From Sclerotinia nivalis (lineage: Eukaryota > Ascomycota > Leotiomycetes > Helotiales > Sclerotiniaceae), in the NCBI GenBank assembly GCA_029531795.1, contig JAPEIS010000016.1, positions 1,942,939 through 2,006,938 on the forward strand: DNA of 64,000 nt. Direction: 5' to 3'. This document shows positions 1 to 64,000 of the stretch, in pieces (positions within the stretch are counted from its first letter, which is position 1; each line of letters begins with the position of its first letter). The notes under the pieces were generated by a model. It ran no database searches. It worked only from the letters and a program-made list of their open reading frames with translations, and had not been told where the DNA came from. Both the position numbers and the translations under genes were made by a program.

Positions 1-428
1 GCGTCACTCCCCACGAGAATGCACTCCGAGGAGCTTTACGCCACCTCGGCTATAGAGTTACTAGAAGCCACACAAAGGGTGGTAGTATCAAAACCGATGC
101 TCCTTGGGATGTTATCTGGGAGATTATGAGAGAGTGGGCGCGACAAAAATGTCCACCAAAGGAGGGTGCTATCAAGAAGAATACAGCCGGGTGGTACATT
201 ATGGGCTTAGACAAAACGGACACTTCTACCCAGCAGTCAAATATCAAGGATGAGTCTAGTGAAGTTGAAGCCGAAGAGAAAGACACATTGCCCGCCGCGA
301 AAAAGAAACTCGAGATAGTATTTGACGAAAAGCTGGGAATGGAGAAAGATACAAAAAAGATAGTAAGATACCAAGTTAATCCTCGAGAGAACTGGGGTCC
401 AATGAATCGGGCCAGTGGCCATGCATAG
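1..428 (+). CDS. trm1: tRNA (guanine(26)-N2)-dimethyltransferase Trm1, C-terminal part
   Basis: Trm1 uses S-adenosylmethionine to dimethylate G26 of nuclear and mitochondrial tRNAs. The window starts inside the gene; the open frame runs from base 3 to the TAG at 426-428. The translated stretch contains TPHENALRGALRHLGY, then SHTKGGSIKTDAPWDVIW, which is the conserved C-terminal Trm1 block (alkylated-Arg/Lys rich loop followed by KTDAPxxVxWDI). After it comes GWYIM and an acidic, Lys-rich tail of about 60 residues ending NWGPMNRASGHA. The methylase core lies upstream of the window. No intron is visible in this part. Identification rests on the conserved block and is confident; the low-complexity tail is typical of fungal copies. 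The next gene is convergent, with its stop only about 170 bp away, so the two 3' UTRs face each other. Confidence 0.88.
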   Translation, partial: VTPHENALRGALRHLGYRVTRSHTKGGSIKTDAPWDVIWEIMREWARQKCPPKEGAIKKNTAGWYIMGLDKTDTSTQQSNIKDESSEVEAEEKDTLPAAKKKLEIVFDEKLGMEKDTKKIVRYQVNPRENWGPMNRASGHA

Positions 429-600
429 GTTCTATTATGCGTTTAATATACCCTGTCATACGAATTTAAATCATCCTGTATGTCACTGCCTTTCAATCGG
501 TGATATTGCCAATACTGCTGTATTTGACTGGTTGCGACTTCGATCCTACGACAATTGATTGATGCACAGACTGCTAGTTTTTTTTTGTTCAGACTTGAAT

Positions 601-3389
601 TTATTCTTTACATAACTTGAAGACTTTTCGGCCAAGCCGTTTTATACAGCATGGACCTTTTAGTTCTTCCTCTTGTGTTTCAGGCTCATAATCTTCCCAG
701 GGTAGCTCCCTTAAACTTTGCCTGCTTGGCGCCGAGTGCCTATTTCGAGGCGATAAACAAAGCCTTAAAGTTACCTCTTCATCCTGCCCTATAACGATTT
801 TCTTCTCCAGATATTCCGCACATACACTCCTAGATGCTAGGAAAATCCAGCCTTTTGGTGGATACAAGTCCGCCACTGTTCCTTTAGGTACAAACACTGT
901 AAGCTCTCCTGTGCTACTTGGTTCGTGTATGTGAATGGCCACGGAGATCTCCCCCATTGACGTCGAAAGTCGATAATCCACAAAAGTAAGTCCTGCAAGT
1001 ACAGGATGCACTTTCCAACGAGACCAGCCCCGATATATTGGCTCAACCCCCGCCAGATATTGTGGAAGAATAGAAACCGGCCAGGTAGATCGTGCTTGCA
1101 TCATTGAAGTCGTAGATGAAGTTGGCTGCCCGTTTGGTTTTATCTCTTTCCAATGTCCTCCTGAATAATCTACACTTTCCGGATCTGACATAGGACCCCA
1201 TACTCTTTCCACTAATTCCACCGCCTCATATCCTTTACCAGCTTGAAACAGTGCCTCTGCTGCCATTCCACAAGTATAAGGGCTCACAGTCTTTACATAC
1301 CTTCTACTTTCTGAATCTCGAATTGTACACGGAAGTTCTCCTGTTTTTGAAAGCCCCAAGAGCTCATCTGAACTTTCTGTATGAGGTATGACACCAAGAA
1401 TTCTTCCATATGCATTAACTTCGTGGGATATCGTCGTTGGTGGGGTACGGTCACTTAGCCGCAAAACCCCTGTTTTTGAATGCCATAAATTCTCCAAAAT
1501 TCTTTCTTTGAGTACCAATGCACGTGGTGTATATTGGTCTTCTACCCCGAACATGCCACACATCTTGCTCATGGAAATCAAAGCATCGTAGTATGCAAGA
1601 TTTAACTTGGATGAAGCACCTATCAGGATATCGGATGACATAATATCTCCTGTTCAACGGTTAGGCATTATTGATGGTACTGGGAGGAAAATCCTTACTT
1701 GACATGTTTGGTGGTGCCACAACTAATCCTCGTTTATCTTCATAAAGTATTGCGAAATCCATCGATTTTTCCATCTTGTCCCATATCATCTCCACAATAG
1801 AGCAATCACCCGAGTACATCCAATAGTCTTTAACAGCTACCAAAAGTTGGAAGCTCAGGGTGAGGGAGAAAAATGCGTAGGTTGGAGGCTCACTTCGTTC
1901 ATTCTCGAAGAATGTCTTTTGTATGGGGCTTATGTTTCCAAGATAACCATCGCTTCCTTGGTGACTAGAAAGCAACGAAAGGCTTCCCAGAACGGCCTCT
2001 AAATGCCCAGTCGAATGGTAGATGGATCGGCCCATCACGAACAGATCACCAGCGGAGCATATGCGATGGCCTTTTGCACTGTCGACTGTACATGGTATCT
2101 GGTTTGTCCCAACGTGAAAGTCTGCCAAAACGCGCACTTTGCTTTGGAGTCTCATATCATTCTCATAGAGAATATTGTCATTGACATCTCTCACCACTAG
2201 CGATCGATATACTGCAACATAATGTGCGGGACCACCGAAAGCAATCGAACCAGTGTTTGGCTCGCATCCGGGCGACGAGTATATACTCAATCGCTTCAGA
2301 AGGGCGATTCTTTTGTGGTTGATCTTCACCAAAACGCTTGAACCGCGAGCTTCAATATCAATCCGAAGCCAATCAAACAAGTCGAGACTTCCGGGAAGGT
2401 CCCATGTCCCTCTTAATATTGACGATGAAGTATCCGAAGCGCCTTCGAAAGCCGATAAGCTCCTTGATGCAATGTCTATGGAGAAAATCAATCCACTTTC
2501 CACCATATGAATGCCCCAACTGGCTCCGCCGGACTCGATTTTCACCTTAAATTTGATCGCCTTATCCTTCCATCGTGTCCCATGACGACAAGGTGCCCAT
2601 CGCTGTCCTGATATCCTAGTTCCGAATTCAGCTACTTCCCAAGTCTCTTGTACTTCTCCAGCTTCCACTGTGCATCGATCAACAGTATTGACACCATCTC
2701 TCCATATCTTGTTGAGTAACTCATTTGATGACACGAAACGACCATCTCCTGTTGTTCGTGGTCTTAGTTGTCGAAATCCTATCGACGAGATTGCCACTGA
2801 ACAGTTTGGTGTTACAAGGGTAATTTTTTGATATCGCTGTGAAGTCTGCGGAAGTTTGGATACCATCAATTTGTGTGTATTCGAAGGTGTAAAGTAAAGG
2901 GTCTTCGCTCGGTAAGTATCCATTGCATTAGAGAATCCAAAGAATGGTCCATCTCCTAACGAAAGTTAACACTCACTCTATTGAACGATCTATTAGCGCA
3001 ATCTTACCCATTTTTCTGTTATGAACTCCGGTGCTTGTTTCGCTATACACAACATCGACTACAGCGGGTCGTCTATTACTAGTCACATTGACCGTCTCGA
3101 CAAAGGGGAGTCCGCCTACACTCCTTCCGTAATCAAGGATGATTTCCTGTATTCCATCACCTCGGGATGAGAGGATAAGAGGCTGGTTCCGTGCTAGGTG
3201 GACTTCACGACCACCAATTTCTCTCCAGATTTTCAAAGGGAAATTAAAACCCAAAAGACTGCCCGGGTCGTTTGGTGGTGATCTTCTTTGGATACGTGAC
3301 ATATTAGGTAAAATATTTGCAGAGATCTTGACGCAAGTTTCGACTATGGTATGATGGATTAGGAATGTAGAGAAGGAAGGAAATGGCAA
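601..3389 (-). CDS. GH78 alpha-L-rhamnosidase-like protein, three exons
   Basis: Exons 3389-3008, 2955-1699 and 1649-601; introns of 52 nt (GTAAGA...GTTAG) and 49 nt (GTAAGG, CTAAC, CAG). The joined frame is 895 codons. GH78 enzymes release terminal L-rhamnose from plant glycans and glycosides. Recognisable blocks: GDGPFFGFSNAMDTYR across the first splice, LNKIWRDGVNTVDRC entering the (alpha/alpha)6 barrel, an inserted beta-rich lectin-like domain (GASWGIH to YRSLVVRDVNDN), GDLFVMGRSIYHSTG, SSHQGSDGYLGNISPIQ, SSDILIGASSKLNLAYYDAL across the second splice, and a C-terminal beta-sandwich (GWSRWKVHPVLAGLTFVDY). No signal peptide is obvious, suggesting an intracellular member. Oddities: where relatives carry an acidic residue in a KRDR-like motif this one reads AKGHRICSAGD, and the later Trp-Glu motif reads GGHWKE. 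The start is uncertain: MPFPSFS (3389) is used, but MSRIQRR (3302) or an upstream exon ending near 3405 is possible. Confidence 0.85.
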
Positions 3390-6378
3390 GTCAACATGAT
3401 GCTAAAAGTAATTTACCCCAGAGGGGCGTACAGGTAATTGTACCAGACGATCATCAGAATGTTGCGTGAATCTCCGACATTCTTTTTGATGCCATCATGA
3501 CAGTACTAAAAACATGCAGTATGATACCGAGGAGCCCCGAACTTTGGCATATCGCGACACTGGTTATCAGCGAGCTGCCGTGACAGGCCGATTTACACTT
3601 TACACTTGCAACTAGTCTAGATCTGTGTTGGTACCTTTCCCATTGAAGGGGGGACTTAACCCACTTCAGTCGAATTGGAGATTTCATAAGCATAAAGAAA
3701 TCCGTCATTCGTCAACAGGAACGAGGGGTGTCTAGACAGCTTTAGCGTATATGTCAAGGTGGACCTGCTTCAAAGAAAATTTCTGTCTAGATCAGCACTC
3801 TCGTGTGGTGTCCTCGTGGAGACTTATTATCGCTCCCGAGACAAGCTTCCTCCACATATTACTCTCACTAAATATCGTGAGATTCATAAGGTTCAGAATA
3901 TATGAACGGGGAAGTCGCATGTGGAAAAAGCTTATGTTTGCAAGGCATGATTGGTTAATGCTTGGTCGAATACTTCGTAGCTGTGGGAAGTATACAGCAT
4001 TAATGCTTGAAGATTAAACAACGATTTTCACCCCCATGGCAAGCTATGGAGAAGGCTTGCTCAGAAAATTTAATTCTGAGATAGCAAAAAACTCCATGAT
4101 TCGATGGTGGACATTCTGCTGGGTACTTTGAACGGTGGTCCACCCTTTTGATGGTGGAGACCGGAGAAATCGAGAGTGATGGAGGTTTCAAGCTAGGACA
4201 ATCGATTGGACCCATCTGCTTGCAGAGTTTGAATGATGATAAAAGCTAGGATGAAGCTTTCGGAAAAGATCAAGATGGGTAGAGAAGTCCACTCCTCTGA
4301 TACCAGTAGAGATTGGCATTCTAAACAAAGGCCGAAAGGAATTAGATGATTATTCATCAACGATGTTCAAGTCAACCATCCCTAGTCTTACCTCTTGTCG
4401 CTGCTTCTGGACCATCCTGAAGCGGCTGGTACTGGCGTTCCGGAACTATCTGCGGGACCTTACTACTCTATGCCGATACTTTCCATGATCTTCCCTAATG
4501 CAAGAATTCTTTAACTGAGTTCAGAAAGCGGACAAAAAAGCCTGTCAAGAATTCACTCATCTGACCAATTCCTCATGTCACCATTGATTCTGGCGAAGTT
4601 CATGATTTTTCCAGTGAACAGATCTTGTGCTAGCATTTACGCATCATAATCATTGCCTGTGAATAGTTTCGAAATCTGTCAGGTTGGACACGGACTTCAA
4701 TGCAGGCCCATCCACTAGTCCCATCGACAAAATTTGAACTTGGGATATCCCATCCGAAGATTCCATGTGGAAACCTTTCACGTTTTAAATTAGCGTGTGT
4801 CCACTTAAAGCTATTTTCGACGACAAGCTTGACATCAATTAATTGCCACTTTGGGCTGTGTCTAATCATTCAAAGAGACCGGCAAGTGTCAAATATTGCA
4901 TTGGGATTTTGAAAGGTGTAAAAGCTCACGGATTGGTACGTGCCAGAAGAGTTTGGGGATCACTAGTGCCAAGTGCGGGAAGTCTTCGCTAGTGGTAGTT
5001 CGAATCTAAAGTCTTAGGGGTGGATAGTTTAGTTTTTCTTCGACGCGAGTGGTAACATGCCCACAATTTTTAATGCCACTGTGCCCGCATCCAAATGCGA
5101 ATGGTATCTGTCAAATTATTTATGCTTATGGAAATCTCCCGCTTCATTTGTGGGCGAACACCGAAGAGGTGTCCAGCGAACCCTACATCAAAAAACTCAA
5201 TCCTGCATGAATAACAATAGAGTTCCGTCCCAAGAATCTCTTCCTTGTTTTCACACGAACATTCTCGCCACTTCATCTAGATGAAGTAGAACATGAGATA
5301 TCTGATGAATGTCATCTAAGTTTGCCAGTGAAGTCACTAGCTCAGAGCATCTGCCCCTACCAGGCTCTCCCCAACATTGCGAGTCAGCACCGAGTCGTCG
5401 CAGTACACCCAAAAGACACACAAATCTTACGTCACATAATAACCTCTTGTAAACGAGGAACCAGAATGGGACCAGATCATCGTACTAAATCGTCGGCAAT
5501 GATTTTGCTAGTCATTTCAAGCATGTCCGTATGAGCCGTCGCGCAATCGCAGGCATCAAGCTCCAAGTCCCATAAAGCTCAGTGACTAGTTTAGTCACTC
5601 TATAAGATCTTCTTATATGAATATGGAGATCCACAAAGGGGAGAAAGGACCAGGAATGTACATCATCTGTACGTACATCGCATTGGAATCATTTTAACCA
5701 TTCATCTTCCGTCACTGATAGTCAACTTCCATGACCGCCACGATCATATGAACGGCGTCAAGTCGAGAGTATACGCTAGGCGTCTCAAGATTGTCCATCA
5801 TATCGTCTGATGACCGAGTACGTCACGAGTTGTCTCCACAAATTAATGTGAGTCCTTATCAATGAATCCAGCTGCAGACGAAGCTTGCTTTATGATTACC
5901 AATCCTCTCATCTATTGACCTCTAAGTTGCGAGGCGTCATAGACACACTGTCGTAAATATTCGATTCTTCATTGTTCTACAAATAAGCGCGGCGTAGCAA
6001 TGTAACAGTACATACTTGCAGATCCATACATCCTATCTCATGAAGTGGTCCCTTGTGTTCGTTATTTTCTCCTCCAATCACAGATCTTGAATAGACATAT
6101 TGGCCTCAAATTTCGTATAACGTGATGTAAGCGCCCACTCCTGCAGCCCTATATTTGGACTTCAACGCCATGGGCACAGAAGGATCTTACACTTCCGTTA
6201 ATTTGATCCTGCAATCTTAAATCCTAAAGCACTAACATCTCAAAAGATGTCTTCTCCATGTTTGTATAACTTCTTTTTTCTCTCTCTCATTATGCACGGT
6301 GACCACATTTTCCCATTATATCCACAAAGATCTGCAGCTGACAGCAGCTGTCAGCAGCTGTATGATGTAAATTGAAAT
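3390..6378. other. No supported gene; possible decayed coding DNA
   Basis: About 3 kb between a minus-strand and a plus-strand gene. Short open frames exist on both strands (for example 3751-4017 +, 4630-4869 -, 5070-5276 -), but none shows a family motif, a plausible splice structure or continuation into a longer frame. The density of interrupted medium frames between 4.0 and 5.3 kb on the minus strand could be an old pseudogene; I could not name a family. At 6333-6362, shortly upstream of the next gene, there is an imperfect inverted/direct repeat built from CAGCAGCTGTCAGCAGCTG-like units, a possible protein-binding or slippage site. Confidence 0.5.
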
Positions 6379-7275
6379 ATGCTTCTCCCACTTGATCGAT
6401 TGTATCCGCTCTTTTTGGCTTTTTGGATCGGCAGTCGAGGAATTGGTGCGCAATCTTCAACGGCGTTGTTTGCTGGTGATTATCCGGTTGTCGCATATGC
6501 GATTGGCTCAGTATGTCATTTCCTAGTCGATGTGATAAAGAAATCTACTAACATGACATCCCAAGACTGCAAATGGTGCCACTACATATTTAATGGCATG
6601 TCCAGCAGGTTCAGATACCTCATCATGTAACTTTCAACAACCATACACCTTGACTCAGGGACCTTCAACCGTTCAATTTGCAATGACATTTCCTGGTTCC
6701 ACGTATGTCCTCTAAGTTTTATCACCTTGAATACATTTCTAATATATTCTAGAACTATGACTCTGGGCTGCGCACTTTCCGGCTCCGCATCAATGGCATG
6801 TCTCGCGACTGAATTAATTCCAGGCTATACCAAAACCGCAACAACAACTGTGACCGACGCTGAGGCTACCTCGAGATTCCGCGCAGTTTCAATGGCTACA
6901 CATTCTGCAGCTTTACTTACGTATGCTGCAGGTGCGAATACAGCATCAAGTTCAATCGTGATGACATCTGGTTCTAGCGCTGGAGTATTAAGGACGAGCT
7001 CGGCTACAAGCGCTGCTATTACACCTGCACCAAAATCTGGAATTACAAGTAATGGAACCGCTGTTGGTACTATTAAACCGAGTTTATTGCCGGGGACTGC
7101 GAGTTCTTTAACTTCATTGTCGAGTGTGAGTTGGCCGAGTGGTAGTCCTACCGCTACAACTGTTGCCCCCAAGAGTTCTGTGGGAGGTGGAATGAGAGCC
7201 GGAGTAAAGGACAGTGCTAACTTCGGACTGTTGGGAGTAATGGGTATAATTGGGATGGAAATTTTGGGATTATGA
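6379..7275 (+). CDS. GPI-anchored Ser/Thr-rich secreted protein, three exons
   Basis: Exons 6379-6510, 6566-6702 and 6753-7275; introns of 55 nt (GTATGT, CTAAC, CAAG) and 50 nt (GTATGT, CTAATA, CTAG). The joined product is 263 residues. Residues 1-24 (MLLPLDRLYPLFLAFWIGSR...) are a signal peptide cleaved near GIGAQ. The mature N-terminal half (about 25-125) contains four cysteines in ACPAGSDTSSC and GCALSGSASMAC contexts and the phrase YTLTQGPSTVQFAMTF. Then comes a Ser/Thr/Ala-rich linker, a likely O-mannosylated stalk. The C terminus is KDSANFGLLGVMGIIGMEILGL, a small-residue omega site followed by a hydrophobic tail, as in GPI-anchored wall proteins. No enzymatic motif is visible. It resembles the many hypothetical GPI cell-surface proteins of Pezizomycotina. 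The joined exons restore an uninterrupted frame, which supports the model. Confidence 0.82.
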
Positions 7276-8230
7276 GGATATATAGTCTGAAATGATGGGG
7301 GACTGAAAAGATATTTATGAGGAATGAGGAAGGATGGTAAATTATTACGTTGGATATATGATTGATCAATGTGAGTATGTATATGGATATGCTTGGAGGT
7401 GTTTTGTGGTTGTTTATAGCGAAGCGTAGTGACTGTTCAGCAATTTGTATGGAGCTTTGAACACTGAATATTTTATTAAGGATTGCATTTGGATGGTTGT
7501 TTGATAATGAAAGACTTTTAATGTTGAATTCATTTTGGATCTTCAGATGGTCTTGGTTGATCAGATGTCATAGAGATACCAATTTTCAAAATCCTTCTGC
7601 CAAGTACGCAGGGTATACAGTGAGAACATTCTACCAATCAATCAATTATCGTTGATATTTGTCTTCCTAGAGAGAAATAGTTACAAAAGCATTCTTTGAG
7701 GACATAGCAAAAGCTTGCTGCTGAACGTGTGAAAAGCATTTTGGAATGTACCAAAGCTTCGGAATCTCCTACACCACAAGTGAACAGCTAGTTCGTAATT
7801 GGGAGTGCAAAATACGGAATATGCTATTGCTTGCATAATGTGATTATTGAATCAGAGTCCGGGGAATGAAAACGGCATCTTAATTCTTCAGAAACACAAT
7901 GATCAAATATCCTAAGTAAAATCACACACGGCACCAAACTCCTAATCCGGTCCTCATCTCCGGTTTTTGCCAGAAAGCCATTGAAAGAAATGCTCAGTCA
8001 TTCCTCAAACGCCATGTTATTAGTATCCTTTTCACACCCCAGCCTCAAACCCAAATTGCTAGCACCTATTCATCATTGTTGTTGAAAGCCCCACGACCCG
8101 GAATAGGAACCGCGGCAACAGTAGGTCGGCTAGCTTGGAGAGTGGTTGAGACAAAGCCCGAGATAAGATTCGTGGTTGCGGTACTCCCTGCCACGTGCAA
8201 AATGATTGGAACGACCCGGAGAAAAGGTTT
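7276..8230. other. Intergenic, with an in-frame open extension of the next gene
   Basis: No independent gene is supported. On the minus strand, directly after the stop codon at 8231, the same frame stays open for another 53 codons (8230 down to about 8069) and reads as Thr/Ser/Val-rich sequence (HVAGSTATTNLISGFVSTT, then AVPIPGRGAFNNNDE). That could be a former C-terminal end of the secreted protein to the right, cut off by a nonsense mutation, or an exon I could not connect by a canonical splice. Confidence 0.4.
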
Positions 8231-8938
8231 CTAATTGGGGTTTATTGTTAAGGTAGCGGTCGAAACATCAATGGCTGTACTCGTAACCGTCGGAGTAACA
8301 GTAATTTGGACCGTGTTCACGACATTGAAAGTTTGCGTTCTCGTGACTTCAATAGTGCTAGTTGGAATTCCATCATCCGTGGCTTGAATGGGCTGATCCG
8401 CAGGCTCAGCAAGCACTGGAAGAGGTTTAAACACGATAAAAGATGGAGTGGGAGTAGCAGATAGCTGGATAGCTCCCAGATTCAATGATGAAGCAAGGTC
8501 TGATACTGTGAAAACCTGATCACCGAGCGTCAAGACTTCGCGGCGCCTAGCACCTGTCGTAGCCGGAATCGGGCTTACGGTCACCGTTGAGAGTTCGACA
8601 GTTGTGCTAGTTGCATCAGAAATAAGACCAAAATTCTCGAGCAGCGATCCTGCTATGTCAGAAGCACAGCTGAAGACTTTGTTCCGTTGAAACGCTGTAA
8701 CTTGGACACAGTCTTCGGAGATCGCACTTTTTATGGTAGATATTTCCGACTCCAAGTCATTTCTCCGTTGGTTTAGAGGCTTAGAAGTGGCGATTGAAGT
8801 ATCTCGCGTTACAGTCGACTCTTCTCTCGCTGTGATCATGGTTGTGAACGTAGTTTCGATGGCGCGGACTTGTGGAAGGGCAAATGCTGCCGCATGGAAG
8901 AAGGCAAGTAGGAGAATGAGGTAGTAAGAGGAATGCAT
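8231..8938 (-). CDS. Secreted Thr/Ser/Val-rich protein of unknown function
   Basis: An intronless 235-codon frame. Residues 1-20 (MHSSYYLILLLAFFHAAAFA) are a clear signal peptide with an AFA cleavage context. The mature protein begins LPQVRAIETTFTTMITARE, has only two cysteines (SEDCVQV and FSCAS, about 20 residues apart, probably one disulfide), a basic GARRRE patch near residue 130 and a C-terminal Thr/Val-rich stretch (VVNTVQITVTPTVTSTA). No GPI signal. No known enzymatic domain is recognised. The neighbour at 9851-10351 has the same strand, a similar MHxxxxLI start and a matching TTFxTxxTAR block, so the two look like diverged tandem paralogues. The stop at 8231 is followed by a further 53 open codons in frame (see the region to the left). 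Confidence 0.7.
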   Translation of the reverse strand: MHSSYYLILLLAFFHAAAFALPQVRAIETTFTTMITAREESTVTRDTSIATSKPLNQRRNDLESEISTIKSAISEDCVQVTAFQRNKVFSCASDIAGSLLENFGLISDATSTTVELSTVTVSPIPATTGARRREVLTLGDQVFTVSDLASSLNLGAIQLSATPTPSFIVFKPLPVLAEPADQPIQATDDGIPTSTIEVTRTQTFNVVNTVQITVTPTVTSTAIDVSTATLTINPN

Positions 8939-9850
8939 GTTGAAGAACGCGTCCTTTTGAATCTCCTACTATATTATGTATTTCATTTTTACAGGTACAT
9001 TAACAAGACAGGATAGCAAGATGCTGTCATATCGATAAGTTACTTGATTGTTGGCATCTATTTTGGACCTTCCACTTTGAGACAGCTATTTGTACCTTAC
9101 ATGTGCAAAATGTAGTGAGCTGCACTCAAGAATATCTTAAACATGATTACATTTTATTTCAGGTTCAGATCCAAGACAAGCAGAATTGAAATTTAAAGTT
9201 AACACGTTACTTTGCTTGTGGCAGTGTTAAGAGTATTTTTGATATCTTCACTGTGCCGCAACGTGGGCATTTGCAACAGTTGGATCTTTCGTGGTGGATG
9301 ACAGCTATTTCTGCCAGAGCGTACATGAAGTATTTCGCAGTATTTCATAATAATCACTTGATGTCCACTATGCAGTTTCAATTACGTGCCAATTCCAAAA
9401 TCATTACAGTCATATCAAATGGCTAATTGTGATGGTCTTTTCGTAAATCATGCCCAAACCAGTTGGGAAGAGTAGTTGCATTGAAAGAGAAAGCTATCGA
9501 GAACTATTAACTCATGGATATAGAAGAGATATAGAGGCATAAAGAATGACACAGCTGCGCTCTTCAGAAGTCACAGTATAATGAATGGCTACAGGTTTAC
9601 CCAAAAACGACAGTACATCCGAGAGTATCGCAAAAAATCAGGCCCACAAACAGAAAAATAAATCCCAAATGTAAAAACATATTGCACTCGCCATTAGACA
9701 CTCTTTTCACACTCGGCTGTACATCTTTGAACCAGGAACCAAGCTAGCAGGTGTTCATAGGAATTGAGCGTGGGTGTCGATATGGTTGCAGTGGCTGACA
9801 TATCAAAACAATGTGTGGGAATTGAAAGCGTATACCCCGCAGCATCCATA
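8939..9850. other. Intergenic, nothing recognised
   Basis: Spacer of about 0.9 kb between two same-strand secreted-protein genes. It should hold the promoter of the 8231-8938 gene (right to left) and the 3' UTR of the 9851-10351 gene. Only short chance frames (9199-9381 -, 9774-9995 +) are present, the latter overlapping the neighbouring gene antisense. Confidence 0.5.
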
Positions 9851-10351
9851 TCAATTCGCACTTATCGTGGATATAGATAATGAAAAAGTAGTGAAATCGG
9901 GAATCACCAGGGTAGTAAATTCCGTCGAAATAGCTGAAGGTGTAATTGCCGCCAGTGGTCCTAAGTCTAAGGTGTTACGACGCTTCTTTGACTGAACCAA
10001 ATTGGAGGTCGTTCTGATGGCTGTGGTCGTGGTCGTGGCTGTGGTTTGATGTTTCGTGGTCTCAATTTGGCTGAGATTATCCGCGACCTCGGGACTGATT
10101 GTCATTTCAGGATCTTGAACGGCAATTTTTGCGTTTCTGGCAGTAACAATCGTTTTAAATGTCGTTACTATCGCACTTCTTCTATCCGGTTGGTCATTCG
10201 TGACCAGATATGGCTGAGCATCCGCACCAGTCGAGACCGACACTGCGCGGGCATCATGAATCTTGGCGTCAAACTTTCCTCCCTGAAATTCCGATACCGT
10301 CGAGTGGGAAACGGCCAAGAAGAAGAATATGAGGAGATTTTTAGGATGCAT
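9851..10351 (-). CDS. Secreted Thr-rich protein, probable paralogue of the 8231-8938 product
   Basis: The open frame begins at 10477, but the ATG at 10351 is preferred because it puts a signal peptide at the N terminus (MHPKNLLIFFFLAVSHSTVS) in the same style as the neighbour (MHSSYYLILLLAFFHAAAFA). From there the product is 166 residues. Shared features with the neighbour: TTFKTIVTARN against TTFTTMITARE shortly after the signal, a basic patch (KKRRNTLDLG against GARRREVLTLG) followed by a Thr/Ser/Ile tail. The middle contains a run of threonines (TTKHQTTATTTTTAIRTT). The mature part lacks cysteines. Similarity is weak outside these blocks and I made no formal alignment. Function unknown. 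Confidence 0.6.
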   Translation of the reverse strand: MHPKNLLIFFFLAVSHSTVSEFQGGKFDAKIHDARAVSVSTGADAQPYLVTNDQPDRRSAIVTTFKTIVTARNAKIAVQDPEMTISPEVADNLSQIETTKHQTTATTTTTAIRTTSNLVQSKKRRNTLDLGPLAAITPSAISTEFTTLVIPDFTTFSLSISTISAN

Positions 10352-12489
10352 TTCGAGATGGACTGATTTGACGAGTGTGGATATAGCCTTTGAATGTCCG
10401 ATCTTTTGCGTCGTGGAGTAATTGAATGAACAGATTCTAAGTAGATAGAGATAGAATGGGACGCACAGAGCTTTCATCTGGGTGCCATAAGATATAGAAA
10501 CAGTCTATATAGTGTGCACTACTATATTTGCCCTTGCTTCCGAGGGGGAGTATGTGTTTCGGTTTATGTATTCAAGTGTCTTTATTTATAGCTGAGATAA
10601 AACACACACAAAAATACCACATTTCTCGTGATTGCAATATGTATGCTGGCCGGTCTGTACACCGGACCATACCGCAGATATGGTTGTTGGCAAGAAGATA
10701 TGATATTCGTGCTATTTAAACCTAAAACAAAGAGTCCGAAAGTCAATATGTATCAAGAATGCACCAAAAATAACTTTCTAGAGACATTGAAATATTTCAG
10801 AAGAGTAAGCAAGTCTTCTTTTGTATTTGTTGAGGCTATGTTAGCGGCGTACTTGTATGTGCCGCACTGGTGGCAACTGTTTGGTGAAAGCCACTCATTG
10901 TTTTGTGTACTTGAGACAATACAGTAAAATCGATGCACATGAAAGAGACAGCAGCATAGGAATTTTTCAAATAGCAAAGAAGGGCTTCATATCTGGAGAA
11001 TCTATATCGCCTGTAAAGGAATTTTCAGCCGTGACTCCGCTGGAGTGCCTCCTAGCAGTGGTCTAATCTTCGGACTGAATAATTTCACCTACATGGCATA
11101 CCACGCGATATAATTGCACCCTGAATTTTCAAGCCTCGACACGACGATCTGAGCATCTTCGTGGTCTCTAAGCATAGAGATGAAGATAAAAATTCGTAAG
11201 GTAGAAAGCACTAGCCACTAGGAAATGAGGCGGATATAGGTAGAAGACGAGCGAGCGGGAAATTCAATCCAACCATTAAATCGTTAGACTTGATTGGGTG
11301 TGTGAGGCGTTAGAGACAGGAAAATTACGTGGATTATGAGACCAAATATATCGCGGTACCTGGAGTTCCTGAAGAGATTCACAAATAGAGAGATTACGGT
11401 CGAGTACGGGGGTTGGACACAAAAGAGGAAGACAGAGTAGGTGCCAAGCTTTTGAATTCCGGCCAGCTTCAATGGCTTGACTGTTCGCAGCTATTGCATA
11501 CATTGAAGCTTGACTTAGGATTCGATGAGGATGCCAAATATTGGCAACCGCTTGTACGAGTAGAATCATATCAGAGCAAGGCGCGAAATTTCCGCGCCTA
11601 CCATAATTCTGACAACCTTCTCTCCAGGATTTGAAACAACCCCATGCTACCAACAATTAGCCTCATTGCTCATAGGTTGATAATATCGAAATCCCAAGGC
11701 TCGCTCGTACGCCGCACCTGTAAACGCCAGGAGTCGGCGTGATTTGCGATTATTCCAGGCAGAAATAATTTCGAAGTACTCAAAGCCAATGCACCAGCCC
11801 GTTACATAGGTCCCACCCATACTGAGCGGTTCCTCATCTTAGCATGTTAATTTTTTTTTGACATGTGCAGATGGACATGACTTCGCGAAATCTCGCTATA
11901 ATGCATCACTAAAGCTGAAAAAAGAACCGTGAAATGGAGGAAGTCCTTCATGTTTGAGCTATGGCTCCGGCGATTTGGTTCCTCTTTGCACCCTTACCGC
12001 TAGCACACTTCTCACAAGGGCAGACTTCAGAATTTCATATCTAAACCTTAGTATTCTCTCCTCATTAACAGTACACGAAACTGGGCATATTTAAAATGTA
12101 GGAATGCCCACTGATAAAATCGGCCTCATTAGGAAGAGCTGGGGTGGCAGATTCGAGATGCGGCCAAGTAGGCGAGGACTAGCTGGCCTTACAAAGTGCA
12201 ATACTGAAGCCTTTTCTTCGAGTAGCTCACATAAACCCCTACCATCCTAAGCAGAAGCTAGCGAGAATGATAAAAGCTGAACTCTAGAAAACTCCGGGAA
12301 AGTAAAATTGAATTCATACACCATCACTTCCTTCAGCAACTACACGTATTAATTAAGCCAGCCCAACATCAGACAAGTATTCTCCACGTCTGATTCAAAG
12401 CCTACCTTTACCACTAGAATTTCATTATTATAATAACATTTATACCGACATTCTTCACCAGATCTTATTCTCATTTCGTTCTCCTCAAC
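10352..12489. other. Intergenic, no supported gene
   Basis: About 2.1 kb. Frames at 10628-10927 +, 10753-10977 - and 11276-11656 - (126 codons) overlap each other antisense, lack any motif or signal peptide and are best read as chance. The last 120 bases are pyrimidine-rich and probably the promoter/5' UTR of the secreted-protein gene at 12490. Confidence 0.5.
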
Positions 12490-13208
12490 ATGGCCTCCAC
12501 AGCCAAGCAATTTACTACCAGATATTTGGTCTCTTTTCTTGCATTACCTATCATGTTATTTTCCAACTCAGCTTGCGCCTTTCCAGCAGCTAGTGCTACT
12601 GCTGATCCACTGGTAACAAAAGTTGTGTCCAACCCGACTGCAACTTTAAACGAACGTGGCAGTAAGGGAAACCTGATATGGACAAGTGATGTGGCTGCAT
12701 ATACAAATTGTTGTCAGTATACTTCTGAATTTGGAAGCAATGGTGCTTTTAGAATCAACTTGGCGGGAGTAAGTGAACCTCTCCACTAGAGAGTATAGAC
12801 TAACCTTAACCGTAGTGGGGAAACACCGATAATACACCAAATGTGGATGTTACTCTTTCCCAAGACGAATGTGTGCCGGGTCTAGTAGCAAATATCAAGT
12901 CTCGAGGTAACTATTGCCTTCTTTATCCATGCATCCTACCTGTAACTGACGAGTCAACCCATATAGGAGGCAAAATTGTTGACTCCTCTTGGACTTGTGT
13001 ACCGTCTTATGGTGCGCCAGGTGACACTTTTGTTTATTTCGAGCTGAAGAAAGGAGATAGTGAAATGGTAACAGATTCGCTCTATGCAATCGATAGGATT
13101 TCACCTGCGTGGAAGTGTCTGAATGATCTGGATGTATACCACGATAAAGTTAAAGCGTGTGACATTCAGATGGGAAATAATTTGAAGTCTGGTAAAGGCA
13201 GGGAGTAA
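12490..13208 (+). CDS. Small secreted cysteine-containing protein (candidate effector), three exons
   Basis: Exons 12490-12768, 12816-12906 and 12967-13208; introns of 47 nt (GTAAGT, CTAAC/TTAAC, GTAG) and 60 nt (GTAACT...ATATAG). The product is 203 residues. Residues 1-30 (MASTAKQFTTRYLVSFLALP...SACA) are the signal peptide. The mature part has six cysteines: a CC pair in YTNCCQYTSEFG, then DECVPG, SWTCVPSYG, AWKCLND and KACDIQ, enough for three disulfides. Other readable blocks are FRINLAGWGNTDNTPNVDVTL (across splice 1) and GAPGDTFVYFELKKGDSEMV. No family is recognised. Size, signal peptide and even cysteine number fit the small secreted proteins that plant-associated ascomycetes export; calling it an effector is inference only. 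Confidence 0.78.
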
Positions 13209-14141
13209 GTGATGATGGTTTGATTGAATGGAGATGGTTGGTGAGAAGTTAATGTAGGCGGAGTTGACGGGATGATTATGTGTCATGCAGGATACCCAGG
13301 CGCCCGCTAGGAGGAAATTGGTTCTTTCACTGTGTTATTTTTATTTTCTGGTAATAAACCATGTGGTATTGGGGAACGAAGAAATGAGTGATCTATAGAG
13401 ATATGAGAGGCGGGGTATGAATTCATGTCGCTAGCGGTTCATGCTGCATTTACGGGTTGGAATTCACGGCCTTTCCCCGCATATTAGATCAGAGTTTGCA
13501 CGGGACACGAAAAAATCTGAGGTTATCTGAAAGATTCAATGATGTGCCTCAAGTGCATACATTTCGCTGTGTGAGAGAACACCGTGTGAAGTGAGCGGAG
13601 AAAACCCATTTTGAAGTAGTAGCGGTAGGTACAATCCAGCCACCTAGAAGATATTAAGGATAAATAAGCTAATCGGCTCACCCATGCATTCGGATTAATC
13701 AACTCATAGGTCATGCTATTGAGAAATAATCAGTAACCGAATCTCTTTGACTTAAAAGCGAAAGGGTTGAAAAAGGTGCTCGGAAAAAAAGAAAAGCACC
13801 AAATTACCAATATCCGCATATGGCCGACGAATCCAAAGGCAAAGAACAGGATTTTACTTCCATGGGGACATAATTACCTGCATAAAAAACATGCATTCTG
13901 AATCACCCGGAATTGTGCACGCCGGAAAGTTGTTTAAATTTGCTATATCCCCAAGTATATCCGGAAATCCCTAGGAATATCCGTTGTATGTCAGACTTAT
14001 TATTTATTTCGAGAGAATCCTCTCAATTACATCGAGAAACATTCACCAATTTGATTCTTTGCATTACTTCCACGGCAAAAATTCATTTCGTTCATTGAAT
14101 CTCATATCATCCTCGACTCGCCGAAAATTAAGTCGCTAATC
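13209..14141. other. Intergenic, nothing recognised
   Basis: About 0.9 kb holding the terminator side of the secreted-protein gene and the promoter of the DJ-1 family gene. Short frames at 13101-13286 - and 13523-13714 - show no motif. Confidence 0.5.
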
Positions 14142-14932
14142 ATGGCTCCAATCAACTTCGGTGTTCTTATGATTCCTTATCAAACTGTTGATGTAGCCAT
14201 GCCCTTGGATGTTTTGGGCTCATGCGTAAGTCATCTAGACCTCATTTGGTAAATTTTTCGTTGTAGGCTAATGCTATACATAGTCCAAAGCAATGATGGA
14301 AGCTTGCCAATCTTTTAACACACCAGGGATTGATCGCTTGATCAAGCACGCAATTGATATCAGTTTCTTTCACATCAATGAAACCATGGTAAGAGGATCG
14401 GTAGGTAAAAAGCCAGAGCACAATCTAATATCGGATACAGGAACCTGTTGAAACCTCCGCTGGATTCAAGGTGGCAGCAACAACCACCTTGACAGACTGC
14501 CCACCCCTCGATTACCTCATCATTGGTGGTCCAATACCTACTTATCGTCTACCCGAATCTTTCAAGAGCTTTATCCGTGCTCATGTCGAAGCAGGAAAGG
14601 GTCTTTTCACGACTTGCATTGGTGCAGTAACTGTTGCGCAGACGGGCATCCTCGATGGAAAGAAAGCAACAATGAATCATTGTTTCTTTGAATATGCTAA
14701 GAAACATTTTCCCAACGTTAATTGGACTATTGATGCTCAATGGGTTATTGATGGAAATATTTGGACGGCAGGTGGTGCTTGTGCTGGTATGGATATGATG
14801 GCTAGTTGGGTCATGGATAGGTGTGGTATGGACCTTGCGAAATTTGCGTTTGAGAATTTGGACTATGAACCTAGGGATGTGAGAGGAGATAGAGTTCTTC
14901 CTCAGCAACATCATCATGCCGTGGAAATTTGA
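14142..14932 (+). CDS. DJ-1/PfpI (ThiJ) family glutamine-amidotransferase-like protein, three exons
   Basis: Exons 14142-14225, 14284-14388 and 14441-14932; introns of 58 nt (GTAAGT...CATAG) and 52 nt (GTAAGA, CTAATA, ACAG). The product is 226 residues. It starts MAPINFGVLMIPYQTVDVAMPLDVLG, the first beta strand and the PLDVLG segment of ThiJ/PfpI proteins. PPLDYLIIGGP precedes the nucleophile elbow GLFTTCIGAVTVAQTGILDG, whose Cys (about residue 121) is the expected catalytic residue. Then TMNHC..., NWTIDAQWVIDGNIWTAGGACAGMDMMASWV, the last conserved block. This arrangement is closest to the isonitrile-hydratase-like/DJ-1 subgroup of cytosolic proteins acting on small electrophiles or stress aldehydes; the exact substrate cannot be told. 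No signal peptide. The alternative acceptor at 14262 for intron 1 would break the frame. Confidence 0.86.
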
Positions 14933-16739
14933 AGTCCTTTGAATGAGCGAAGGATGATGTGTAGGTCCAGCTGTTAATCCTTATTTTCAGGAAAATTAGA
15001 TCCCCCTTTAATGCTAGCAATGAATCTTTGGACAAAAAGTGACTACTTGACACGAAACAAATGTTTTGCACTACAGCAAGTTATTTAGGTGAAGACTGAG
15101 CAAAGTTTGAGGTGGATCAGTTTGTTAAATACTCTTCTACATGTAAATGCTCCCTTGCTTGGGGGTCTGCGAAAATGCCAACAAGAAACCGAGTAAAATG
15201 GCAAAACTCAATTTTCAATCATGTCATCGAATGTACAGAACGATCGACAACAGCCTAAAACAGAATCTCTCAAATCCAAGAGTCAAACGCAATAAAATTG
15301 ACAAAAGCAAGAGGACTTGCGAAAAAGAGCGGCGCAAAATGCGAGAAATGCATAACAAATCAGATCCGAATCCAGCCGAACCACTCAATCCTATTTGCCA
15401 TGATTTTATTTGGGAGACAGTTAGAACGAACATAGAAAAGTAAACAATATTGGAATTGACAACATGGAGCGCTGATTTGGAATATAGTTAGCCAGCGAAG
15501 GAAGAATTAAAAACCCTTTCATGAGCATGCATACTATCCACTCCGAACTTTCCGGAAAACTTTACTTGTAGGAGCTATTGAAAGAACTTCTTAGGTTTCC
15601 TGTGTGGGGTTTCGTCCACTGGGACAGAACAATGTGCGAATAAAGAGTATGTATCTTCAGGAATTGATAATAGTAACTTTGAAAAATGATTCCTGTAATC
15701 AATTTAATATATTGTTATTGTATAATGAACAGTACTGTTGAAAATCAGAAGCTCAAGTCTTTCTCGCCAACGTCCAGGAGCCAAATCATGGCTATTTTGG
15801 GACATCCAAGTAGCATCCTGACCGATGGATCTTCAACAAACAACACCAACAACAGGATTAGACTGTGTAAGCTAATTTCTTCCGATTTGAACGTCTCCTG
15901 CAAAACTGACTGGCCCATATCAATATCTCGATTGTTTCTCGAGGCATAGATGTATGGAGGGCGTTATTTGATCTCAAATCCGTTACAAGATTGTCTTATC
16001 TGTCCCTTGTCAAATCGAAGATAATATCCAAAGAAATTCCATGCGAGTGGTTGGGTATTGAAATGGAGTAGTGTTCTTTGTACTCGTTATTGGTTCCATT
16101 GGTGTTTCATCGTGCGTTGGAGATTTCCATCAAACCATTTATCAGTCTAGACCAGACGATAAGCAGCAGACCTGCAGCAGACCTGCAGCGGTTAATAACA
16201 TTGTAGCTCTTGATCGTTGACTTCAACCATCACATATGCCTCGCTTTGAAATGGATGAATATAAGGTAATCTATGATACCTATACAAGAGTGTAATGAAA
16301 TGATGTTGAAGATTGTCTTCGAGTATAATTTAATTTATGTATGGCATTAAACATATTGTACAAATCTTCATGATCCCTTACAAATAACTTGGTGATGCGC
16401 CACAACATCGTCATTGTTGATGTTTTGATAAGATAAGGTTAAGTAAGGTCAAGGCTTACGATCAATCAATCATTTGAGCATGTGAGCTCGTGCACAAAGA
16501 TTTCTTTGGTTGAAGGGGACTATTTCTCCTTTTTTAATAGTAACTTTCTACTCCTACTCCTACTCCTACTATATCTATGAATTGATATTTTCACAGAGAA
16601 GTTAAAAATGTCTTTAGAAATACAATACCATTAATTATCTTCATGTTTTACACCCTCTAGATTTTAGACATTATACTTTACTTCTCTCTTCCTTAATGCT
16701 GTGCCTTTATCCGCCCACGACCCACCAGATATCAATAAG
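14933..16739. other. Intergenic with minor repeats
   Basis: About 1.8 kb with no supported gene; the 98-codon frame at 15147-15443 is antisense to another frame and lacks motifs. Small repeats: CAGACCTGCAG-type direct repeat at about 16167-16188, and a (CTACTC)n microsatellite at 16548-16570 in the presumed promoter of the lipase gene. An upstream ATG at 16696 opens a short frame overlapping the lipase start in another frame. Confidence 0.5.
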
Positions 16740-19700
16740 ATGTTACTTTTGTACCAAGCTGGAAGCGTGAAGATAGGAGAAGTAGTTCGTTATACAGTTA
16801 CATATACACCGGCACACGATCGCATTCTTCCTTCTCCCGCAAGACTTCATTTGAAGATCAAGAATACTTCGGCCGTAGCACTCCGAGCAGCTTTTGTTCA
16901 CGGTCCTTACACTCTTTACGCAGCAGCTTATCCTTCTACATTCAATCCCAATGTCAAATTCGAAAACCCGAGACGAGATGGTGTGCCTGAATTTGAACCA
17001 AATCTAAAAGCCGGAGGTACTTTCTCGACAGAACTTGTTGTCCCAGAAGATGTGCGGAAGACGGCGGGAAAAGCAAACCGAGATGGGAGATCCCCTGGCA
17101 GAGATGATTCAGATGTGAAAAGTGTTGCCTGGATTATTGAAGTGACATCGCAGGTCGTCTTTTCCAATTCTGCCGCCGTTCATTACGAAATTCTGCTTGG
17201 CAGGGACGAGAAAAGTCTATCGCTGGGATTTTCTTCAGGCTCCATGTTAGGAGGGACGGCACCAGTGCCTGGCCAAGTTCATGATCATCAGCAGAGTCAG
17301 AGGGCGAAAGAGGGCCATCATGCGGCATTACCAAAAGGTGTTTATTCCAGAGCTATACGATTAAGGGTGGACGATACTGCAAGCTTATGGAATACGCCGA
17401 AATTGGATGGAAGGGATGAGGCAGAGGAGGAGCAAAGATCTAAAGCAAACAATAAGGATGCGCCAGTTGAAGATGCCACGGGAAAAGGTCATATCGAAGA
17501 GAAGCAAACCAAGAAACGGAGGAAAAATGTACATTTAGTGGTTTTGACACACGGATTGCACAGTAATCTGGGGGCTGATATGCTATTTTTAAAGGAAAGC
17601 ATAGATGCGGCAGCCAAGCAAGCCAAGATCGATGCGAAGGCCCGAAAAGCGAAAAAGAAACAAGAGGAGAGGCAAAGGAGGGCATCCGGCCAAGCCGAAA
17701 ATCAACATGGATCGGATAATAGGGTGTCAAATGGGGAGGTGAGCATAGAAGAACGTCCCGAGAAACAGGAAGACATAGATGATGAATCGGATAATGAGGA
17801 AGAAGTCATTGTGCGAGGATTTTCTGGAAATGCCGTTCGGACAGAAAGAGGAATAAAATACTTGGGAAAAAGGCTTGCCAAATATGTTCTTACAATGACA
17901 TACCCAGATCAACCATACCGACCTACTCTCAAAAAGTCAGCAGGCGAAGCTCTTTCTCATGCTCTAAAGCCCGAATCATCCAAATTGATGGATGATCCCG
18001 GAAAACCAGTACATGAGCACAGCAGTATAATAAAAGCGCCTCAAGATATTGATCTTCCTTACCATTTCACCAGTATCAGCTTCATTGCTCATTCTCTCGG
18101 TGGATTGGTACAAACATATGCTGTTGCATACATACAAAAGCATTCACCTCAATTTTTCGACATAATCAAACCAATAAACTTCATCGCTCTTGCTTCGCCA
18201 TTCTTAGGTCTCAGCAATGAGAACCCTCTATATGTCAAATTTGCTTTGGATTTTGGATTAGTCGGTCGCACAGGTCAAGATCTTGGATTGACATGGAGAG
18301 CACCTACAATTGCGAGAAGTGGATGGGGTGCAATTGTTGGAAATATTGGAGAAAGTGCTCATAAGAAACTGGATGGAGAACCTGCACCGGAAGCAAAGCC
18401 CCTGTTACGAATTTTACCAACTGGTCCGGCTCATACTGTTCTTAAGAAGTTTCGACATCGCACAGTATACTCAAATGTTGTTAATGATGGAATTGTGCCT
18501 TTGAGAACTAGCTGTTTACTCTTCCTAGATTGGCAAAGCCTAGGTCGAGTTGAGAAGGCTAGAAGGGAAAATGGTCTTGTTGGTACTATGGCGGAATGGA
18601 GTTGGGCTGAACTCACAGGGGCAAATTCCAGTTCGCCCTCAAAGAAACAAGCACCTTGGTCTGATGAAGAAGTTAGCGATATGGATGATATCGGGGGAGT
18701 TGCTCCTCCTAGCAAAATGCAAAGAAATGAAACAGAAGTACCACAACCTCCAGCAAATGTCATGGATGATGATAGACGAAGCATCAAAAACCTGGAAGTA
18801 CCAGGGCATTCCACTATATCTTCTGTAAAAAATAGAAATAGCAATGAGATTGGAAGTTCAAGTCCAAGTCCAACATCCACAGATTTTACATCCAACAATA
18901 ACGGACTACTCGCAAGTCTGATAGGGTTCTTTCGCACTAACCCTTCTCCAAAATCTCATGCTCACCAACCAAAACATTCGAAAATATACAAAAGAAGTCA
19001 GACCATAAACATCATAAACGATAGCGGTTCTTCGACGCCCTCCTCCCTACCATCCCCGACTGCTCCTGGGGGCCGTCCAAACGTTTCAGCAGGGGATATC
19101 GAATCTCAAGATCCAAATCTTCTATCAGCACCCCCCAAAACAACCTTCTTCGAATCAGCAGGTGATCTCCTCAAGCCACCTCTACCATCTGTAGAATTTT
19201 TGATTGATCCGAGCTCCCGTGCTCGAACAATTTTCCATGATCGGGTATATCATCCCTCGGATATTCCACCGCCACCTCTCAAGAAACGAGCTACTATGCT
19301 TCGAAGGCGAAACTCCTCCTTCTCTGAACCTCCCTCACCAGTACCCGCCTCTCATACCGACAGCCAACTTTCAGCCCTGGATTATGATGACCCTAAAAAT
19401 ACAAATCCTCCTCGTCCGCCAAATGTTGTAGTCGATTCTTCAGCAATGAAGGTTGAAGAGAAGATTGCTAGAGCCTATCATCGGGATCTAAGCTGGCGAA
19501 AGGTTCTCGTGAGCTTGGAACCGGATGCACATAATAACATGATTGTAAGAAGGATGTTTGCGAATGCATATGGCTGGCCAGTGGTGAAACATCTTTGCGA
19601 TACTCATTTCTCCGACGCTGCAATTTCGAGAAGAAAAGATGAAGATAGTGCTGGTCTAGAAAGAGCTAAAGCTACAGGGGAAGCGCCAGGCTCAGAGGGA

Positions 19701-20297
19701 CAAGAAGTGAACTCTTCAGTGGATGAGGAAAATTCAAAGAGGGATGGTATGCGTGAACGTCTCATTCGACATGATCGTACAGATTCGGAGGTTAGAGAAG
19801 CTCAAGATTTGGTTCCTGCACTTGCAACTTCTACTTCAAAAGGGCCGCCATCAGCACCATCGAGGAGTGCGAGCGGGTCGAGGAACAAACAAGATGGGTA
19901 TGAGAGTGCCGGGTGGACTGATAGGGATTGGGTTGACAGTGCAGATGATAGTGATGAGGACGAGGCCAAACCTGTAGCTTCTGGATGGAATTGGACGGAG
20001 AAGATAGTGGGGAAAGGCTTAAATGCATATAAGAGTCAAGCTAGTAGTCCTACCGAAAAAGGAACTGATAAAAAGGAAATCGCCAAGTTTCTGGGAAAGG
20101 AGCCTCTGGTCGCCAGTCCTGAACCATTAGAAGGGATCGGTAAAGATATAGGAAGTGGAGTGGGAACTGTAGATCCTAATATTCCTATTCTTACTAAGGA
20201 TGTAGCTGGGATGGGTATAGGATTAGATGGGACGAGCGCAGGGGGCTCTGAAGAGATTTCTCAACATGATCTTATGCCGCCAGTTAGGAAAGATTAA
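16740..20297 (+). CDS. DUF676/Rog1-like lipase (putative serine esterase), intronless
   Basis: A single exon of about 1185 codons. The family (yeast Rog1, Lpl1) hydrolyses mono- and diacylglycerols or phospholipids, often at lipid droplets. Start: the in-frame ATG at 16740 gives MLLLYQAGSVKIGEVVRY, a natural start; the frame stays open upstream to a GTG at 16701 but nuclear fungal genes rarely use it. Residues 1-180 form a beta-rich N-terminal domain (ARLHLKIKNTSAVALRAAFVHGPYTLY). The hydrolase core begins about residue 262 with VHLVVLTHGLHSN, is interrupted by a charged Lys/Glu-rich insert, and contains the nucleophile elbow FIAHSLGGLVQTYAVAY (Ser near 451), FIALASPFLGLSNENP and NDGIVPLRTSCLLFLDW. 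The C-terminal half is long, Ser/Pro-rich and low complexity, with acidic DSADDSDEDE, typical of regulatory tails. An overlapping upstream ATG at 16696 could damp translation. Confidence 0.87.
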   Translation: MLLLYQAGSVKIGEVVRYTVTYTPAHDRILPSPARLHLKIKNTSAVALRAAFVHGPYTLYAAAYPSTFNPNVKFENPRRDGVPEFEPNLKAGGTFSTELVVPEDVRKTAGKANRDGRSPGRDDSDVKSVAWIIEVTSQVVFSNSAAVHYEILLGRDEKSLSLGFSSGSMLGGTAPVPGQVHDHQQSQRAKEGHHAALPKGVYSRAIRLRVDDTASLWNTPKLDGRDEAEEEQRSKANNKDAPVEDATGKGHIEEKQTKKRRKNVHLVVLTHGLHSNLGADMLFLKESIDAAAKQAKIDAKARKAKKKQEERQRRASGQAENQHGSDNRVSNGEVSIEERPEKQEDIDDESDNEEEVIVRGFSGNAVRTERGIKYLGKRLAKYVLTMTYPDQPYRPTLKKSAGEALSHALKPESSKLMDDPGKPVHEHSSIIKAPQDIDLPYHFTSISFIAHSLGGLVQTYAVAYIQKHSPQFFDIIKPINFIALASPFLGLSNENPLYVKFALDFGLVGRTGQDLGLTWRAPTIARSGWGAIVGNIGESAHKKLDGEPAPEAKPLLRILPTGPAHTVLKKFRHRTVYSNVVNDGIVPLRTSCLLFLDWQSLGRVEKARRENGLVGTMAEWSWAELTGANSSSPSKKQAPWSDEEVSDMDDIGGVAPPSKMQRNETEVPQPPANVMDDDRRSIKNLEVPGHSTISSVKNRNSNEIGSSSPSPTSTDFTSNNNGLLASLIGFFRTNPSPKSHAHQPKHSKIYKRSQTINIINDSGSSTPSSLPSPTAPGGRPNVSAGDIESQDPNLLSAPPKTTFFESAGDLLKPPLPSVEFLIDPSSRARTIFHDRVYHPSDIPPPPLKKRATMLRRRNSSFSEPPSPVPASHTDSQLSALDYDDPKNTNPPRPPNVVVDSSAMKVEEKIARAYHRDLSWRKVLVSLEPDAHNNMIVRRMFANAYGWPVVKHLCDTHFSDAAISRRKDEDSAGLERAKATGEAPGSEGQEVNSSVDEENSKRDGMRERLIRHDRTDSEVREAQDLVPALATSTSKGPPSAPSRSASGSRNKQDGYESAGWTDRDWVDSADDSDEDEAKPVASGWNWTEKIVGKGLNAYKSQASSPTEKGTDKKEIAKFLGKEPLVASPEPLEGIGKDIGSGVGTVDPNIPILTKDVAGMGIGLDGTSAGGSEEISQHDLMPPVRKD

Positions 20298-21214
20298 TGT
20301 TTACGACTATAAATAGATTTGGAGAAGCCCTCTTTTATGGGAATGGCTGCATAGCTACGGAGTCTTTATTTATGACGGCATGGATATATACTTTTCAATC
20401 ACAGATCTATCTTTATCTTGGATTTCCTCGGACTTTTGACTGTACCTTTTCTATTTAATGTCCATATCCATGAATGAAATCAAGTGAAAATGCGAGGCTT
20501 CTGTGCGATCCATACCCATCCGGATGTTAATCATTTACCCTTTGGAATCCAACAAAATATTTCGTTGTATATCTGAATGCCCTGCGGTGTAGACTATAGC
20601 CCTGGCATACAATGTAGAATGGCATATGTAGTGTTGTATGGAGTGTTATCAAGGACTCCTGTAGTGTTTTCGTGGCTGAGCAGAGTTACGATGCACATGG
20701 GAATGTTGACTAGATGCTGGAATGGCTGGCTGATGGCAATGCAAAATATTGACACAATATTCGAAGCTAAACTTTACATTACTCAGATATAAATACAATA
20801 AGTATGATGATGGGTATAAATAAGTCGTTGCTTTTTATTCTATATAAATGAAGTCAAGTTCACCCGTGGCGAAAAAGAAATTATTCGTAAATTGGCATAG
20901 ATCATATATCGTTATATAGTCATCCAAAGACATTGTTGAACTCCTAAATCCACCGGCCGGGTATTGATCCAAGTTATTGCTCCAAATAAACGACATAGCC
21001 ATAGCCTTAGCCATATCTACCGAGCCACCATTCAACCGTATCCAAAAGCTGCCTATTCCTCCATCCATACCTCCTGTAGATCCGTGGTTATTGTATCATC
21101 CACGCTGAATCTCGCATGAAGGGCTTTTTCTTCAACCATGACACCTCATTCAGGACCACTCATTCCTCTGTTCAACACAAGCCATTCTCACCCATGAGTG
21201 ATACAAGAACCAAA
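20298..21214. other. Convergent 3' spacer
   Basis: About 0.9 kb between convergent genes (lipase + and RBR ligase -). It should hold both 3' UTRs. The frame at 20835-21068 on the minus strand has no motif and lies just beyond the ligase stop. Nothing else recognised. Confidence 0.5.
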
Positions 21215-23682
21215 TTAAGATACCGGTTCTGCAGGTGGAGCGCCAGGTGCAACATAACTCCTCCATGCATCCACTCTGTTCTTTCCACTCCCAAGCCCAG
21301 CAAGTATTGATGACTTTGTCTTGTTCTCCTTTTCGTTCTTCGTTTTGGATGTAGAACTAGGACTCCTCGAAGCCGGCGCATGAATAGCTGCTTCGACCGC
21401 ATAATCAGTTCTCGTTCTCCTTGGCACCACAATATCCGATGCTCTTCGAGTAGGGCCATTAGCTCTTGTAGCATCTCGAGTGGTGTGTCTTCTTATAAGA
21501 CCTGGTACAGCAGGTTGAGGCTCGTCCACAGGAGCCACTGGAGGAACTGCGGTCATTTCACCTACAGTTGGATTTGCGGCAGTCGCCCCTCGTGGTCTCA
21601 AAACCCCAGTAAGAAAATTGGTAACTCCAAGCCCAAAGTTCATTACTCCACCGGGCTGAGCTAGGACATTGCTAGCTTCGCGGATATAATCTTGATTCAT
21701 GAAATGGTTTGCGCCATTGCCGACCCCCTCAACCTCGCCTATCCCACCATTATAATCCGCATCCCGATCATTTGTTGGTATATCATCAACACCCCAATTT
21801 TGTAGTTGTCGAGCTAGTCTTTCATCTTCGCGTTCTTGGCGGCGCCTTTGATTGATCTCTTCGTCAAAGTTGGCAGGCGGTTGTCTTCTTGCTCTATCTC
21901 GGGCGCCTCGCACAGGTGGTGTCGGATTCCTGCCTGCAACGGGTTGAGGAACTTGCATATCATTTAACCGATCGGTTTCAACGGTTTCGTAGTTAAACCA
22001 TGGACAATTGCATGTCTTCCATTTTAATCCACAGATCATACAAAATTGTGCGGTGCAGTGACTTTAAGACAATATGTTAGTTGTTGACCATTCTCGCCCA
22101 GTGAGAATCCTCCACTTACCAAGTCATATGGTTACACCCTTCTTTCAACTCGACCATAGTCCTACAACTATAACATCGTTGCCATCCAGCCTGTTTCGCA
22201 GTTTCAAGTAATTTATTCGTTTCCTCATCTTTCGGGCACTCTTTCGATCCATGCCATTTCCCATTACACAATGCGCAGACTTTCGTCTTACACCTCCCAC
22301 AAATCCCATATTTCTTCCCATTTTCCTTGTGAATATTCTCGGGCTTGATCCATTCTCCACATCGCTTCGCTGGACAGTATATTCGATTCTTCGTAGTATA
22401 TTCGTGATATTTCTTATTCCAAAGTTTCTTGAACGGTATATCAAATAATTTTTCGACATGTTTCAATGGAATATGTTCGGCTGTACAACACTTCGGTGGC
22501 ATATGTGCCGGATCTTTAACTGAGAGTCGAAATATTCGTTTGAGGCAAGAATGGCACATCCGATGACCACATCGTAGTTTGGCACATTTGGACTTGGGAA
22601 TATCATCGGATAGACATGTTAGGCATTCGACACTGTGATGGTTATTATGTGTTTTTTGCGCATGATTTGGCCTAATAACTTACAGTTTTTCTGGTTCAGG
22701 AGGTGGTGGAGGAGGCGGAGGTCCGGATGAGAAGAAACTTCCTAGAAAGCTACCGCGGCGTTGTGAAGTATGTGAGGTGGTTGTATTCGCTACAGATGCT
22801 GGCGCTTTTGGTTTATCCGTCGTACTATTTCTCCTCAGTGCCGGCCGAGGTTCTGTGGTAATCCGAGTCGTCGCGCTCCTACATATAAAATTAGCATAGC
22901 ATTGTAGTGTGAGATGCGCAAAGCCAAAATACATACCTCGAAAGTGGAGGGCGCGAGACGGAATCACCGGTAGTGACTTTAGGTTTGCGTGATGTACTTT
23001 TTGATCCTGAGGTTCCAATATCTGCTGAGCCCTTTGTAGAAACTTTGTCTTTATCCTCTTTCTTCACCCTACTACTAGTCGAATTTGACCTTTTTGGCTG
23101 CTCCCGAACCACATCCTTGGTCTTTTTCTTCGACTTTGAGTCCATGGATTCTAATGGAGATTTGTCCTCGTCTTCAGATTCATCACTAGAATCATCCTCT
23201 TCTTCCCGGCGTCTTCTTTCCGTTATAGTTATACCCTGTGGCTTGCTTTTACCGTCACTTTCTCTCGTGGTGGCATAAACATAATCGCTTCTCGATTTCT
23301 CTTCTCTTTCATTTGTCTTCGATCGCGAATGATGTCCTGCACCGTCTTCCGAAGTATGATGTCGTCTCCTTCGCCGATGACTCGATGATGACTTTGTCGC
23401 ATCAGCCGTCGCACTCGGTTCTGCGGGCATCTTTTCGGTAGCTGCACTGTTGCGGGTCGATCGATTTGTCGAATTCCCTTCGAGTTTTTCTAGACGCTTT
23501 CTACGCACTTCAGAGATATCAGGCTCGACTGATGTGACGTCTTCCCCTTCATGGCGACCCGATCGTGATTTATGAACCTTCCCATCTTCTAATTCGCCAT
23601 CTCTAAATTTTGGCCTACGCCTTACTTTATGGATATCGTTCGAACCCGCCATTCGAACTTCCAGGACCCCAATAGCACTCAA
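21215..23682 (-). CDS. RBR-type (RING-IBR-RING) E3 ubiquitin ligase, four exons
   Basis: Exons 23682-22937, 22878-22684, 22632-22120 and 22061-21215; introns of 58, 51 and 58 nt with GTATGT or GTAAGT donors. The product is up to 766 residues; MAGSNDIHKVRRRPKF (23652) is an equally good start. RBR ligases take ubiquitin from an E2 onto a RING2 cysteine and pass it to substrate. Residues 1-315 are a disordered, charged Ser/Arg/Lys-rich region ending in a polyproline run. RING1 begins with VECLTCLSDDIPKSKCAKLRCGHRMC; the IBR follows (YCPAKRCGEWI, ICGRCKTKVCALCNGKWH). RING2 is CYSCRTMVELKEGCNHMTC spliced to HCTAQFCMICGLKW; the Cys of EGCNHM is the expected catalytic thioester residue and is present. 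The C-terminal 270 residues are disordered, with an Arg-rich coil (NQRRRQEREDERLARQLQNWG) near the start. Similar to ariadne-like fungal RBR proteins; substrate unknown. Confidence 0.88.
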
Positions 23683-25899
23683 ATTAATTGGGCATTTGAG
23701 CCTATGGGATAATCTTCACAGTGTGGTGGATATTAAAACGACGGGCGAAACGATTGAACGGTGAACATCTGGTGGTTTGGGATAGGATATTCTTCTGCGG
23801 GTAATATGATTGATTGGTGCTGACAGGCTTTTTGCATATGCAACGACGAATGGGGCTGGAAACCTTTGTGCGGGTACACAAGCAAGACAGTATGGTATGG
23901 TATGTCTATTGGATATAAAATGTTTTTGATTCAATGAACAACTGTACGGAGTAAGGATGGCGAGATCAGCAAATTTTTGCTGGGCACAACATTGGCACGG
24001 AGATTTATAAGGAGAAGGATCTTTCGCAGGTATAAATGGATGGTACCTGAGGAGGGGGATCAAAATATGAAGGATGTATCGGTGTATTTGCAGATATAAA
24101 GATATTATCAAATTCGATATCGAACCAAATTCTGGTCGAGAAACGGGTCCTGGACACTGGTCTGATTAAAGTTTAATCTTTGGTGGGTTGTGATCGTTAT
24201 CATTAGTTCTAGTTATCTGTGAGCAGCTAATAATGGGATGAAATGTGGCACGGCCCGCAAGTAAAAATGAATGTTTGTTGTGCGATTGATTTGTTGTGCG
24301 ATACAATACATAGGGTAGGTATTGCTCCGTACTGATAGCTTTGGATCCCCTTGTCTTTAGTGATATTGCAAGTTGTCAATTACCATAAAAGGCACCATGA
24401 AAAGCTCATTCAGGTATCTCACATAGTCTCACATAGTGAGTGCCACTGTGCTTCTGTTTTTAGATCTCTTCTCTACCTTGTTCGCATCTTGCGCTGCATT
24501 CTGTCCATCCGTATATTCATATCTGTCAAGATGGACTCCCAAGAAAGTCCCACCGCACCAAAGATCCGCCTCGACACTTCCAAGTTTTTGTTCACCATTA
24601 TCAATCAAATTATTAGTTATTGATTGTACAGAGGATACTGGATTTTGTTGTCAAATGATCAGTAGAGCCACTGAGAAGAGATTTAATGTTCAATCTGCTG
24701 CATTATCATGTGAATTGGAAGCATGCACTGTAGTGTTGGCCTCGTTCAAATGCCACTTACGTGGATTTGTTGGAGATCAAAAAGTGTCGAAGCCGTACCA
24801 TGTTCTAGATAATTGGATTACAAGGCAGGACCTAAATGAGTCAAGAGAAACTTCACATACCGTTTCAGACTAGAAACCAGATAACATGACAGTCCATTAA
24901 GCATTGGAACCACTTGTCACCTGTTATGCTGAAACAAGCTGCCAAATATTTCGATTGTTTGCTTGTCATTCATAGGATTACCAAATCGGAGTTCAAATAT
25001 GGATCAGAATTGGTTTCTTTCCCTTTTTATCTACCCCTCATTTGACCCCGCATGTCAAAGTAAGTCTTACCAACTTATTCCGGGAAACACAATTTGCCCA
25101 AGTATGAGTGAGGTTGACTTGATATCTGGTATCAGAAAAGGCCACATCTAAAGCTCAACAATGCCCGGTGACTAGATTGAGCGTCCCGTTTATCCGTCCT
25201 CCTACTGATACCCAATCCATTTCACATTTACGTGGTTGAAGGACGTATTTCCTGGCGGCAGTAGCTTTCCGTGAAACATGACGATTTGATTTCGAAACAA
25301 CCATGGCATTCCACTAAATGCGAAAAGGACTTCCTTCTACTTCTCGCCTCTTCATTTTGAGTTGGCCTACCAGCTTCATTCGATCGGGCTTGGCGGAGAG
25401 TCCAACTTGTGAGCATCTCGTCCCTGAATTCATGCCGGTCATCCTTTCATACCGAAATCGTGGACCTAGACGAAGTACAGATTGGGTAACGGTTTAAGAA
25501 ATGGTCATTGTATGTTCTCAAAACAATCCAAATGCCAAAAAAAGTCGTTTGTTTGACTTTGCATGTCGACTTATCGACCTCATACATCATACATATTTTA
25601 TGGGAAGTAATGGCGGTGACTTACTGCGCTGAGGATTAGTCATGTAGGGCGTGTTACCTAGTATTCACGTAGGGTGAGGGGCTATTTATACCCTTGATCA
25701 TACTTGCCATATAAGAACTTCACAACGGCTTCGCTCAATTTTTCGGCTGACCTTCTAACCCAAAACACAAAACCCCACATCTCCGCGAATTGTCAATCAT
25801 CGAGAAGGAACCTTGAGAAATTCACTTGAATACATCCGTCCTTCTTGAATCTTCAAGCATATCCAAGACCCAAATTATTTTCCTCGAAATACATTTATC
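23683..25899. other. Divergent intergenic region, no supported gene
   Basis: About 2.2 kb between the divergently transcribed RBR ligase and short-chain dehydrogenase genes. Frames such as 23716-24111 - and 24436-24873 + (145 codons) show no domain and no signal peptide that I trust. At 25684-25691 a TATTTATA sequence lies about 210 bp before the dehydrogenase ATG and could be its TATA element. Confidence 0.45.
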
Positions 25900-27031
25900 A
25901 TGGAAGGCAACGACTATGATCGAAATGCCTTAATCAATCGGACATTACCTCAGATGCAACTGGCAAGCAGCTCGAGTAAATCAGCATTCCCCTCTCTTGA
26001 TACCCAACATAATCCATCAAGCTTGAATCCTGCTACCGAAAGATTTGCGGTCAAAGGAAATGCCATCAGTACACGCTCTCTCCTAAATTCTTTCTCATAA
26101 TTCATCTAATGATTCAATTCAGTCACTGGAGGAGCAGGGACTCTAGCTTTACAAGGAGCCCGTGCCCTTCTCGAGCACGGTCTTAGTGGAGTAGCCCTAT
26201 TTGATATCAATCCAAAACCCGACTCCCCCTCCATATCCTCCTTAACAGCAGACTTTCCTAATGCTAAAATCCTATTAAAGTCGGTCGATGTCACAAACGC
26301 GGAGAGTGTGAATCAAACAGTTCAAGAGACGGCAACAGAGTTAGGAAGCATTGATATATTATGTTGTTACGCAGGTGTTGTAGGTTGTGTACATGCACTC
26401 GAAATAAGTGTGGAGGAGTGGAGACGTACTTTAGAAATTAACACAACAGGTGCATTTTTATGTGCTCAGGCTGTTGCCAAGTACGTTTTTTTTTATCAGC
26501 GACGGGGTCAAGATACTAATATCGAAAATAGGAAAATGGTTGATCAAAAATCCGGTGGTTCAATTGTCTTTATTGCATGTTCGTCTTCCAGAACTCTTTG
26601 AAAGTTGATCCACAATTTGGTATCCATTGCTAACTTCCTTAGCTATATCCGCCCATACCGTAAATTATCCTCAGCCTCAAGTTGCCTACAACGTCTCCAA
26701 ATCGTCTCTAATTCATATGAAATCATGTCTTGCAGCTGAGTGGTCTCGATATGGTATCCGTACTAATACTATTTCTCCTGGATATATGGATACCGTTCTT
26801 AATGAAGGTGCTGGGTTAGAAGAGGCCAGAAATATTTGGACTTCGAGAAATCCTATGGGTAGGATGGGTAAGCCGGAAGAATTGAGCGGAGCTTTAGTAC
26901 TATTATGCAGTGGAGCCGGGAGTTATATCAATGGAAGTGATTTAATTGTTGATGGTGAGTCTTTTGGTGGTAATTGGAGATCCAAGGAAGATTTGCTGAT
27001 CGATTTATTAGGAGGTCAGACCGTATTTTAA
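25900..27031 (+). CDS. Short-chain dehydrogenase/reductase (classical SDR), four exons
   Basis: Exons 25900-26068, 26123-26480, 26532-26578 and 26643-27031; introns of 54, 51 and 64 nt (the last with a GTTCGT donor and GCTAAC branch). The joined product is 320 residues. SDRs oxidise alcohols or reduce ketones with NAD(P). After a 55-residue Ser/Asn-rich N-terminal extension comes FAVKGNAIITGGAGTLALQGA, a Rossmann TGxxxGxG-type motif (last Gly replaced: TGGAGTLA). VALFDINP carries the acidic residue after strand 2 that usually favours NAD. Then SVDVTNAE, LCCYAGVVG (NNAG position), ISVEEWRRTLEINTTGAFL, the catalytic Ser in IASISAHT, YNVSK (Tyr and Lys near 206-210) and ISPGYMDT. The end ALVLLCSGAGSYINGSDLIVDGG-like is standard. 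The layout resembles fungal sorbose/mannitol-type polyol dehydrogenases (inference). The splice joins restore every SDR motif, which supports the model. Confidence 0.88.
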
Positions 27032-28649
27032 GTGGTTGTGCCCGGTGTGGGTTGCTATATACTGAAGAAGTGCATCAACGCAATCCTCAACTGGGAAGTT
27101 GTATGCTGAATTCATATACATCAATATTTCGTTTGCAGAACGAAATTACATCAACGGAGAACATACTTTAATTCTTAGTTCCTATTACACGTAACCTCCG
27201 CTTTAAACCAGCATCTCATCAAGCAAGCTGACCCTTTTCTACAAATATCGATGAGAAAAACAAAGAGGGGAGCCATTAGAAAGAGATCAAGATGGTCATC
27301 ATTCTTGTTGAATTGGAGTAAATGTTTCTAGCTCAATTCTGTTCCAGAAATTCAATCTTCTTGTTCATCCTTAACTCCAATTTCAGCTGTGTATACATCA
27401 AGAGTTGTCTTGTGGGTCAAATTCCTAATATTCGTCAAAATAATCAATGACTTCAAGAGAGAATGCATTGATAATGGTGAAATTTGGAGTAAAACAATCC
27501 ATGGAAGTACGGATTCTCATAAATGGACCCTCAATGAACTCATTCCACTCAATAGCACATGTAAATTGTGATTAGGAGACGGCGAGCATACGACTGCTAT
27601 TCCACGTTTGATCTATATACATTCATATCTCTCAAGTTTGAAAAGACCTGATGCTGTTTGATGTAGTAAGGTTCTTAATCTTTGGGTTTCTTTCTTCATT
27701 CTATTTGTCATTCTATGCCAAGGCTTGCAGGTAATACCACCTTTAGTTACTGTGTCTTTATTGATGTGATATATTTGCCCTTTTCCTCAGCTACCTTGCA
27801 GATAGTTTTGGAGTCCAATCTCGTATCCATGTCAACATTTGGGAAATGCCTCTAGCATTGCTTATCATTTGAGGTTTATGTGGGTGTGAAGATTTGGCTT
27901 TATATGAAAGAACTTGATCAGAGATAAAAAATGTTGCTCATCCTCAGGAAAAGTTCATACAATAATCAAGTGGACCTCAATATCTCTAACTACAGACTTG
28001 ATTATCTCTTGCATTTCACCATCATTGTGTCTAACCTCCTGCATAAGCAAGTATGTCTTCTGCGCTTTTTTAGTAATAGCAATCTCTTCACGCAGCTCGT
28101 CTTCTTTCACTATGATTTCGGATTTAATGACCACCGCTTCCTCGTACCGCCCCATTCACTTTTCCTTCGGTGGTTTATGGATGGATTCATCCTGAAAATT
28201 GTTTGATATTTGTTAGCCAAGCGATTGTAGCCGAAAACTTTTGATAATATTCACGTAAGTCATCTCTGCAGGATTGTCTAATTTTCTGAAGAAGTTGGGG
28301 GTGGTGGGAACGGAGGCCGTGGTGCTTGCGGGAAGTTAAGTTCATCATGCACGGAAATAGTAATTCAGTTAAATCCTCTAGTAAAGGATCCCTCACTGAT
28401 TTCAATGACTGTGAATAATGAGCAAACAAAACGAGCTGTTAACCTAGATGATTGTCCGATCGTACGGTCCCAGACGAGATAAATATTGATGCATGCAGTT
28501 CTGCTTACTGCCTGTTTATATACGCGGTAATGCGGATGAGTACTTGATTTTTGACCTGCTTTCCCTTCTCCATATACACGCAAACACGCGCACGCAAATT
28601 CTTCCAATGCTGCAACATCATGATTCTGACGTAACTTTGAAGGGAAGAT
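27032..28649. other. Intergenic, possible gene relic on the minus strand
   Basis: No intact gene. On the minus strand from about 28429 to 27955 there are two successive frames with coding-like composition: first SVRDPLLEDLTELLFPCMM...LQKIRQSCRDDLREYYQKF, then, after an in-frame TGA, a Lys/Glu-rich helix (AVVIKSEIIVKEDELREEIA). A possible 63-nt intron (GTGAAT, GCTAAC, TTTTCAG) lies between them. This could be a decayed small coiled-coil gene; I cannot name it. Confidence 0.3.
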
Positions 28650-29860
28650 ATGAATCAAAGTGAGCTATTCGAAAAGCTGCGCTCGATATCGCAAGCTGGC
28701 GTCGATGCCGGTGTTCCAGGTGTGTCCGCCGCGATCCCTAGTTCCAAGGGCATCTATGGCGATATGCAGCTGGGTTTGCGGCCGTAGAGAAAGGAAATTC
28801 AATTGACCATCTTCGGTATCGGAAATATCACTATAGTATTCGTGGCGTTAACCATCCTTCAACTCATCGATGAAAATCATCTCAATCTCTCAGATATTGT
28901 CAGCCGACATTTGGATCAGGATATTTCGAAACGTATTGGCAATGCAAGTAATACAACAACTGATGGTTTACTAAGTCATACAGCAAGTGCTGAGAGTTGG
29001 GAAGATGATTTGAAATAGGTCATGGAGCGAAGGGGTAAGAATTAGAGCCCAGAAGAATTTGGGAAAAGACCGATACTCTCTCTAGAGTATGCTAGAGAAA
29101 AGCCCACGCATGAAAGTGGGCAATATTCTTACGCTAATACAAACTACAATCTCTTGGGTTTGATTATCACTGGTTTAGCAGAGGCGAGATCCGGCGACGA
29201 ATCCTCGACCCTTTGAAAACGAAGGACACATTTTTGGAAGGATTTGAAGAGGTAGAATCGAAAGGAAAATCTACCAAATCGATATCATTTTGCTACGGAG
29301 ACATTTTGGAACACTGCTGGGATTTGTCCAAATTTCTCAGGGCATAAATAGAAGAGACAAGGCCTCATTGACGTAAATGGATCAAATCTATCCGTAGAAT
29401 GGGTAGCCAGTGGCATGAAATCCTCCACCAAGTTCGCGATTTCCCAACGATATGAAAAATTGCTAAGCCCTTCATCTATGCAAATCTTGGCACCCAGCCG
29501 GAGAATCATCTGAAATAGGCCACGGAATCTTTCGATTTTGAAGCTTTATGAATAGGGGAATTAGCTTGGACACAATGGAAGCTTACTTGGCTTTACCAGG
29601 TCTCTTTGGTGGCTTGAGGAAAAATATTGCATTGCATGTGTACTTTAAGAATGTGGAAACGATGCATGCAGGAGAAGTTTCGTCGGCTGCACAACATATC
29701 GTGTTCGAATCTGAGTTCTTAAGACTCGCTGCAGAATTGGCTGAAGGTGTATGGAAGGGCGACGACCTCTCTTCCACGAAGATCCAGAGCCAGTGGGTAG
29801 CCCTATCAATTCTGCAACATGTCGATAGACCATGTGTTGTCAGGTATTTAGATTGATAGG
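28650..29860 (+). pseudogene. Decayed beta-lactamase/D-Ala-carboxypeptidase-fold serine hydrolase
   Basis: Pieces of one serine beta-lactamase-like (class C fold) protein are readable in order but in changing frames. They are: an N-terminal LRSISQAGVDAGVPGVSAAI; AAVEKGNSI in another frame; FGIGNITIVFVALTILQLIDE followed by NLSDIVSRHLDQD; a LLSHTASAESWEDD block; YSYANTNYNLLGLIITGLAEA (the Tyr-x-Asn block); ILDPLKTKDTFLEGFEEVES; NLSVEWVASGMKSSTKF; and a C-terminal TMHAGEVSSAAQHIVFESEF. At least five frame changes and several stops break it, so no full-length product is possible. The catalytic SxxK motif position reads NITI, so both the nucleophile Ser and the Lys are lost. Fungal relatives are secreted or cytosolic esterases and lactone hydrolases. 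The decay is by indels as well as substitutions, so it is an ordinary dead gene rather than a purely RIP-killed one. Confidence 0.8.
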
Positions 29861-31634
29861 AAGAATTAGTATCTTGAATGCATGTTGGTTTGTCAAAGTT
29901 TCATTCTGTGTTCCTCGACAAGAAATGTCCAATTGTTTTCGCCTCGGTTCTATCAGTCAAGCAGCCAAGAAATTAGGTTGAGATCTAGATTGATCAATGA
30001 GGGATGAGGGATGAAATTGATCTCTTGGGCTTCATCTAGTGTTTCGAAGGGTCGAGTTAGTTCGAAAGTGGGAGTAACTTTATGCTTCTGCATTCTTGGT
30101 TTTTCGTCTGCCGAAACGGTATTGAAATATAGTTGGACTGAACTTTGGGGTAGTCATACTTTCAAATTTCGAATCAATCAATCCAAATGTCCGTCGGCCA
30201 CATTAGCACAGACTGTATGGTTTCCCGTGCTTCCAAGTTCACGTGCTTTGAGAAGACGCCAAGAGTAGTCCAGAAATTGAGAAATTGGTCTTGTGCACAG
30301 GTTATTTTTACGTCTCTCAATGTTATGAGATTATGAGATTAGCATCAACCCTGCTGAAGTCAAGAACTAGAGATAGGATACTCGGCGAGGCCTCTCTGGA
30401 TGAGATGGGAAAGTAATATTCTCCAGTGCTACATCCCAGCCCCCGGACCCCGATCCCCCACTGTTCCACAAAAGTAATGTTCTCCGGGGTTTTTGAAGCG
30501 AACACGTTGTCTTAGTGGGGATTGTCAAAGACGTGGAAAACCTACTAGGTGGTACCTATCGTCAGCTTGCATTTTGACACATCCTCGTATTCCACACCGA
30601 GGCACCCGGAAGCGCTGGAAACCATCAATTGCCCTTCGTGCGCGAAAAACTTTTGGATCGTTGAAAAAAGCTTTGCGCCTTCCCGTTAGAAATAACTCTT
30701 GAAGGCTTGGTCCCAAGTAATCCGTATCGACACCGTTTAATTACCAACCCGATTATCGCTTCGAGTTTACGCCTTATCAGTAAATTCACACAACCGCTGC
30801 TCCAAGAGTCATGTGGTCATGCTCTTGTTTCATGCCATGAAAATAGGAAGGTGGACTAACGTTAAAGTGCGGCTTCTTTTTCTCTCGTGCGAGTCCGATG
30901 GAATGGTCAAAACAACATTGAATTGTCGATCTTTCCCAGTTTTGAAGAAAAAGTGGCGTTGTTCCTTCCAGGTATTTCCATAGACGCGATTGTTAAAAAT
31001 CCAATGTCAAATCTTGTTTTCTATGCCTCAACCTGGCCTCGACTATTCCCTGATACCGGCCGGGGGAGCACACCGCATGTTGTTCGCAAGAATAGCAGCA
31101 TATCCAGGAGTGTGACTGGGAAAAGTTAACTCCGGATTTATGTGGAGCGCGGGGAAATTGATCTCAATGATCTCAAAGAGTTAGCGTGATTGGGGAGAAC
31201 TAATGTCATAGTACGGGGCGCGGGGAACATAAGCTGGTAAACAAGCTATCTCTAAAATGAAGCTATTTCTGATTCGTGCGCATACATTTTATTAAACTCA
31301 AGCCTTTTTCATTGGTGCTTACATGGATCAAACTTGAAGCTTCTCGTAAAGAAGCTATCGAGACCGGGGCAGCTACCACATGCAGCGTGGATTTTACCAC
31401 CAATAAGCATATAGTCTAACGTGCACAGAAAGACAAAATATAATGGGCCGAATCCCCAATGTATTTTCTATTTTTTTGGTCTTCATTCCTTTTGTGTGAC
31501 AACGCTCAATTGGTATCGTCAACAGCCATTTTTTATACGTGGTAGTGAAAAATCCACTGCTACCGAGTTACTTTTATCCTCAACTTTGGTACGATCTTCC
31601 GAAAAGACAAAACAACATAGTGACAACCTACAAA
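29861..31634. promoter_or_regulatory. Upstream region of the sugar transporter with CreA-type motif cluster
   Basis: About 1.8 kb with no supported gene. It contains several SYGGRG-type sequences, the binding consensus of the carbon-catabolite repressor CreA/Cre1: GTGGGG complement at 30456-30461, CCGGGG at 30484-30489, GTGGGG at 30513-30518, GCGGGG at 31149-31154 and GCGGGG at 31220-31225. A 16-bp imperfect direct repeat (AAGTAATATTCTCCAG / AAGTAATGTTCTCCGG) sits at 30411-30426 and 30471-30486. This would suit glucose repression of the downstream transporter, but distance (about 400-1200 bp from the ATG) and function are inference. Confidence 0.4.
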
Positions 31635-33461
31635 ATGGCGACAACGGGGACAAATCTGCACGACGAGAAGGTCGATCTTGATGACCTCAAGGAGCACGAA
31701 ATTGATCATTCCGAGGTAGCCAATAAGGATTTCATGTCCAATGCTGCTGTCGATGTTGAAAATCGTGAGCATGAGATGGGTATGTGGGAGGCAGTTAAAT
31801 TGCACCCAACGGCTTGCTTTTGGGCATTCCTCTTTTGTTTCACTATCGTGAGTCCTTGATAATCATTACGGCATCTGGCAGAACTTTAGCTAATGCATAT
31901 TAGGTCATGGAATCATTTGATATGTTTCTGAATGGTAACTTTGTTGCACTCAAGGCTTTCCAGGATCGATACGGTATTCTTGATTCAGATGGAAATCGCT
32001 CTATTGAAACAAAATGGCAAAGTGCACTCTTTCAAGCCGGTCAATGTGGTGCCTTTATTGGTGTTTTCTTGGCTGGTCCTGTTACCAACCGTCTCGGATA
32101 TCGTTGGACTACCATTTTGGCTTTGATCTTTATGAATGCTACAATCTTCATCTCTTTCTTCGTAAGTTATGTGTGTGACTCCATTGTTGCGCCCATTGAC
32201 TGACTGTATTGGTATCTTAGGCCGATTCGCTCGCTATTCTTACCATCGGACAAGCATTTGAAGGTATTCCTTGGGGATTTTTTATCGCGAACGCCCCAGC
32301 ATACGCCAGTGAAGTCGTTCCTCTTGCCCTTCGAGGTGCATGCACAGCTACCCTACAAATGTCTTGGTCTATTGGTAGCATCATTGTCGCTGGTGCCACC
32401 TATGCATACAATAAGAAGGATAACGAGTGGGCTTGGAGAGTGCCTCTTGCCTTACAATGGCTCTTCCCCGTAAGCCTTTTCCTCTTACATATTGAATGAG
32501 TGAAAGCTTACTCGTCTAGACTCCCATCTTGGTCCTTATCTTATTCGCTCCCGAATCCCCTTGGTGGTTGATGCGCCGCGGACGCAAAGAAGAAGCTCTT
32601 CGATCTGTCAAACGTCTCGGTCGCAATACGCAAGAGCACTGTGAAGGACAAATTGCTATGATGGAGCGCACTGTTGAAATAGAACAAAAATTAGGAGGTG
32701 ATCCCAGTATCTTGGACCTTTTCAAGGGTACCGATTTGAGACGTACCATCATCACTTGTTTGATTTATGCGTCGCAGAACTTTGCTGGAAATTTGATTGC
32801 CAATCAAGCTACTTTCTTCTTCGAGCGTAAGTGATTCTATTTAATAATTTAGAAATATGGTTAACTAACTCTTTATTTAGAAGCTGGAATTTCCCATGAC
32901 TTTTCCTTCAAACTTAACCTGATCAACTCATGTCTTCAATTTGTTGCCAATGCTCTTTCTTGGCCACTCACTGCAAGATTTGGCCGTCGAACCATCTATC
33001 TCTGGGGAACAGCCACCAACATCATTTTGCTTGTACTTCTTGGGGTTTGTGCCTCCATCACACAAAACCAAAGCACGCGTTATGCTCAGGCATGCTTGGG
33101 AATCATTCTCTCTTTCGTATTTGCTGGAACTCTCGGACCAATTTCTTACACAATCATTGCTGAGACTTCATCGGTTCGACTTCGAGCTTTGAGCACTGGT
33201 GTTGGTCGTGCCGCTTACTATGTTGCGGAAATTCCTATGATCTATCTTGCTTCAAGAATGCTCAACTCAACAGGATGGAATCTTGCAGGAAAGTGCGGTT
33301 TCGTATGGGGTGGTACCGCTGTTGTCTGTTGGGTGATGGCCTACTTCTTCCTTCCCGAGCTCAAGCACCGATCTTACCGTGAAACAGATATTCTGTTCAA
33401 TCGTAAGATTTCTGCTAGGAAGTTCCAGTCGACAGTCATTGATGTTAGAGAGAATGAGTAA
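31635..33461 (+). CDS. MFS sugar transporter (maltose/alpha-glucoside or hexose permease type), five exons
   Basis: Exons 31635-31847, 31904-32161, 32221-32469, 32520-32826 and 32881-33461; introns of 50-59 nt with GTGAGT/GTAAG donors. The product is 535 residues in the plasma membrane, moving sugar with protons. After a 50-residue acidic cytoplasmic N terminus come twelve hydrophobic segments. Sugar-porter signatures: YDMFLNG-type start of helix 1 (MESFDMFLNGNFVALKAF), LFQAGQCGAFIGVFLAG then NRLGYRWTT, GQAFEGIPWGFF, APAYASEVVPLALRGACTATLQ, FAPESPWWLMRRGRKEEAL (PESPxxL), ARFGRRTIYLWG after helix 8, and the C-terminal PELKHRSYRETDILF (PETKGRTxEExDxLF equivalent). The IPWGFF and RKEEALRSVKRL features place it near fungal MAL/alpha-glucoside permeases. 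It is the last intact gene before the AT-rich repeat block that begins about 1 kb downstream. Confidence 0.9.
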
Positions 33462-34804
33462 GACTTGGGTGGGAATTCATTGTAAACTTTGGAATTAGCA
33501 TGGTAGAAATTGTGCTTCCAAAGCCTTAGAGTTATCAAGTAATAATACCTAGAATAAAGAATAAATTATAGAGAATACATTGTTCGCTTTTATGAAATCA
33601 ATTGATGGCTTCTGAAACAGCTTGACCGCAGCTATACATAGATTTGATCATTCTGGAGTTTGGTCTATGGTGGTCACTCAACCATGTCTTCCTGAGATGA
33701 ACTGGATGATTAGTCTCGCCGATGTATATTTTTTGTTGAAGCGCCCAAGTAAAAGAAAATTGAACCCAAACTCTGGGGTAATTCAGAGACAAGCGTTTAA
33801 AGTAGAAGCGATGAGGCATGCCGCATGAGAATTGCGGTAAACACTAATATGAAAGAGAGGATGTGGGGCAGCAACCAAGACCGGAAGGCTGAGGCAACTT
33901 CATTGTTGCTTTACTATAGAACATTGTAATAATTGAATGATGTTTCTAGTCTTATGGACTATGTATATTTCATTATCTGAATAAATTTCGTAGGAAATTC
34001 ATTTGATTAGGGGGGTTTTCATGGCAGCTATACCACAGGGTATCCAATAGTCCGGATTAGATGTGATCTTTCAATATTTGAATTAATTCGAACATTCTAA
34101 GTGTTTTGTATGTTCCAAATCTTTGGAATGTTCCATTTGTTTGACTGCAATTTCCACTATTGCCCTGGTCATCGGACAACTACTTTCTCACCAACACACA
34201 ACCATGTAGGATCAGGTCATGGCAACAAGGGAGATGATAGAAAGTGTTTTTATGTTGCGCTACGTTGAGGAGCCCCGTGGTTCGGGAAAAGAAGTTCATG
34301 AAGCCCATTTCTTGAACATAAGCCCTAGGAAGCTTCTATGATTGATATAAGGCAATGGCTCATAGAAGTCAGATACACACAAGAAATTTTGAAGAATAAA
34401 ATTTCTTCGAAATACAACCCGTTTTACCCTTCATTATATAAAAAAATACCTTCTAAATCTATTCTAATTATTCTCTAACTATTATTACAAGCAAATTTTT
34501 GCGGGCAATCGAGTCGGTTGTAAAGATTGCAAAGGGGTCGATTGTAAAAGTCGGTTGTAGATCTACTTTTTTTGAAATATTTTAATTTTTCGAATATAAT
34601 ATATTTTAATTGAAATTTGAAAAAATACCCACTTTTATATTTCGAAATTTCATTTTTTTTTAAATTCTTAAATTTTTTGAATTTCAAAAATAAAAAATTG
34701 TATCCATTTTTTAAAATGGATTTATTGAAAAAAACAAATCCACTTTTTTATATCGAAGATTTAATCAAAAGTTTTATCGAAGATTTTATTAAAAAGAAAT
34801 ATCG
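33462..34804. other. Transporter 3' flank and border of the AT-rich block
   Basis: The first kilobase has the same composition as the gene-bearing part and contains no supported gene. From about 34,430 composition changes sharply: long A and T runs, no plausible gene and no GC-rich islands other than the solo LTR at 34,805. This is the boundary between the gene-bearing block and the repeat block. Confidence 0.7.
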
Positions 34805-35017
34805 TGTCACGGGGTCCCCGTATATGGTATACGGAGACCGCTCGGGTTCCGACCCGTAGGAGTCGGACCTCGGATAAGTGTAGGCTAGCCCCGGTCGGGG
34901 CTAGCGCTACACATAAATGTGTTTAAGGAACCGTTCCTTCTATAGAAACGTAGCTCTTCGAGCTACGTCTTATCAATAAAAGTGATTTCTGTTATCCTGT
35001 CTGCTGCCTCCGTGATA
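34805..35017 (+). repeat. Solo LTR, 213 bp, 5-bp target duplication TATCG
   Basis: Begins TGTCACGGGGTCC and ends GCCTCCGTGATA, with short inverted ends (TGTCACGG / CCGTGATA). Flanked on both sides by TATCG (34800-34804 and 35018-35022), a perfect 5-bp target site duplication of retrotransposon type. No internal region follows, so it is a solo LTR left by recombination. A second copy lies in the opposite orientation at 45607-45819; the two differ at about seven positions, all transitions. It is much richer in G+C than its surroundings and still holds CpG-containing palindromes (GCTAGCCCCGGTCGGGGCTAGC-like), so it arrived after, or escaped, the mutation process that degraded the flanks. Confidence 0.9.
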
Positions 35018-35268
35018 TATCGAATAAAAATATCGAAGAAAAAAGAATAATTTAAATAATATATATAATCTATAATAAAATCATTATAATATTTGTATTA
35101 GATAATATATATAATTTGTAATAAAATCGTTATAATATTTATAATAATAATATAATATAATATTATAATAAAGGAATTTGAAATCGTTATAATGTTTTTA
35201 TTATAGTAGTAGCGGTAGTATAATAAAATCGTTATAGTATTTATATTATAATAATAATATAATATAGT
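35018..35268. repeat. AT-rich tandem array, left part
   Basis: Degenerate tandem sequence with recurring AATTTATAATGAAATCGTTATAATATTTATA-like units (about 45-50 bp) and a GAAATCGTTATAATGTTT segment. The same array resumes at 42021 after the gypsy element, so the retrotransposon was inserted inside the array. Confidence 0.75.
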
Positions 35269-35431
35269 TGTTACGGGTTCATCTCCCTTCACCTGCACGT
35301 GATCATGTGTGCCTTAGGCACACATGCATACACTCACTTCTATATAGTCAGGTCACCTCCTTGACCTTCTTCTCCTCCTTGTAGTACAACAATAGATCAA
35401 ACCTACATATACCTTTTCCCTTATCGTAATA
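35269..35431 (+). repeat. 5' LTR of the gypsy element
   Basis: 163 bp, begins TGTTACGGGTTC and ends TCGTAATA. It contains an inner palindrome around GTGTGCCTTAGGCACAC. Pairs exactly in length with the 3' LTR at 41858-42020. Confidence 0.92.
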
Positions 35432-35599
35432 GTTTGTATTACTCTTTCAAAGGTTCCGTTACTTTACGAAATGATTTGGCTTTGCTAAATCATTTGCAGG
35501 CTTCTGTATCTGTTTTCGATTGCTTTCGTATTGTCGTAATTCGTCTGTTTTTGTGCGGTTGCATTTTTTATCTGCTTTTATATAGCTTTTGATCCTTGA

Positions 35600-36998
35600 T
35601 TGCTTTTATACGATTGTATTTATTTGCAGACTTTTGTATCTGTTTTTGATTGTTTTTGTACAATCGCAAATTCTCTATCGATTACTTTGTGCAATTGTAA
35701 TTCTTTTTATAATAGCTTTCGGTTCTATATTTGCTGGTAGTGCGATTCTTACTTCTATTGAAGGAATTCGTATCGAAATCCAACGAATCTTCGACCAATG
35801 GTTTACTATTACACAAATCCTAATAGAATTGGATATTCCAATGATACCAAACCTTGTTATCGATTCTAACAAACAAATTGTTTATCTGAATTATGTTTTC
35901 TTTGTTATCGAAGATCGCTTTACTATTCAAGTTATTTATATTGTTATTCAAACAAATAAGATCGAGGAATTCAAAGCGGAAAACGTCGAGCTTCTTCGTA
36001 CTCTAGCCGGCAAGTAAGCTCAGCTGGATGCTGGTGGTACTGTTATTAATCAGAAACCGATCACTTTCTACTAAACTTAGAAGGACCTGTTCGTTTTTAA
36101 AGGCGAAAGATCTAATATTCTCGTCCAACAAAAGGATTATCAATTCTGGAAATTGGATTTGCAATTCTGTTGGATGGTCGATTTATAACTTTTTGCTTTT
36201 GAACAAAAGAAGATTAGTTATACTATTAGTTTTTTCGATGATTAAACGCGATAAAAGTGTATTACAGATATCACCAGATTCGTTAACGATTTTATTTGCT
36301 TCGATTCTATTGTTTCGTTTTTGGCCAAATTGGACAAATTATATATCTCTATAGATATCGAAAGGGAAGCCTCGTTCAAATTCGACAAGTTTTTTATAGA
36401 TCCAAAAGAATCCTTTTCGGCTTTCTTTTCTATGTTGTTTTATTTTGCTAATTCTTGCTACAAATCTGATTGCGAAATTGTTAATACAATGAAGCAAAAG
36501 GTTACAACCCTTTTTCGAACTTTGGTCATTAATGATTCGAACCCCTATACAATCGATGATATTGATGGTTGGCAAAAGAAATTCTCTATTTGGAATCAGA
36601 ATCTTCGTAACATTGAATATTATAATAAAAATTCTGGTAAAGTATCTATTGTTGATAATAACCCTATAAACCTCGATACAATAAAACAAAAAAAACAACA
36701 GACAAAGGATTTGCAAAATAAGAAAAAGAAATTTAATCCTACGGTTTCTTACAATTGTTATGATAGGATTGGTTACCTTCAGATTGATTATCATACTATT
36801 TATAATATCAATGGTAATTTTCTTTTTGGCAAACAAGTTTCCGTTAATACCTTTTCCAACTGTAATACCGCTGCTTCAATTAATCTGGCCCTTGATCAAT
36901 ACACTGCCGTTCCGGCTTTTCGAAGTGCCAATAGGTTTAATAATAATTGCAATGGATTTCGAGGAGGATATACTAGTAATTGGATACAAAATCAATAG
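35600..36998 (+). pseudogene. gag relic of the gypsy element
   Basis: The capsid-like open stretch at 36321-36998 reads KLDKLYISIDIEREASFKFD, then a helical region, then a degenerate zinc knuckle (VSYNCYDRIGYLQIDYH, where relatives have CxxCGxxGHxxxxC). A second open stretch at 35589-36017 is the N-terminal part (FDQWFTITQILIELDIPMIP). Cys and His of the knuckle are replaced by Tyr, as C-to-T and G-to-A changes would produce. Confidence 0.75.
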
Positions 36999-37199
36999 TA
37001 TCTAAATCAGATATAATAGCAAGATTATATCGAGCTAGAGAAGGTTGTCTTTATATCCAATTCAATCAAGGAAAGTTTCGAACAAGGAAAAGATTAATCT
37101 TTACAAAAAATCACTCGTGAAGGAATACTAAAAACAAAAAGGTAAATCGAGGAATGGATAAAGATAAGCCATTATAATTCAATTCTATAAATAGCAAAT

Positions 37200-39760
37200 C
37201 TCTACTCATTAAAACCATTATGTTCCCTATATATGAAAATCCCTTTACTGTTACAAATCTCATTGATAATGAATATTTTGAAGAAACCTTTGCTGATCGT
37301 TTTTTTGCTTTCAAATACAATATTGAAATACAATTCTTACCTCACCCTTGCGAACTCCGATTTGCCAATGGAAAGGTCGTCGACAGAATTACAGAATATT
37401 TTGTAATGGAAATCGCTATAAAGGATCATTATAAGTATTGATCCTTTTATATCATTCAGCTTTCATCAAAGACACCGTTAATCTTTGGCTTACTATAATT
37501 ACAATGTTACAATTCTATTATCAATTGAATAAAGATGAGTTTAATATTCTTTTCAAACTATTGTGCTTTCAATTGCTTGGCGTATTATGATTCAGAGCCA
37601 GTTATTGTACCAACGATCCCATCTCTGATCAAGAAACAAAAGGATTTAACAAAAGTTACTCTATAATAGGTCGTTAATGCTATCGAATCTTTAAATAAAT
37701 TCCTTATTGATTCTAATATAAAAGCTAAATGTATAGTTTATAAATACCGCTCTTTATATATCGAGGATTGTTCAAAGGATAATATCGATTGTTCATCTAT
37801 TCAAATGCTTTTTACTTTTAAAAGAATTTCTTATAAAAAATCTTCTATTGAAGAGATACCAAATGAAGGTTATATATTACAATCTGACGATTCTTCTATT
37901 GACCTCGAATTTCAGCAGGGTTTGACGCCTGGTATAAATCATTATCGAACAAAGTATTGCGGAGAACCAAATAATCAAATATAGATGATTCCCAATTGTC
38001 CGCATCCAAAATCGATCTTAAAGATTGCAGATCGGTGTCGGTCTATTCACAATCCAAAAAACCATTTGCCTTTGCTTTCTATTGGGGAACTCCCTATATC
38101 TATTTACAAAGATACAAGTCCAAATATAAATGATATTCATTGATTGTAAGCTTTTAGTTTTGTTTCATTTTGTCAATAAGATAATATTCGGGTTATTCGA
38201 TTGATATAGGATGAATTGGATGCTGTATAGAAAACTGTTGAGCAAGATTATCTGCGATAGACTATATTGTTTTCGATATTCACAGAAAGGGATTTTCAAT
38301 CGATTTTACAAGGGCAAGGCAATATAACAGAGATACTTTTTAGAATTCTATTGCAATTTTATGATTTTATATACGATTGTTACAAGCCGCTCCATTTACG
38401 AAAGGTCTCTGAGGTTGATATCGATAAATTTTTAACTGGCAAATCTCCCTTTAGTGACGATCAAATACGATAAAGGTTTTCTATATAATTACAAGACAAA
38501 CTTTCTGCTTTCCTTTTATATTATATAGATAAATTACCGCCTCGTCGAATCTGGGATTACAAAATTGAGTTGATATTCGATAAAGAGTTACCTTATTTCA
38601 AAAACCGCTTTTTATTGTTAATAGAATTGGTAATGGTGTGCAAATGGTTTGATGATAATCTCTTCAAAAGGTTTATTCGGGAATCGAGATCGTGGTGCAC
38701 CTCTCCTTTGTTATTAGCTATCAAGCCGGAAGGGGGGGTCTGTATTTGTTAAGATTATCGAGGACTAAATAACGTTACTATAAAGAATCGTTATTTATTA
38801 TCTATCGTTCGCAAAACACTGAATACTCTTTGCAATACAAAAATTTACATTAAGCTTGATATCATTACAGTGTTCAACAAATTGCGAATCGCCGAAAGGG
38901 ATGAATGAAAAACTATATTCATTATTCGTTTTGGTCTTTTTGAATCTCTAATTATATTTTTCGGTCTTTATAATACATTTGCATCGTTCCAATATTATAT
39001 CAATCATACGCTTTTCGACGAGTTGGATAAATATTGTATTGTATATCTCGATGACGTTTTAATTTATTCCGATAATCCTGTAGAATATAAAAAGTATATT
39101 TATCAAATAATTCAAAAGTTAATGAATACTGGATTACAGATTGATATTAACAAATGCGAATTCGAAACTACGAAGATAAAGTATTTGGGTTTTATTATTA
39201 CAATTGAAGGTATCGAAATGGATCAAAAAAAGGTTACGGCTATTATATCTTAGGAATTGCTTTTATGTGTAAAGGATTTACAATGATTTCTTGGTTTCGT
39301 TAATTTCTATCGATGTTTTATAAAAGATTTTTCAAAGATTTGTTGCTCTTTCAATAATCTCTTGCGAAAGAATATTATATAGGATTGAATTGTAGATCAT
39401 ACAAAGGCTTTTGATGTTTTAAAAAGAGCTTTCACAATAGCGCCGGTTTTAGTATACTTTGATTATAGATGGAAAACTGTTTTGGAAATCGATATTTCCG
39501 ATTAGGTTTCAGGAGGAGTTTTCTCGCAATATGATAATAATAACGTTTTGCATTTAATCGTTTACTTTTCATCTAAGTATATAGCAATAGAATACAATTA
39601 TAAGATCTATAATAAAGAACTATTCGTTATTATTAAGACAATAAAAGAATAATATCTAGAGCTCTAAAGTTCACAAGAGGAGTTCGAGATTCTCATTGAT
39701 TACAAGAACCTCGAATATTTTATGATTACAAAAGTTCTCAATCAACGATAAATGCGATAA
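37200..39760 (+). pseudogene. Protease, reverse transcriptase and RNase H relic of the gypsy element
   Basis: The aspartic-protease region is readable at 37220-37441 (LIDNEYFEETFADRFFAFKY, LRFANGKVVDRITEYF), with the catalytic Asp-Thr/Ser-Gly motif degraded. The reverse transcriptase runs from about 38560 to 39260: IWDYKIELIFDKELPY, then the polymerase box YCIVYLDDVLIYSDN at 39029-39073 with its two Asp intact, then KCEFETTKIKYLGFIIT. An RNase H-like stretch follows at 39400-39740 (AFDVLKRAFTIAPVL, YNYKIYNKELFVIIK, FEILIDYKNLEYF). Several stops interrupt it. Confidence 0.85.
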
Positions 39761-40099
39761 TCTGAATTTCTGTTTCAATATAATTTCTGTATAATCTATC
39801 GATCAGGAAACAAAGTTATTCGATTAAATATATTAAATAGAAAACACAAAGATCGACTATATCGCTTTGATCCAAACGATAAACGTCTAAAAAATCGAAA
39901 ACACGTTATCCTCCCTCAGGATCATTTTGATGACGACCTTTATAAGGATTTGATTGGGTATATCAATTTGGTACCAGTAAAGACAATAGTACTATTCCAC
40001 GATCAACCAATTGATGCTTTAATCGATGCAGCGTATACTAGATCCGACATCGCAGATCAATTTATCTTTGTTTTTAACGATCTATCAATGACTAAATAG

Positions 40100-41570
40100 C
40101 CAAAAGAGCATCGTAAAACCCTTTGAATCGTTATACAAGATTGTTCGGTCCAAAATAATAGAATTTACTATCGGGATAAGATTTGGGTTCCACCAAATGA
40201 TGAGCTCAAACTCCAAATTATCTATCGAACTCATTTTTCTAATCCTGCCGGTCATCCTGGTCGAACTAAAATGATCGATCTTGTCTCTCGTACATATTGA
40301 TGGTCTAATATGCATTTGGAGATCGCGTTTTATGTAAAGGCCTGCGAACTTTGTACTCGTGTCAAATCATCCAAATCGACGCCTCCCGGATTTTTGAAAC
40401 CGCTATCTATTCCTTTTCGTATGTAATCTGATATCTCAATCGATTATATTATACCATTCCCGGATTATATTCGTTATAATTCTACCTATAAATATATCTT
40501 GATAATAGTTTGCAGGCTAACCAAAATAAGACATTTTATCGGTATACGTATACTAACAATAAAGAAGTTAATCGATACTTTTATCAGCCGTGTCTATACA
40601 CTTCATAGACTTCCGGATAATATCATTTCCGATCGGGGAACGCAATTCGTATCAGGATTCTGATCACAACTCTCGAAGCGGTTGGGAATTACCTTAAAAC
40701 ATTCTTTAGCTTTTCATTCTCAAATAGATGATCAGATTGAATATATTAATTCGATTCTAGAACAATATTTACAAACTTTTGTTAACTATCATTAAAATGA
40801 TTGATTGGATTGGTTATCTTTAGTCGAATTTGTATCCAATAATTTGATCTTTGAAACAACTGATTGTTCGCCTTTCTTCGCCAATTACAGCTTTAATCCA
40901 TATCTAAACATTAAGCCTAATAAACCTTGCCTACCGAATATGACTCTAGTACAAAAACAGGAATTCTTTAAAAGTAATAGAACCGCAAATCGTATAAAAC
41001 GTATCTTGGAGTAATTTCGTGTTCTTATATAGTAAACAATTACTACTTATGAGAACTATACTAACCACCATTGTTTTGACTCACCTCGCTATACAACTAA
41101 CCAGAAAGTCTTTGTCAATACCAAAAATATAAAGACTTCGTACAAAGCAAAAAAGCTAAATGATAAATGGATCAGCCTTTACAAAATTATCAAAGTTTAT
41201 CCTCGTACTTGTTTTATTCAATTGCCTAAGAACGTTAAAATTTTCCCTGTTTTCCATCATTTTCTTTTACTTCCAACTCATACTAATCCTTACTTCCCAG
41301 CTCAAACAACAATTAACGAATCAGAATCCCTGATTACACGGGACAGAATTTTGAAATGGAACAACGATGAAGATGAGTCTGTTCAGAAATGAATATTTGA
41401 AAGAATTCTAGATAATCATGATAAAGATGGCCATCATTATTTGATCAAATAAAGACACTACGCACCAACTTGACAACCAGCTAATGACTTAAAGAGTAAC
41501 GAGAAGATTCTTATCGAATATCATCGCCTTCATCCAGAGAAACCAGGACCGTCAGCTTGGATCCTAAAGC
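40100..41570 (+). pseudogene. Integrase and chromodomain relic of the gypsy element
   Basis: The zinc-binding part (HFSNPAGHPGRTKMIDLVSRTY ... CELCTRVKSSK) at about 40230-40380 is followed by the DDE core: ISIDYIIPFPDYI, PDNIISDRGTQFVSGF and the later IEYINSILEQYLQ region. The C-terminal part reads PRTCFIQLPKNVKIFPVFH, and then a chromodomain-like end: ERILDNHDKDGHHYLIK ... EYHRLHPEKPGPSAW. The chromodomain normally steers integration to heterochromatin marked by H3K9 methylation, which fits the AT-rich location. Confidence 0.85.
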
Positions 41571-41857
41571 ACCCCGACACTACTATATTGCAATCGGAAC
41601 CACAGAATTTGCAATCGGAGTCATATAACGCGATTGCTACACCTACTCTACAAAGATCCATTCGCACCAAGATTATTCGCTTCGCCTAAAGGTATATTAC
41701 ATATTATAACAATAAAGGATATAATATCATTAAAGGATATCACATGTTTTTTATTCAAGAACCTAATTGAGAAAAGAGATCTATATTTTTTTTCTTTATT
41801 TTTCTTTATTTTTTAATACCCATTTAGGGTCAAATGGGTTTCTTGAGAAGGGGATAC

Positions 41858-42020
41858 TATTACAGGTTCATCTCCCTTCACCTGCACATAATCATATGTG
41901 CCTTAGGCACACATGCATACACTCACTTCTATATAGTCAGGTCACCTCCTTGACCTTCTTCTCCTCCTCGTAGTACAACAATAGATCAAACCTACACATA
42001 CCTTTTCCCTCACCGTGATA
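41858..42020 (+). repeat. 3' LTR of the gypsy element
   Basis: 163 bp, begins TATTACAGGTTC (TG to TA at the start) and ends ACCGTGATA. About ten transition differences from the 5' LTR, no transversions seen. Followed at once by the target duplication ATAGT. Confidence 0.92.
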
Positions 42021-42376
42021 ATAGTATTACAATAAAGGAATTTGAAACCGCTATAATGTTTTTATTATAGCGGTAGCGGTAGTATAATAAAATCGTTATA
42101 GTATTTATATTATAATAATAATATAATATAATATAGTATTATAATAAAGGAATTTGAAATCGTTATAATGTTTATATTAAATAATATATATAATTTATAA
42201 TGAAATCGTTATAATATTTATATTAAATAATATATATAATTTATAATGAAATCGTTATAGTATTTATATTATAATGAAGGAATTTGGAACTGTTATAAAG
42301 ATTTTATTACAGTGGCAGTGGTAGCGGTAGTATGGGTGAGGTATAGTATAGTATAGTATAGTAAAGTAAAGTATAT
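42021..42376. repeat. AT-rich tandem array, right part, ending in a TATAG microsatellite
   Basis: Continuation of the array that starts before the gypsy element. Units with GGAATTTGAAATCGTTATAATG and an approximately 45-bp unit (AATAATATATATAATTTATA then ATGAAATCGTTATAATATTT) are repeated two to three times. It passes through GTGGCAGTGGTAGCGGTAGTATGGG and ends in a five-fold TATAG/TAAAG run at 42342-42375, immediately before repeat R copy 1. Confidence 0.75.
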
Positions 42377-42608
42377 GAAGAGTAAATATAGAGTTAGGGT
42401 TAGGATAGGATTTGGTGAGTTTAAATATATATTCCCTTTTAAATAACATTAGAAATACAATACAATCATTTATATTACAGTATAAACGTTATAGTAGAAG
42501 ATATAATTGATCAAAAATAGATATTGTAATATTGCGCTTCCCGATTTGGCAAAAAGCCTAGTACTTGTTACGATAACGGATCTTACAATAACCGATTGTG
42601 TGAATACA
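42377..42608 (+). repeat. Repeat R, copy 1 (partial, diverged)
   Basis: Starts GAAGAGTAAATATAGAG like the other three copies (46540, 47730, 59415) and follows them through TTCCCTTTTAAATAAC, a TTATAGTAGAAG stretch, and GCTTCCCGATTTGGCAAAA. It loses similarity near 42608. More diverged than copies 3 and 4. Confidence 0.75.
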
Positions 42609-42958
42609 CGTTATGATTTGATCGAATTAGTATTAGATTAAGGTGGTCGTAGTGTGTGTGTGTGTGATATTTTTCGTCCGAGGCTCTATGCGAAGCACAG
42701 GCCTCAAATTCCCAATTAGGACAAAGGACGCTAGGGGAGGAAGGCCCCTAGGTTTTTAACTAGCTAATCTAAATTTACTAATATTATATATGCTAAATGC
42801 TTCAGCAAGGTTTATATGATTATCATTGCATATTAAATTAATCCCTTAAATAGATATTTCAGTTGTCCTTTATAATACAATTAGATCCCTCGATTCCTGA
42901 TCTCCTCTTCTTCGTTATCGCAATCGAGCTTTTTAATATGATTTTGTTAATATAAAGA
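42609..42958. other. Spacer with a GT microsatellite
   Basis: Contains a (GT)n run at 42652-42666 and a GC-richer patch (42680-42760). No coding sequence or repeat family recognised. Confidence 0.5.
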
Positions 42959-45900
42959 TTTTTTTTTTTTTTTTAAAGTTTATACAAACTCAATCTTTCC
43001 GAACCAAAACCCAACGCCTTATACAAAGAAAATCCAAAAATAACATAAAATAAAAATAAAAATAAAAATCAAAATAAAAATCAAAGCAATCCTTCAATCA
43101 ATAAATTGTATAGGGAATCGAGGACATATATCCTGATAGAATCTTGTAGATTTGAATCAAATTGCTAGTTTCGTTGTTTCTTCTATGCTTCTCAAAAGAT
43201 AGGGGATAGCTTCAGATGATGGTAACTTTGAAAGGGTTTTTTGAGCATTTCCAATTTTACAAAAGTAAAAATGAAGAGAGGATTTTCTTTTCCTATATGA
43301 GTATAATATATAAGCATCTTCGTAATTGAAGCGGTCGTGATACACTGCAAAATCGCCGTGTTGGGATCTAGTTGTTAGAATATATCCTAGTATTGTTTGA
43401 TCAAAAGAGAGTATGATCGATTTGTTGTTGTAAGTTATAAAAAGATTATTGTAGCTTTGTGGTGTTGTGGTTGTCCATAATTTAGTTTTTGTTGATTTGG
43501 CATTCGTTTTAGCGATTCTTTTTAAGGAGGCAAGAATACAAATAGAATCAGATAAGAATAAAAGAGTTGTTCTCTCTTTTGCTGCTTTATCCGTTGCTTC
43601 GTTTCCGGGGATATCCAAATGCCCAGGAATCTATCGAATTCGAATTGAGCCAAGGCAAGTATATAACAAACGGGGCCTGAGAAACCAAACTGTAACTAAT
43701 TTGCAGAATTCTTCGAATATAGATTAAAAGGATCTAGTAGAATGAAAGCCTAATCATATAACAACCTTTAGGTTATCCAAGAAAACCTAGAGGTCTGTAG
43801 CGAATCTAGCTGAGGGTAGCTGTATTGCTGCTTGAGCATTTTTCAAAGCTGTAGTTGCTTTGGTATCGAAGACTTCAACATTACAGCCTAATAAGAAAAT
43901 CTATCGATCCACTTATAGATTGTATTGATAAATCATTGATCCATCTTTTGTAGTACTATTCAGAACTTCACTTTTCGAACTATCGAAAAAGATTTACAAA
44001 TCATTTCTTGAAATCGTAAATATAAATCTTTCGAAATCCTTAATTGTTCGTTTTTTTGAACAACCGAAGGGGCCATCGATTCAGATTTCTGTAATAATAT
44101 ACGATTCTTTGTTTTTTTAAGGGGGAAGAGCAATTAGATTGATATATTCAGCTTTTGAAAAAGCTAGAATAATTCTTGAAAACCTTGATTCAGTAATTCT
44201 AGTCCCAGCTTTAGCTAGGATATTTTTGGTTCGAATTCGAAGGGGATGTTTAGGATCTAACCGAACCGTTCGGGCAGCGAAGTTCTGGGATATCAGATTT
44301 AGCTCAATCTCAGGGGGCATCAGATTTGATTCCTTGTATAGAGCAGCAGTATTAGTTGTACGGAATACAGGGATGATTGCTCGAGCGCTAGCTAGTACAA
44401 TCTTGTTTAAAAGCTTCAAATGCCCATCCACTTGATTCGAGGTCGTAAAGTGTAGGCCTCGTTTCCTAGTTCAGCCAGGCCACCAGTTTTCGGCTGCAAA
44501 GTAACATTTCTTCAGGACACAAGTTGTAACCGCTCTTTGAAGCAAAATTGATGGGATGCTTCGAGTTGTCCTTCTAAGCGAATGCAGTGTATTTACAATA
44601 ATAAAAGCCTTAGTTGAAAGGATCTGGATATAAAATTTGAAATTCAGTTTTTTGTCGAAGTAAACCTTCAACTATCTTAATGAGTTTGGTTTCTTTATTA
44701 TTGAAAGATTTTTTATATAGATAATAAGGCTTTCGATACCTTTTCTAAAACCTTTGAAGAAATGAATCAGTTTAGATTTTATAAGATCAAAAATGATCCT
44801 TTCAGATTTGTTTTAATCCAAAACCTCCAGTATTTCGGATTGTAATTGATCACAATTAGATTATAAGCTTGAAGAAAAAACTACTAATACAATATCGTCT
44901 GCATATCCAAATCTTCGAATAGGATTGTTTAATCAAAATAAAGGGGCTATATAAAATATAAAAAGAATAAACGAAATTGGGAAGCTTTATAGCAAACCAT
45001 ATCCAATATTAATATTGAACTCTATTTCGTTATCAAGTTAAATACAAATTATTCGATTTGTAAAGAACGATTATATCCATCGAACTAGATTATCAAGCCA
45101 TCCTTGTTCTCTAAATCGGCGGACCAAATATTCTGGAAGAATAATATCAAAAACACCTTTGATATCTATAGTTAATAAAATAACTTTAGAATCTAAATTC
45201 AAAGTTATTTTCAAATTATATATAAAACAAATTATGAAATCGATTGATGAATGCAAGGGAAGTGTTCTGAATTATTGTTTGGCTAGTACTTTGAGAGTTA
45301 TAACAATCCAGAATATCTTCTTTGCAATCAAACGTTCGAGATTTTTTCCTAATATTGAGAGTAAGGCTATTGGTCTATAGGATCTAGGGTTTGTATAATC
45401 TGATTTGTTCGGTTTCGGAATGATGGCTATAATCGCTGATCGGAAGTATTTAGGGTGGTGATTTATTTCGAGGCATTTTTGAAAGAGTTGTAAGATATAT
45501 AGTTCGATCAATAGTTATACTAATTGTAGGATCTTGATAGGGATCTTGTTTATTCCTGAAGCTGTATTATTTGTACAAAGGATAGCAGTTTGAATATCCT
45601 GAATTGTATCACAGAGGCAACAGACAGGACAACAGGAATCACTTTTATTAATAAGACGTAGCTCGAAGAGCTACGTTTCTATAGAAGGAACGGTTCCTTA
45701 AATACATTTATGTGTAGCGCTAGCCCCGACCGGGGCTAGCCTACACTTATCCGAGGTCCGACTCCTATGGGTCGGAACCCGAGCGGTCTCCGTATACCAT
45801 ATACGGGGACCCCGTGACAAATTGTGATAGCAGGAAAAGCAATTGAACGAATAGAAGTTAAAGACAAATCAAATAGGATATTGTTAACTTTAGTTGTATT

Positions 45901-46539
45901 GATTAGTAGATTATTAATGAATAGATCTCTTTTAGTTTGAATTGTTGTAGCAAGAGAATAATCTAAAGGATCTATTAAAGAAGGAATTCGATATGTTTCA
46001 ATTGATTGATGTCATTTTGTTATTTTAAAAACATCTTTTATTTCCTTAATTGAATCAAACTTAGAGAACCAGAATTCCTTTTTCGCTTTTTTGATAATCT
46101 TTCGAAGATTTTGTTTTGATTCTGAAGAATTGTTCGTTCGGTTTTCTTGAACAGCTGTCCGGCAGGTTTCGTTCTATTATGGTTGATCTGTATTTCGGCC
46201 GAGTGATCTTTGAGCTGATCCTGTGTATGCTGATTGTAAAGCTTGAGTAATATCTAAAGCTAATTTATCAAGATCTGTAGTCGTGTTTAAAGCTAGTAGA
46301 TTTAGATTCAATAGATTTTCTATTAATAAAATAGAGAAGAGTTTTTTGTCTAATATATTGATTCGAAATCTTTGGATCGAGTCTTAAAACCTTGTATTCC
46401 AATTCAAAATTGTCAATAAAAATCGATGATTGGAAGTTATATTCAAATATAATACAGAAGTTGTATTGGCTGTATATAATCCTAAAAGAAAAGCTAGATC
46501 GAGAATATTATCCAAATTATAGGTAGGTTCATCGATTAT
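42959..46539 (-). mobile_element. Tad-like non-LTR retrotransposon (LINE) relic, 5'-truncated
   Basis: Read on the minus strand. A run of 16 T at 42959-42974 is its poly(A) tail. From 5' to 3' of the element: end of the endonuclease domain (LDNILDLAFLLGLYT at about 46520, through TGSAQRSLGRNT near 46220), linker (KAKKEFWFSKFDSIKEIKDVF), reverse transcriptase (AIIPKPNKSDYTNPRSYRPI at 45511-45400; ILLTIDIKGVFDIILPEYLV near 45170), thumb/connection (DKKLNFKFYIQILS; NLISQNFAARTVRLDPKHPL), RNase H end (DIPGNEATDKAAKERT at 43618) and a C-terminal Cys/His segment (SYRKRKSSLHFYFCKIG). Stops break all parts. The N-terminal endonuclease part and ORF1 are missing: the element stops exactly where repeat R copy 2 begins. 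A solo LTR (45607-45819) is inserted between linker and reverse transcriptase. Confidence 0.88.
45607..45819 (-). repeat. Solo LTR, 213 bp, inverted copy, target duplication AATTG
   Basis: Same length as the copy at 34805-35017 and about 97 percent identical by eye, in opposite orientation. Reads on the + strand from TATCACAGAGGC to ACCCCGTGACA. Perfect 5-bp duplications AATTG at 45602-45606 and 45820-45824. It interrupts the LINE relic, so it is younger than the LINE. Confidence 0.92.
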
Positions 46540-47729
46540 GAAGAGTAAATATGAGGTTAAGGTCAGAATATGATTTTGGAAATTTTAGGATCCATTCGAT
46601 TCGTTTTGATTCGACAAATATAATGTAATCATTTATATTATCATTAAGATGTTGTGGAGGGAGTTATGGTTGATCAAAGGCAGGTGTTGTGGTGTTGCAT
46701 TTCCTGATTTGGTAAGAGGTCTGATACTGCCAGTGGATCATTGCCTTCCCAATCGAGGTTTTTCAATCAACGAATATATGAATACTTTTGACTTCGAATA
46801 AAACATATGTAAAGTATATTTTATATATCTTTTAGGGTCATTTTGAGGCAGGGTTTCGAATCTGAAATCATAATTAAATTATTTATTGAATTGAGGGATC
46901 TTTATAGATTTTGATTATTAGGTGTTGTAATATTGTATTTCCCGATTTAACAAAAGGTCTGATACTACCAATAGATCATCGCCTTTCTAATCAAGGTTTT
47001 TCAACCATCTTTTTAATTTTATATTACAAAATCTGCTTTTATTATTAACTTTTTTGTAAAATCGAAATGTTACCTCAAAAGAAATGTGGTGGGCGATTAA
47101 AGAAGTATCTGAATACTAATGAAGCCAAAAAGGCGAATATCGATGGCAATCACCGGCGTTGAGAAAGAAAAGCACTCCAACCTTTGGATCCAATCGATTT
47201 CATTGTATACAAGCCTTTACTTCATTTAGATAACTTTACAAATACTCCTTTTACAATTGAATTTCAAACGGATATTCAAATTCTTCAAGATCATGATGCC
47301 CAAGATGTTCAAGAAAGCGATGTTCCAGAAAACCTGTAATCAATTTCCTTACTATTGATTCAATTATCCTTGATCGATAAAGATGCCGATATCGATGTTG
47401 TTATACAGATCAAGTAGATTCGAATCAATGAACAACAAACTAATCTTGAGAGAAACGAATACAATATAAAGATTACAGAAATTTTGATAGGATTACAGTC
47501 AGTCAATGCGATTAGTGTAGCTGAGGAGACAAGAATTAATAGGATTAATGGGATATCAGAATTACAAATTGAAGAAGAAATTAAAGTAGCGATACCAACA
47601 TCAAGAATACAGACCGAGAAGCTTCAGTATTTTTGTTCTTCGCAGATTGGTTCTATAGATGAGTCAATAATGATATGGGATAATGATAATATTACTGTAT
47701 CAAATGTATGCAACGAATCAGCGAGTATA
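46540..47729 (+). mobile_element. Element E, truncated copy (repeat R copy 2 plus start of body)
   Basis: Repeat R copy 2 (46540-47066) contains two related sub-blocks ending CCAATCGAGGTTTTTCAA-like (about 46770 and 47000). The body opens with an ATG at 47067, MLPQKKCGGRLKKYLN, a basic GRPKKY-type segment, then LDPIDFIVYKPLLHLDN and a stop-interrupted acidic continuation (open at 47484-47738: IQSVNAISVAEETRINR). It matches copy 3 closely until 47729, where copy 3 starts; the rest is missing. No transposase family recognised. Confidence 0.7.
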
Positions 47730-48229
47730 GAAGAGTAAATATGGGGTCCGGGTCAGGATATGATTTTGGAAATTTAGGTATGCATTCCCTTCTAAATAAT
47801 ATAACAAATACAGTACAATTATTTATTTTATTATTGAGAAGTTGTAGGAGGAGTTATGGTTGATGAAAGGTAGGTGTTGTGGTGCTGTATTTCTCGATTT
47901 GGCGAAAAGCGTGGTACTGCCGATGGGTCCATTGCTTTCCGAATCGAGGTTTTTCAAACAACGAACATTCTAACTCTAAGGAAGATTTCTAGCTTTTGAA
48001 TAAAATAATGAAAATCTGATAATCCAAGTTTATATACTACGAAGTAATACTATATTTAATTATATTATCATAAAAAAATCGTGGATGAAGATATGATTGA
48101 TCAAAGTTAATCCTAAGAAGTTCGATACTGTTGGCAAGTCATCGCTTTTCCAATCGAGGTTTTTCAAACACTTATTTCCCCTTACCCTGCGAAATCTACT
48201 CTCATCATCAACTTCTTTATAAGATTAAA
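47730..48229 (+). repeat. Repeat R, copy 3, leader of element E
   Basis: About 490 bp, starts GAAGAGTAAATATGGGGTCC. Highly similar to copy 4 at 59415-59890 along its whole length. Two internal sub-blocks (about 47870-47965 and 48105-48175) share GATACTG...TCCAATCGAGGTTTTTCAAACA, showing an internal duplication within R. Confidence 0.85.
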
Positions 48230-51200
48230 ATGTTATCTCAAAAGAAATATGATGGACGACCGAAGAAGTATTCGAATGTCGAAGAAGCTAGAAAAGCGAA
48301 TATCGAAAGCACCCTCCGCCATCGAGAAAAGAAAACGCTCCAATCTTCGGATTTAATCGACTTCATTGTATACAAGCCTTCGCTTCATTCAGATATCCCT
48401 ACAAATACTCCTCCTACAATTGGTTTTCGAACGGATATTCAAATCCCTCAAGATCATGATGCTTAAGAAAGCGATGTTCCAGAAACCCTATGATCGATTT
48501 CTTTATTATTGATTCAATTACCTTCGATCAATAAAAATGCCGATGTTGCTGTACAGATTAAGCAAATCCAAAAAAACGAATAAGAGGTTAATCTTGAGAG
48601 AAACGAATATGATACAGAGATTGCAGAAATTCTGATAGGATTGCGATCGGCCTATACGACTAGTATAGTTGAGGAGGCGAGAATTGGTAGAATATCAGAA
48701 ACACATATTGAAGGAGCAATTGAAATAGGGATATCAGGAATACAAACGATGAAAGACTCATATATTGTTAATCAAAAAAAAGAAGTTCACAATGAAGAAC
48801 TTTGGTATTCTTGCTCTTTGTATATTGATTCTATAGATAAATCAATAATGATATAGGATAATGATAATATTGTTATATCAAATCTATTTAATGAATCAGT
48901 AAGTATTCAAAGATCTCCAATGAATACAATATTACCAAAAACACCAACTCAATCCAAATCATTCCCTTTATTATCATCATCAAATAAAACTAATAGCAAA
49001 GGAAACACTAATAAACAAAATACATCATTTTCAACTCAAAAGAACAATCTTTTGTCATAAATGAAACCCTTAGCAACAAGATCATCTGAAAACAATATAT
49101 CTTCCCCCTCAACTATAAAGAAACTTCCCAACAATACTTCTCCTTCACCTTTTCATCGAATTGAAAGTTTTGTACTGTTTTTGCCTATTCAACCAATAAT
49201 TCGAACAACACCAAATCCTACCATCTCTATACCCAATCCAATTTCTACTCCAATAGTAACAGATTCTTCAATACTAAGAACCTCTTTAAACACAACAGTA
49301 TCTCCTACTTCCATTAAGCGAACTACCTTCAAACTTGCCAAACAGCTTCGGAATTTTCAAGGCTATACTTATGAACAATATTCTCAAGCTAATCAATCTC
49401 ATCACAAATATCATCAACGATCAGATATATATTCTGAATGTTCATCTTTATTACAAATTACTAATTTTCTTAAAGGAAATTATATTGAAGGTATACCCTT
49501 ACCTGATATTTTGAATAATCCTAAATTGATGAAAGTAGAAAATCATAATAGCCTCGATTATCAAACAGTATTTGAAGATACAAGTATATTAGCTATACCT
49601 GAAGATACTGGAATACGGAATGAGAATCTATTTAAGAACTTATGTTTATTATAGCATTATATAGCTAATAAAAAGAATCACTATCCCAAGATAACGTTTG
49701 ATATTGATAACACTTGTTGCTTCTCTATCAGCTTAATATTCGCAAAACGAAATATCAATTGATTGTCTAAAGTATATCCTATTTTCAATCTTACAAATGA
49801 TATCCATTTTAGATTGCAAATGCCGGTATATAATAATCGTAGTGTATTGATATACAAATATATTCTACTTTACAAGATTCCTCATTATTGCTTTGATACT
49901 ACGATTGGAATAGATTCATTATTGATTTTCATCTTCTTTTCAGTTCTTCATTTAGAAAATGATTATAAGCATACTATTTATTTAAACAAATAAGATAATG
50001 AACTCTTTTATAATACTATTATTAATCCAGCAATAAATAAGATAATTAAGTCCTTCAATATTATACAATATTATTCTGCATCTACTAAAATTTCAAATTT
50101 GGATTCAATTATGATATCAGCAAAAAATCTTGATCGAAAAGAGTCAGTAAGAAATCAGCTTATCAAATACACTATACAACCTCAATACCTTGATACACTT
50201 TGGAGCCTTATTCTTCAAATTATCAATGAGAATCCAAATTTTGATCGATTTCGAGAAGCAATCTTATTTACCGATTCAAAAAATACTAAGCTGGAATTTA
50301 TGAATACTAATCTGATTCAAATATATAATAGTTGGAAAACAAAGTAATCTAAAATGACTGATATACAATTTTATAACCAAGATCATATGTTTATTGGTCT
50401 TGCAAAGCAAATAACATTCGAAAATAATGCTCTATCATATAATCATATTCCGGAAGACTACAAAGCAGAAGTATTCTTGTAGAAAAAGTATTGTTTCGAA
50501 GTATATACTAAAAGCCAGGTAGTTCTTGATACAGATAACAATTCAGCTAAAGGGAACCCTAAATGTACTATATATCCTTGAACGATGATACGGGATATTA
50601 TAGGCCAGACTCTATTTGCTATCCCAAATGAACAAAAGAGTAAAGATGGATTGATCTATTCTCAACATTACGTATTGATCAAGACACCCTTTGATTTATC
50701 AAAGGTGTACGTCTTTGATAATGATTTAATTGAGAACCTGGCTTTCGATTTTGGATACATTTGATCACTATAATAAGAAGAAGATAGGATTATTTTCTCC
50801 AAAACTGTTTGTGAGTTTGGCTACTTTTATAGTAAAAAGCAAACCTATACAAATCTCGTCGATAATCGCGGGAAGTCGTACGGGATTCGAGAAGAGCATT
50901 GTATCTTTTTGACTATGATGGAAGAGGTTTATCAGCAATGGCAACAATGGGATCTGTACGATAACGAGGTTGATATTGTTCAGCCTATTCTCCTTTATTA
51001 TATTGTCCCTACTCGAAAACTGCTTGATTTTCTCTCGGCTCAAATTAATAAATATTATCTTCTCTTTGAATATATTCTTGTATATATAGATATGATATAC
51101 TCGTTATTAGAAATTATTATTATAATAATAGCATTCAGAACTCTTCGATTTTGTTATAATAGCAACTTGATTCAACAGGAATCCCTATTGTACAAAGATC

Positions 51201-52700
51201 ATTAAAAACAGATATGGAATCACAAACAAATTATAAAAGAGGGCTTAGGGATACAGAATACAATAGAATAGTATAGTTTGGATTGATTCTTATCGAAATT
51301 TAATTGGACAATGTAACGGCTCGCAATACTACATAGAAAGAATATTCTAATTGATAATATACTAATATATAAAGAGTATAAGAGAAAATGGTATACAATC
51401 AAAGATCTTCGAGATATCTATATACGCTTTAATCAAACTGTGTTTTGGTATAATCGATACAATATACAATATAGCCTTTCTTTATTGAATAATTGATTAG
51501 AATATTTTTACATCTTGAATCTCGAGCAATTCGATACCGATATCTAAAAGGCTATACTCAAATCCTATAAAAGCTCTCCAGAATTATTACCTGATGCTAT
51601 AAAACAAAAGGAAGATATTCGATTCTACTATAAATATATAAAACAAATGTTTCTAATCAATAAAGTTATGGAGCTCTTCATTTTGTAACAAAAAATAAAA
51701 TACAATTTGATAGAAAAGCTGATCTACTCGATTTCTTGTTTCTGTAAAAGAATAACAAGGAACATCGTAGTTGGAATTACAAATCATATCGAATTATCTT
51801 ACAAAAGTCTTTTGAATTAATTAAACGATGTTTGGGATATCGAAGAACGGATAAATAATTGGATGAATTCTTACATCTTATTCGGTTGACTCATTGGGTC
51901 CTCTTTTATCCATTGGATTCTACCTTTATTATATCAACGAAGACTAATTGTAATCAAGATCTCTAGGAACGAATAATATAGCTCTCGATTATATATACTA
52001 ACCCTGAGAAAGTCGAGCTTCCTTTTCGTTTTCATCCGATTACGCTCTATAATATTCTGTAGTACACACAACAATAAACATTTGATAATAGTAGTAATCA
52101 TATATAGAACACCTTTGATATTATTACGGCATACAGAACTCAAAGGATCAAGATTTATAGATTAGAAAAGATTGAAAAATTCTGGATCACAGGGAAACAG
52201 AATAAAAGATTGAAAGGGTTTCGGCCAATATAGGAATGGACGGAGACACCAAAATTGAAGATACTAAAACAAATCAAAAACCAGAGCTTAAATGAATTAA
52301 AGGACTTAATAAGTAGATTTAATCGAAAGTGTACTGTTGATATTGATAATGATATTGATGATATTCAAGATAATAAATCGAATATAGTTGATACTACTGA
52401 CACTTATCAGTAATCTGCTAATGCTAATGCTAGTATTAGCAGAGGAAATATTATAACTGCTTTTGCTCGAAAACCGAATGATGAAAAAAAGCAAAAGATT
52501 GAATTGAATGAAAATGATTGTAATAATGATAATATTTTTATACCATCGAATAGCAAGAGATAGACAGTCGGATGCATCTTTGAGATTAGCTTAGAGTAAA
52601 CACTTTAGCTAAAAGAATTACAGCTTTAGAGGGAAATAAATGATCTGATCGAAGAGTCTTTGATATTGATTAACAGAAGAACCTTTTTACTTAATCATAA
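48230..52700 (+). mobile_element. Element E body: large degraded coding region of unknown family
   Basis: Starts ATG at 48230 (MLSQKKYDGRPKKYSNVEEA...; open to 48466) after repeat R copy 3. A long series of same-strand open stretches follows, separated by single TAG/TAA codons where Trp or Gln is expected. They include 49061-49654 (Thr/Pro/Ser-rich, then KLAKQLRNFQGYTYEQYSQ and GIPLPDILNNPKLMKVENH), 50099-50347 (NPNFDRFREAILFTDSKNT), 50540-50760 (IRDIIGQTLFAIPNEQKSK and LIKTPFDLSKVYVFDND) and 50909-51205 (MEEVYQQWQQWDLYDNEVDI). Later come FNQTVFWYNRYN, NPEKVELPFRFHPIT and EKFWITGKQNKRLKGFRPI. It was evidently one large protein of over 1200 residues, killed by RIP-type stops. I do not recognise the family. 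A basic GRPKKY N terminus and association with R mark it as repeated DNA. Confidence 0.55.
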
Positions 52701-52959
52701 TCGATATAATCTAATCTAATTCGTTAATAACATTACTAAAAAAATTATCTAACTTGTAATAATATTATATATAATAATATTATATATCCTATAATCAATA
52801 TAGTAATTACTAATTCTCATCTTTTAAATCATTAATTATTATATATTATAAGTTTTATTTTATTTTATATTAACCACTAAATATTAAATTAGAGAATTTT
52901 AGAAAAGATTAATTACTAAACTTATTATCTAAAGATAAATTATTTTGAAATAAAATTTC
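52701..52959. other. AT-rich spacer
   Basis: Almost pure A and T with short inverted runs around TATATAATAATATTATATA (52770-52790). No gene. Confidence 0.5.
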
Positions 52960-53327
52960 CTATAGTCAATTGTATTATAATCAATTTTACTATAGTCAAT
53001 TTTACTATAGTTAATTTTATCATAGTCAATTTTATAATAGATTATTTTATTATAATCAACTTTATTATAATTAACTTTACCATAATTAACTTTACTATAA
53101 TTAACTTTATTATAATCAACTTTACAATAGATTACTTTATTATAATCAACTTTATTATAATTAACTTTATTATAATCAACTTTACAATAAACTACTTTAT
53201 TATAATCAACTTTATTATAATCAATTTTACTATAATCAACTTTATTATAATCAACTTTACTATAATCAACTTTACAATAGATTACTTTACGATAGATTAC
53301 TTTATTATAGATAATTTTACAATTAGT
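52960..53327 (+). repeat. 15-bp AT minisatellite
   Basis: About 24 tandem units of AACTTTATTATAATC and close variants (TTACCATAATT, TTACAATAGATT). Variation is mostly C/T in the last base. Directly downstream of element E. Confidence 0.85.
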
Positions 53328-53589
53328 AATATTCGATAAATAACTTAAAGAATATTTTAAATTTAAATTTCGAAATTGTATTCATATAAGTATTAATAAT
53401 TAAAAGAGAGAACTGCTAAATGATTAGGAAAAAAATACATACAAGTAATCAAAAAAAAGGAACCGTTAAGGGTTTGAAAATAAAGAAAATGAATTTAATA
53501 TAAAGAGATTTATTAATAAATTGAAAAATTAGAATTATATAAATGAAATTAAGAGTAATGTATTTATTTTGAAAATGATTTTAGAGATT

Positions 53590-56500
53590 TTATAAATAAA
53601 AAATAATAATAAATTATAATCATTTGAGATATTTAAAAAATAAGATATAAAGAAATAATTATAAATAAAATTAGATTAAAAAAAATAATATAATTTAAAA
53701 TATTATTAATAGGAAGTAAAATGAAAAAGGATTTGAAGTAATTTTTATAATTAAAAATAAAAATAAATTAAAAAAGAATAATAAAAAGAAATAATAAAAA
53801 GAAATAATAATTGAAAATATAAAAAAATGAATATAATTATATAAGATGAAGAAAAAATAATTAAAAGAGTTAATTTATATATATAAAAAAATAAGTAAAT
53901 AAAATAATTAAAAGTATATAAATATAGATTTATAATAAAAGAAATATAAGAATTAGGGTTATTGATAAAAAAGAGGATTAGGATTAATTATTGATAAAAA
54001 GGGAATTAGAATTATTAATAAAAAAAGGAATTAGAATTATTAAAAAAAGAATAGGATTATAATAAAAAGTAAGATATAAAATAAAGAATAAGATGATAAG
54101 AAAAAAAGATAAAGGAGTTAGAATAATTAATATAGAAAAGAAAAGAAAATTAAAATAGGAATAATAAAGTTTAAAAAAAAAAGAATAAAAATAAAAAAAA
54201 AGATAAAATTGATAGGAAATAAAAAGATTAAATAGAAAGAATAAAAATAAAAAGGGAGTAAAGTTGAAAAGGGAGAATTGGAAAGGGAGAATTGAAGAAA
54301 GAGTAGAGTTAGAAATAAATTATATAAAATTGGTTGAATTAAATTAATAATAGTAAAAGAGAGTTATAGAAAAGGAAGATAAATAAAAAAGATAAAAATA
54401 AATATTTAGAGGATATGAGGAATAAATAAATTTTTTAAAATAAAAAGAATATATAGAATTTAAAATAATTTTTTGGAAAGATTATATTATATAAATATAA
54501 ATATAAATTAAAAAAAAAAAAGAAAAAAGGGTTATTAAAAATGATTATATAAAAGGAAAAAAGAATTGATTTAAATAAAAGAGTTTTAGGATTATAAAGA
54601 AAGAAAAATGAATTAATAATTAATAATAATAATAATAGTAAAGTATTTATTATATTAAAAAAAAGAGATTAGGATTATTAATAAAAGAGAGGGTTAAAGG
54701 TATTTGTATTATAGAGATTATAAGATTAGGATTAAAAAAGATTTTATTATAAGAGAATAATATAAATAAAGATTATATTAATAAAAGATAATAGTTTAAT
54801 AAATATTTTTTAAAATAAGGAATTATATTTTGTTATTTATTAAAAGTAAAATATAAAGAGAAAATAGTTAGAATATAAAAATGAAAAGAAAGAAATGAAA
54901 TGAATTATTAATAATAAATAATAAAGTAAAAAAGAATAAAGTAAAAAATAATAAAATATAGAATTTAAAAAAGAAATGAATTTTTAAAAAAAGTAGAAAT
55001 ATATATTATAAAGTATTTAAAAAAAAGTTATGAATAAAAGAAATAAAATAAGGATATAAAAAAAGAAATAAAAAGAAAAAAGAAAAAATTAAGAAATGAA
55101 ATAATAAGATAAGATAAGATATTAAGATTAAAGTTATTTGAGAAAGAGAAATTAATAGGAATATATAATAAGATTAAAATGAATGATTTTAAATATTATA
55201 AGGTTTGAATAAAAATAAAGAAAAGATTAGAATAAAATTAAAGATATATAATAAAAGATTAGAAATAGGATTAGGATTATTTATAATGTGGATTTTAGAT
55301 AAATAAAATGAAATAAATAAAATAGAATAATTTATATTGATAATATATAATAAGAAAAGGTTTTTAAAAAAATAAGAATGAATATTAAAGAAAGATATAT
55401 ATAAATTAAAATATAATAAGTTTTAGGATTATAATAATAAATATAAGAAAAGAAAATTTAGAAATTGGATTTAGGATTATATATAAATAAAAGAAATTAA
55501 TATAAATTGAGGTAAAAAAAAAGAAAAAAAAAAAAATAGATATAGAATTTTAAATAAAAGAATAAATATTAATATATTGTAAAGTAAATAAGAAAATAAA
55601 ATAAGAAAGTTTTTAGGATTTGAAATAAATGAAGTAAATAAGATTATAAAAAAAGAAATGAAGAAAAGAAATGAAAAAGATTTTTAGGAATAAAAATATA
55701 TATTAAAGATATTATTAAGAAAGAAAAACAGGCGAATAATAATCAAAAATATAATAAAATAGATATAGAATTAAGGTATATAATAAATTTTGAAGAAAAA
55801 TAGGATTAGAGTTATTTATAATAAGGGAATAAGGAATTTTTATATAAATAAATGAATATAGATTGATTAATATTAAGAATTGATAAGAAAAAAAATTGAA
55901 AAAGAAATTTTTTGAAAAGAATTTAAAGAGAGAATTTGAAAAGAATAAATTGAATAATAAATAAATAAAAGAAAGATTATATATTAAAAATAAGAGATTA
56001 ATAATATTTTTTAGGATTTTAAAATTATAAAAAGGAAAGAAAGATTTTTTAAAATAATAAAAATAAAGAAGTAATATAATAAGAATTATAAAGATTTAGA
56101 AGAATAATAAAAAAAGAAAGAAATAAATGAAGAAATAAGAATAATAAAAAAAAGAAAAAGAAAAGTGGATTAGAAATAATATTAATTAGAAATAAAAGGA
56201 ATTTTAGAATTAAAAGAAAAAGAGATTAGGATTATTAATAAAAGAAAGATTAGAATGATAAATTAAAAAGAGGATTAGAATAAAGAATAAGAATTATAAA
56301 TGAAAGAAGGGATTTTAATCAGAAATAAAGAAAAAAGAAAGAAATAAAATAAAAAGAAAGAATAAAAATAATATTTAGAGTTAGATAGGAAAAGAAAATA
56401 AAAAATATAAAAGAAAAAGAGAATATTAAGATTAAGGATATTAATAAAAAGGAGAATTATAGTAATAAAATAAGAATAAAATAAAATAAAAATTGAGATT

Positions 56501-56866
56501 TTGAGAATTTTGAAATAAAAAAAGAAAAAGAAAAAGAAAAGAAATAAAGGATTAAAATATGATTAAGAATGAAAAATAGAAATGGAATTATTAATAAAGA
56601 AGAAAGAGATTATAATTGATAATAATAAAAAGAAGGAGAATAAAAGAAGGAGAATAAAAGAAGGAAAAGGAGAATAAAAAGAGAATAAAAAAAGAAGAAT
56701 AAAAAAAGAATAAAAAGGAGAATAAAGAGAATAAAAAAGAAGAAGAATAAAAAGAGAATAAAAGAAGAATAAAAAGAAATATAAAAATTAAAAAGAAATA
56801 ATATTAAAAGAAATAATATTAAAAGAAATAAGATTATAATAAAAGATGAATGAATAACATAATTTT
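53590..56866 (+). repeat. C-depleted low-complexity tract, left part
   Basis: About 3.3 kb in which the + strand consists of A, G and T with only a handful of C (I see them near 53623, 55729-55744 and 56320). Loose recurring words include GATTAGGATTATTAATAAAAAG, AAAAAGAAATAATAAAAAGAAA and, near 56640-56760, GGAGAATAAAAGAAGGAG. There is no coding potential. It is the degenerate continuation of the G-rich minisatellite seen at 59100-59414; a DNA transposon at 56867-58672 separates the two parts. Confidence 0.85.
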
Positions 56867-58672
56867 ATCAGAAGATCGGCTATATCAGTGAATCGGTCAT
56901 TTTAATCGAATTATTGATTTAAAAGTATATTATTCAACAAAAACTAAATCAATTGATTGAAATATTAAGAATCTAATAATCTAGGATCAGTATACTATTT
57001 TTTATGAGGATCTTGAATTGTGACTAGTCTTTTAATTTAATACAGCATCGATTAGAATACTTCCCCATTAAATTCCCTCTATTTTGAAGCTCGTCGTGTT
57101 GAATCTGAATATCAACCTTTTAATGAGATAATATATCTTCAGCTTTTTGAAAAGTAAGTACTCCTTCATTATATAATTGAATCTTTTTAGCATATCGATG
57201 TTTGCTTAATAATAAATTTGAATTAAAGCATAGATTCTCTACACTTAAGTATTCTCATAGGCTAATCTTTCTATGCCTTTAAATAGAGCTAATAGAGTTT
57301 CGAATATTAGATATAGGGGAATTGATTGATAATGAGTAATTGGAGATTTTAGTAAAATCGATTGGAAAAAGAAATGGTGGATTATAAAGGTGTTTGAGAG
57401 ATCCAAGAGTCTAGATCGATGAATGGAGGGTAGGTGTACGAATCCGGGTATTTAATTTTGAGAGTATAGCTTGAGGATCAAATGATATTAGACCTACTCC
57501 TCGAAACCAACTTTATATTCTGAGTTATGATTGATTGTTGATATACAGCTTTAAAAGTTATAAAAGATTCAACCTTAGTGATATAATTGATAGAATTTAA
57601 TAAATCCATTAATTTGACAACCATATACCTGTTTCAATACACTAAAACAGCCAACATCAAATGGTTGAGTTAAATGATTTGAATACAATAATAATCTTAT
57701 ACATATAATATTATTTGCCTTGCAATATAATTGAAAAGGTATCGATTCGTGACTTTCGTATCTATTTATTAGCATTCGATATTTGTCTTTCGTTCGATGA
57801 ATTGTATATTTATCGAAAGCTTTATTCATTCCAATCCTGTCTCATTATTCGTCTATAATTGGAAGTAGATTTAATAGCCCAATCTGCAGGAAAACCGCTT
57901 TCCGTATATCAATTAGAAAAATGATATTGCTTTTGAACTATCGAAATGAAGGTATAGTTTCCCCTTCACTATTATTATATATAATCGCTATAGCTTACTC
58001 TCTATTATCGATTTAATATTGCTTTACTTCTATCATTCCGTTCAGCACTAGTTACAATTATTCCGGGATATATTATACCCATTATAAAGCTAGTTTCATC
58101 GAAGTTATAGAAATCGCAATCCAAGATACCATATTTAAACCTGTATATTCAATACCAATTGAAATCACTCTTCAATAAGCTTGGGATCCTTATAGAGAGC
58201 TTTTTGGAAGTCATAAACACAACTAAAACGCATCTTTAATTCTATACATCGTTGTATAAAACGATGAGCTCAAAGCTTTCCAACCTTCTTCGCACTTTGC
58301 GTTTCGAGTATATAATTCGCTATATCTTCAACACTACTTAATTTAGATGAAAATCCTCTATAATCCATATCAAATATATATTGAATAAGTACCTCCTCTT
58401 TTAATTCAATCAAATTATAACTTTTGGTCAATTTCAGCTATACTAGGTTTACCTCGAATTCTATCATCCAATGTAGATCGAGATATACAATAGGATTGAG
58501 CTGCCTTTCGAATTGTTAATTTTTTATTTGATTCAATAATCTGAATAGCTAAGATTATATATGCTTCTTTAGAATGAATTTCCGTAGTTGATAATGAAGA
58601 AAACGTGTATTAAGTGTAGACTAATAATTCGAGGTAAAAGTGGCCGACCTATTGATATGATTGATCTATTGA
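56867..58672 (-). mobile_element. pogo/Fot1-like DNA transposon, RIP-degraded
   Basis: Read on the minus strand. The N-terminal helix-turn-helix is TIRKAAQSYCISRSTLDDRI with RGKPS (about 58550-58470). Then a CENP-B-type DNA-binding part (KVGKLWAHRFIQRCIELK near 58270), and the DDE domain with FDETSF (about 58110), LINRYESHES (57766-57738) and QPFDVGCFSVLKQVYG (57660-57610). A C-terminal ENLCFNSNLLLSKHRYAKK coil follows. At the second catalytic position relatives have Asp-Gly-His; here Asn-Arg-Tyr, each explained by one transition. Imperfect terminal inverted repeats of about 45 bp lie at 56873-56920 and 58621-58667 (both read outward-in as GATC..C.ATATCA..........GAATTATT). Exact ends are uncertain by a few bases. 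It lies inside the C-depleted tract. Confidence 0.85.
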
Positions 58673-59099
58673 TAAATTACATTATAGGAATAGAAATAAA
58701 AAGAAGATAAAATGAATAAAGAAAGAATAAAAAGAAATGATAGAATTTTAATAATAAAGAAAAAAGAGATATTGGGATTAGTGATATTAATGAAAAAGAG
58801 GATTAGGATTATAAATGAAAAGGGTTTTAATGAAAAAGGGATGAAGGATATAAATGAAAAGGGTTTTAATGAAAAGAGATAAAATTAAAAAGGGAGAGTT
58901 GAAAAGAAATAGAATTGAAAAAATAAAGTTGGAAAAATAGAGTTGAAGAGATAATAGAATTAAAGAAAGGTAATAAAATTGAAGAAAAGTAATAGAATTG
59001 AAGAGAGGTAAAATTGGAAAAAGGTAATAGAATTGGAAAGGGGTAGTAAAATTAGAAAGAGATAGAGTTGGAAAGGAATAATAGAATTGGAGGGGTAAT
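58673..59099 (+). repeat. C-depleted tract, right part
   Basis: Resumes after the pogo-like element with no C on the + strand. Composition shifts gradually from A-rich (left) to G-rich (right): GAAAAGGGTTTTAATG, then TAGAATTGAAGAAAGGTAAT, then GAATTGGAAAGGGGTAGT-type words about 18-20 bp apart, merging into the 61-bp minisatellite. Confidence 0.8.
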
Positions 59100-59414
59100 A
59101 GAGTTGGAAAGGGTTAGTAGAGTTGGAAAGGGAGTAGTGTAAATGTGTATGTAGGGATGGGGTAGGTGGAAAGGGTTAGTAGAGTTGGAGAGGGGTAGTG
59201 TAAATGTGTGTGTGGGGATGGGGAAGGGGGAAAGGGTTAGTAGAGTTGGAGAGGGGTAGTGTAAATGTGTGTGGGGGGTTGGGGTAGGGGGAAAGGGTTA
59301 GTAGAGTTGGGGAGAGATAGGAAAATTGGAGAGGGGTAATAGAGTTGAAGAGAGATAGTAAAATTGGAGAGAAATAGTAGAGTTGGAGATGGGTAGCGTA
59401 AATGTGTGTGTGTA
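59100..59414 (+). repeat. 61-bp G-rich minisatellite with G-quadruplex motifs
   Basis: AAAGGGTTAGTAGAGTTGG recurs at 59108, 59170, 59231 and 59292, a period of 61-62 bp, with a GTAGTGTAAATGTGTGTG segment in each unit. Two stretches have four closely spaced G-runs (59214-59236 and 59273-59297), fitting the canonical intramolecular G-quadruplex pattern. Ends at repeat R copy 4. Confidence 0.88.
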
Positions 59415-59890
59415 GAAGAGTAAATATGGGGTCCGGTCAGGATATGATTTTGGAAATTTAGATATACATTCCCTTCTAAATAATATGACAAATACAGTAC
59501 AATCATTTATTTTATTATTGAAAAGTTGTAGGAGGAGTTATGGTTGATGAAAGGTAGGTGTTGTGGTGTTGCATTTCTCGATTTGGCGAAAAGTGTGGTA
59601 CTGTTGATGGATCCATCGCCTTCCGAATCGAGGTTTTTCAAGCAACGAATATTCTAACCCTAAGAAAGACTTCTAGCTTTTGAATAAAATAATGAAAATC
59701 TGATAACCCAAGTCTATGTACTACGAGTAATACTATACTTAATTATATTATCATAAAAAAATCGTGGATGAAGATATGATTGATCAAAGTTAACCCTAAG
59801 AAGTTCGATACTGCCGGCAAATCACCGCTTTCCCAATCGAGGTTTTTCAAACACTTACTTCCCCTTACCCTGCGAAATCTAACTATTATT
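59415..59890 (+). repeat. Repeat R, copy 4
   Basis: Nearly the same as copy 3 (47730-48215) from GAAGAGTAAATATGGGGTCC to CCCTTACCCTGCGAAATCTA. Similarity fades between 59880 and 59897, just before the palindrome cluster, so the helicase-bearing segment to the right appears to be inserted at or near this point. No element E body follows this copy. Confidence 0.85.
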
Positions 59891-59897
59891 CTAAGGA

Positions 59898-60210
59898 TTT
59901 TTTTGGTGGTCACCACTAGTGGTGACCCATTTTGACAGGGGAGTGGTGACCCAGCAAAAAGTCTCGATTTGGTCACCACTCCTTTACGATTCAATTTAGA
60001 TCTTTTCTGAAATTTCAAAATCGAATCATATAGAGAATCAATTGAATTTACTTTTTATCAAATTAGAATTGAATTATCTTTTGAATTGTATGATCTGTAG
60101 TATTAACCCTAATGATTGATTTTGAAAAGGAACAAAAAACGCTTGGATAATTGATAAAAACAGGGGAGTGGTGACCTGCAAAAAGTCATCATTTGATCAC
60201 CACTCCTCTA
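59898..60210. repeat. Palindrome/hairpin cluster at the head of the helicase segment
   Basis: A perfect 20-bp palindrome (GGTCACCACT and its complement) at 59908-59927. Hairpin unit 1: GGAGTGGTGACC at 59940-59951 paired with GGTCACCACTCC at 59971-59982, a perfect 12-bp stem with a 19-nt loop. Hairpin unit 2: the same left arm at 60165-60176 with GATCACCACTCC at 60195-60206 (one mismatch). The two units are 225 bp apart and are followed by similar TTACGATTCAATTT...ATTTCAAAATCGAAT sequence, so the whole 225-bp block is tandemly duplicated. Confidence 0.9.
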
Positions 60211-60479
60211 CGATTCAATTTGAATCTTTTTATGAATTTCAAAATCGAATTGTGTAGAGAATTAAGTTAATTTTATTTGTTTAAAATCAGAATCGAATTA
60301 CCTTTTGAATCAAAGGATTTGTATCAAATTAGAAATATTAATCAATCTTTGAGGGTTCAATTTAGAATTTGTTTAAAGCTTAGACTTTTGTATAGTAAGT
60401 AAAGAATGTATTGCTATAGCAACTATCAATAAACAATGAGATCTATTGATATTGAAGCTTTTATTCTGATTTCTATTCT

Positions 60480-60715
60480 TCAGAATTCAGTTCTAAATCA
60501 AAACCTTCAAACCCTTCAAGACCTTTAAAACCTTCATACTCTTCGAAATCTTCAGATTCTTCCAATTCCTCGAAATCTATTCTTCGAAACCTTCAAACCC
60601 TTCAAACCCTTCACACCCTTCGAAACCTTTCAAGACCTTCACACTCTTCGAAATCTATTCTTCGAAATCTTCAAACTCTTCGAAACCTTCACATTCTTCG
60701 AAATCTATAAAAAAC
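60480..60715 (+). repeat. Coding minisatellite (CTTCGAAA/CCTTCAAA words)
   Basis: Short imperfect repeats of CTTCGAAACCTTCAAACC type. Read as protein they give Ser-Ser-Lys and Pro-Ser-Asn strings in one frame (about 60489-60570) and the same kind of strings in another frame from about 60640 on, so an indel inside the array shifts the frame. It forms the low-complexity N-terminal leader of the helicase gene. Confidence 0.7.
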
Positions 60716-63700
60716 AATCTAAAATTAATTCAATTATTTCAATCTGAATTTTCTATTCTTTGTTTTCCTGAATTACCTCTTAAATCTCTATTTCAATGTT
60801 CTATTTGTAATCTCATTAAATTTAATCTAAAAAATCTAAAAAAACATCTCAATTCTAATCATAAAGATATTGCTTTCGATCTGCGTTTTGATTTAATCAA
60901 GAATATTTCAAGGCAAGAGTTATTATCTAATCGTTTATTTTTCGAAGTTCAAATTAAAGAAAAGAATCATTCTAATGAAAATTCTAATTCAATTCGAAAT
61001 GATATTATTGAAGTAAATGATGAATTAGATAATGATTTATCATCTTCTTCTCTCAATTTGAATTTAATTAAAAAGAATTGGAAGAATACTTTTGATTCTA
61101 AATTAAAGGGTATCGAACAAAAGATTAATTCTACTAAAGTTGGTTTAGAAAATCTTACTCCATTTCAAGAACGTACTAGATATATTGAATATATTCAAAA
61201 GTTTGATATTAATGATTTAAAATCTTGTTCTAATTTTCATATTGTATCTGAGAGTCGTATAGCTCAATCCTTTCTAATTTAGAAATCTTATTATATCTAA
61301 GTTTAGAGAAAGTAGTATTTCTGAATAAATCTCATCTAAATATTTTGAATAGCTTTGAAAAAGATAAGATTAGAAATAAGGGGTTTAAACCTCTTCATAA
61401 TCCTAATAGTCGTACTAAATATTTCACTTTTTTTCAAACCTTTTTTAGTTTCATTATGTATACCTCTTTCAAACACCCTAATGTTTTTTATTCTGATTTT
61501 AATGATTTAAGAGCTAAAGTGATTGAATTACTTAAAAAAGCTGTGGATTTCAATGAGATTCTAGATTCTGAAAGGTTTTTAGAATCTAATATAAAAAGCA
61601 GTAAAAAGTCTTTCATTAAAAGAGCTAATAAGGTCAAATTTAATAGTTTGAATTTGAATCAAGAAGAGAATAATAATTCGATTGTTTTAAGCGATTCTGA
61701 AGAATCTAATTCGGATGATTTAAATGAGTCAGATGATTCAGATGATTCAAATGATTCATCTGATTCATCTAATTCATTTAAATCATCTGAATTAAATTCT
61801 TTAGAAAATGATTCTAATAATATTATTGAAAATTTTATTAAAATTAATGATTCAGATAATGAATTATTGATTGAGATGAGAGATTTAATTTTAGATATTA
61901 TAATTATATGCTTTAAACAAAAGACTGATTTAAATATCTTCGATAGTCCTATTAATTGCTTCTTCGCTTGCCAATCTATTAGAAATAATAATTCCATTCG
62001 AGATACCCTTCAATTATCCCAATTTTATTCTCATTTTATTTATTGTAGTCAATTATTCGTAGTTGAATATTCTATTCGTCAATTAATCATTCATCCCACT
62101 TATATTTTGAATTCGATTTTATCTAGATTTATGATTAATTACTTTCAGAATCATAGTCAAAATGCATTAGCTGAAATTCTATTGCATCGAAGTTATGCTT
62201 TTAAAGTGAATAAAGAATTATCTAGTGAGAGTTTAATTATTATTAGCTCTACTCAAGTGAATACGCTTTCTTATAGAGATATTACTATTCGTGTGGATAA
62301 TCTAAAGGAGCTATTTAAATCGATTTTAAATTCTACTTATTCTTTTTTTAATGAATCAATTTTAATGAATATTGATTTGGGTGAATTCTCACACATTAGA
62401 TTGGAAGATTTTAGTAAATATGAAGATCGTGAAAATAAAACTCCCTTTAAATCATTCAAAGATTTTCATCCCAATGTTAAGTTTAATGACGAATTTCTAA
62501 TCAATAAAGTGATTGATATTGAAAGATTAAGAGATCATTTCTTTGTAATTTCGAACAATAATTTAAAGTTGAATAAATCGAATTATAAGAATTACCTTAA
62601 AGAGATTTTGAAATTCAAGAAGATGCTTTTATTACTAATTCATTTAACTAGTGGTTTACCTTCAAAAGGTACTGAATTGTGTATATTAAGGTATCAGAAT
62701 TCTAATAAAGATCAGAGAGAACTGTTTTTAGATATTGGAAGTTCTTTATTTATTACAAATATCTCTGCTGATAAATCAAGATCTCGTACAGAACTTCGTG
62801 CTTCAAAGCTTAAATATTTACCTATATCTGTTTCTAATATCTTATTAAAATATATTGTTTGTGTTGATCCTTTTATAAAAGCATTGAATATTACTAGTAC
62901 TAAATTCGATTTCAATTTAATGAATCCCTATTTAGGGTATTTCAATCAACGTTCTCTCGTTTCTTCCGATCTTTCTTATATTCTTAAAAAATATTCTGAA
63001 TCAATATTAGATCTTAATTTGAATCTTCAAAAATATAGACAAATAATTGTAGGAATTATGAGAGAATTTATGAAAGAAAAGATTAATTTAAGTGATTTAA
63101 CTCTTGAAGATGATTTGAATGAAGCTAGCGCACATCAAATTCAAAGTAGTTTAATGGGACATACTTCAGATATTGATTATATGCATTATGGGCGTTCTAG
63201 GACTACATTTAAAAATATTCCTTTAAATAAGCAAAATAAATATTTAGAATTAAATTTGCGATTTCATGAATTTCTCGGGTTGAAAGATTATAGGGTTGAA
63301 GTAAGTCCTTTTGTTAGTAGTTTGACTATTAGGAATCAAACTATATTAAAAGAAAAAGATTCAATATTAAATAGTCTATTAGTTAGATATAGTAAAGAAT
63401 CCGATTCAATCAATCCTCGCAAGTATCATCGACAGAGTAGTTCTATTGATGATAATTCTAATAGAATGATTAAAAAATTGAAAGTTTCAGAATTTCAATC
63501 ATTTTCTAATACTGTTTCTTCTAATATTATATTGAATCAATTATTGAGAGAGTTCTTAAATGATTCAACTGCCTCTTTTAGAATCTCAGAACAGGAGACT
63601 TTGATAAAAAGTATATTATTAAAAGTTCCATATATTTTAGGTGTTTTGCCTACTAATAGTGGTAAATCTTTAAGCTATTTATTGACTAGTTCATTAATAA

Positions 63701-64000
63701 CTTCCAAAATTACTATTGTGATTATCCTTTGATTGCTTTAAAAGCTGATATTTTAAATAGAGCTAAAAGTTTCAATATTCCTTGTTCCGTTTGGGAAGAA
63801 AATCGAGAGTTTAAAAATCTTACTTTAATTAGTATTGAATCAATTATGAAAGAAAGCTTTATAGTGAAGTTGACTGAATTGATTAATGAAAAGAAGATAG
63901 ATCGATTTATAATTGATGAGTGTCATTTATTAGTTACTAGCTCTCATTATCGTAATATTATGTTTCGTTTTAGATCTCTATTATTGACTAAATGTCAATT
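60497..64000 (+). CDS. C2H2/OrsD-like, tyrosine-recombinase-like, RecQ-type helicase protein (partial, two frameshifts)
   Basis: Runs off the window. In order: a Ser/Lys/Pro-rich leader; FPELPLKSLFQ then CSICNLIKFNLKNLKKHLNSNH-type finger (C-x2-C-x12-H-x4-H, about 60770-60860) as in OrsD/DUF3505 regions; a helical section; an acidic Asp/Ser-rich insert (61680-61800). Next is an integrase-like core: LIHLTSGLPSKGTELCILRY (about 62635-62693), LRASKLKYLPISVSNILLKYI, and HQIQSSLMGHTSDIDYMHYGRS (63133-63200). Then the helicase: ISEQETLIKSILLKVPYILG, motif I PTNSGKSLSYLL (about 63650), PLIALKADILNRAKSF (motif Ia) and Walker B DECH (63917-63928). Frame breaks: near 61265-61281 and near 63724, each a single-base change. 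No in-frame ATG is found upstream, so the start is unknown. The domain order matches fungal telomere-linked RecQ-like helicases (inference). Unlike all other repeats nearby it lacks RIP-type stops although it is very AT-rich. Confidence 0.72.

Follow-up and report, generated by a model that had tools for sequence, protein, structure and literature searches.

At the right-hand end of the window, as we call the whole 64,000-nucleotide stretch of DNA analysed here, lies a copy of a gene whose layout comprises OrsD-type zinc fingers, a middle domain and a RecQ-like helicase. Contig C16 (2006938 bases) terminates on its right with the window, and its last base, window position 64000, falls inside the gene copy. 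The gene is part of a unit termed type A, which is preceded, in this order, by two old upstream ends (from 42377 and 46540), a type B unit and a G-rich array (Table 1). GC content amounts to 40-45% up to 34 kb, to about 30% up to 52 kb, and to 26% within the helicase gene. The right end of contig C18 corresponds piecewise to window positions 49200-59412 (83-91%), and the array continues there into the telomere; judged from this alignment, C18 may resemble the state of a chromosome end prior to the addition of a type A unit. The assembly consists of 50.3 Mb in 31 contigs. Among the contig ends whose terminal letters were read, 18 others are terminated by TTAGGG-type arrays; neither the left end of C18 nor the end of the window carries one. 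Contig C30 (25,066 bp) contains upstream ends and helicase pieces spaced nearly like those at the window's end, plus a telomere, and could represent either the missing terminus of C16 or a duplicate that arose recently.

Remnants of other elements occur in the same region. A DDE-type transposon relic lies at 56798-58657 (inside the type B unit) and another at 2012-3900 of locus L067, nested in the subtelomere; both include a psq helix-turn-helix, and L067 a Tc5-type DNA-binding domain. Judged by eye, 35586-41392 contains remnants similar to the polymerase of an LTR retrotransposon (with YLDDVLIYS near 39 kb), and what looks like an RNase H piece is found at 43157-43630. Between 54001 and 56000, the GC fraction is 0.138 with a GC skew of 0.978, this fraction on the + strand being nearly all G, without C.

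Table 1. Features at the right end of contig C16, in window coordinates.
Feature	Position	Strand	Remark
Upstream end, older unit	42377..42394	+	two mismatches
Upstream end, older unit	46540..46557	+	unit truncated by the upstream end that follows at 47730
Type B unit	47730..59412	+	same upstream end as type A; unknown frames 48101-51205; array at its end
G-rich subtelomeric array, 61-bp units	58683..59412	+	directly before the type A unit; C18 counterpart array enters the telomere
Type A unit (telomere-linked helicase element)	59413..64000	+	start set by similarity to the C18 copy; truncated by the contig end
Type A upstream end motif GAAGAGTAAATATGGGGT, sharp	59415..59432	+	
C2H2 finger	60791..60862	+	P0002 residues 99-122; second half of the OrsD-type region
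Predicted tyrosine-recombinase-fold domain	62233..63189	+	models and fold comparison; end placed at the Tyr codon
Box I Lys codon, in place of the family's Arg	62665..62667	+	P0001 residue 472
Conserved Lys	62773..62775	+	P0001 residue 508
Second catalytic-type Arg, of QKYRQ	63037..63039	+	P0001 residue 596
Conserved His of MGHTS	63160..63162	+	P0001 residue 637
Conserved Tyr, presumed nucleophile	63187..63189	+	P0001 residue 646
Helicase motif I (GKS)	63661..63669	+	
Helicase motif II (DECH)	63915..63926	+	

An earlier, sequence-only reading of this DNA had proposed one reading path through a finger, a recombinase-like stretch and a helicase; all three are present, the helicase with its start, but the window copy spreads them over three frames (60497-61282, 61252-63732, and 63690 to the end). 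The middle one is an open frame of 826 aa (P0001), which includes the stretch from SGLPSKGTEL to GHTSDIDYMHY. Locus L005 on C18 possesses a single open frame of 1439 aa (P0004) and has about 370 bp that the window copy lacks at 60699/60702; the first OrsD-type finger is likewise missing from the window. In Pfam, the finger of the window piece scores below threshold and the helicase start matches ResIII (2.8e-5); P0004 is assigned OrsD (3.2e-6, at 126-234), DEAD (3.8e-9) and Helicase_C (2e-9). A RecQ-like superfamily 2 helicase core is thus present, as P0004 and the homologues have both DEAD and Helicase_C. Three homologue searches returned 16 proteins, 4 (the query included) and 113; the pair of OrsD and helicase is common among homologues, of which those named include Pseudogymnoascus, Aspergillus, Venturia and Aureobasidium. 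These names and the telomeres of TTAGGG type would fit a filamentous ascomycete. The window copy itself is probably dead.

What lies between the finger and the helicase escapes sequence profiles. Pfam reports no family between the OrsD and helicase domains of P0004. For six proteins, Pfam lists no recombinase family at E<=10, and for 19 proteins at E<=1 none occurs among the best 25 of 30 Pfam families. The Phage_integrase profile yields no match in the same genome and is positive in all 14 control genomes. When the domain alignment is compared by hhalign with nine known recombinases, nothing rises above six unrelated controls, and the best single value belongs to one of these, CorA. A PDB sequence search with P0001 gives five matches, none below E 0.42 and none a recombinase. 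Therefore, the recombinase reading would be rejected on profiles alone; of the profile comparisons suggested by the sequence-only reading, those to OrsD and helicase families succeeded on P0004, but hhalign found no recombinase. Separately, the AT/TA bases and the helicase had suggested a Helitron, a candidate that was rejected: its replication-initiator family is absent from the Pfam lists, including the best 25 of 30 families.

When the predicted model of the middle domain is compared by fold, the first 47 of 50 structural rows are of the tyrosine recombinase/topoisomerase IB fold. No Foldseek match is reached at 0.001: the 826-aa model finds XerA at E 0.49, and the domain model attains a best E of 0.017, unrelated chains, pannexins among them, appearing from rank 5 on; the model confidence is low for the His-Tyr segment. 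The catalytic-type residues can be followed through three alignments. Among 17 aligned sequences, R840 (RGTE), R964 (YRQ/YRH), H1005 and Y1014 are invariant, and K876 is conserved in at least 90%. A joint alignment of 56 rows (the window piece, P0004 and 54 of 132 homologues) contains the second Arg and the Tyr in 56/56, the Lys in 55/56 and the first Arg in 54/56; one of the two exceptions has Tyr, and the window provides the sole Lys. In the same rows, the third basic position, 8 or 9 residues before the Tyr, is H in 30, R in 24 and G in 2, and the first residue of box II is variable (Q 24, L 17, H 10). A second, distant family of 115 aligned sequences (P0024, P0025 and 113 homologues; totals vary since gaps are excluded) has, at the matching positions, R in 113/113, E in 113/113, K in 114/114, R in 114/114 followed directly by H in 108/114, and Y in 115/115. 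Box II reads HGWRH or QxWRH in other homologues, HGWRH in one member. HGWRH is the textbook box II, and R-x-x-E as well as a Tyr nine residues after the His are spacings of known tyrosine recombinases. The HxxR box had earlier been mistaken for HQIQ; its invariant Arg lies in QKYRQ (P0001 R596), 41 residues ahead of the conserved His. The window copy itself departs from the R-K-R-(H)-Y set, with Lys replacing the first Arg. Taken together, the predicted models and the alignments show the middle to be a previously unannotated domain of tyrosine-recombinase fold, as modelled, in which the R-K-R-(H)-Y set is conserved. The proposal that an integrase-type fold is joined to a RecQ-like helicase is supported, given the fold comparison and the helicase domains of P0004; a lack of structural similarity, named beforehand as the outcome that would speak against it, is contradicted by the structure prediction.

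The gene has at least 41 matches in the genome, i.e. 33 of the close family (64-100% identity), four serine/aspartate-rich ones of 46 aa, and four distant ones (23-32%). The close-family matches represent pieces of fewer genes; all 33 have a contig end at a distance of no more than 37 kb, towards which 30 are oriented. With the four short serine/aspartate-rich rows excluded, the four distant matches face away from the contig end. A second family of the same architecture, less AT-rich, occurs in this genome (L062 1627-6747 and L061 2869-6882 on C13; L063 2532-7207 on C2). The distant frames of C13 are long and open (1706 and 1337 aa) and oriented away from the telomere; the distant copy near 1.80 Mb of C2 lies far from any end, with its frame in at least four pieces.

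Among 30 loci fetched from the own genome, which overlap in part, the first Arg is kept in 28, and Lys is found in the window and on C6; the His has become Tyr in 8/30, the second Arg Lys in one, and the Glu of DECH Lys in 9 of the 24 loci having a letter there. Substitutions were scored against the majority of ten copies. The share of C>T/G>A changes is 8/9 in the window, whose Lys-for-Arg is one of these eight, 50/50 in L008, 62/62 in L009, 17/19 in L010 and 8/10 in L005; it is 6/9 in L006, 3/3 in L002, 33/81 in L007, 1/3 in L003 and 0/3 in L004. No dinucleotide context is prominent among these changes, and the excess, judged from the sequences, resembles repeat-induced point mutation in several of the copies, though not in every one. 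Given the values of the window, L008 and L009, the damage therefore looks copy-specific. This bears on the sequence-only reading, which had noted the Lys correctly for the window and had taken the recombinase to be inactive or specialised for want of the Arg and of HxxR; at the level of the family this is not supported, because R, K, R and Y are kept. A reading of this kind would make the domain a relic serving as the DNA-binding module of a telomere helicase, as suggested by the Lys, the frame breaks and the lost first finger of the window copy, and the available part of PMC3212892 offers a precedent in Crypton-derived proteins without catalysis. We regard such a relic as very improbable, since the damage appears confined to particular copies (less clearly so in L007 and L004) and the wider family retains the four residues almost without exception.

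From 59413 onwards, two bases ahead of GAAGAGTAAATATGGGGT, the window resembles the C18 copy. With at most one mismatch, this motif has 29 matches in the genome, and the reversed control 0 and 1. All 29 are situated within 44 kb of a contig end; 26 are oriented to the nearer contig end and 28 to the chromosome end, two of the exceptions being on the 25-kb contig C30, where they face its right end with telomere repeats, and the third on C9. If two mismatches are allowed, ten more matches appear, three of them far inside contigs. The copies are thus multiple, at chromosome ends and provided with a transposon-like sharp end, and mapping them contradicts the single internal copy that had been considered as the contrary outcome. 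A GGGTCCGGGTCAGG or GGGTTAGGGTTAGG stretch at the upstream end resembles the variant telomere repeats GGGTCA/GGGCCA.

The far ends on C5 and C10 are identical, GAGGGTAACCCGTGCGTGTAT[AG]TGCATCA, with telomere-type repeats directly after. This sequence has 12 genome matches at up to three mismatches (control: 0). Nine of them (at most one mismatch) are no more than 211 bp away from a contig end and lead into GGGTTA/GGGTCA/GGGCCA repeats. The remaining three (three mismatches) are interstitial: a degenerate telomeric tract of 29 bp comes next, and after it the next unit begins with its upstream end; as their surroundings are all but identical, they are counted as one event. A far end beside non-telomeric DNA occurs in 0/12 cases, which gives no example of a whole-unit insertion. 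Both ends are present in seven type A units, at a distance of 9.0-12.3 kb; in one of these, the far end is an interstitial one. C14 is truncated inside the distal repeats, where telomere repeats cap it. At L068, L093 and L094 (the ends of C5, C1 right and C6 left), GGGTCA and GGGCCA are found between the far end and the TTAGGG array.

Not every upstream end leads to the helicase gene. Eleven of the 29 do so, 13 lead to a type B frame, and five reach another upstream end first. The distance to the P0001 part is 2.2 kb in seven cases, 1.8 kb in the window and C30, and 3.3-3.4 kb in two. From type B upstream ends, an unknown frame is reached at 1.66-1.70 kb, which matches the genome 25 times; no credible Pfam family was obtained for the type B frames of the window. 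Types A and B share about 470 bp of the upstream end at 93-95% identity, and the type B unit has no helicase gene.

How the units reached so many chromosome ends is more difficult to interpret. Left flanks were compared for 26 copies (25 of the 29, and one two-mismatch copy), and only two pairs are alike by the measure of 28 of 40 bases; therefore, at least 24 different settings meet the unit at one point. One explanation is a spreading like that of Y' elements, in which homologous or break-induced recombination copies a subtelomeric block from one chromosome end to another; at telomeres, the helicase would then be of help, and the recombinase domain would be at most a DNA-binding remnant. Up to the telomere, C14, C5 and C10 share distal blocks that agree to about 94%, one interstitial junction is present at three chromosome ends, and the two alike flank pairs point the same way, so that copying between ends does occur. 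Yet homologous copying brings its flanks along, which does not agree with the many flanks that meet the unit at the same place, nor does this explanation account for catalytic-type residues kept across distant families. As the main route we consider it rather unlikely.

The junctions themselves are not perfectly clean. Of the 26 junctions, 18 have TA and 8 have AT immediately ahead of the motif, and because the far side is telomere, there is no second flank for a comparison of direct repeats. For nine independent flanks (15 sequences searched), paralogues of the uninterrupted target were found, and in these the target stops 0-5 bases before the motif; the end is therefore fixed within a few bases, with a small, T-rich filler at the junction (A, TA, TTA, TTTTA, AT and similar). 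Such a filler is not predicted by a simple recombinase exchange, and end-joining as well as Y'-like recombination therefore stay rivals. Free copies of the unit, as cDNA or excised DNA, could have been end-joined to broken ends by the host or reverse-transcribed in trans, with no part for the recombinase in the joining; in the retroelement variant, the T-rich filler would be a short A tail on the other strand. Besides the filler, the type B units, lacking the gene, leave room for free-unit end-joining or for recombination between ends. End-joining alone, however, explains neither the constant end of the unit nor the conserved recombinase active site, and by reading frames no reverse transcriptase is seen in the type A loci listed. 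We judge free copies to be a distinctly improbable source.

We therefore return to the recombinase. Our preferred interpretation, to which we give a probability of about one half, is that the telomere-linked RecQ-like helicase with its tyrosine-recombinase middle is the gene of a chromosome-end element of 9-12 kb and acts at the upstream end of this element. Sequence comparison and modelling show its components, namely the predicted fold, the R-K-R-(H)-Y set, a sharp upstream end with unrelated flanks, the orientation and the telomeric far end; that the recombinase moves the unit is what we infer from them. According to this model, the recombinase would cut and join DNA at the upstream end, and the helicase would open the DNA substrate. 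Ends that are AT-rich and subtelomeric, or eroded, would receive the element, which would carry a telomere seed with it and then form the chromosome terminus itself; head-to-tail strings would result from further additions, and any older unit could be truncated by the one that follows. The type B unit, having the same upstream end and no gene, would be moved in trans, although the 13 of 29 upstream ends that lead to it count against the model. So do the missing profile similarity to known recombinases, the Foldseek values above 0.001, the low model confidence for the His-Tyr segment, the filler bases, the damage seen in many copies of this genome and the 0/12 far ends beside non-telomeric DNA.

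If this holds true, a fusion of tyrosine recombinase and RecQ links the element, through its defined upstream end, to chromosomes with broken or eroded ends and provides them with a new telomere, i.e. a recombinase-driven, non-retroelement counterpart of HeT-A/TART. Should the Tyr domain indeed cut the GAAGAG end and make new junctions, a recombinase route would be added to the ways in which elements take over chromosome ends. The conserved recombinase-type site and the defined element end turn a suspected role in telomere maintenance into a testable question, and suggest that 'telomere helicases' can belong to mobile elements spreading over chromosome ends. Only tentatively would we extend this to such fungal telomere-linked helicases in general, as transposases of telomere-capping DNA elements with a helicase-less unit moved in trans.

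Telomere-adjacent helicase genes of fungi have been known since at least 1998 (Sanchez-Alonso and Guzman, as cited in the available parts of PMC4522978, PMC7593156 and PMC7473861). The accessible text of PMC4522978 treats telomere-linked genes as helicase genes and describes no fusion of recombinase and helicase; in the available text of PMC12857005, PMC7593156, PMC8381367 and PMC7473861, which treat helicase genes, the word 'recombinase' occurs 0 times. In the literature searched, with most subscription papers outside reach, a telomere-linked helicase and a tyrosine recombinase were not found together. The telomere-linked helicases of Ustilago, Magnaporthe, Fusarium, Agaricus and Zymoseptoria share the RecQ-like helicase, the many copies and the location within tens of kb of chromosome ends, and likewise have low GC (passages in PMC4522978). 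The present gene differs from them, by their descriptions rather than by named proteins, in its predicted tyrosine-recombinase-fold domain and in the sharp-ended unit.

XerH, XerA, Cre, FLP and topoisomerase IB have the same fold and the same order of catalytic residues. In contrast to the known tyrosine recombinases, the domain described here is undetectable by profiles and fused to OrsD-type fingers and a helicase, its box II is often Q-x-Y-R, and its third basic position is H or R. Cryptons are also eukaryotic DNA elements with a tyrosine recombinase, with no terminal inverted repeats reported, and the word 'helicase' is absent from the accessible part of PMC3212892, which deals with them. 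They are recombinase-only, whereas our element combines a helicase (in the same frame in L005) with a telomeric far end and a fixed orientation. In Starships, the recombinase gene is located near one end of the element and reads inwards, as here. They differ in that our element shows no DUF3435 (Pfam, six proteins, E<=10), no large cargo and a location at chromosome ends.

In budding yeast, Y' elements occupy chromosome ends, encode a helicase and, where they stand in tandem, are separated by telomeric tracts (cited in the available part of PMC4522978). Compared by description, the unit analysed here is set apart by its sharp upstream end with many unrelated flanks and by the recombinase domain. 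HeT-A/TART, MoTeR and FoTeR form uniformly oriented strings at chromosome ends with telomeric tracts, as our units do. FoTeR is a telomeric retrotransposon (passages in PMC12857005). Unlike the telomeric retrotransposons, the type A loci listed have a recombinase and a helicase, with no reverse transcriptase seen. What emerges here, as far as sequence and models go, is a cryptic, predicted tyrosine-recombinase domain in a telomere-linked helicase, within a sharp-ended chromosome-end unit.
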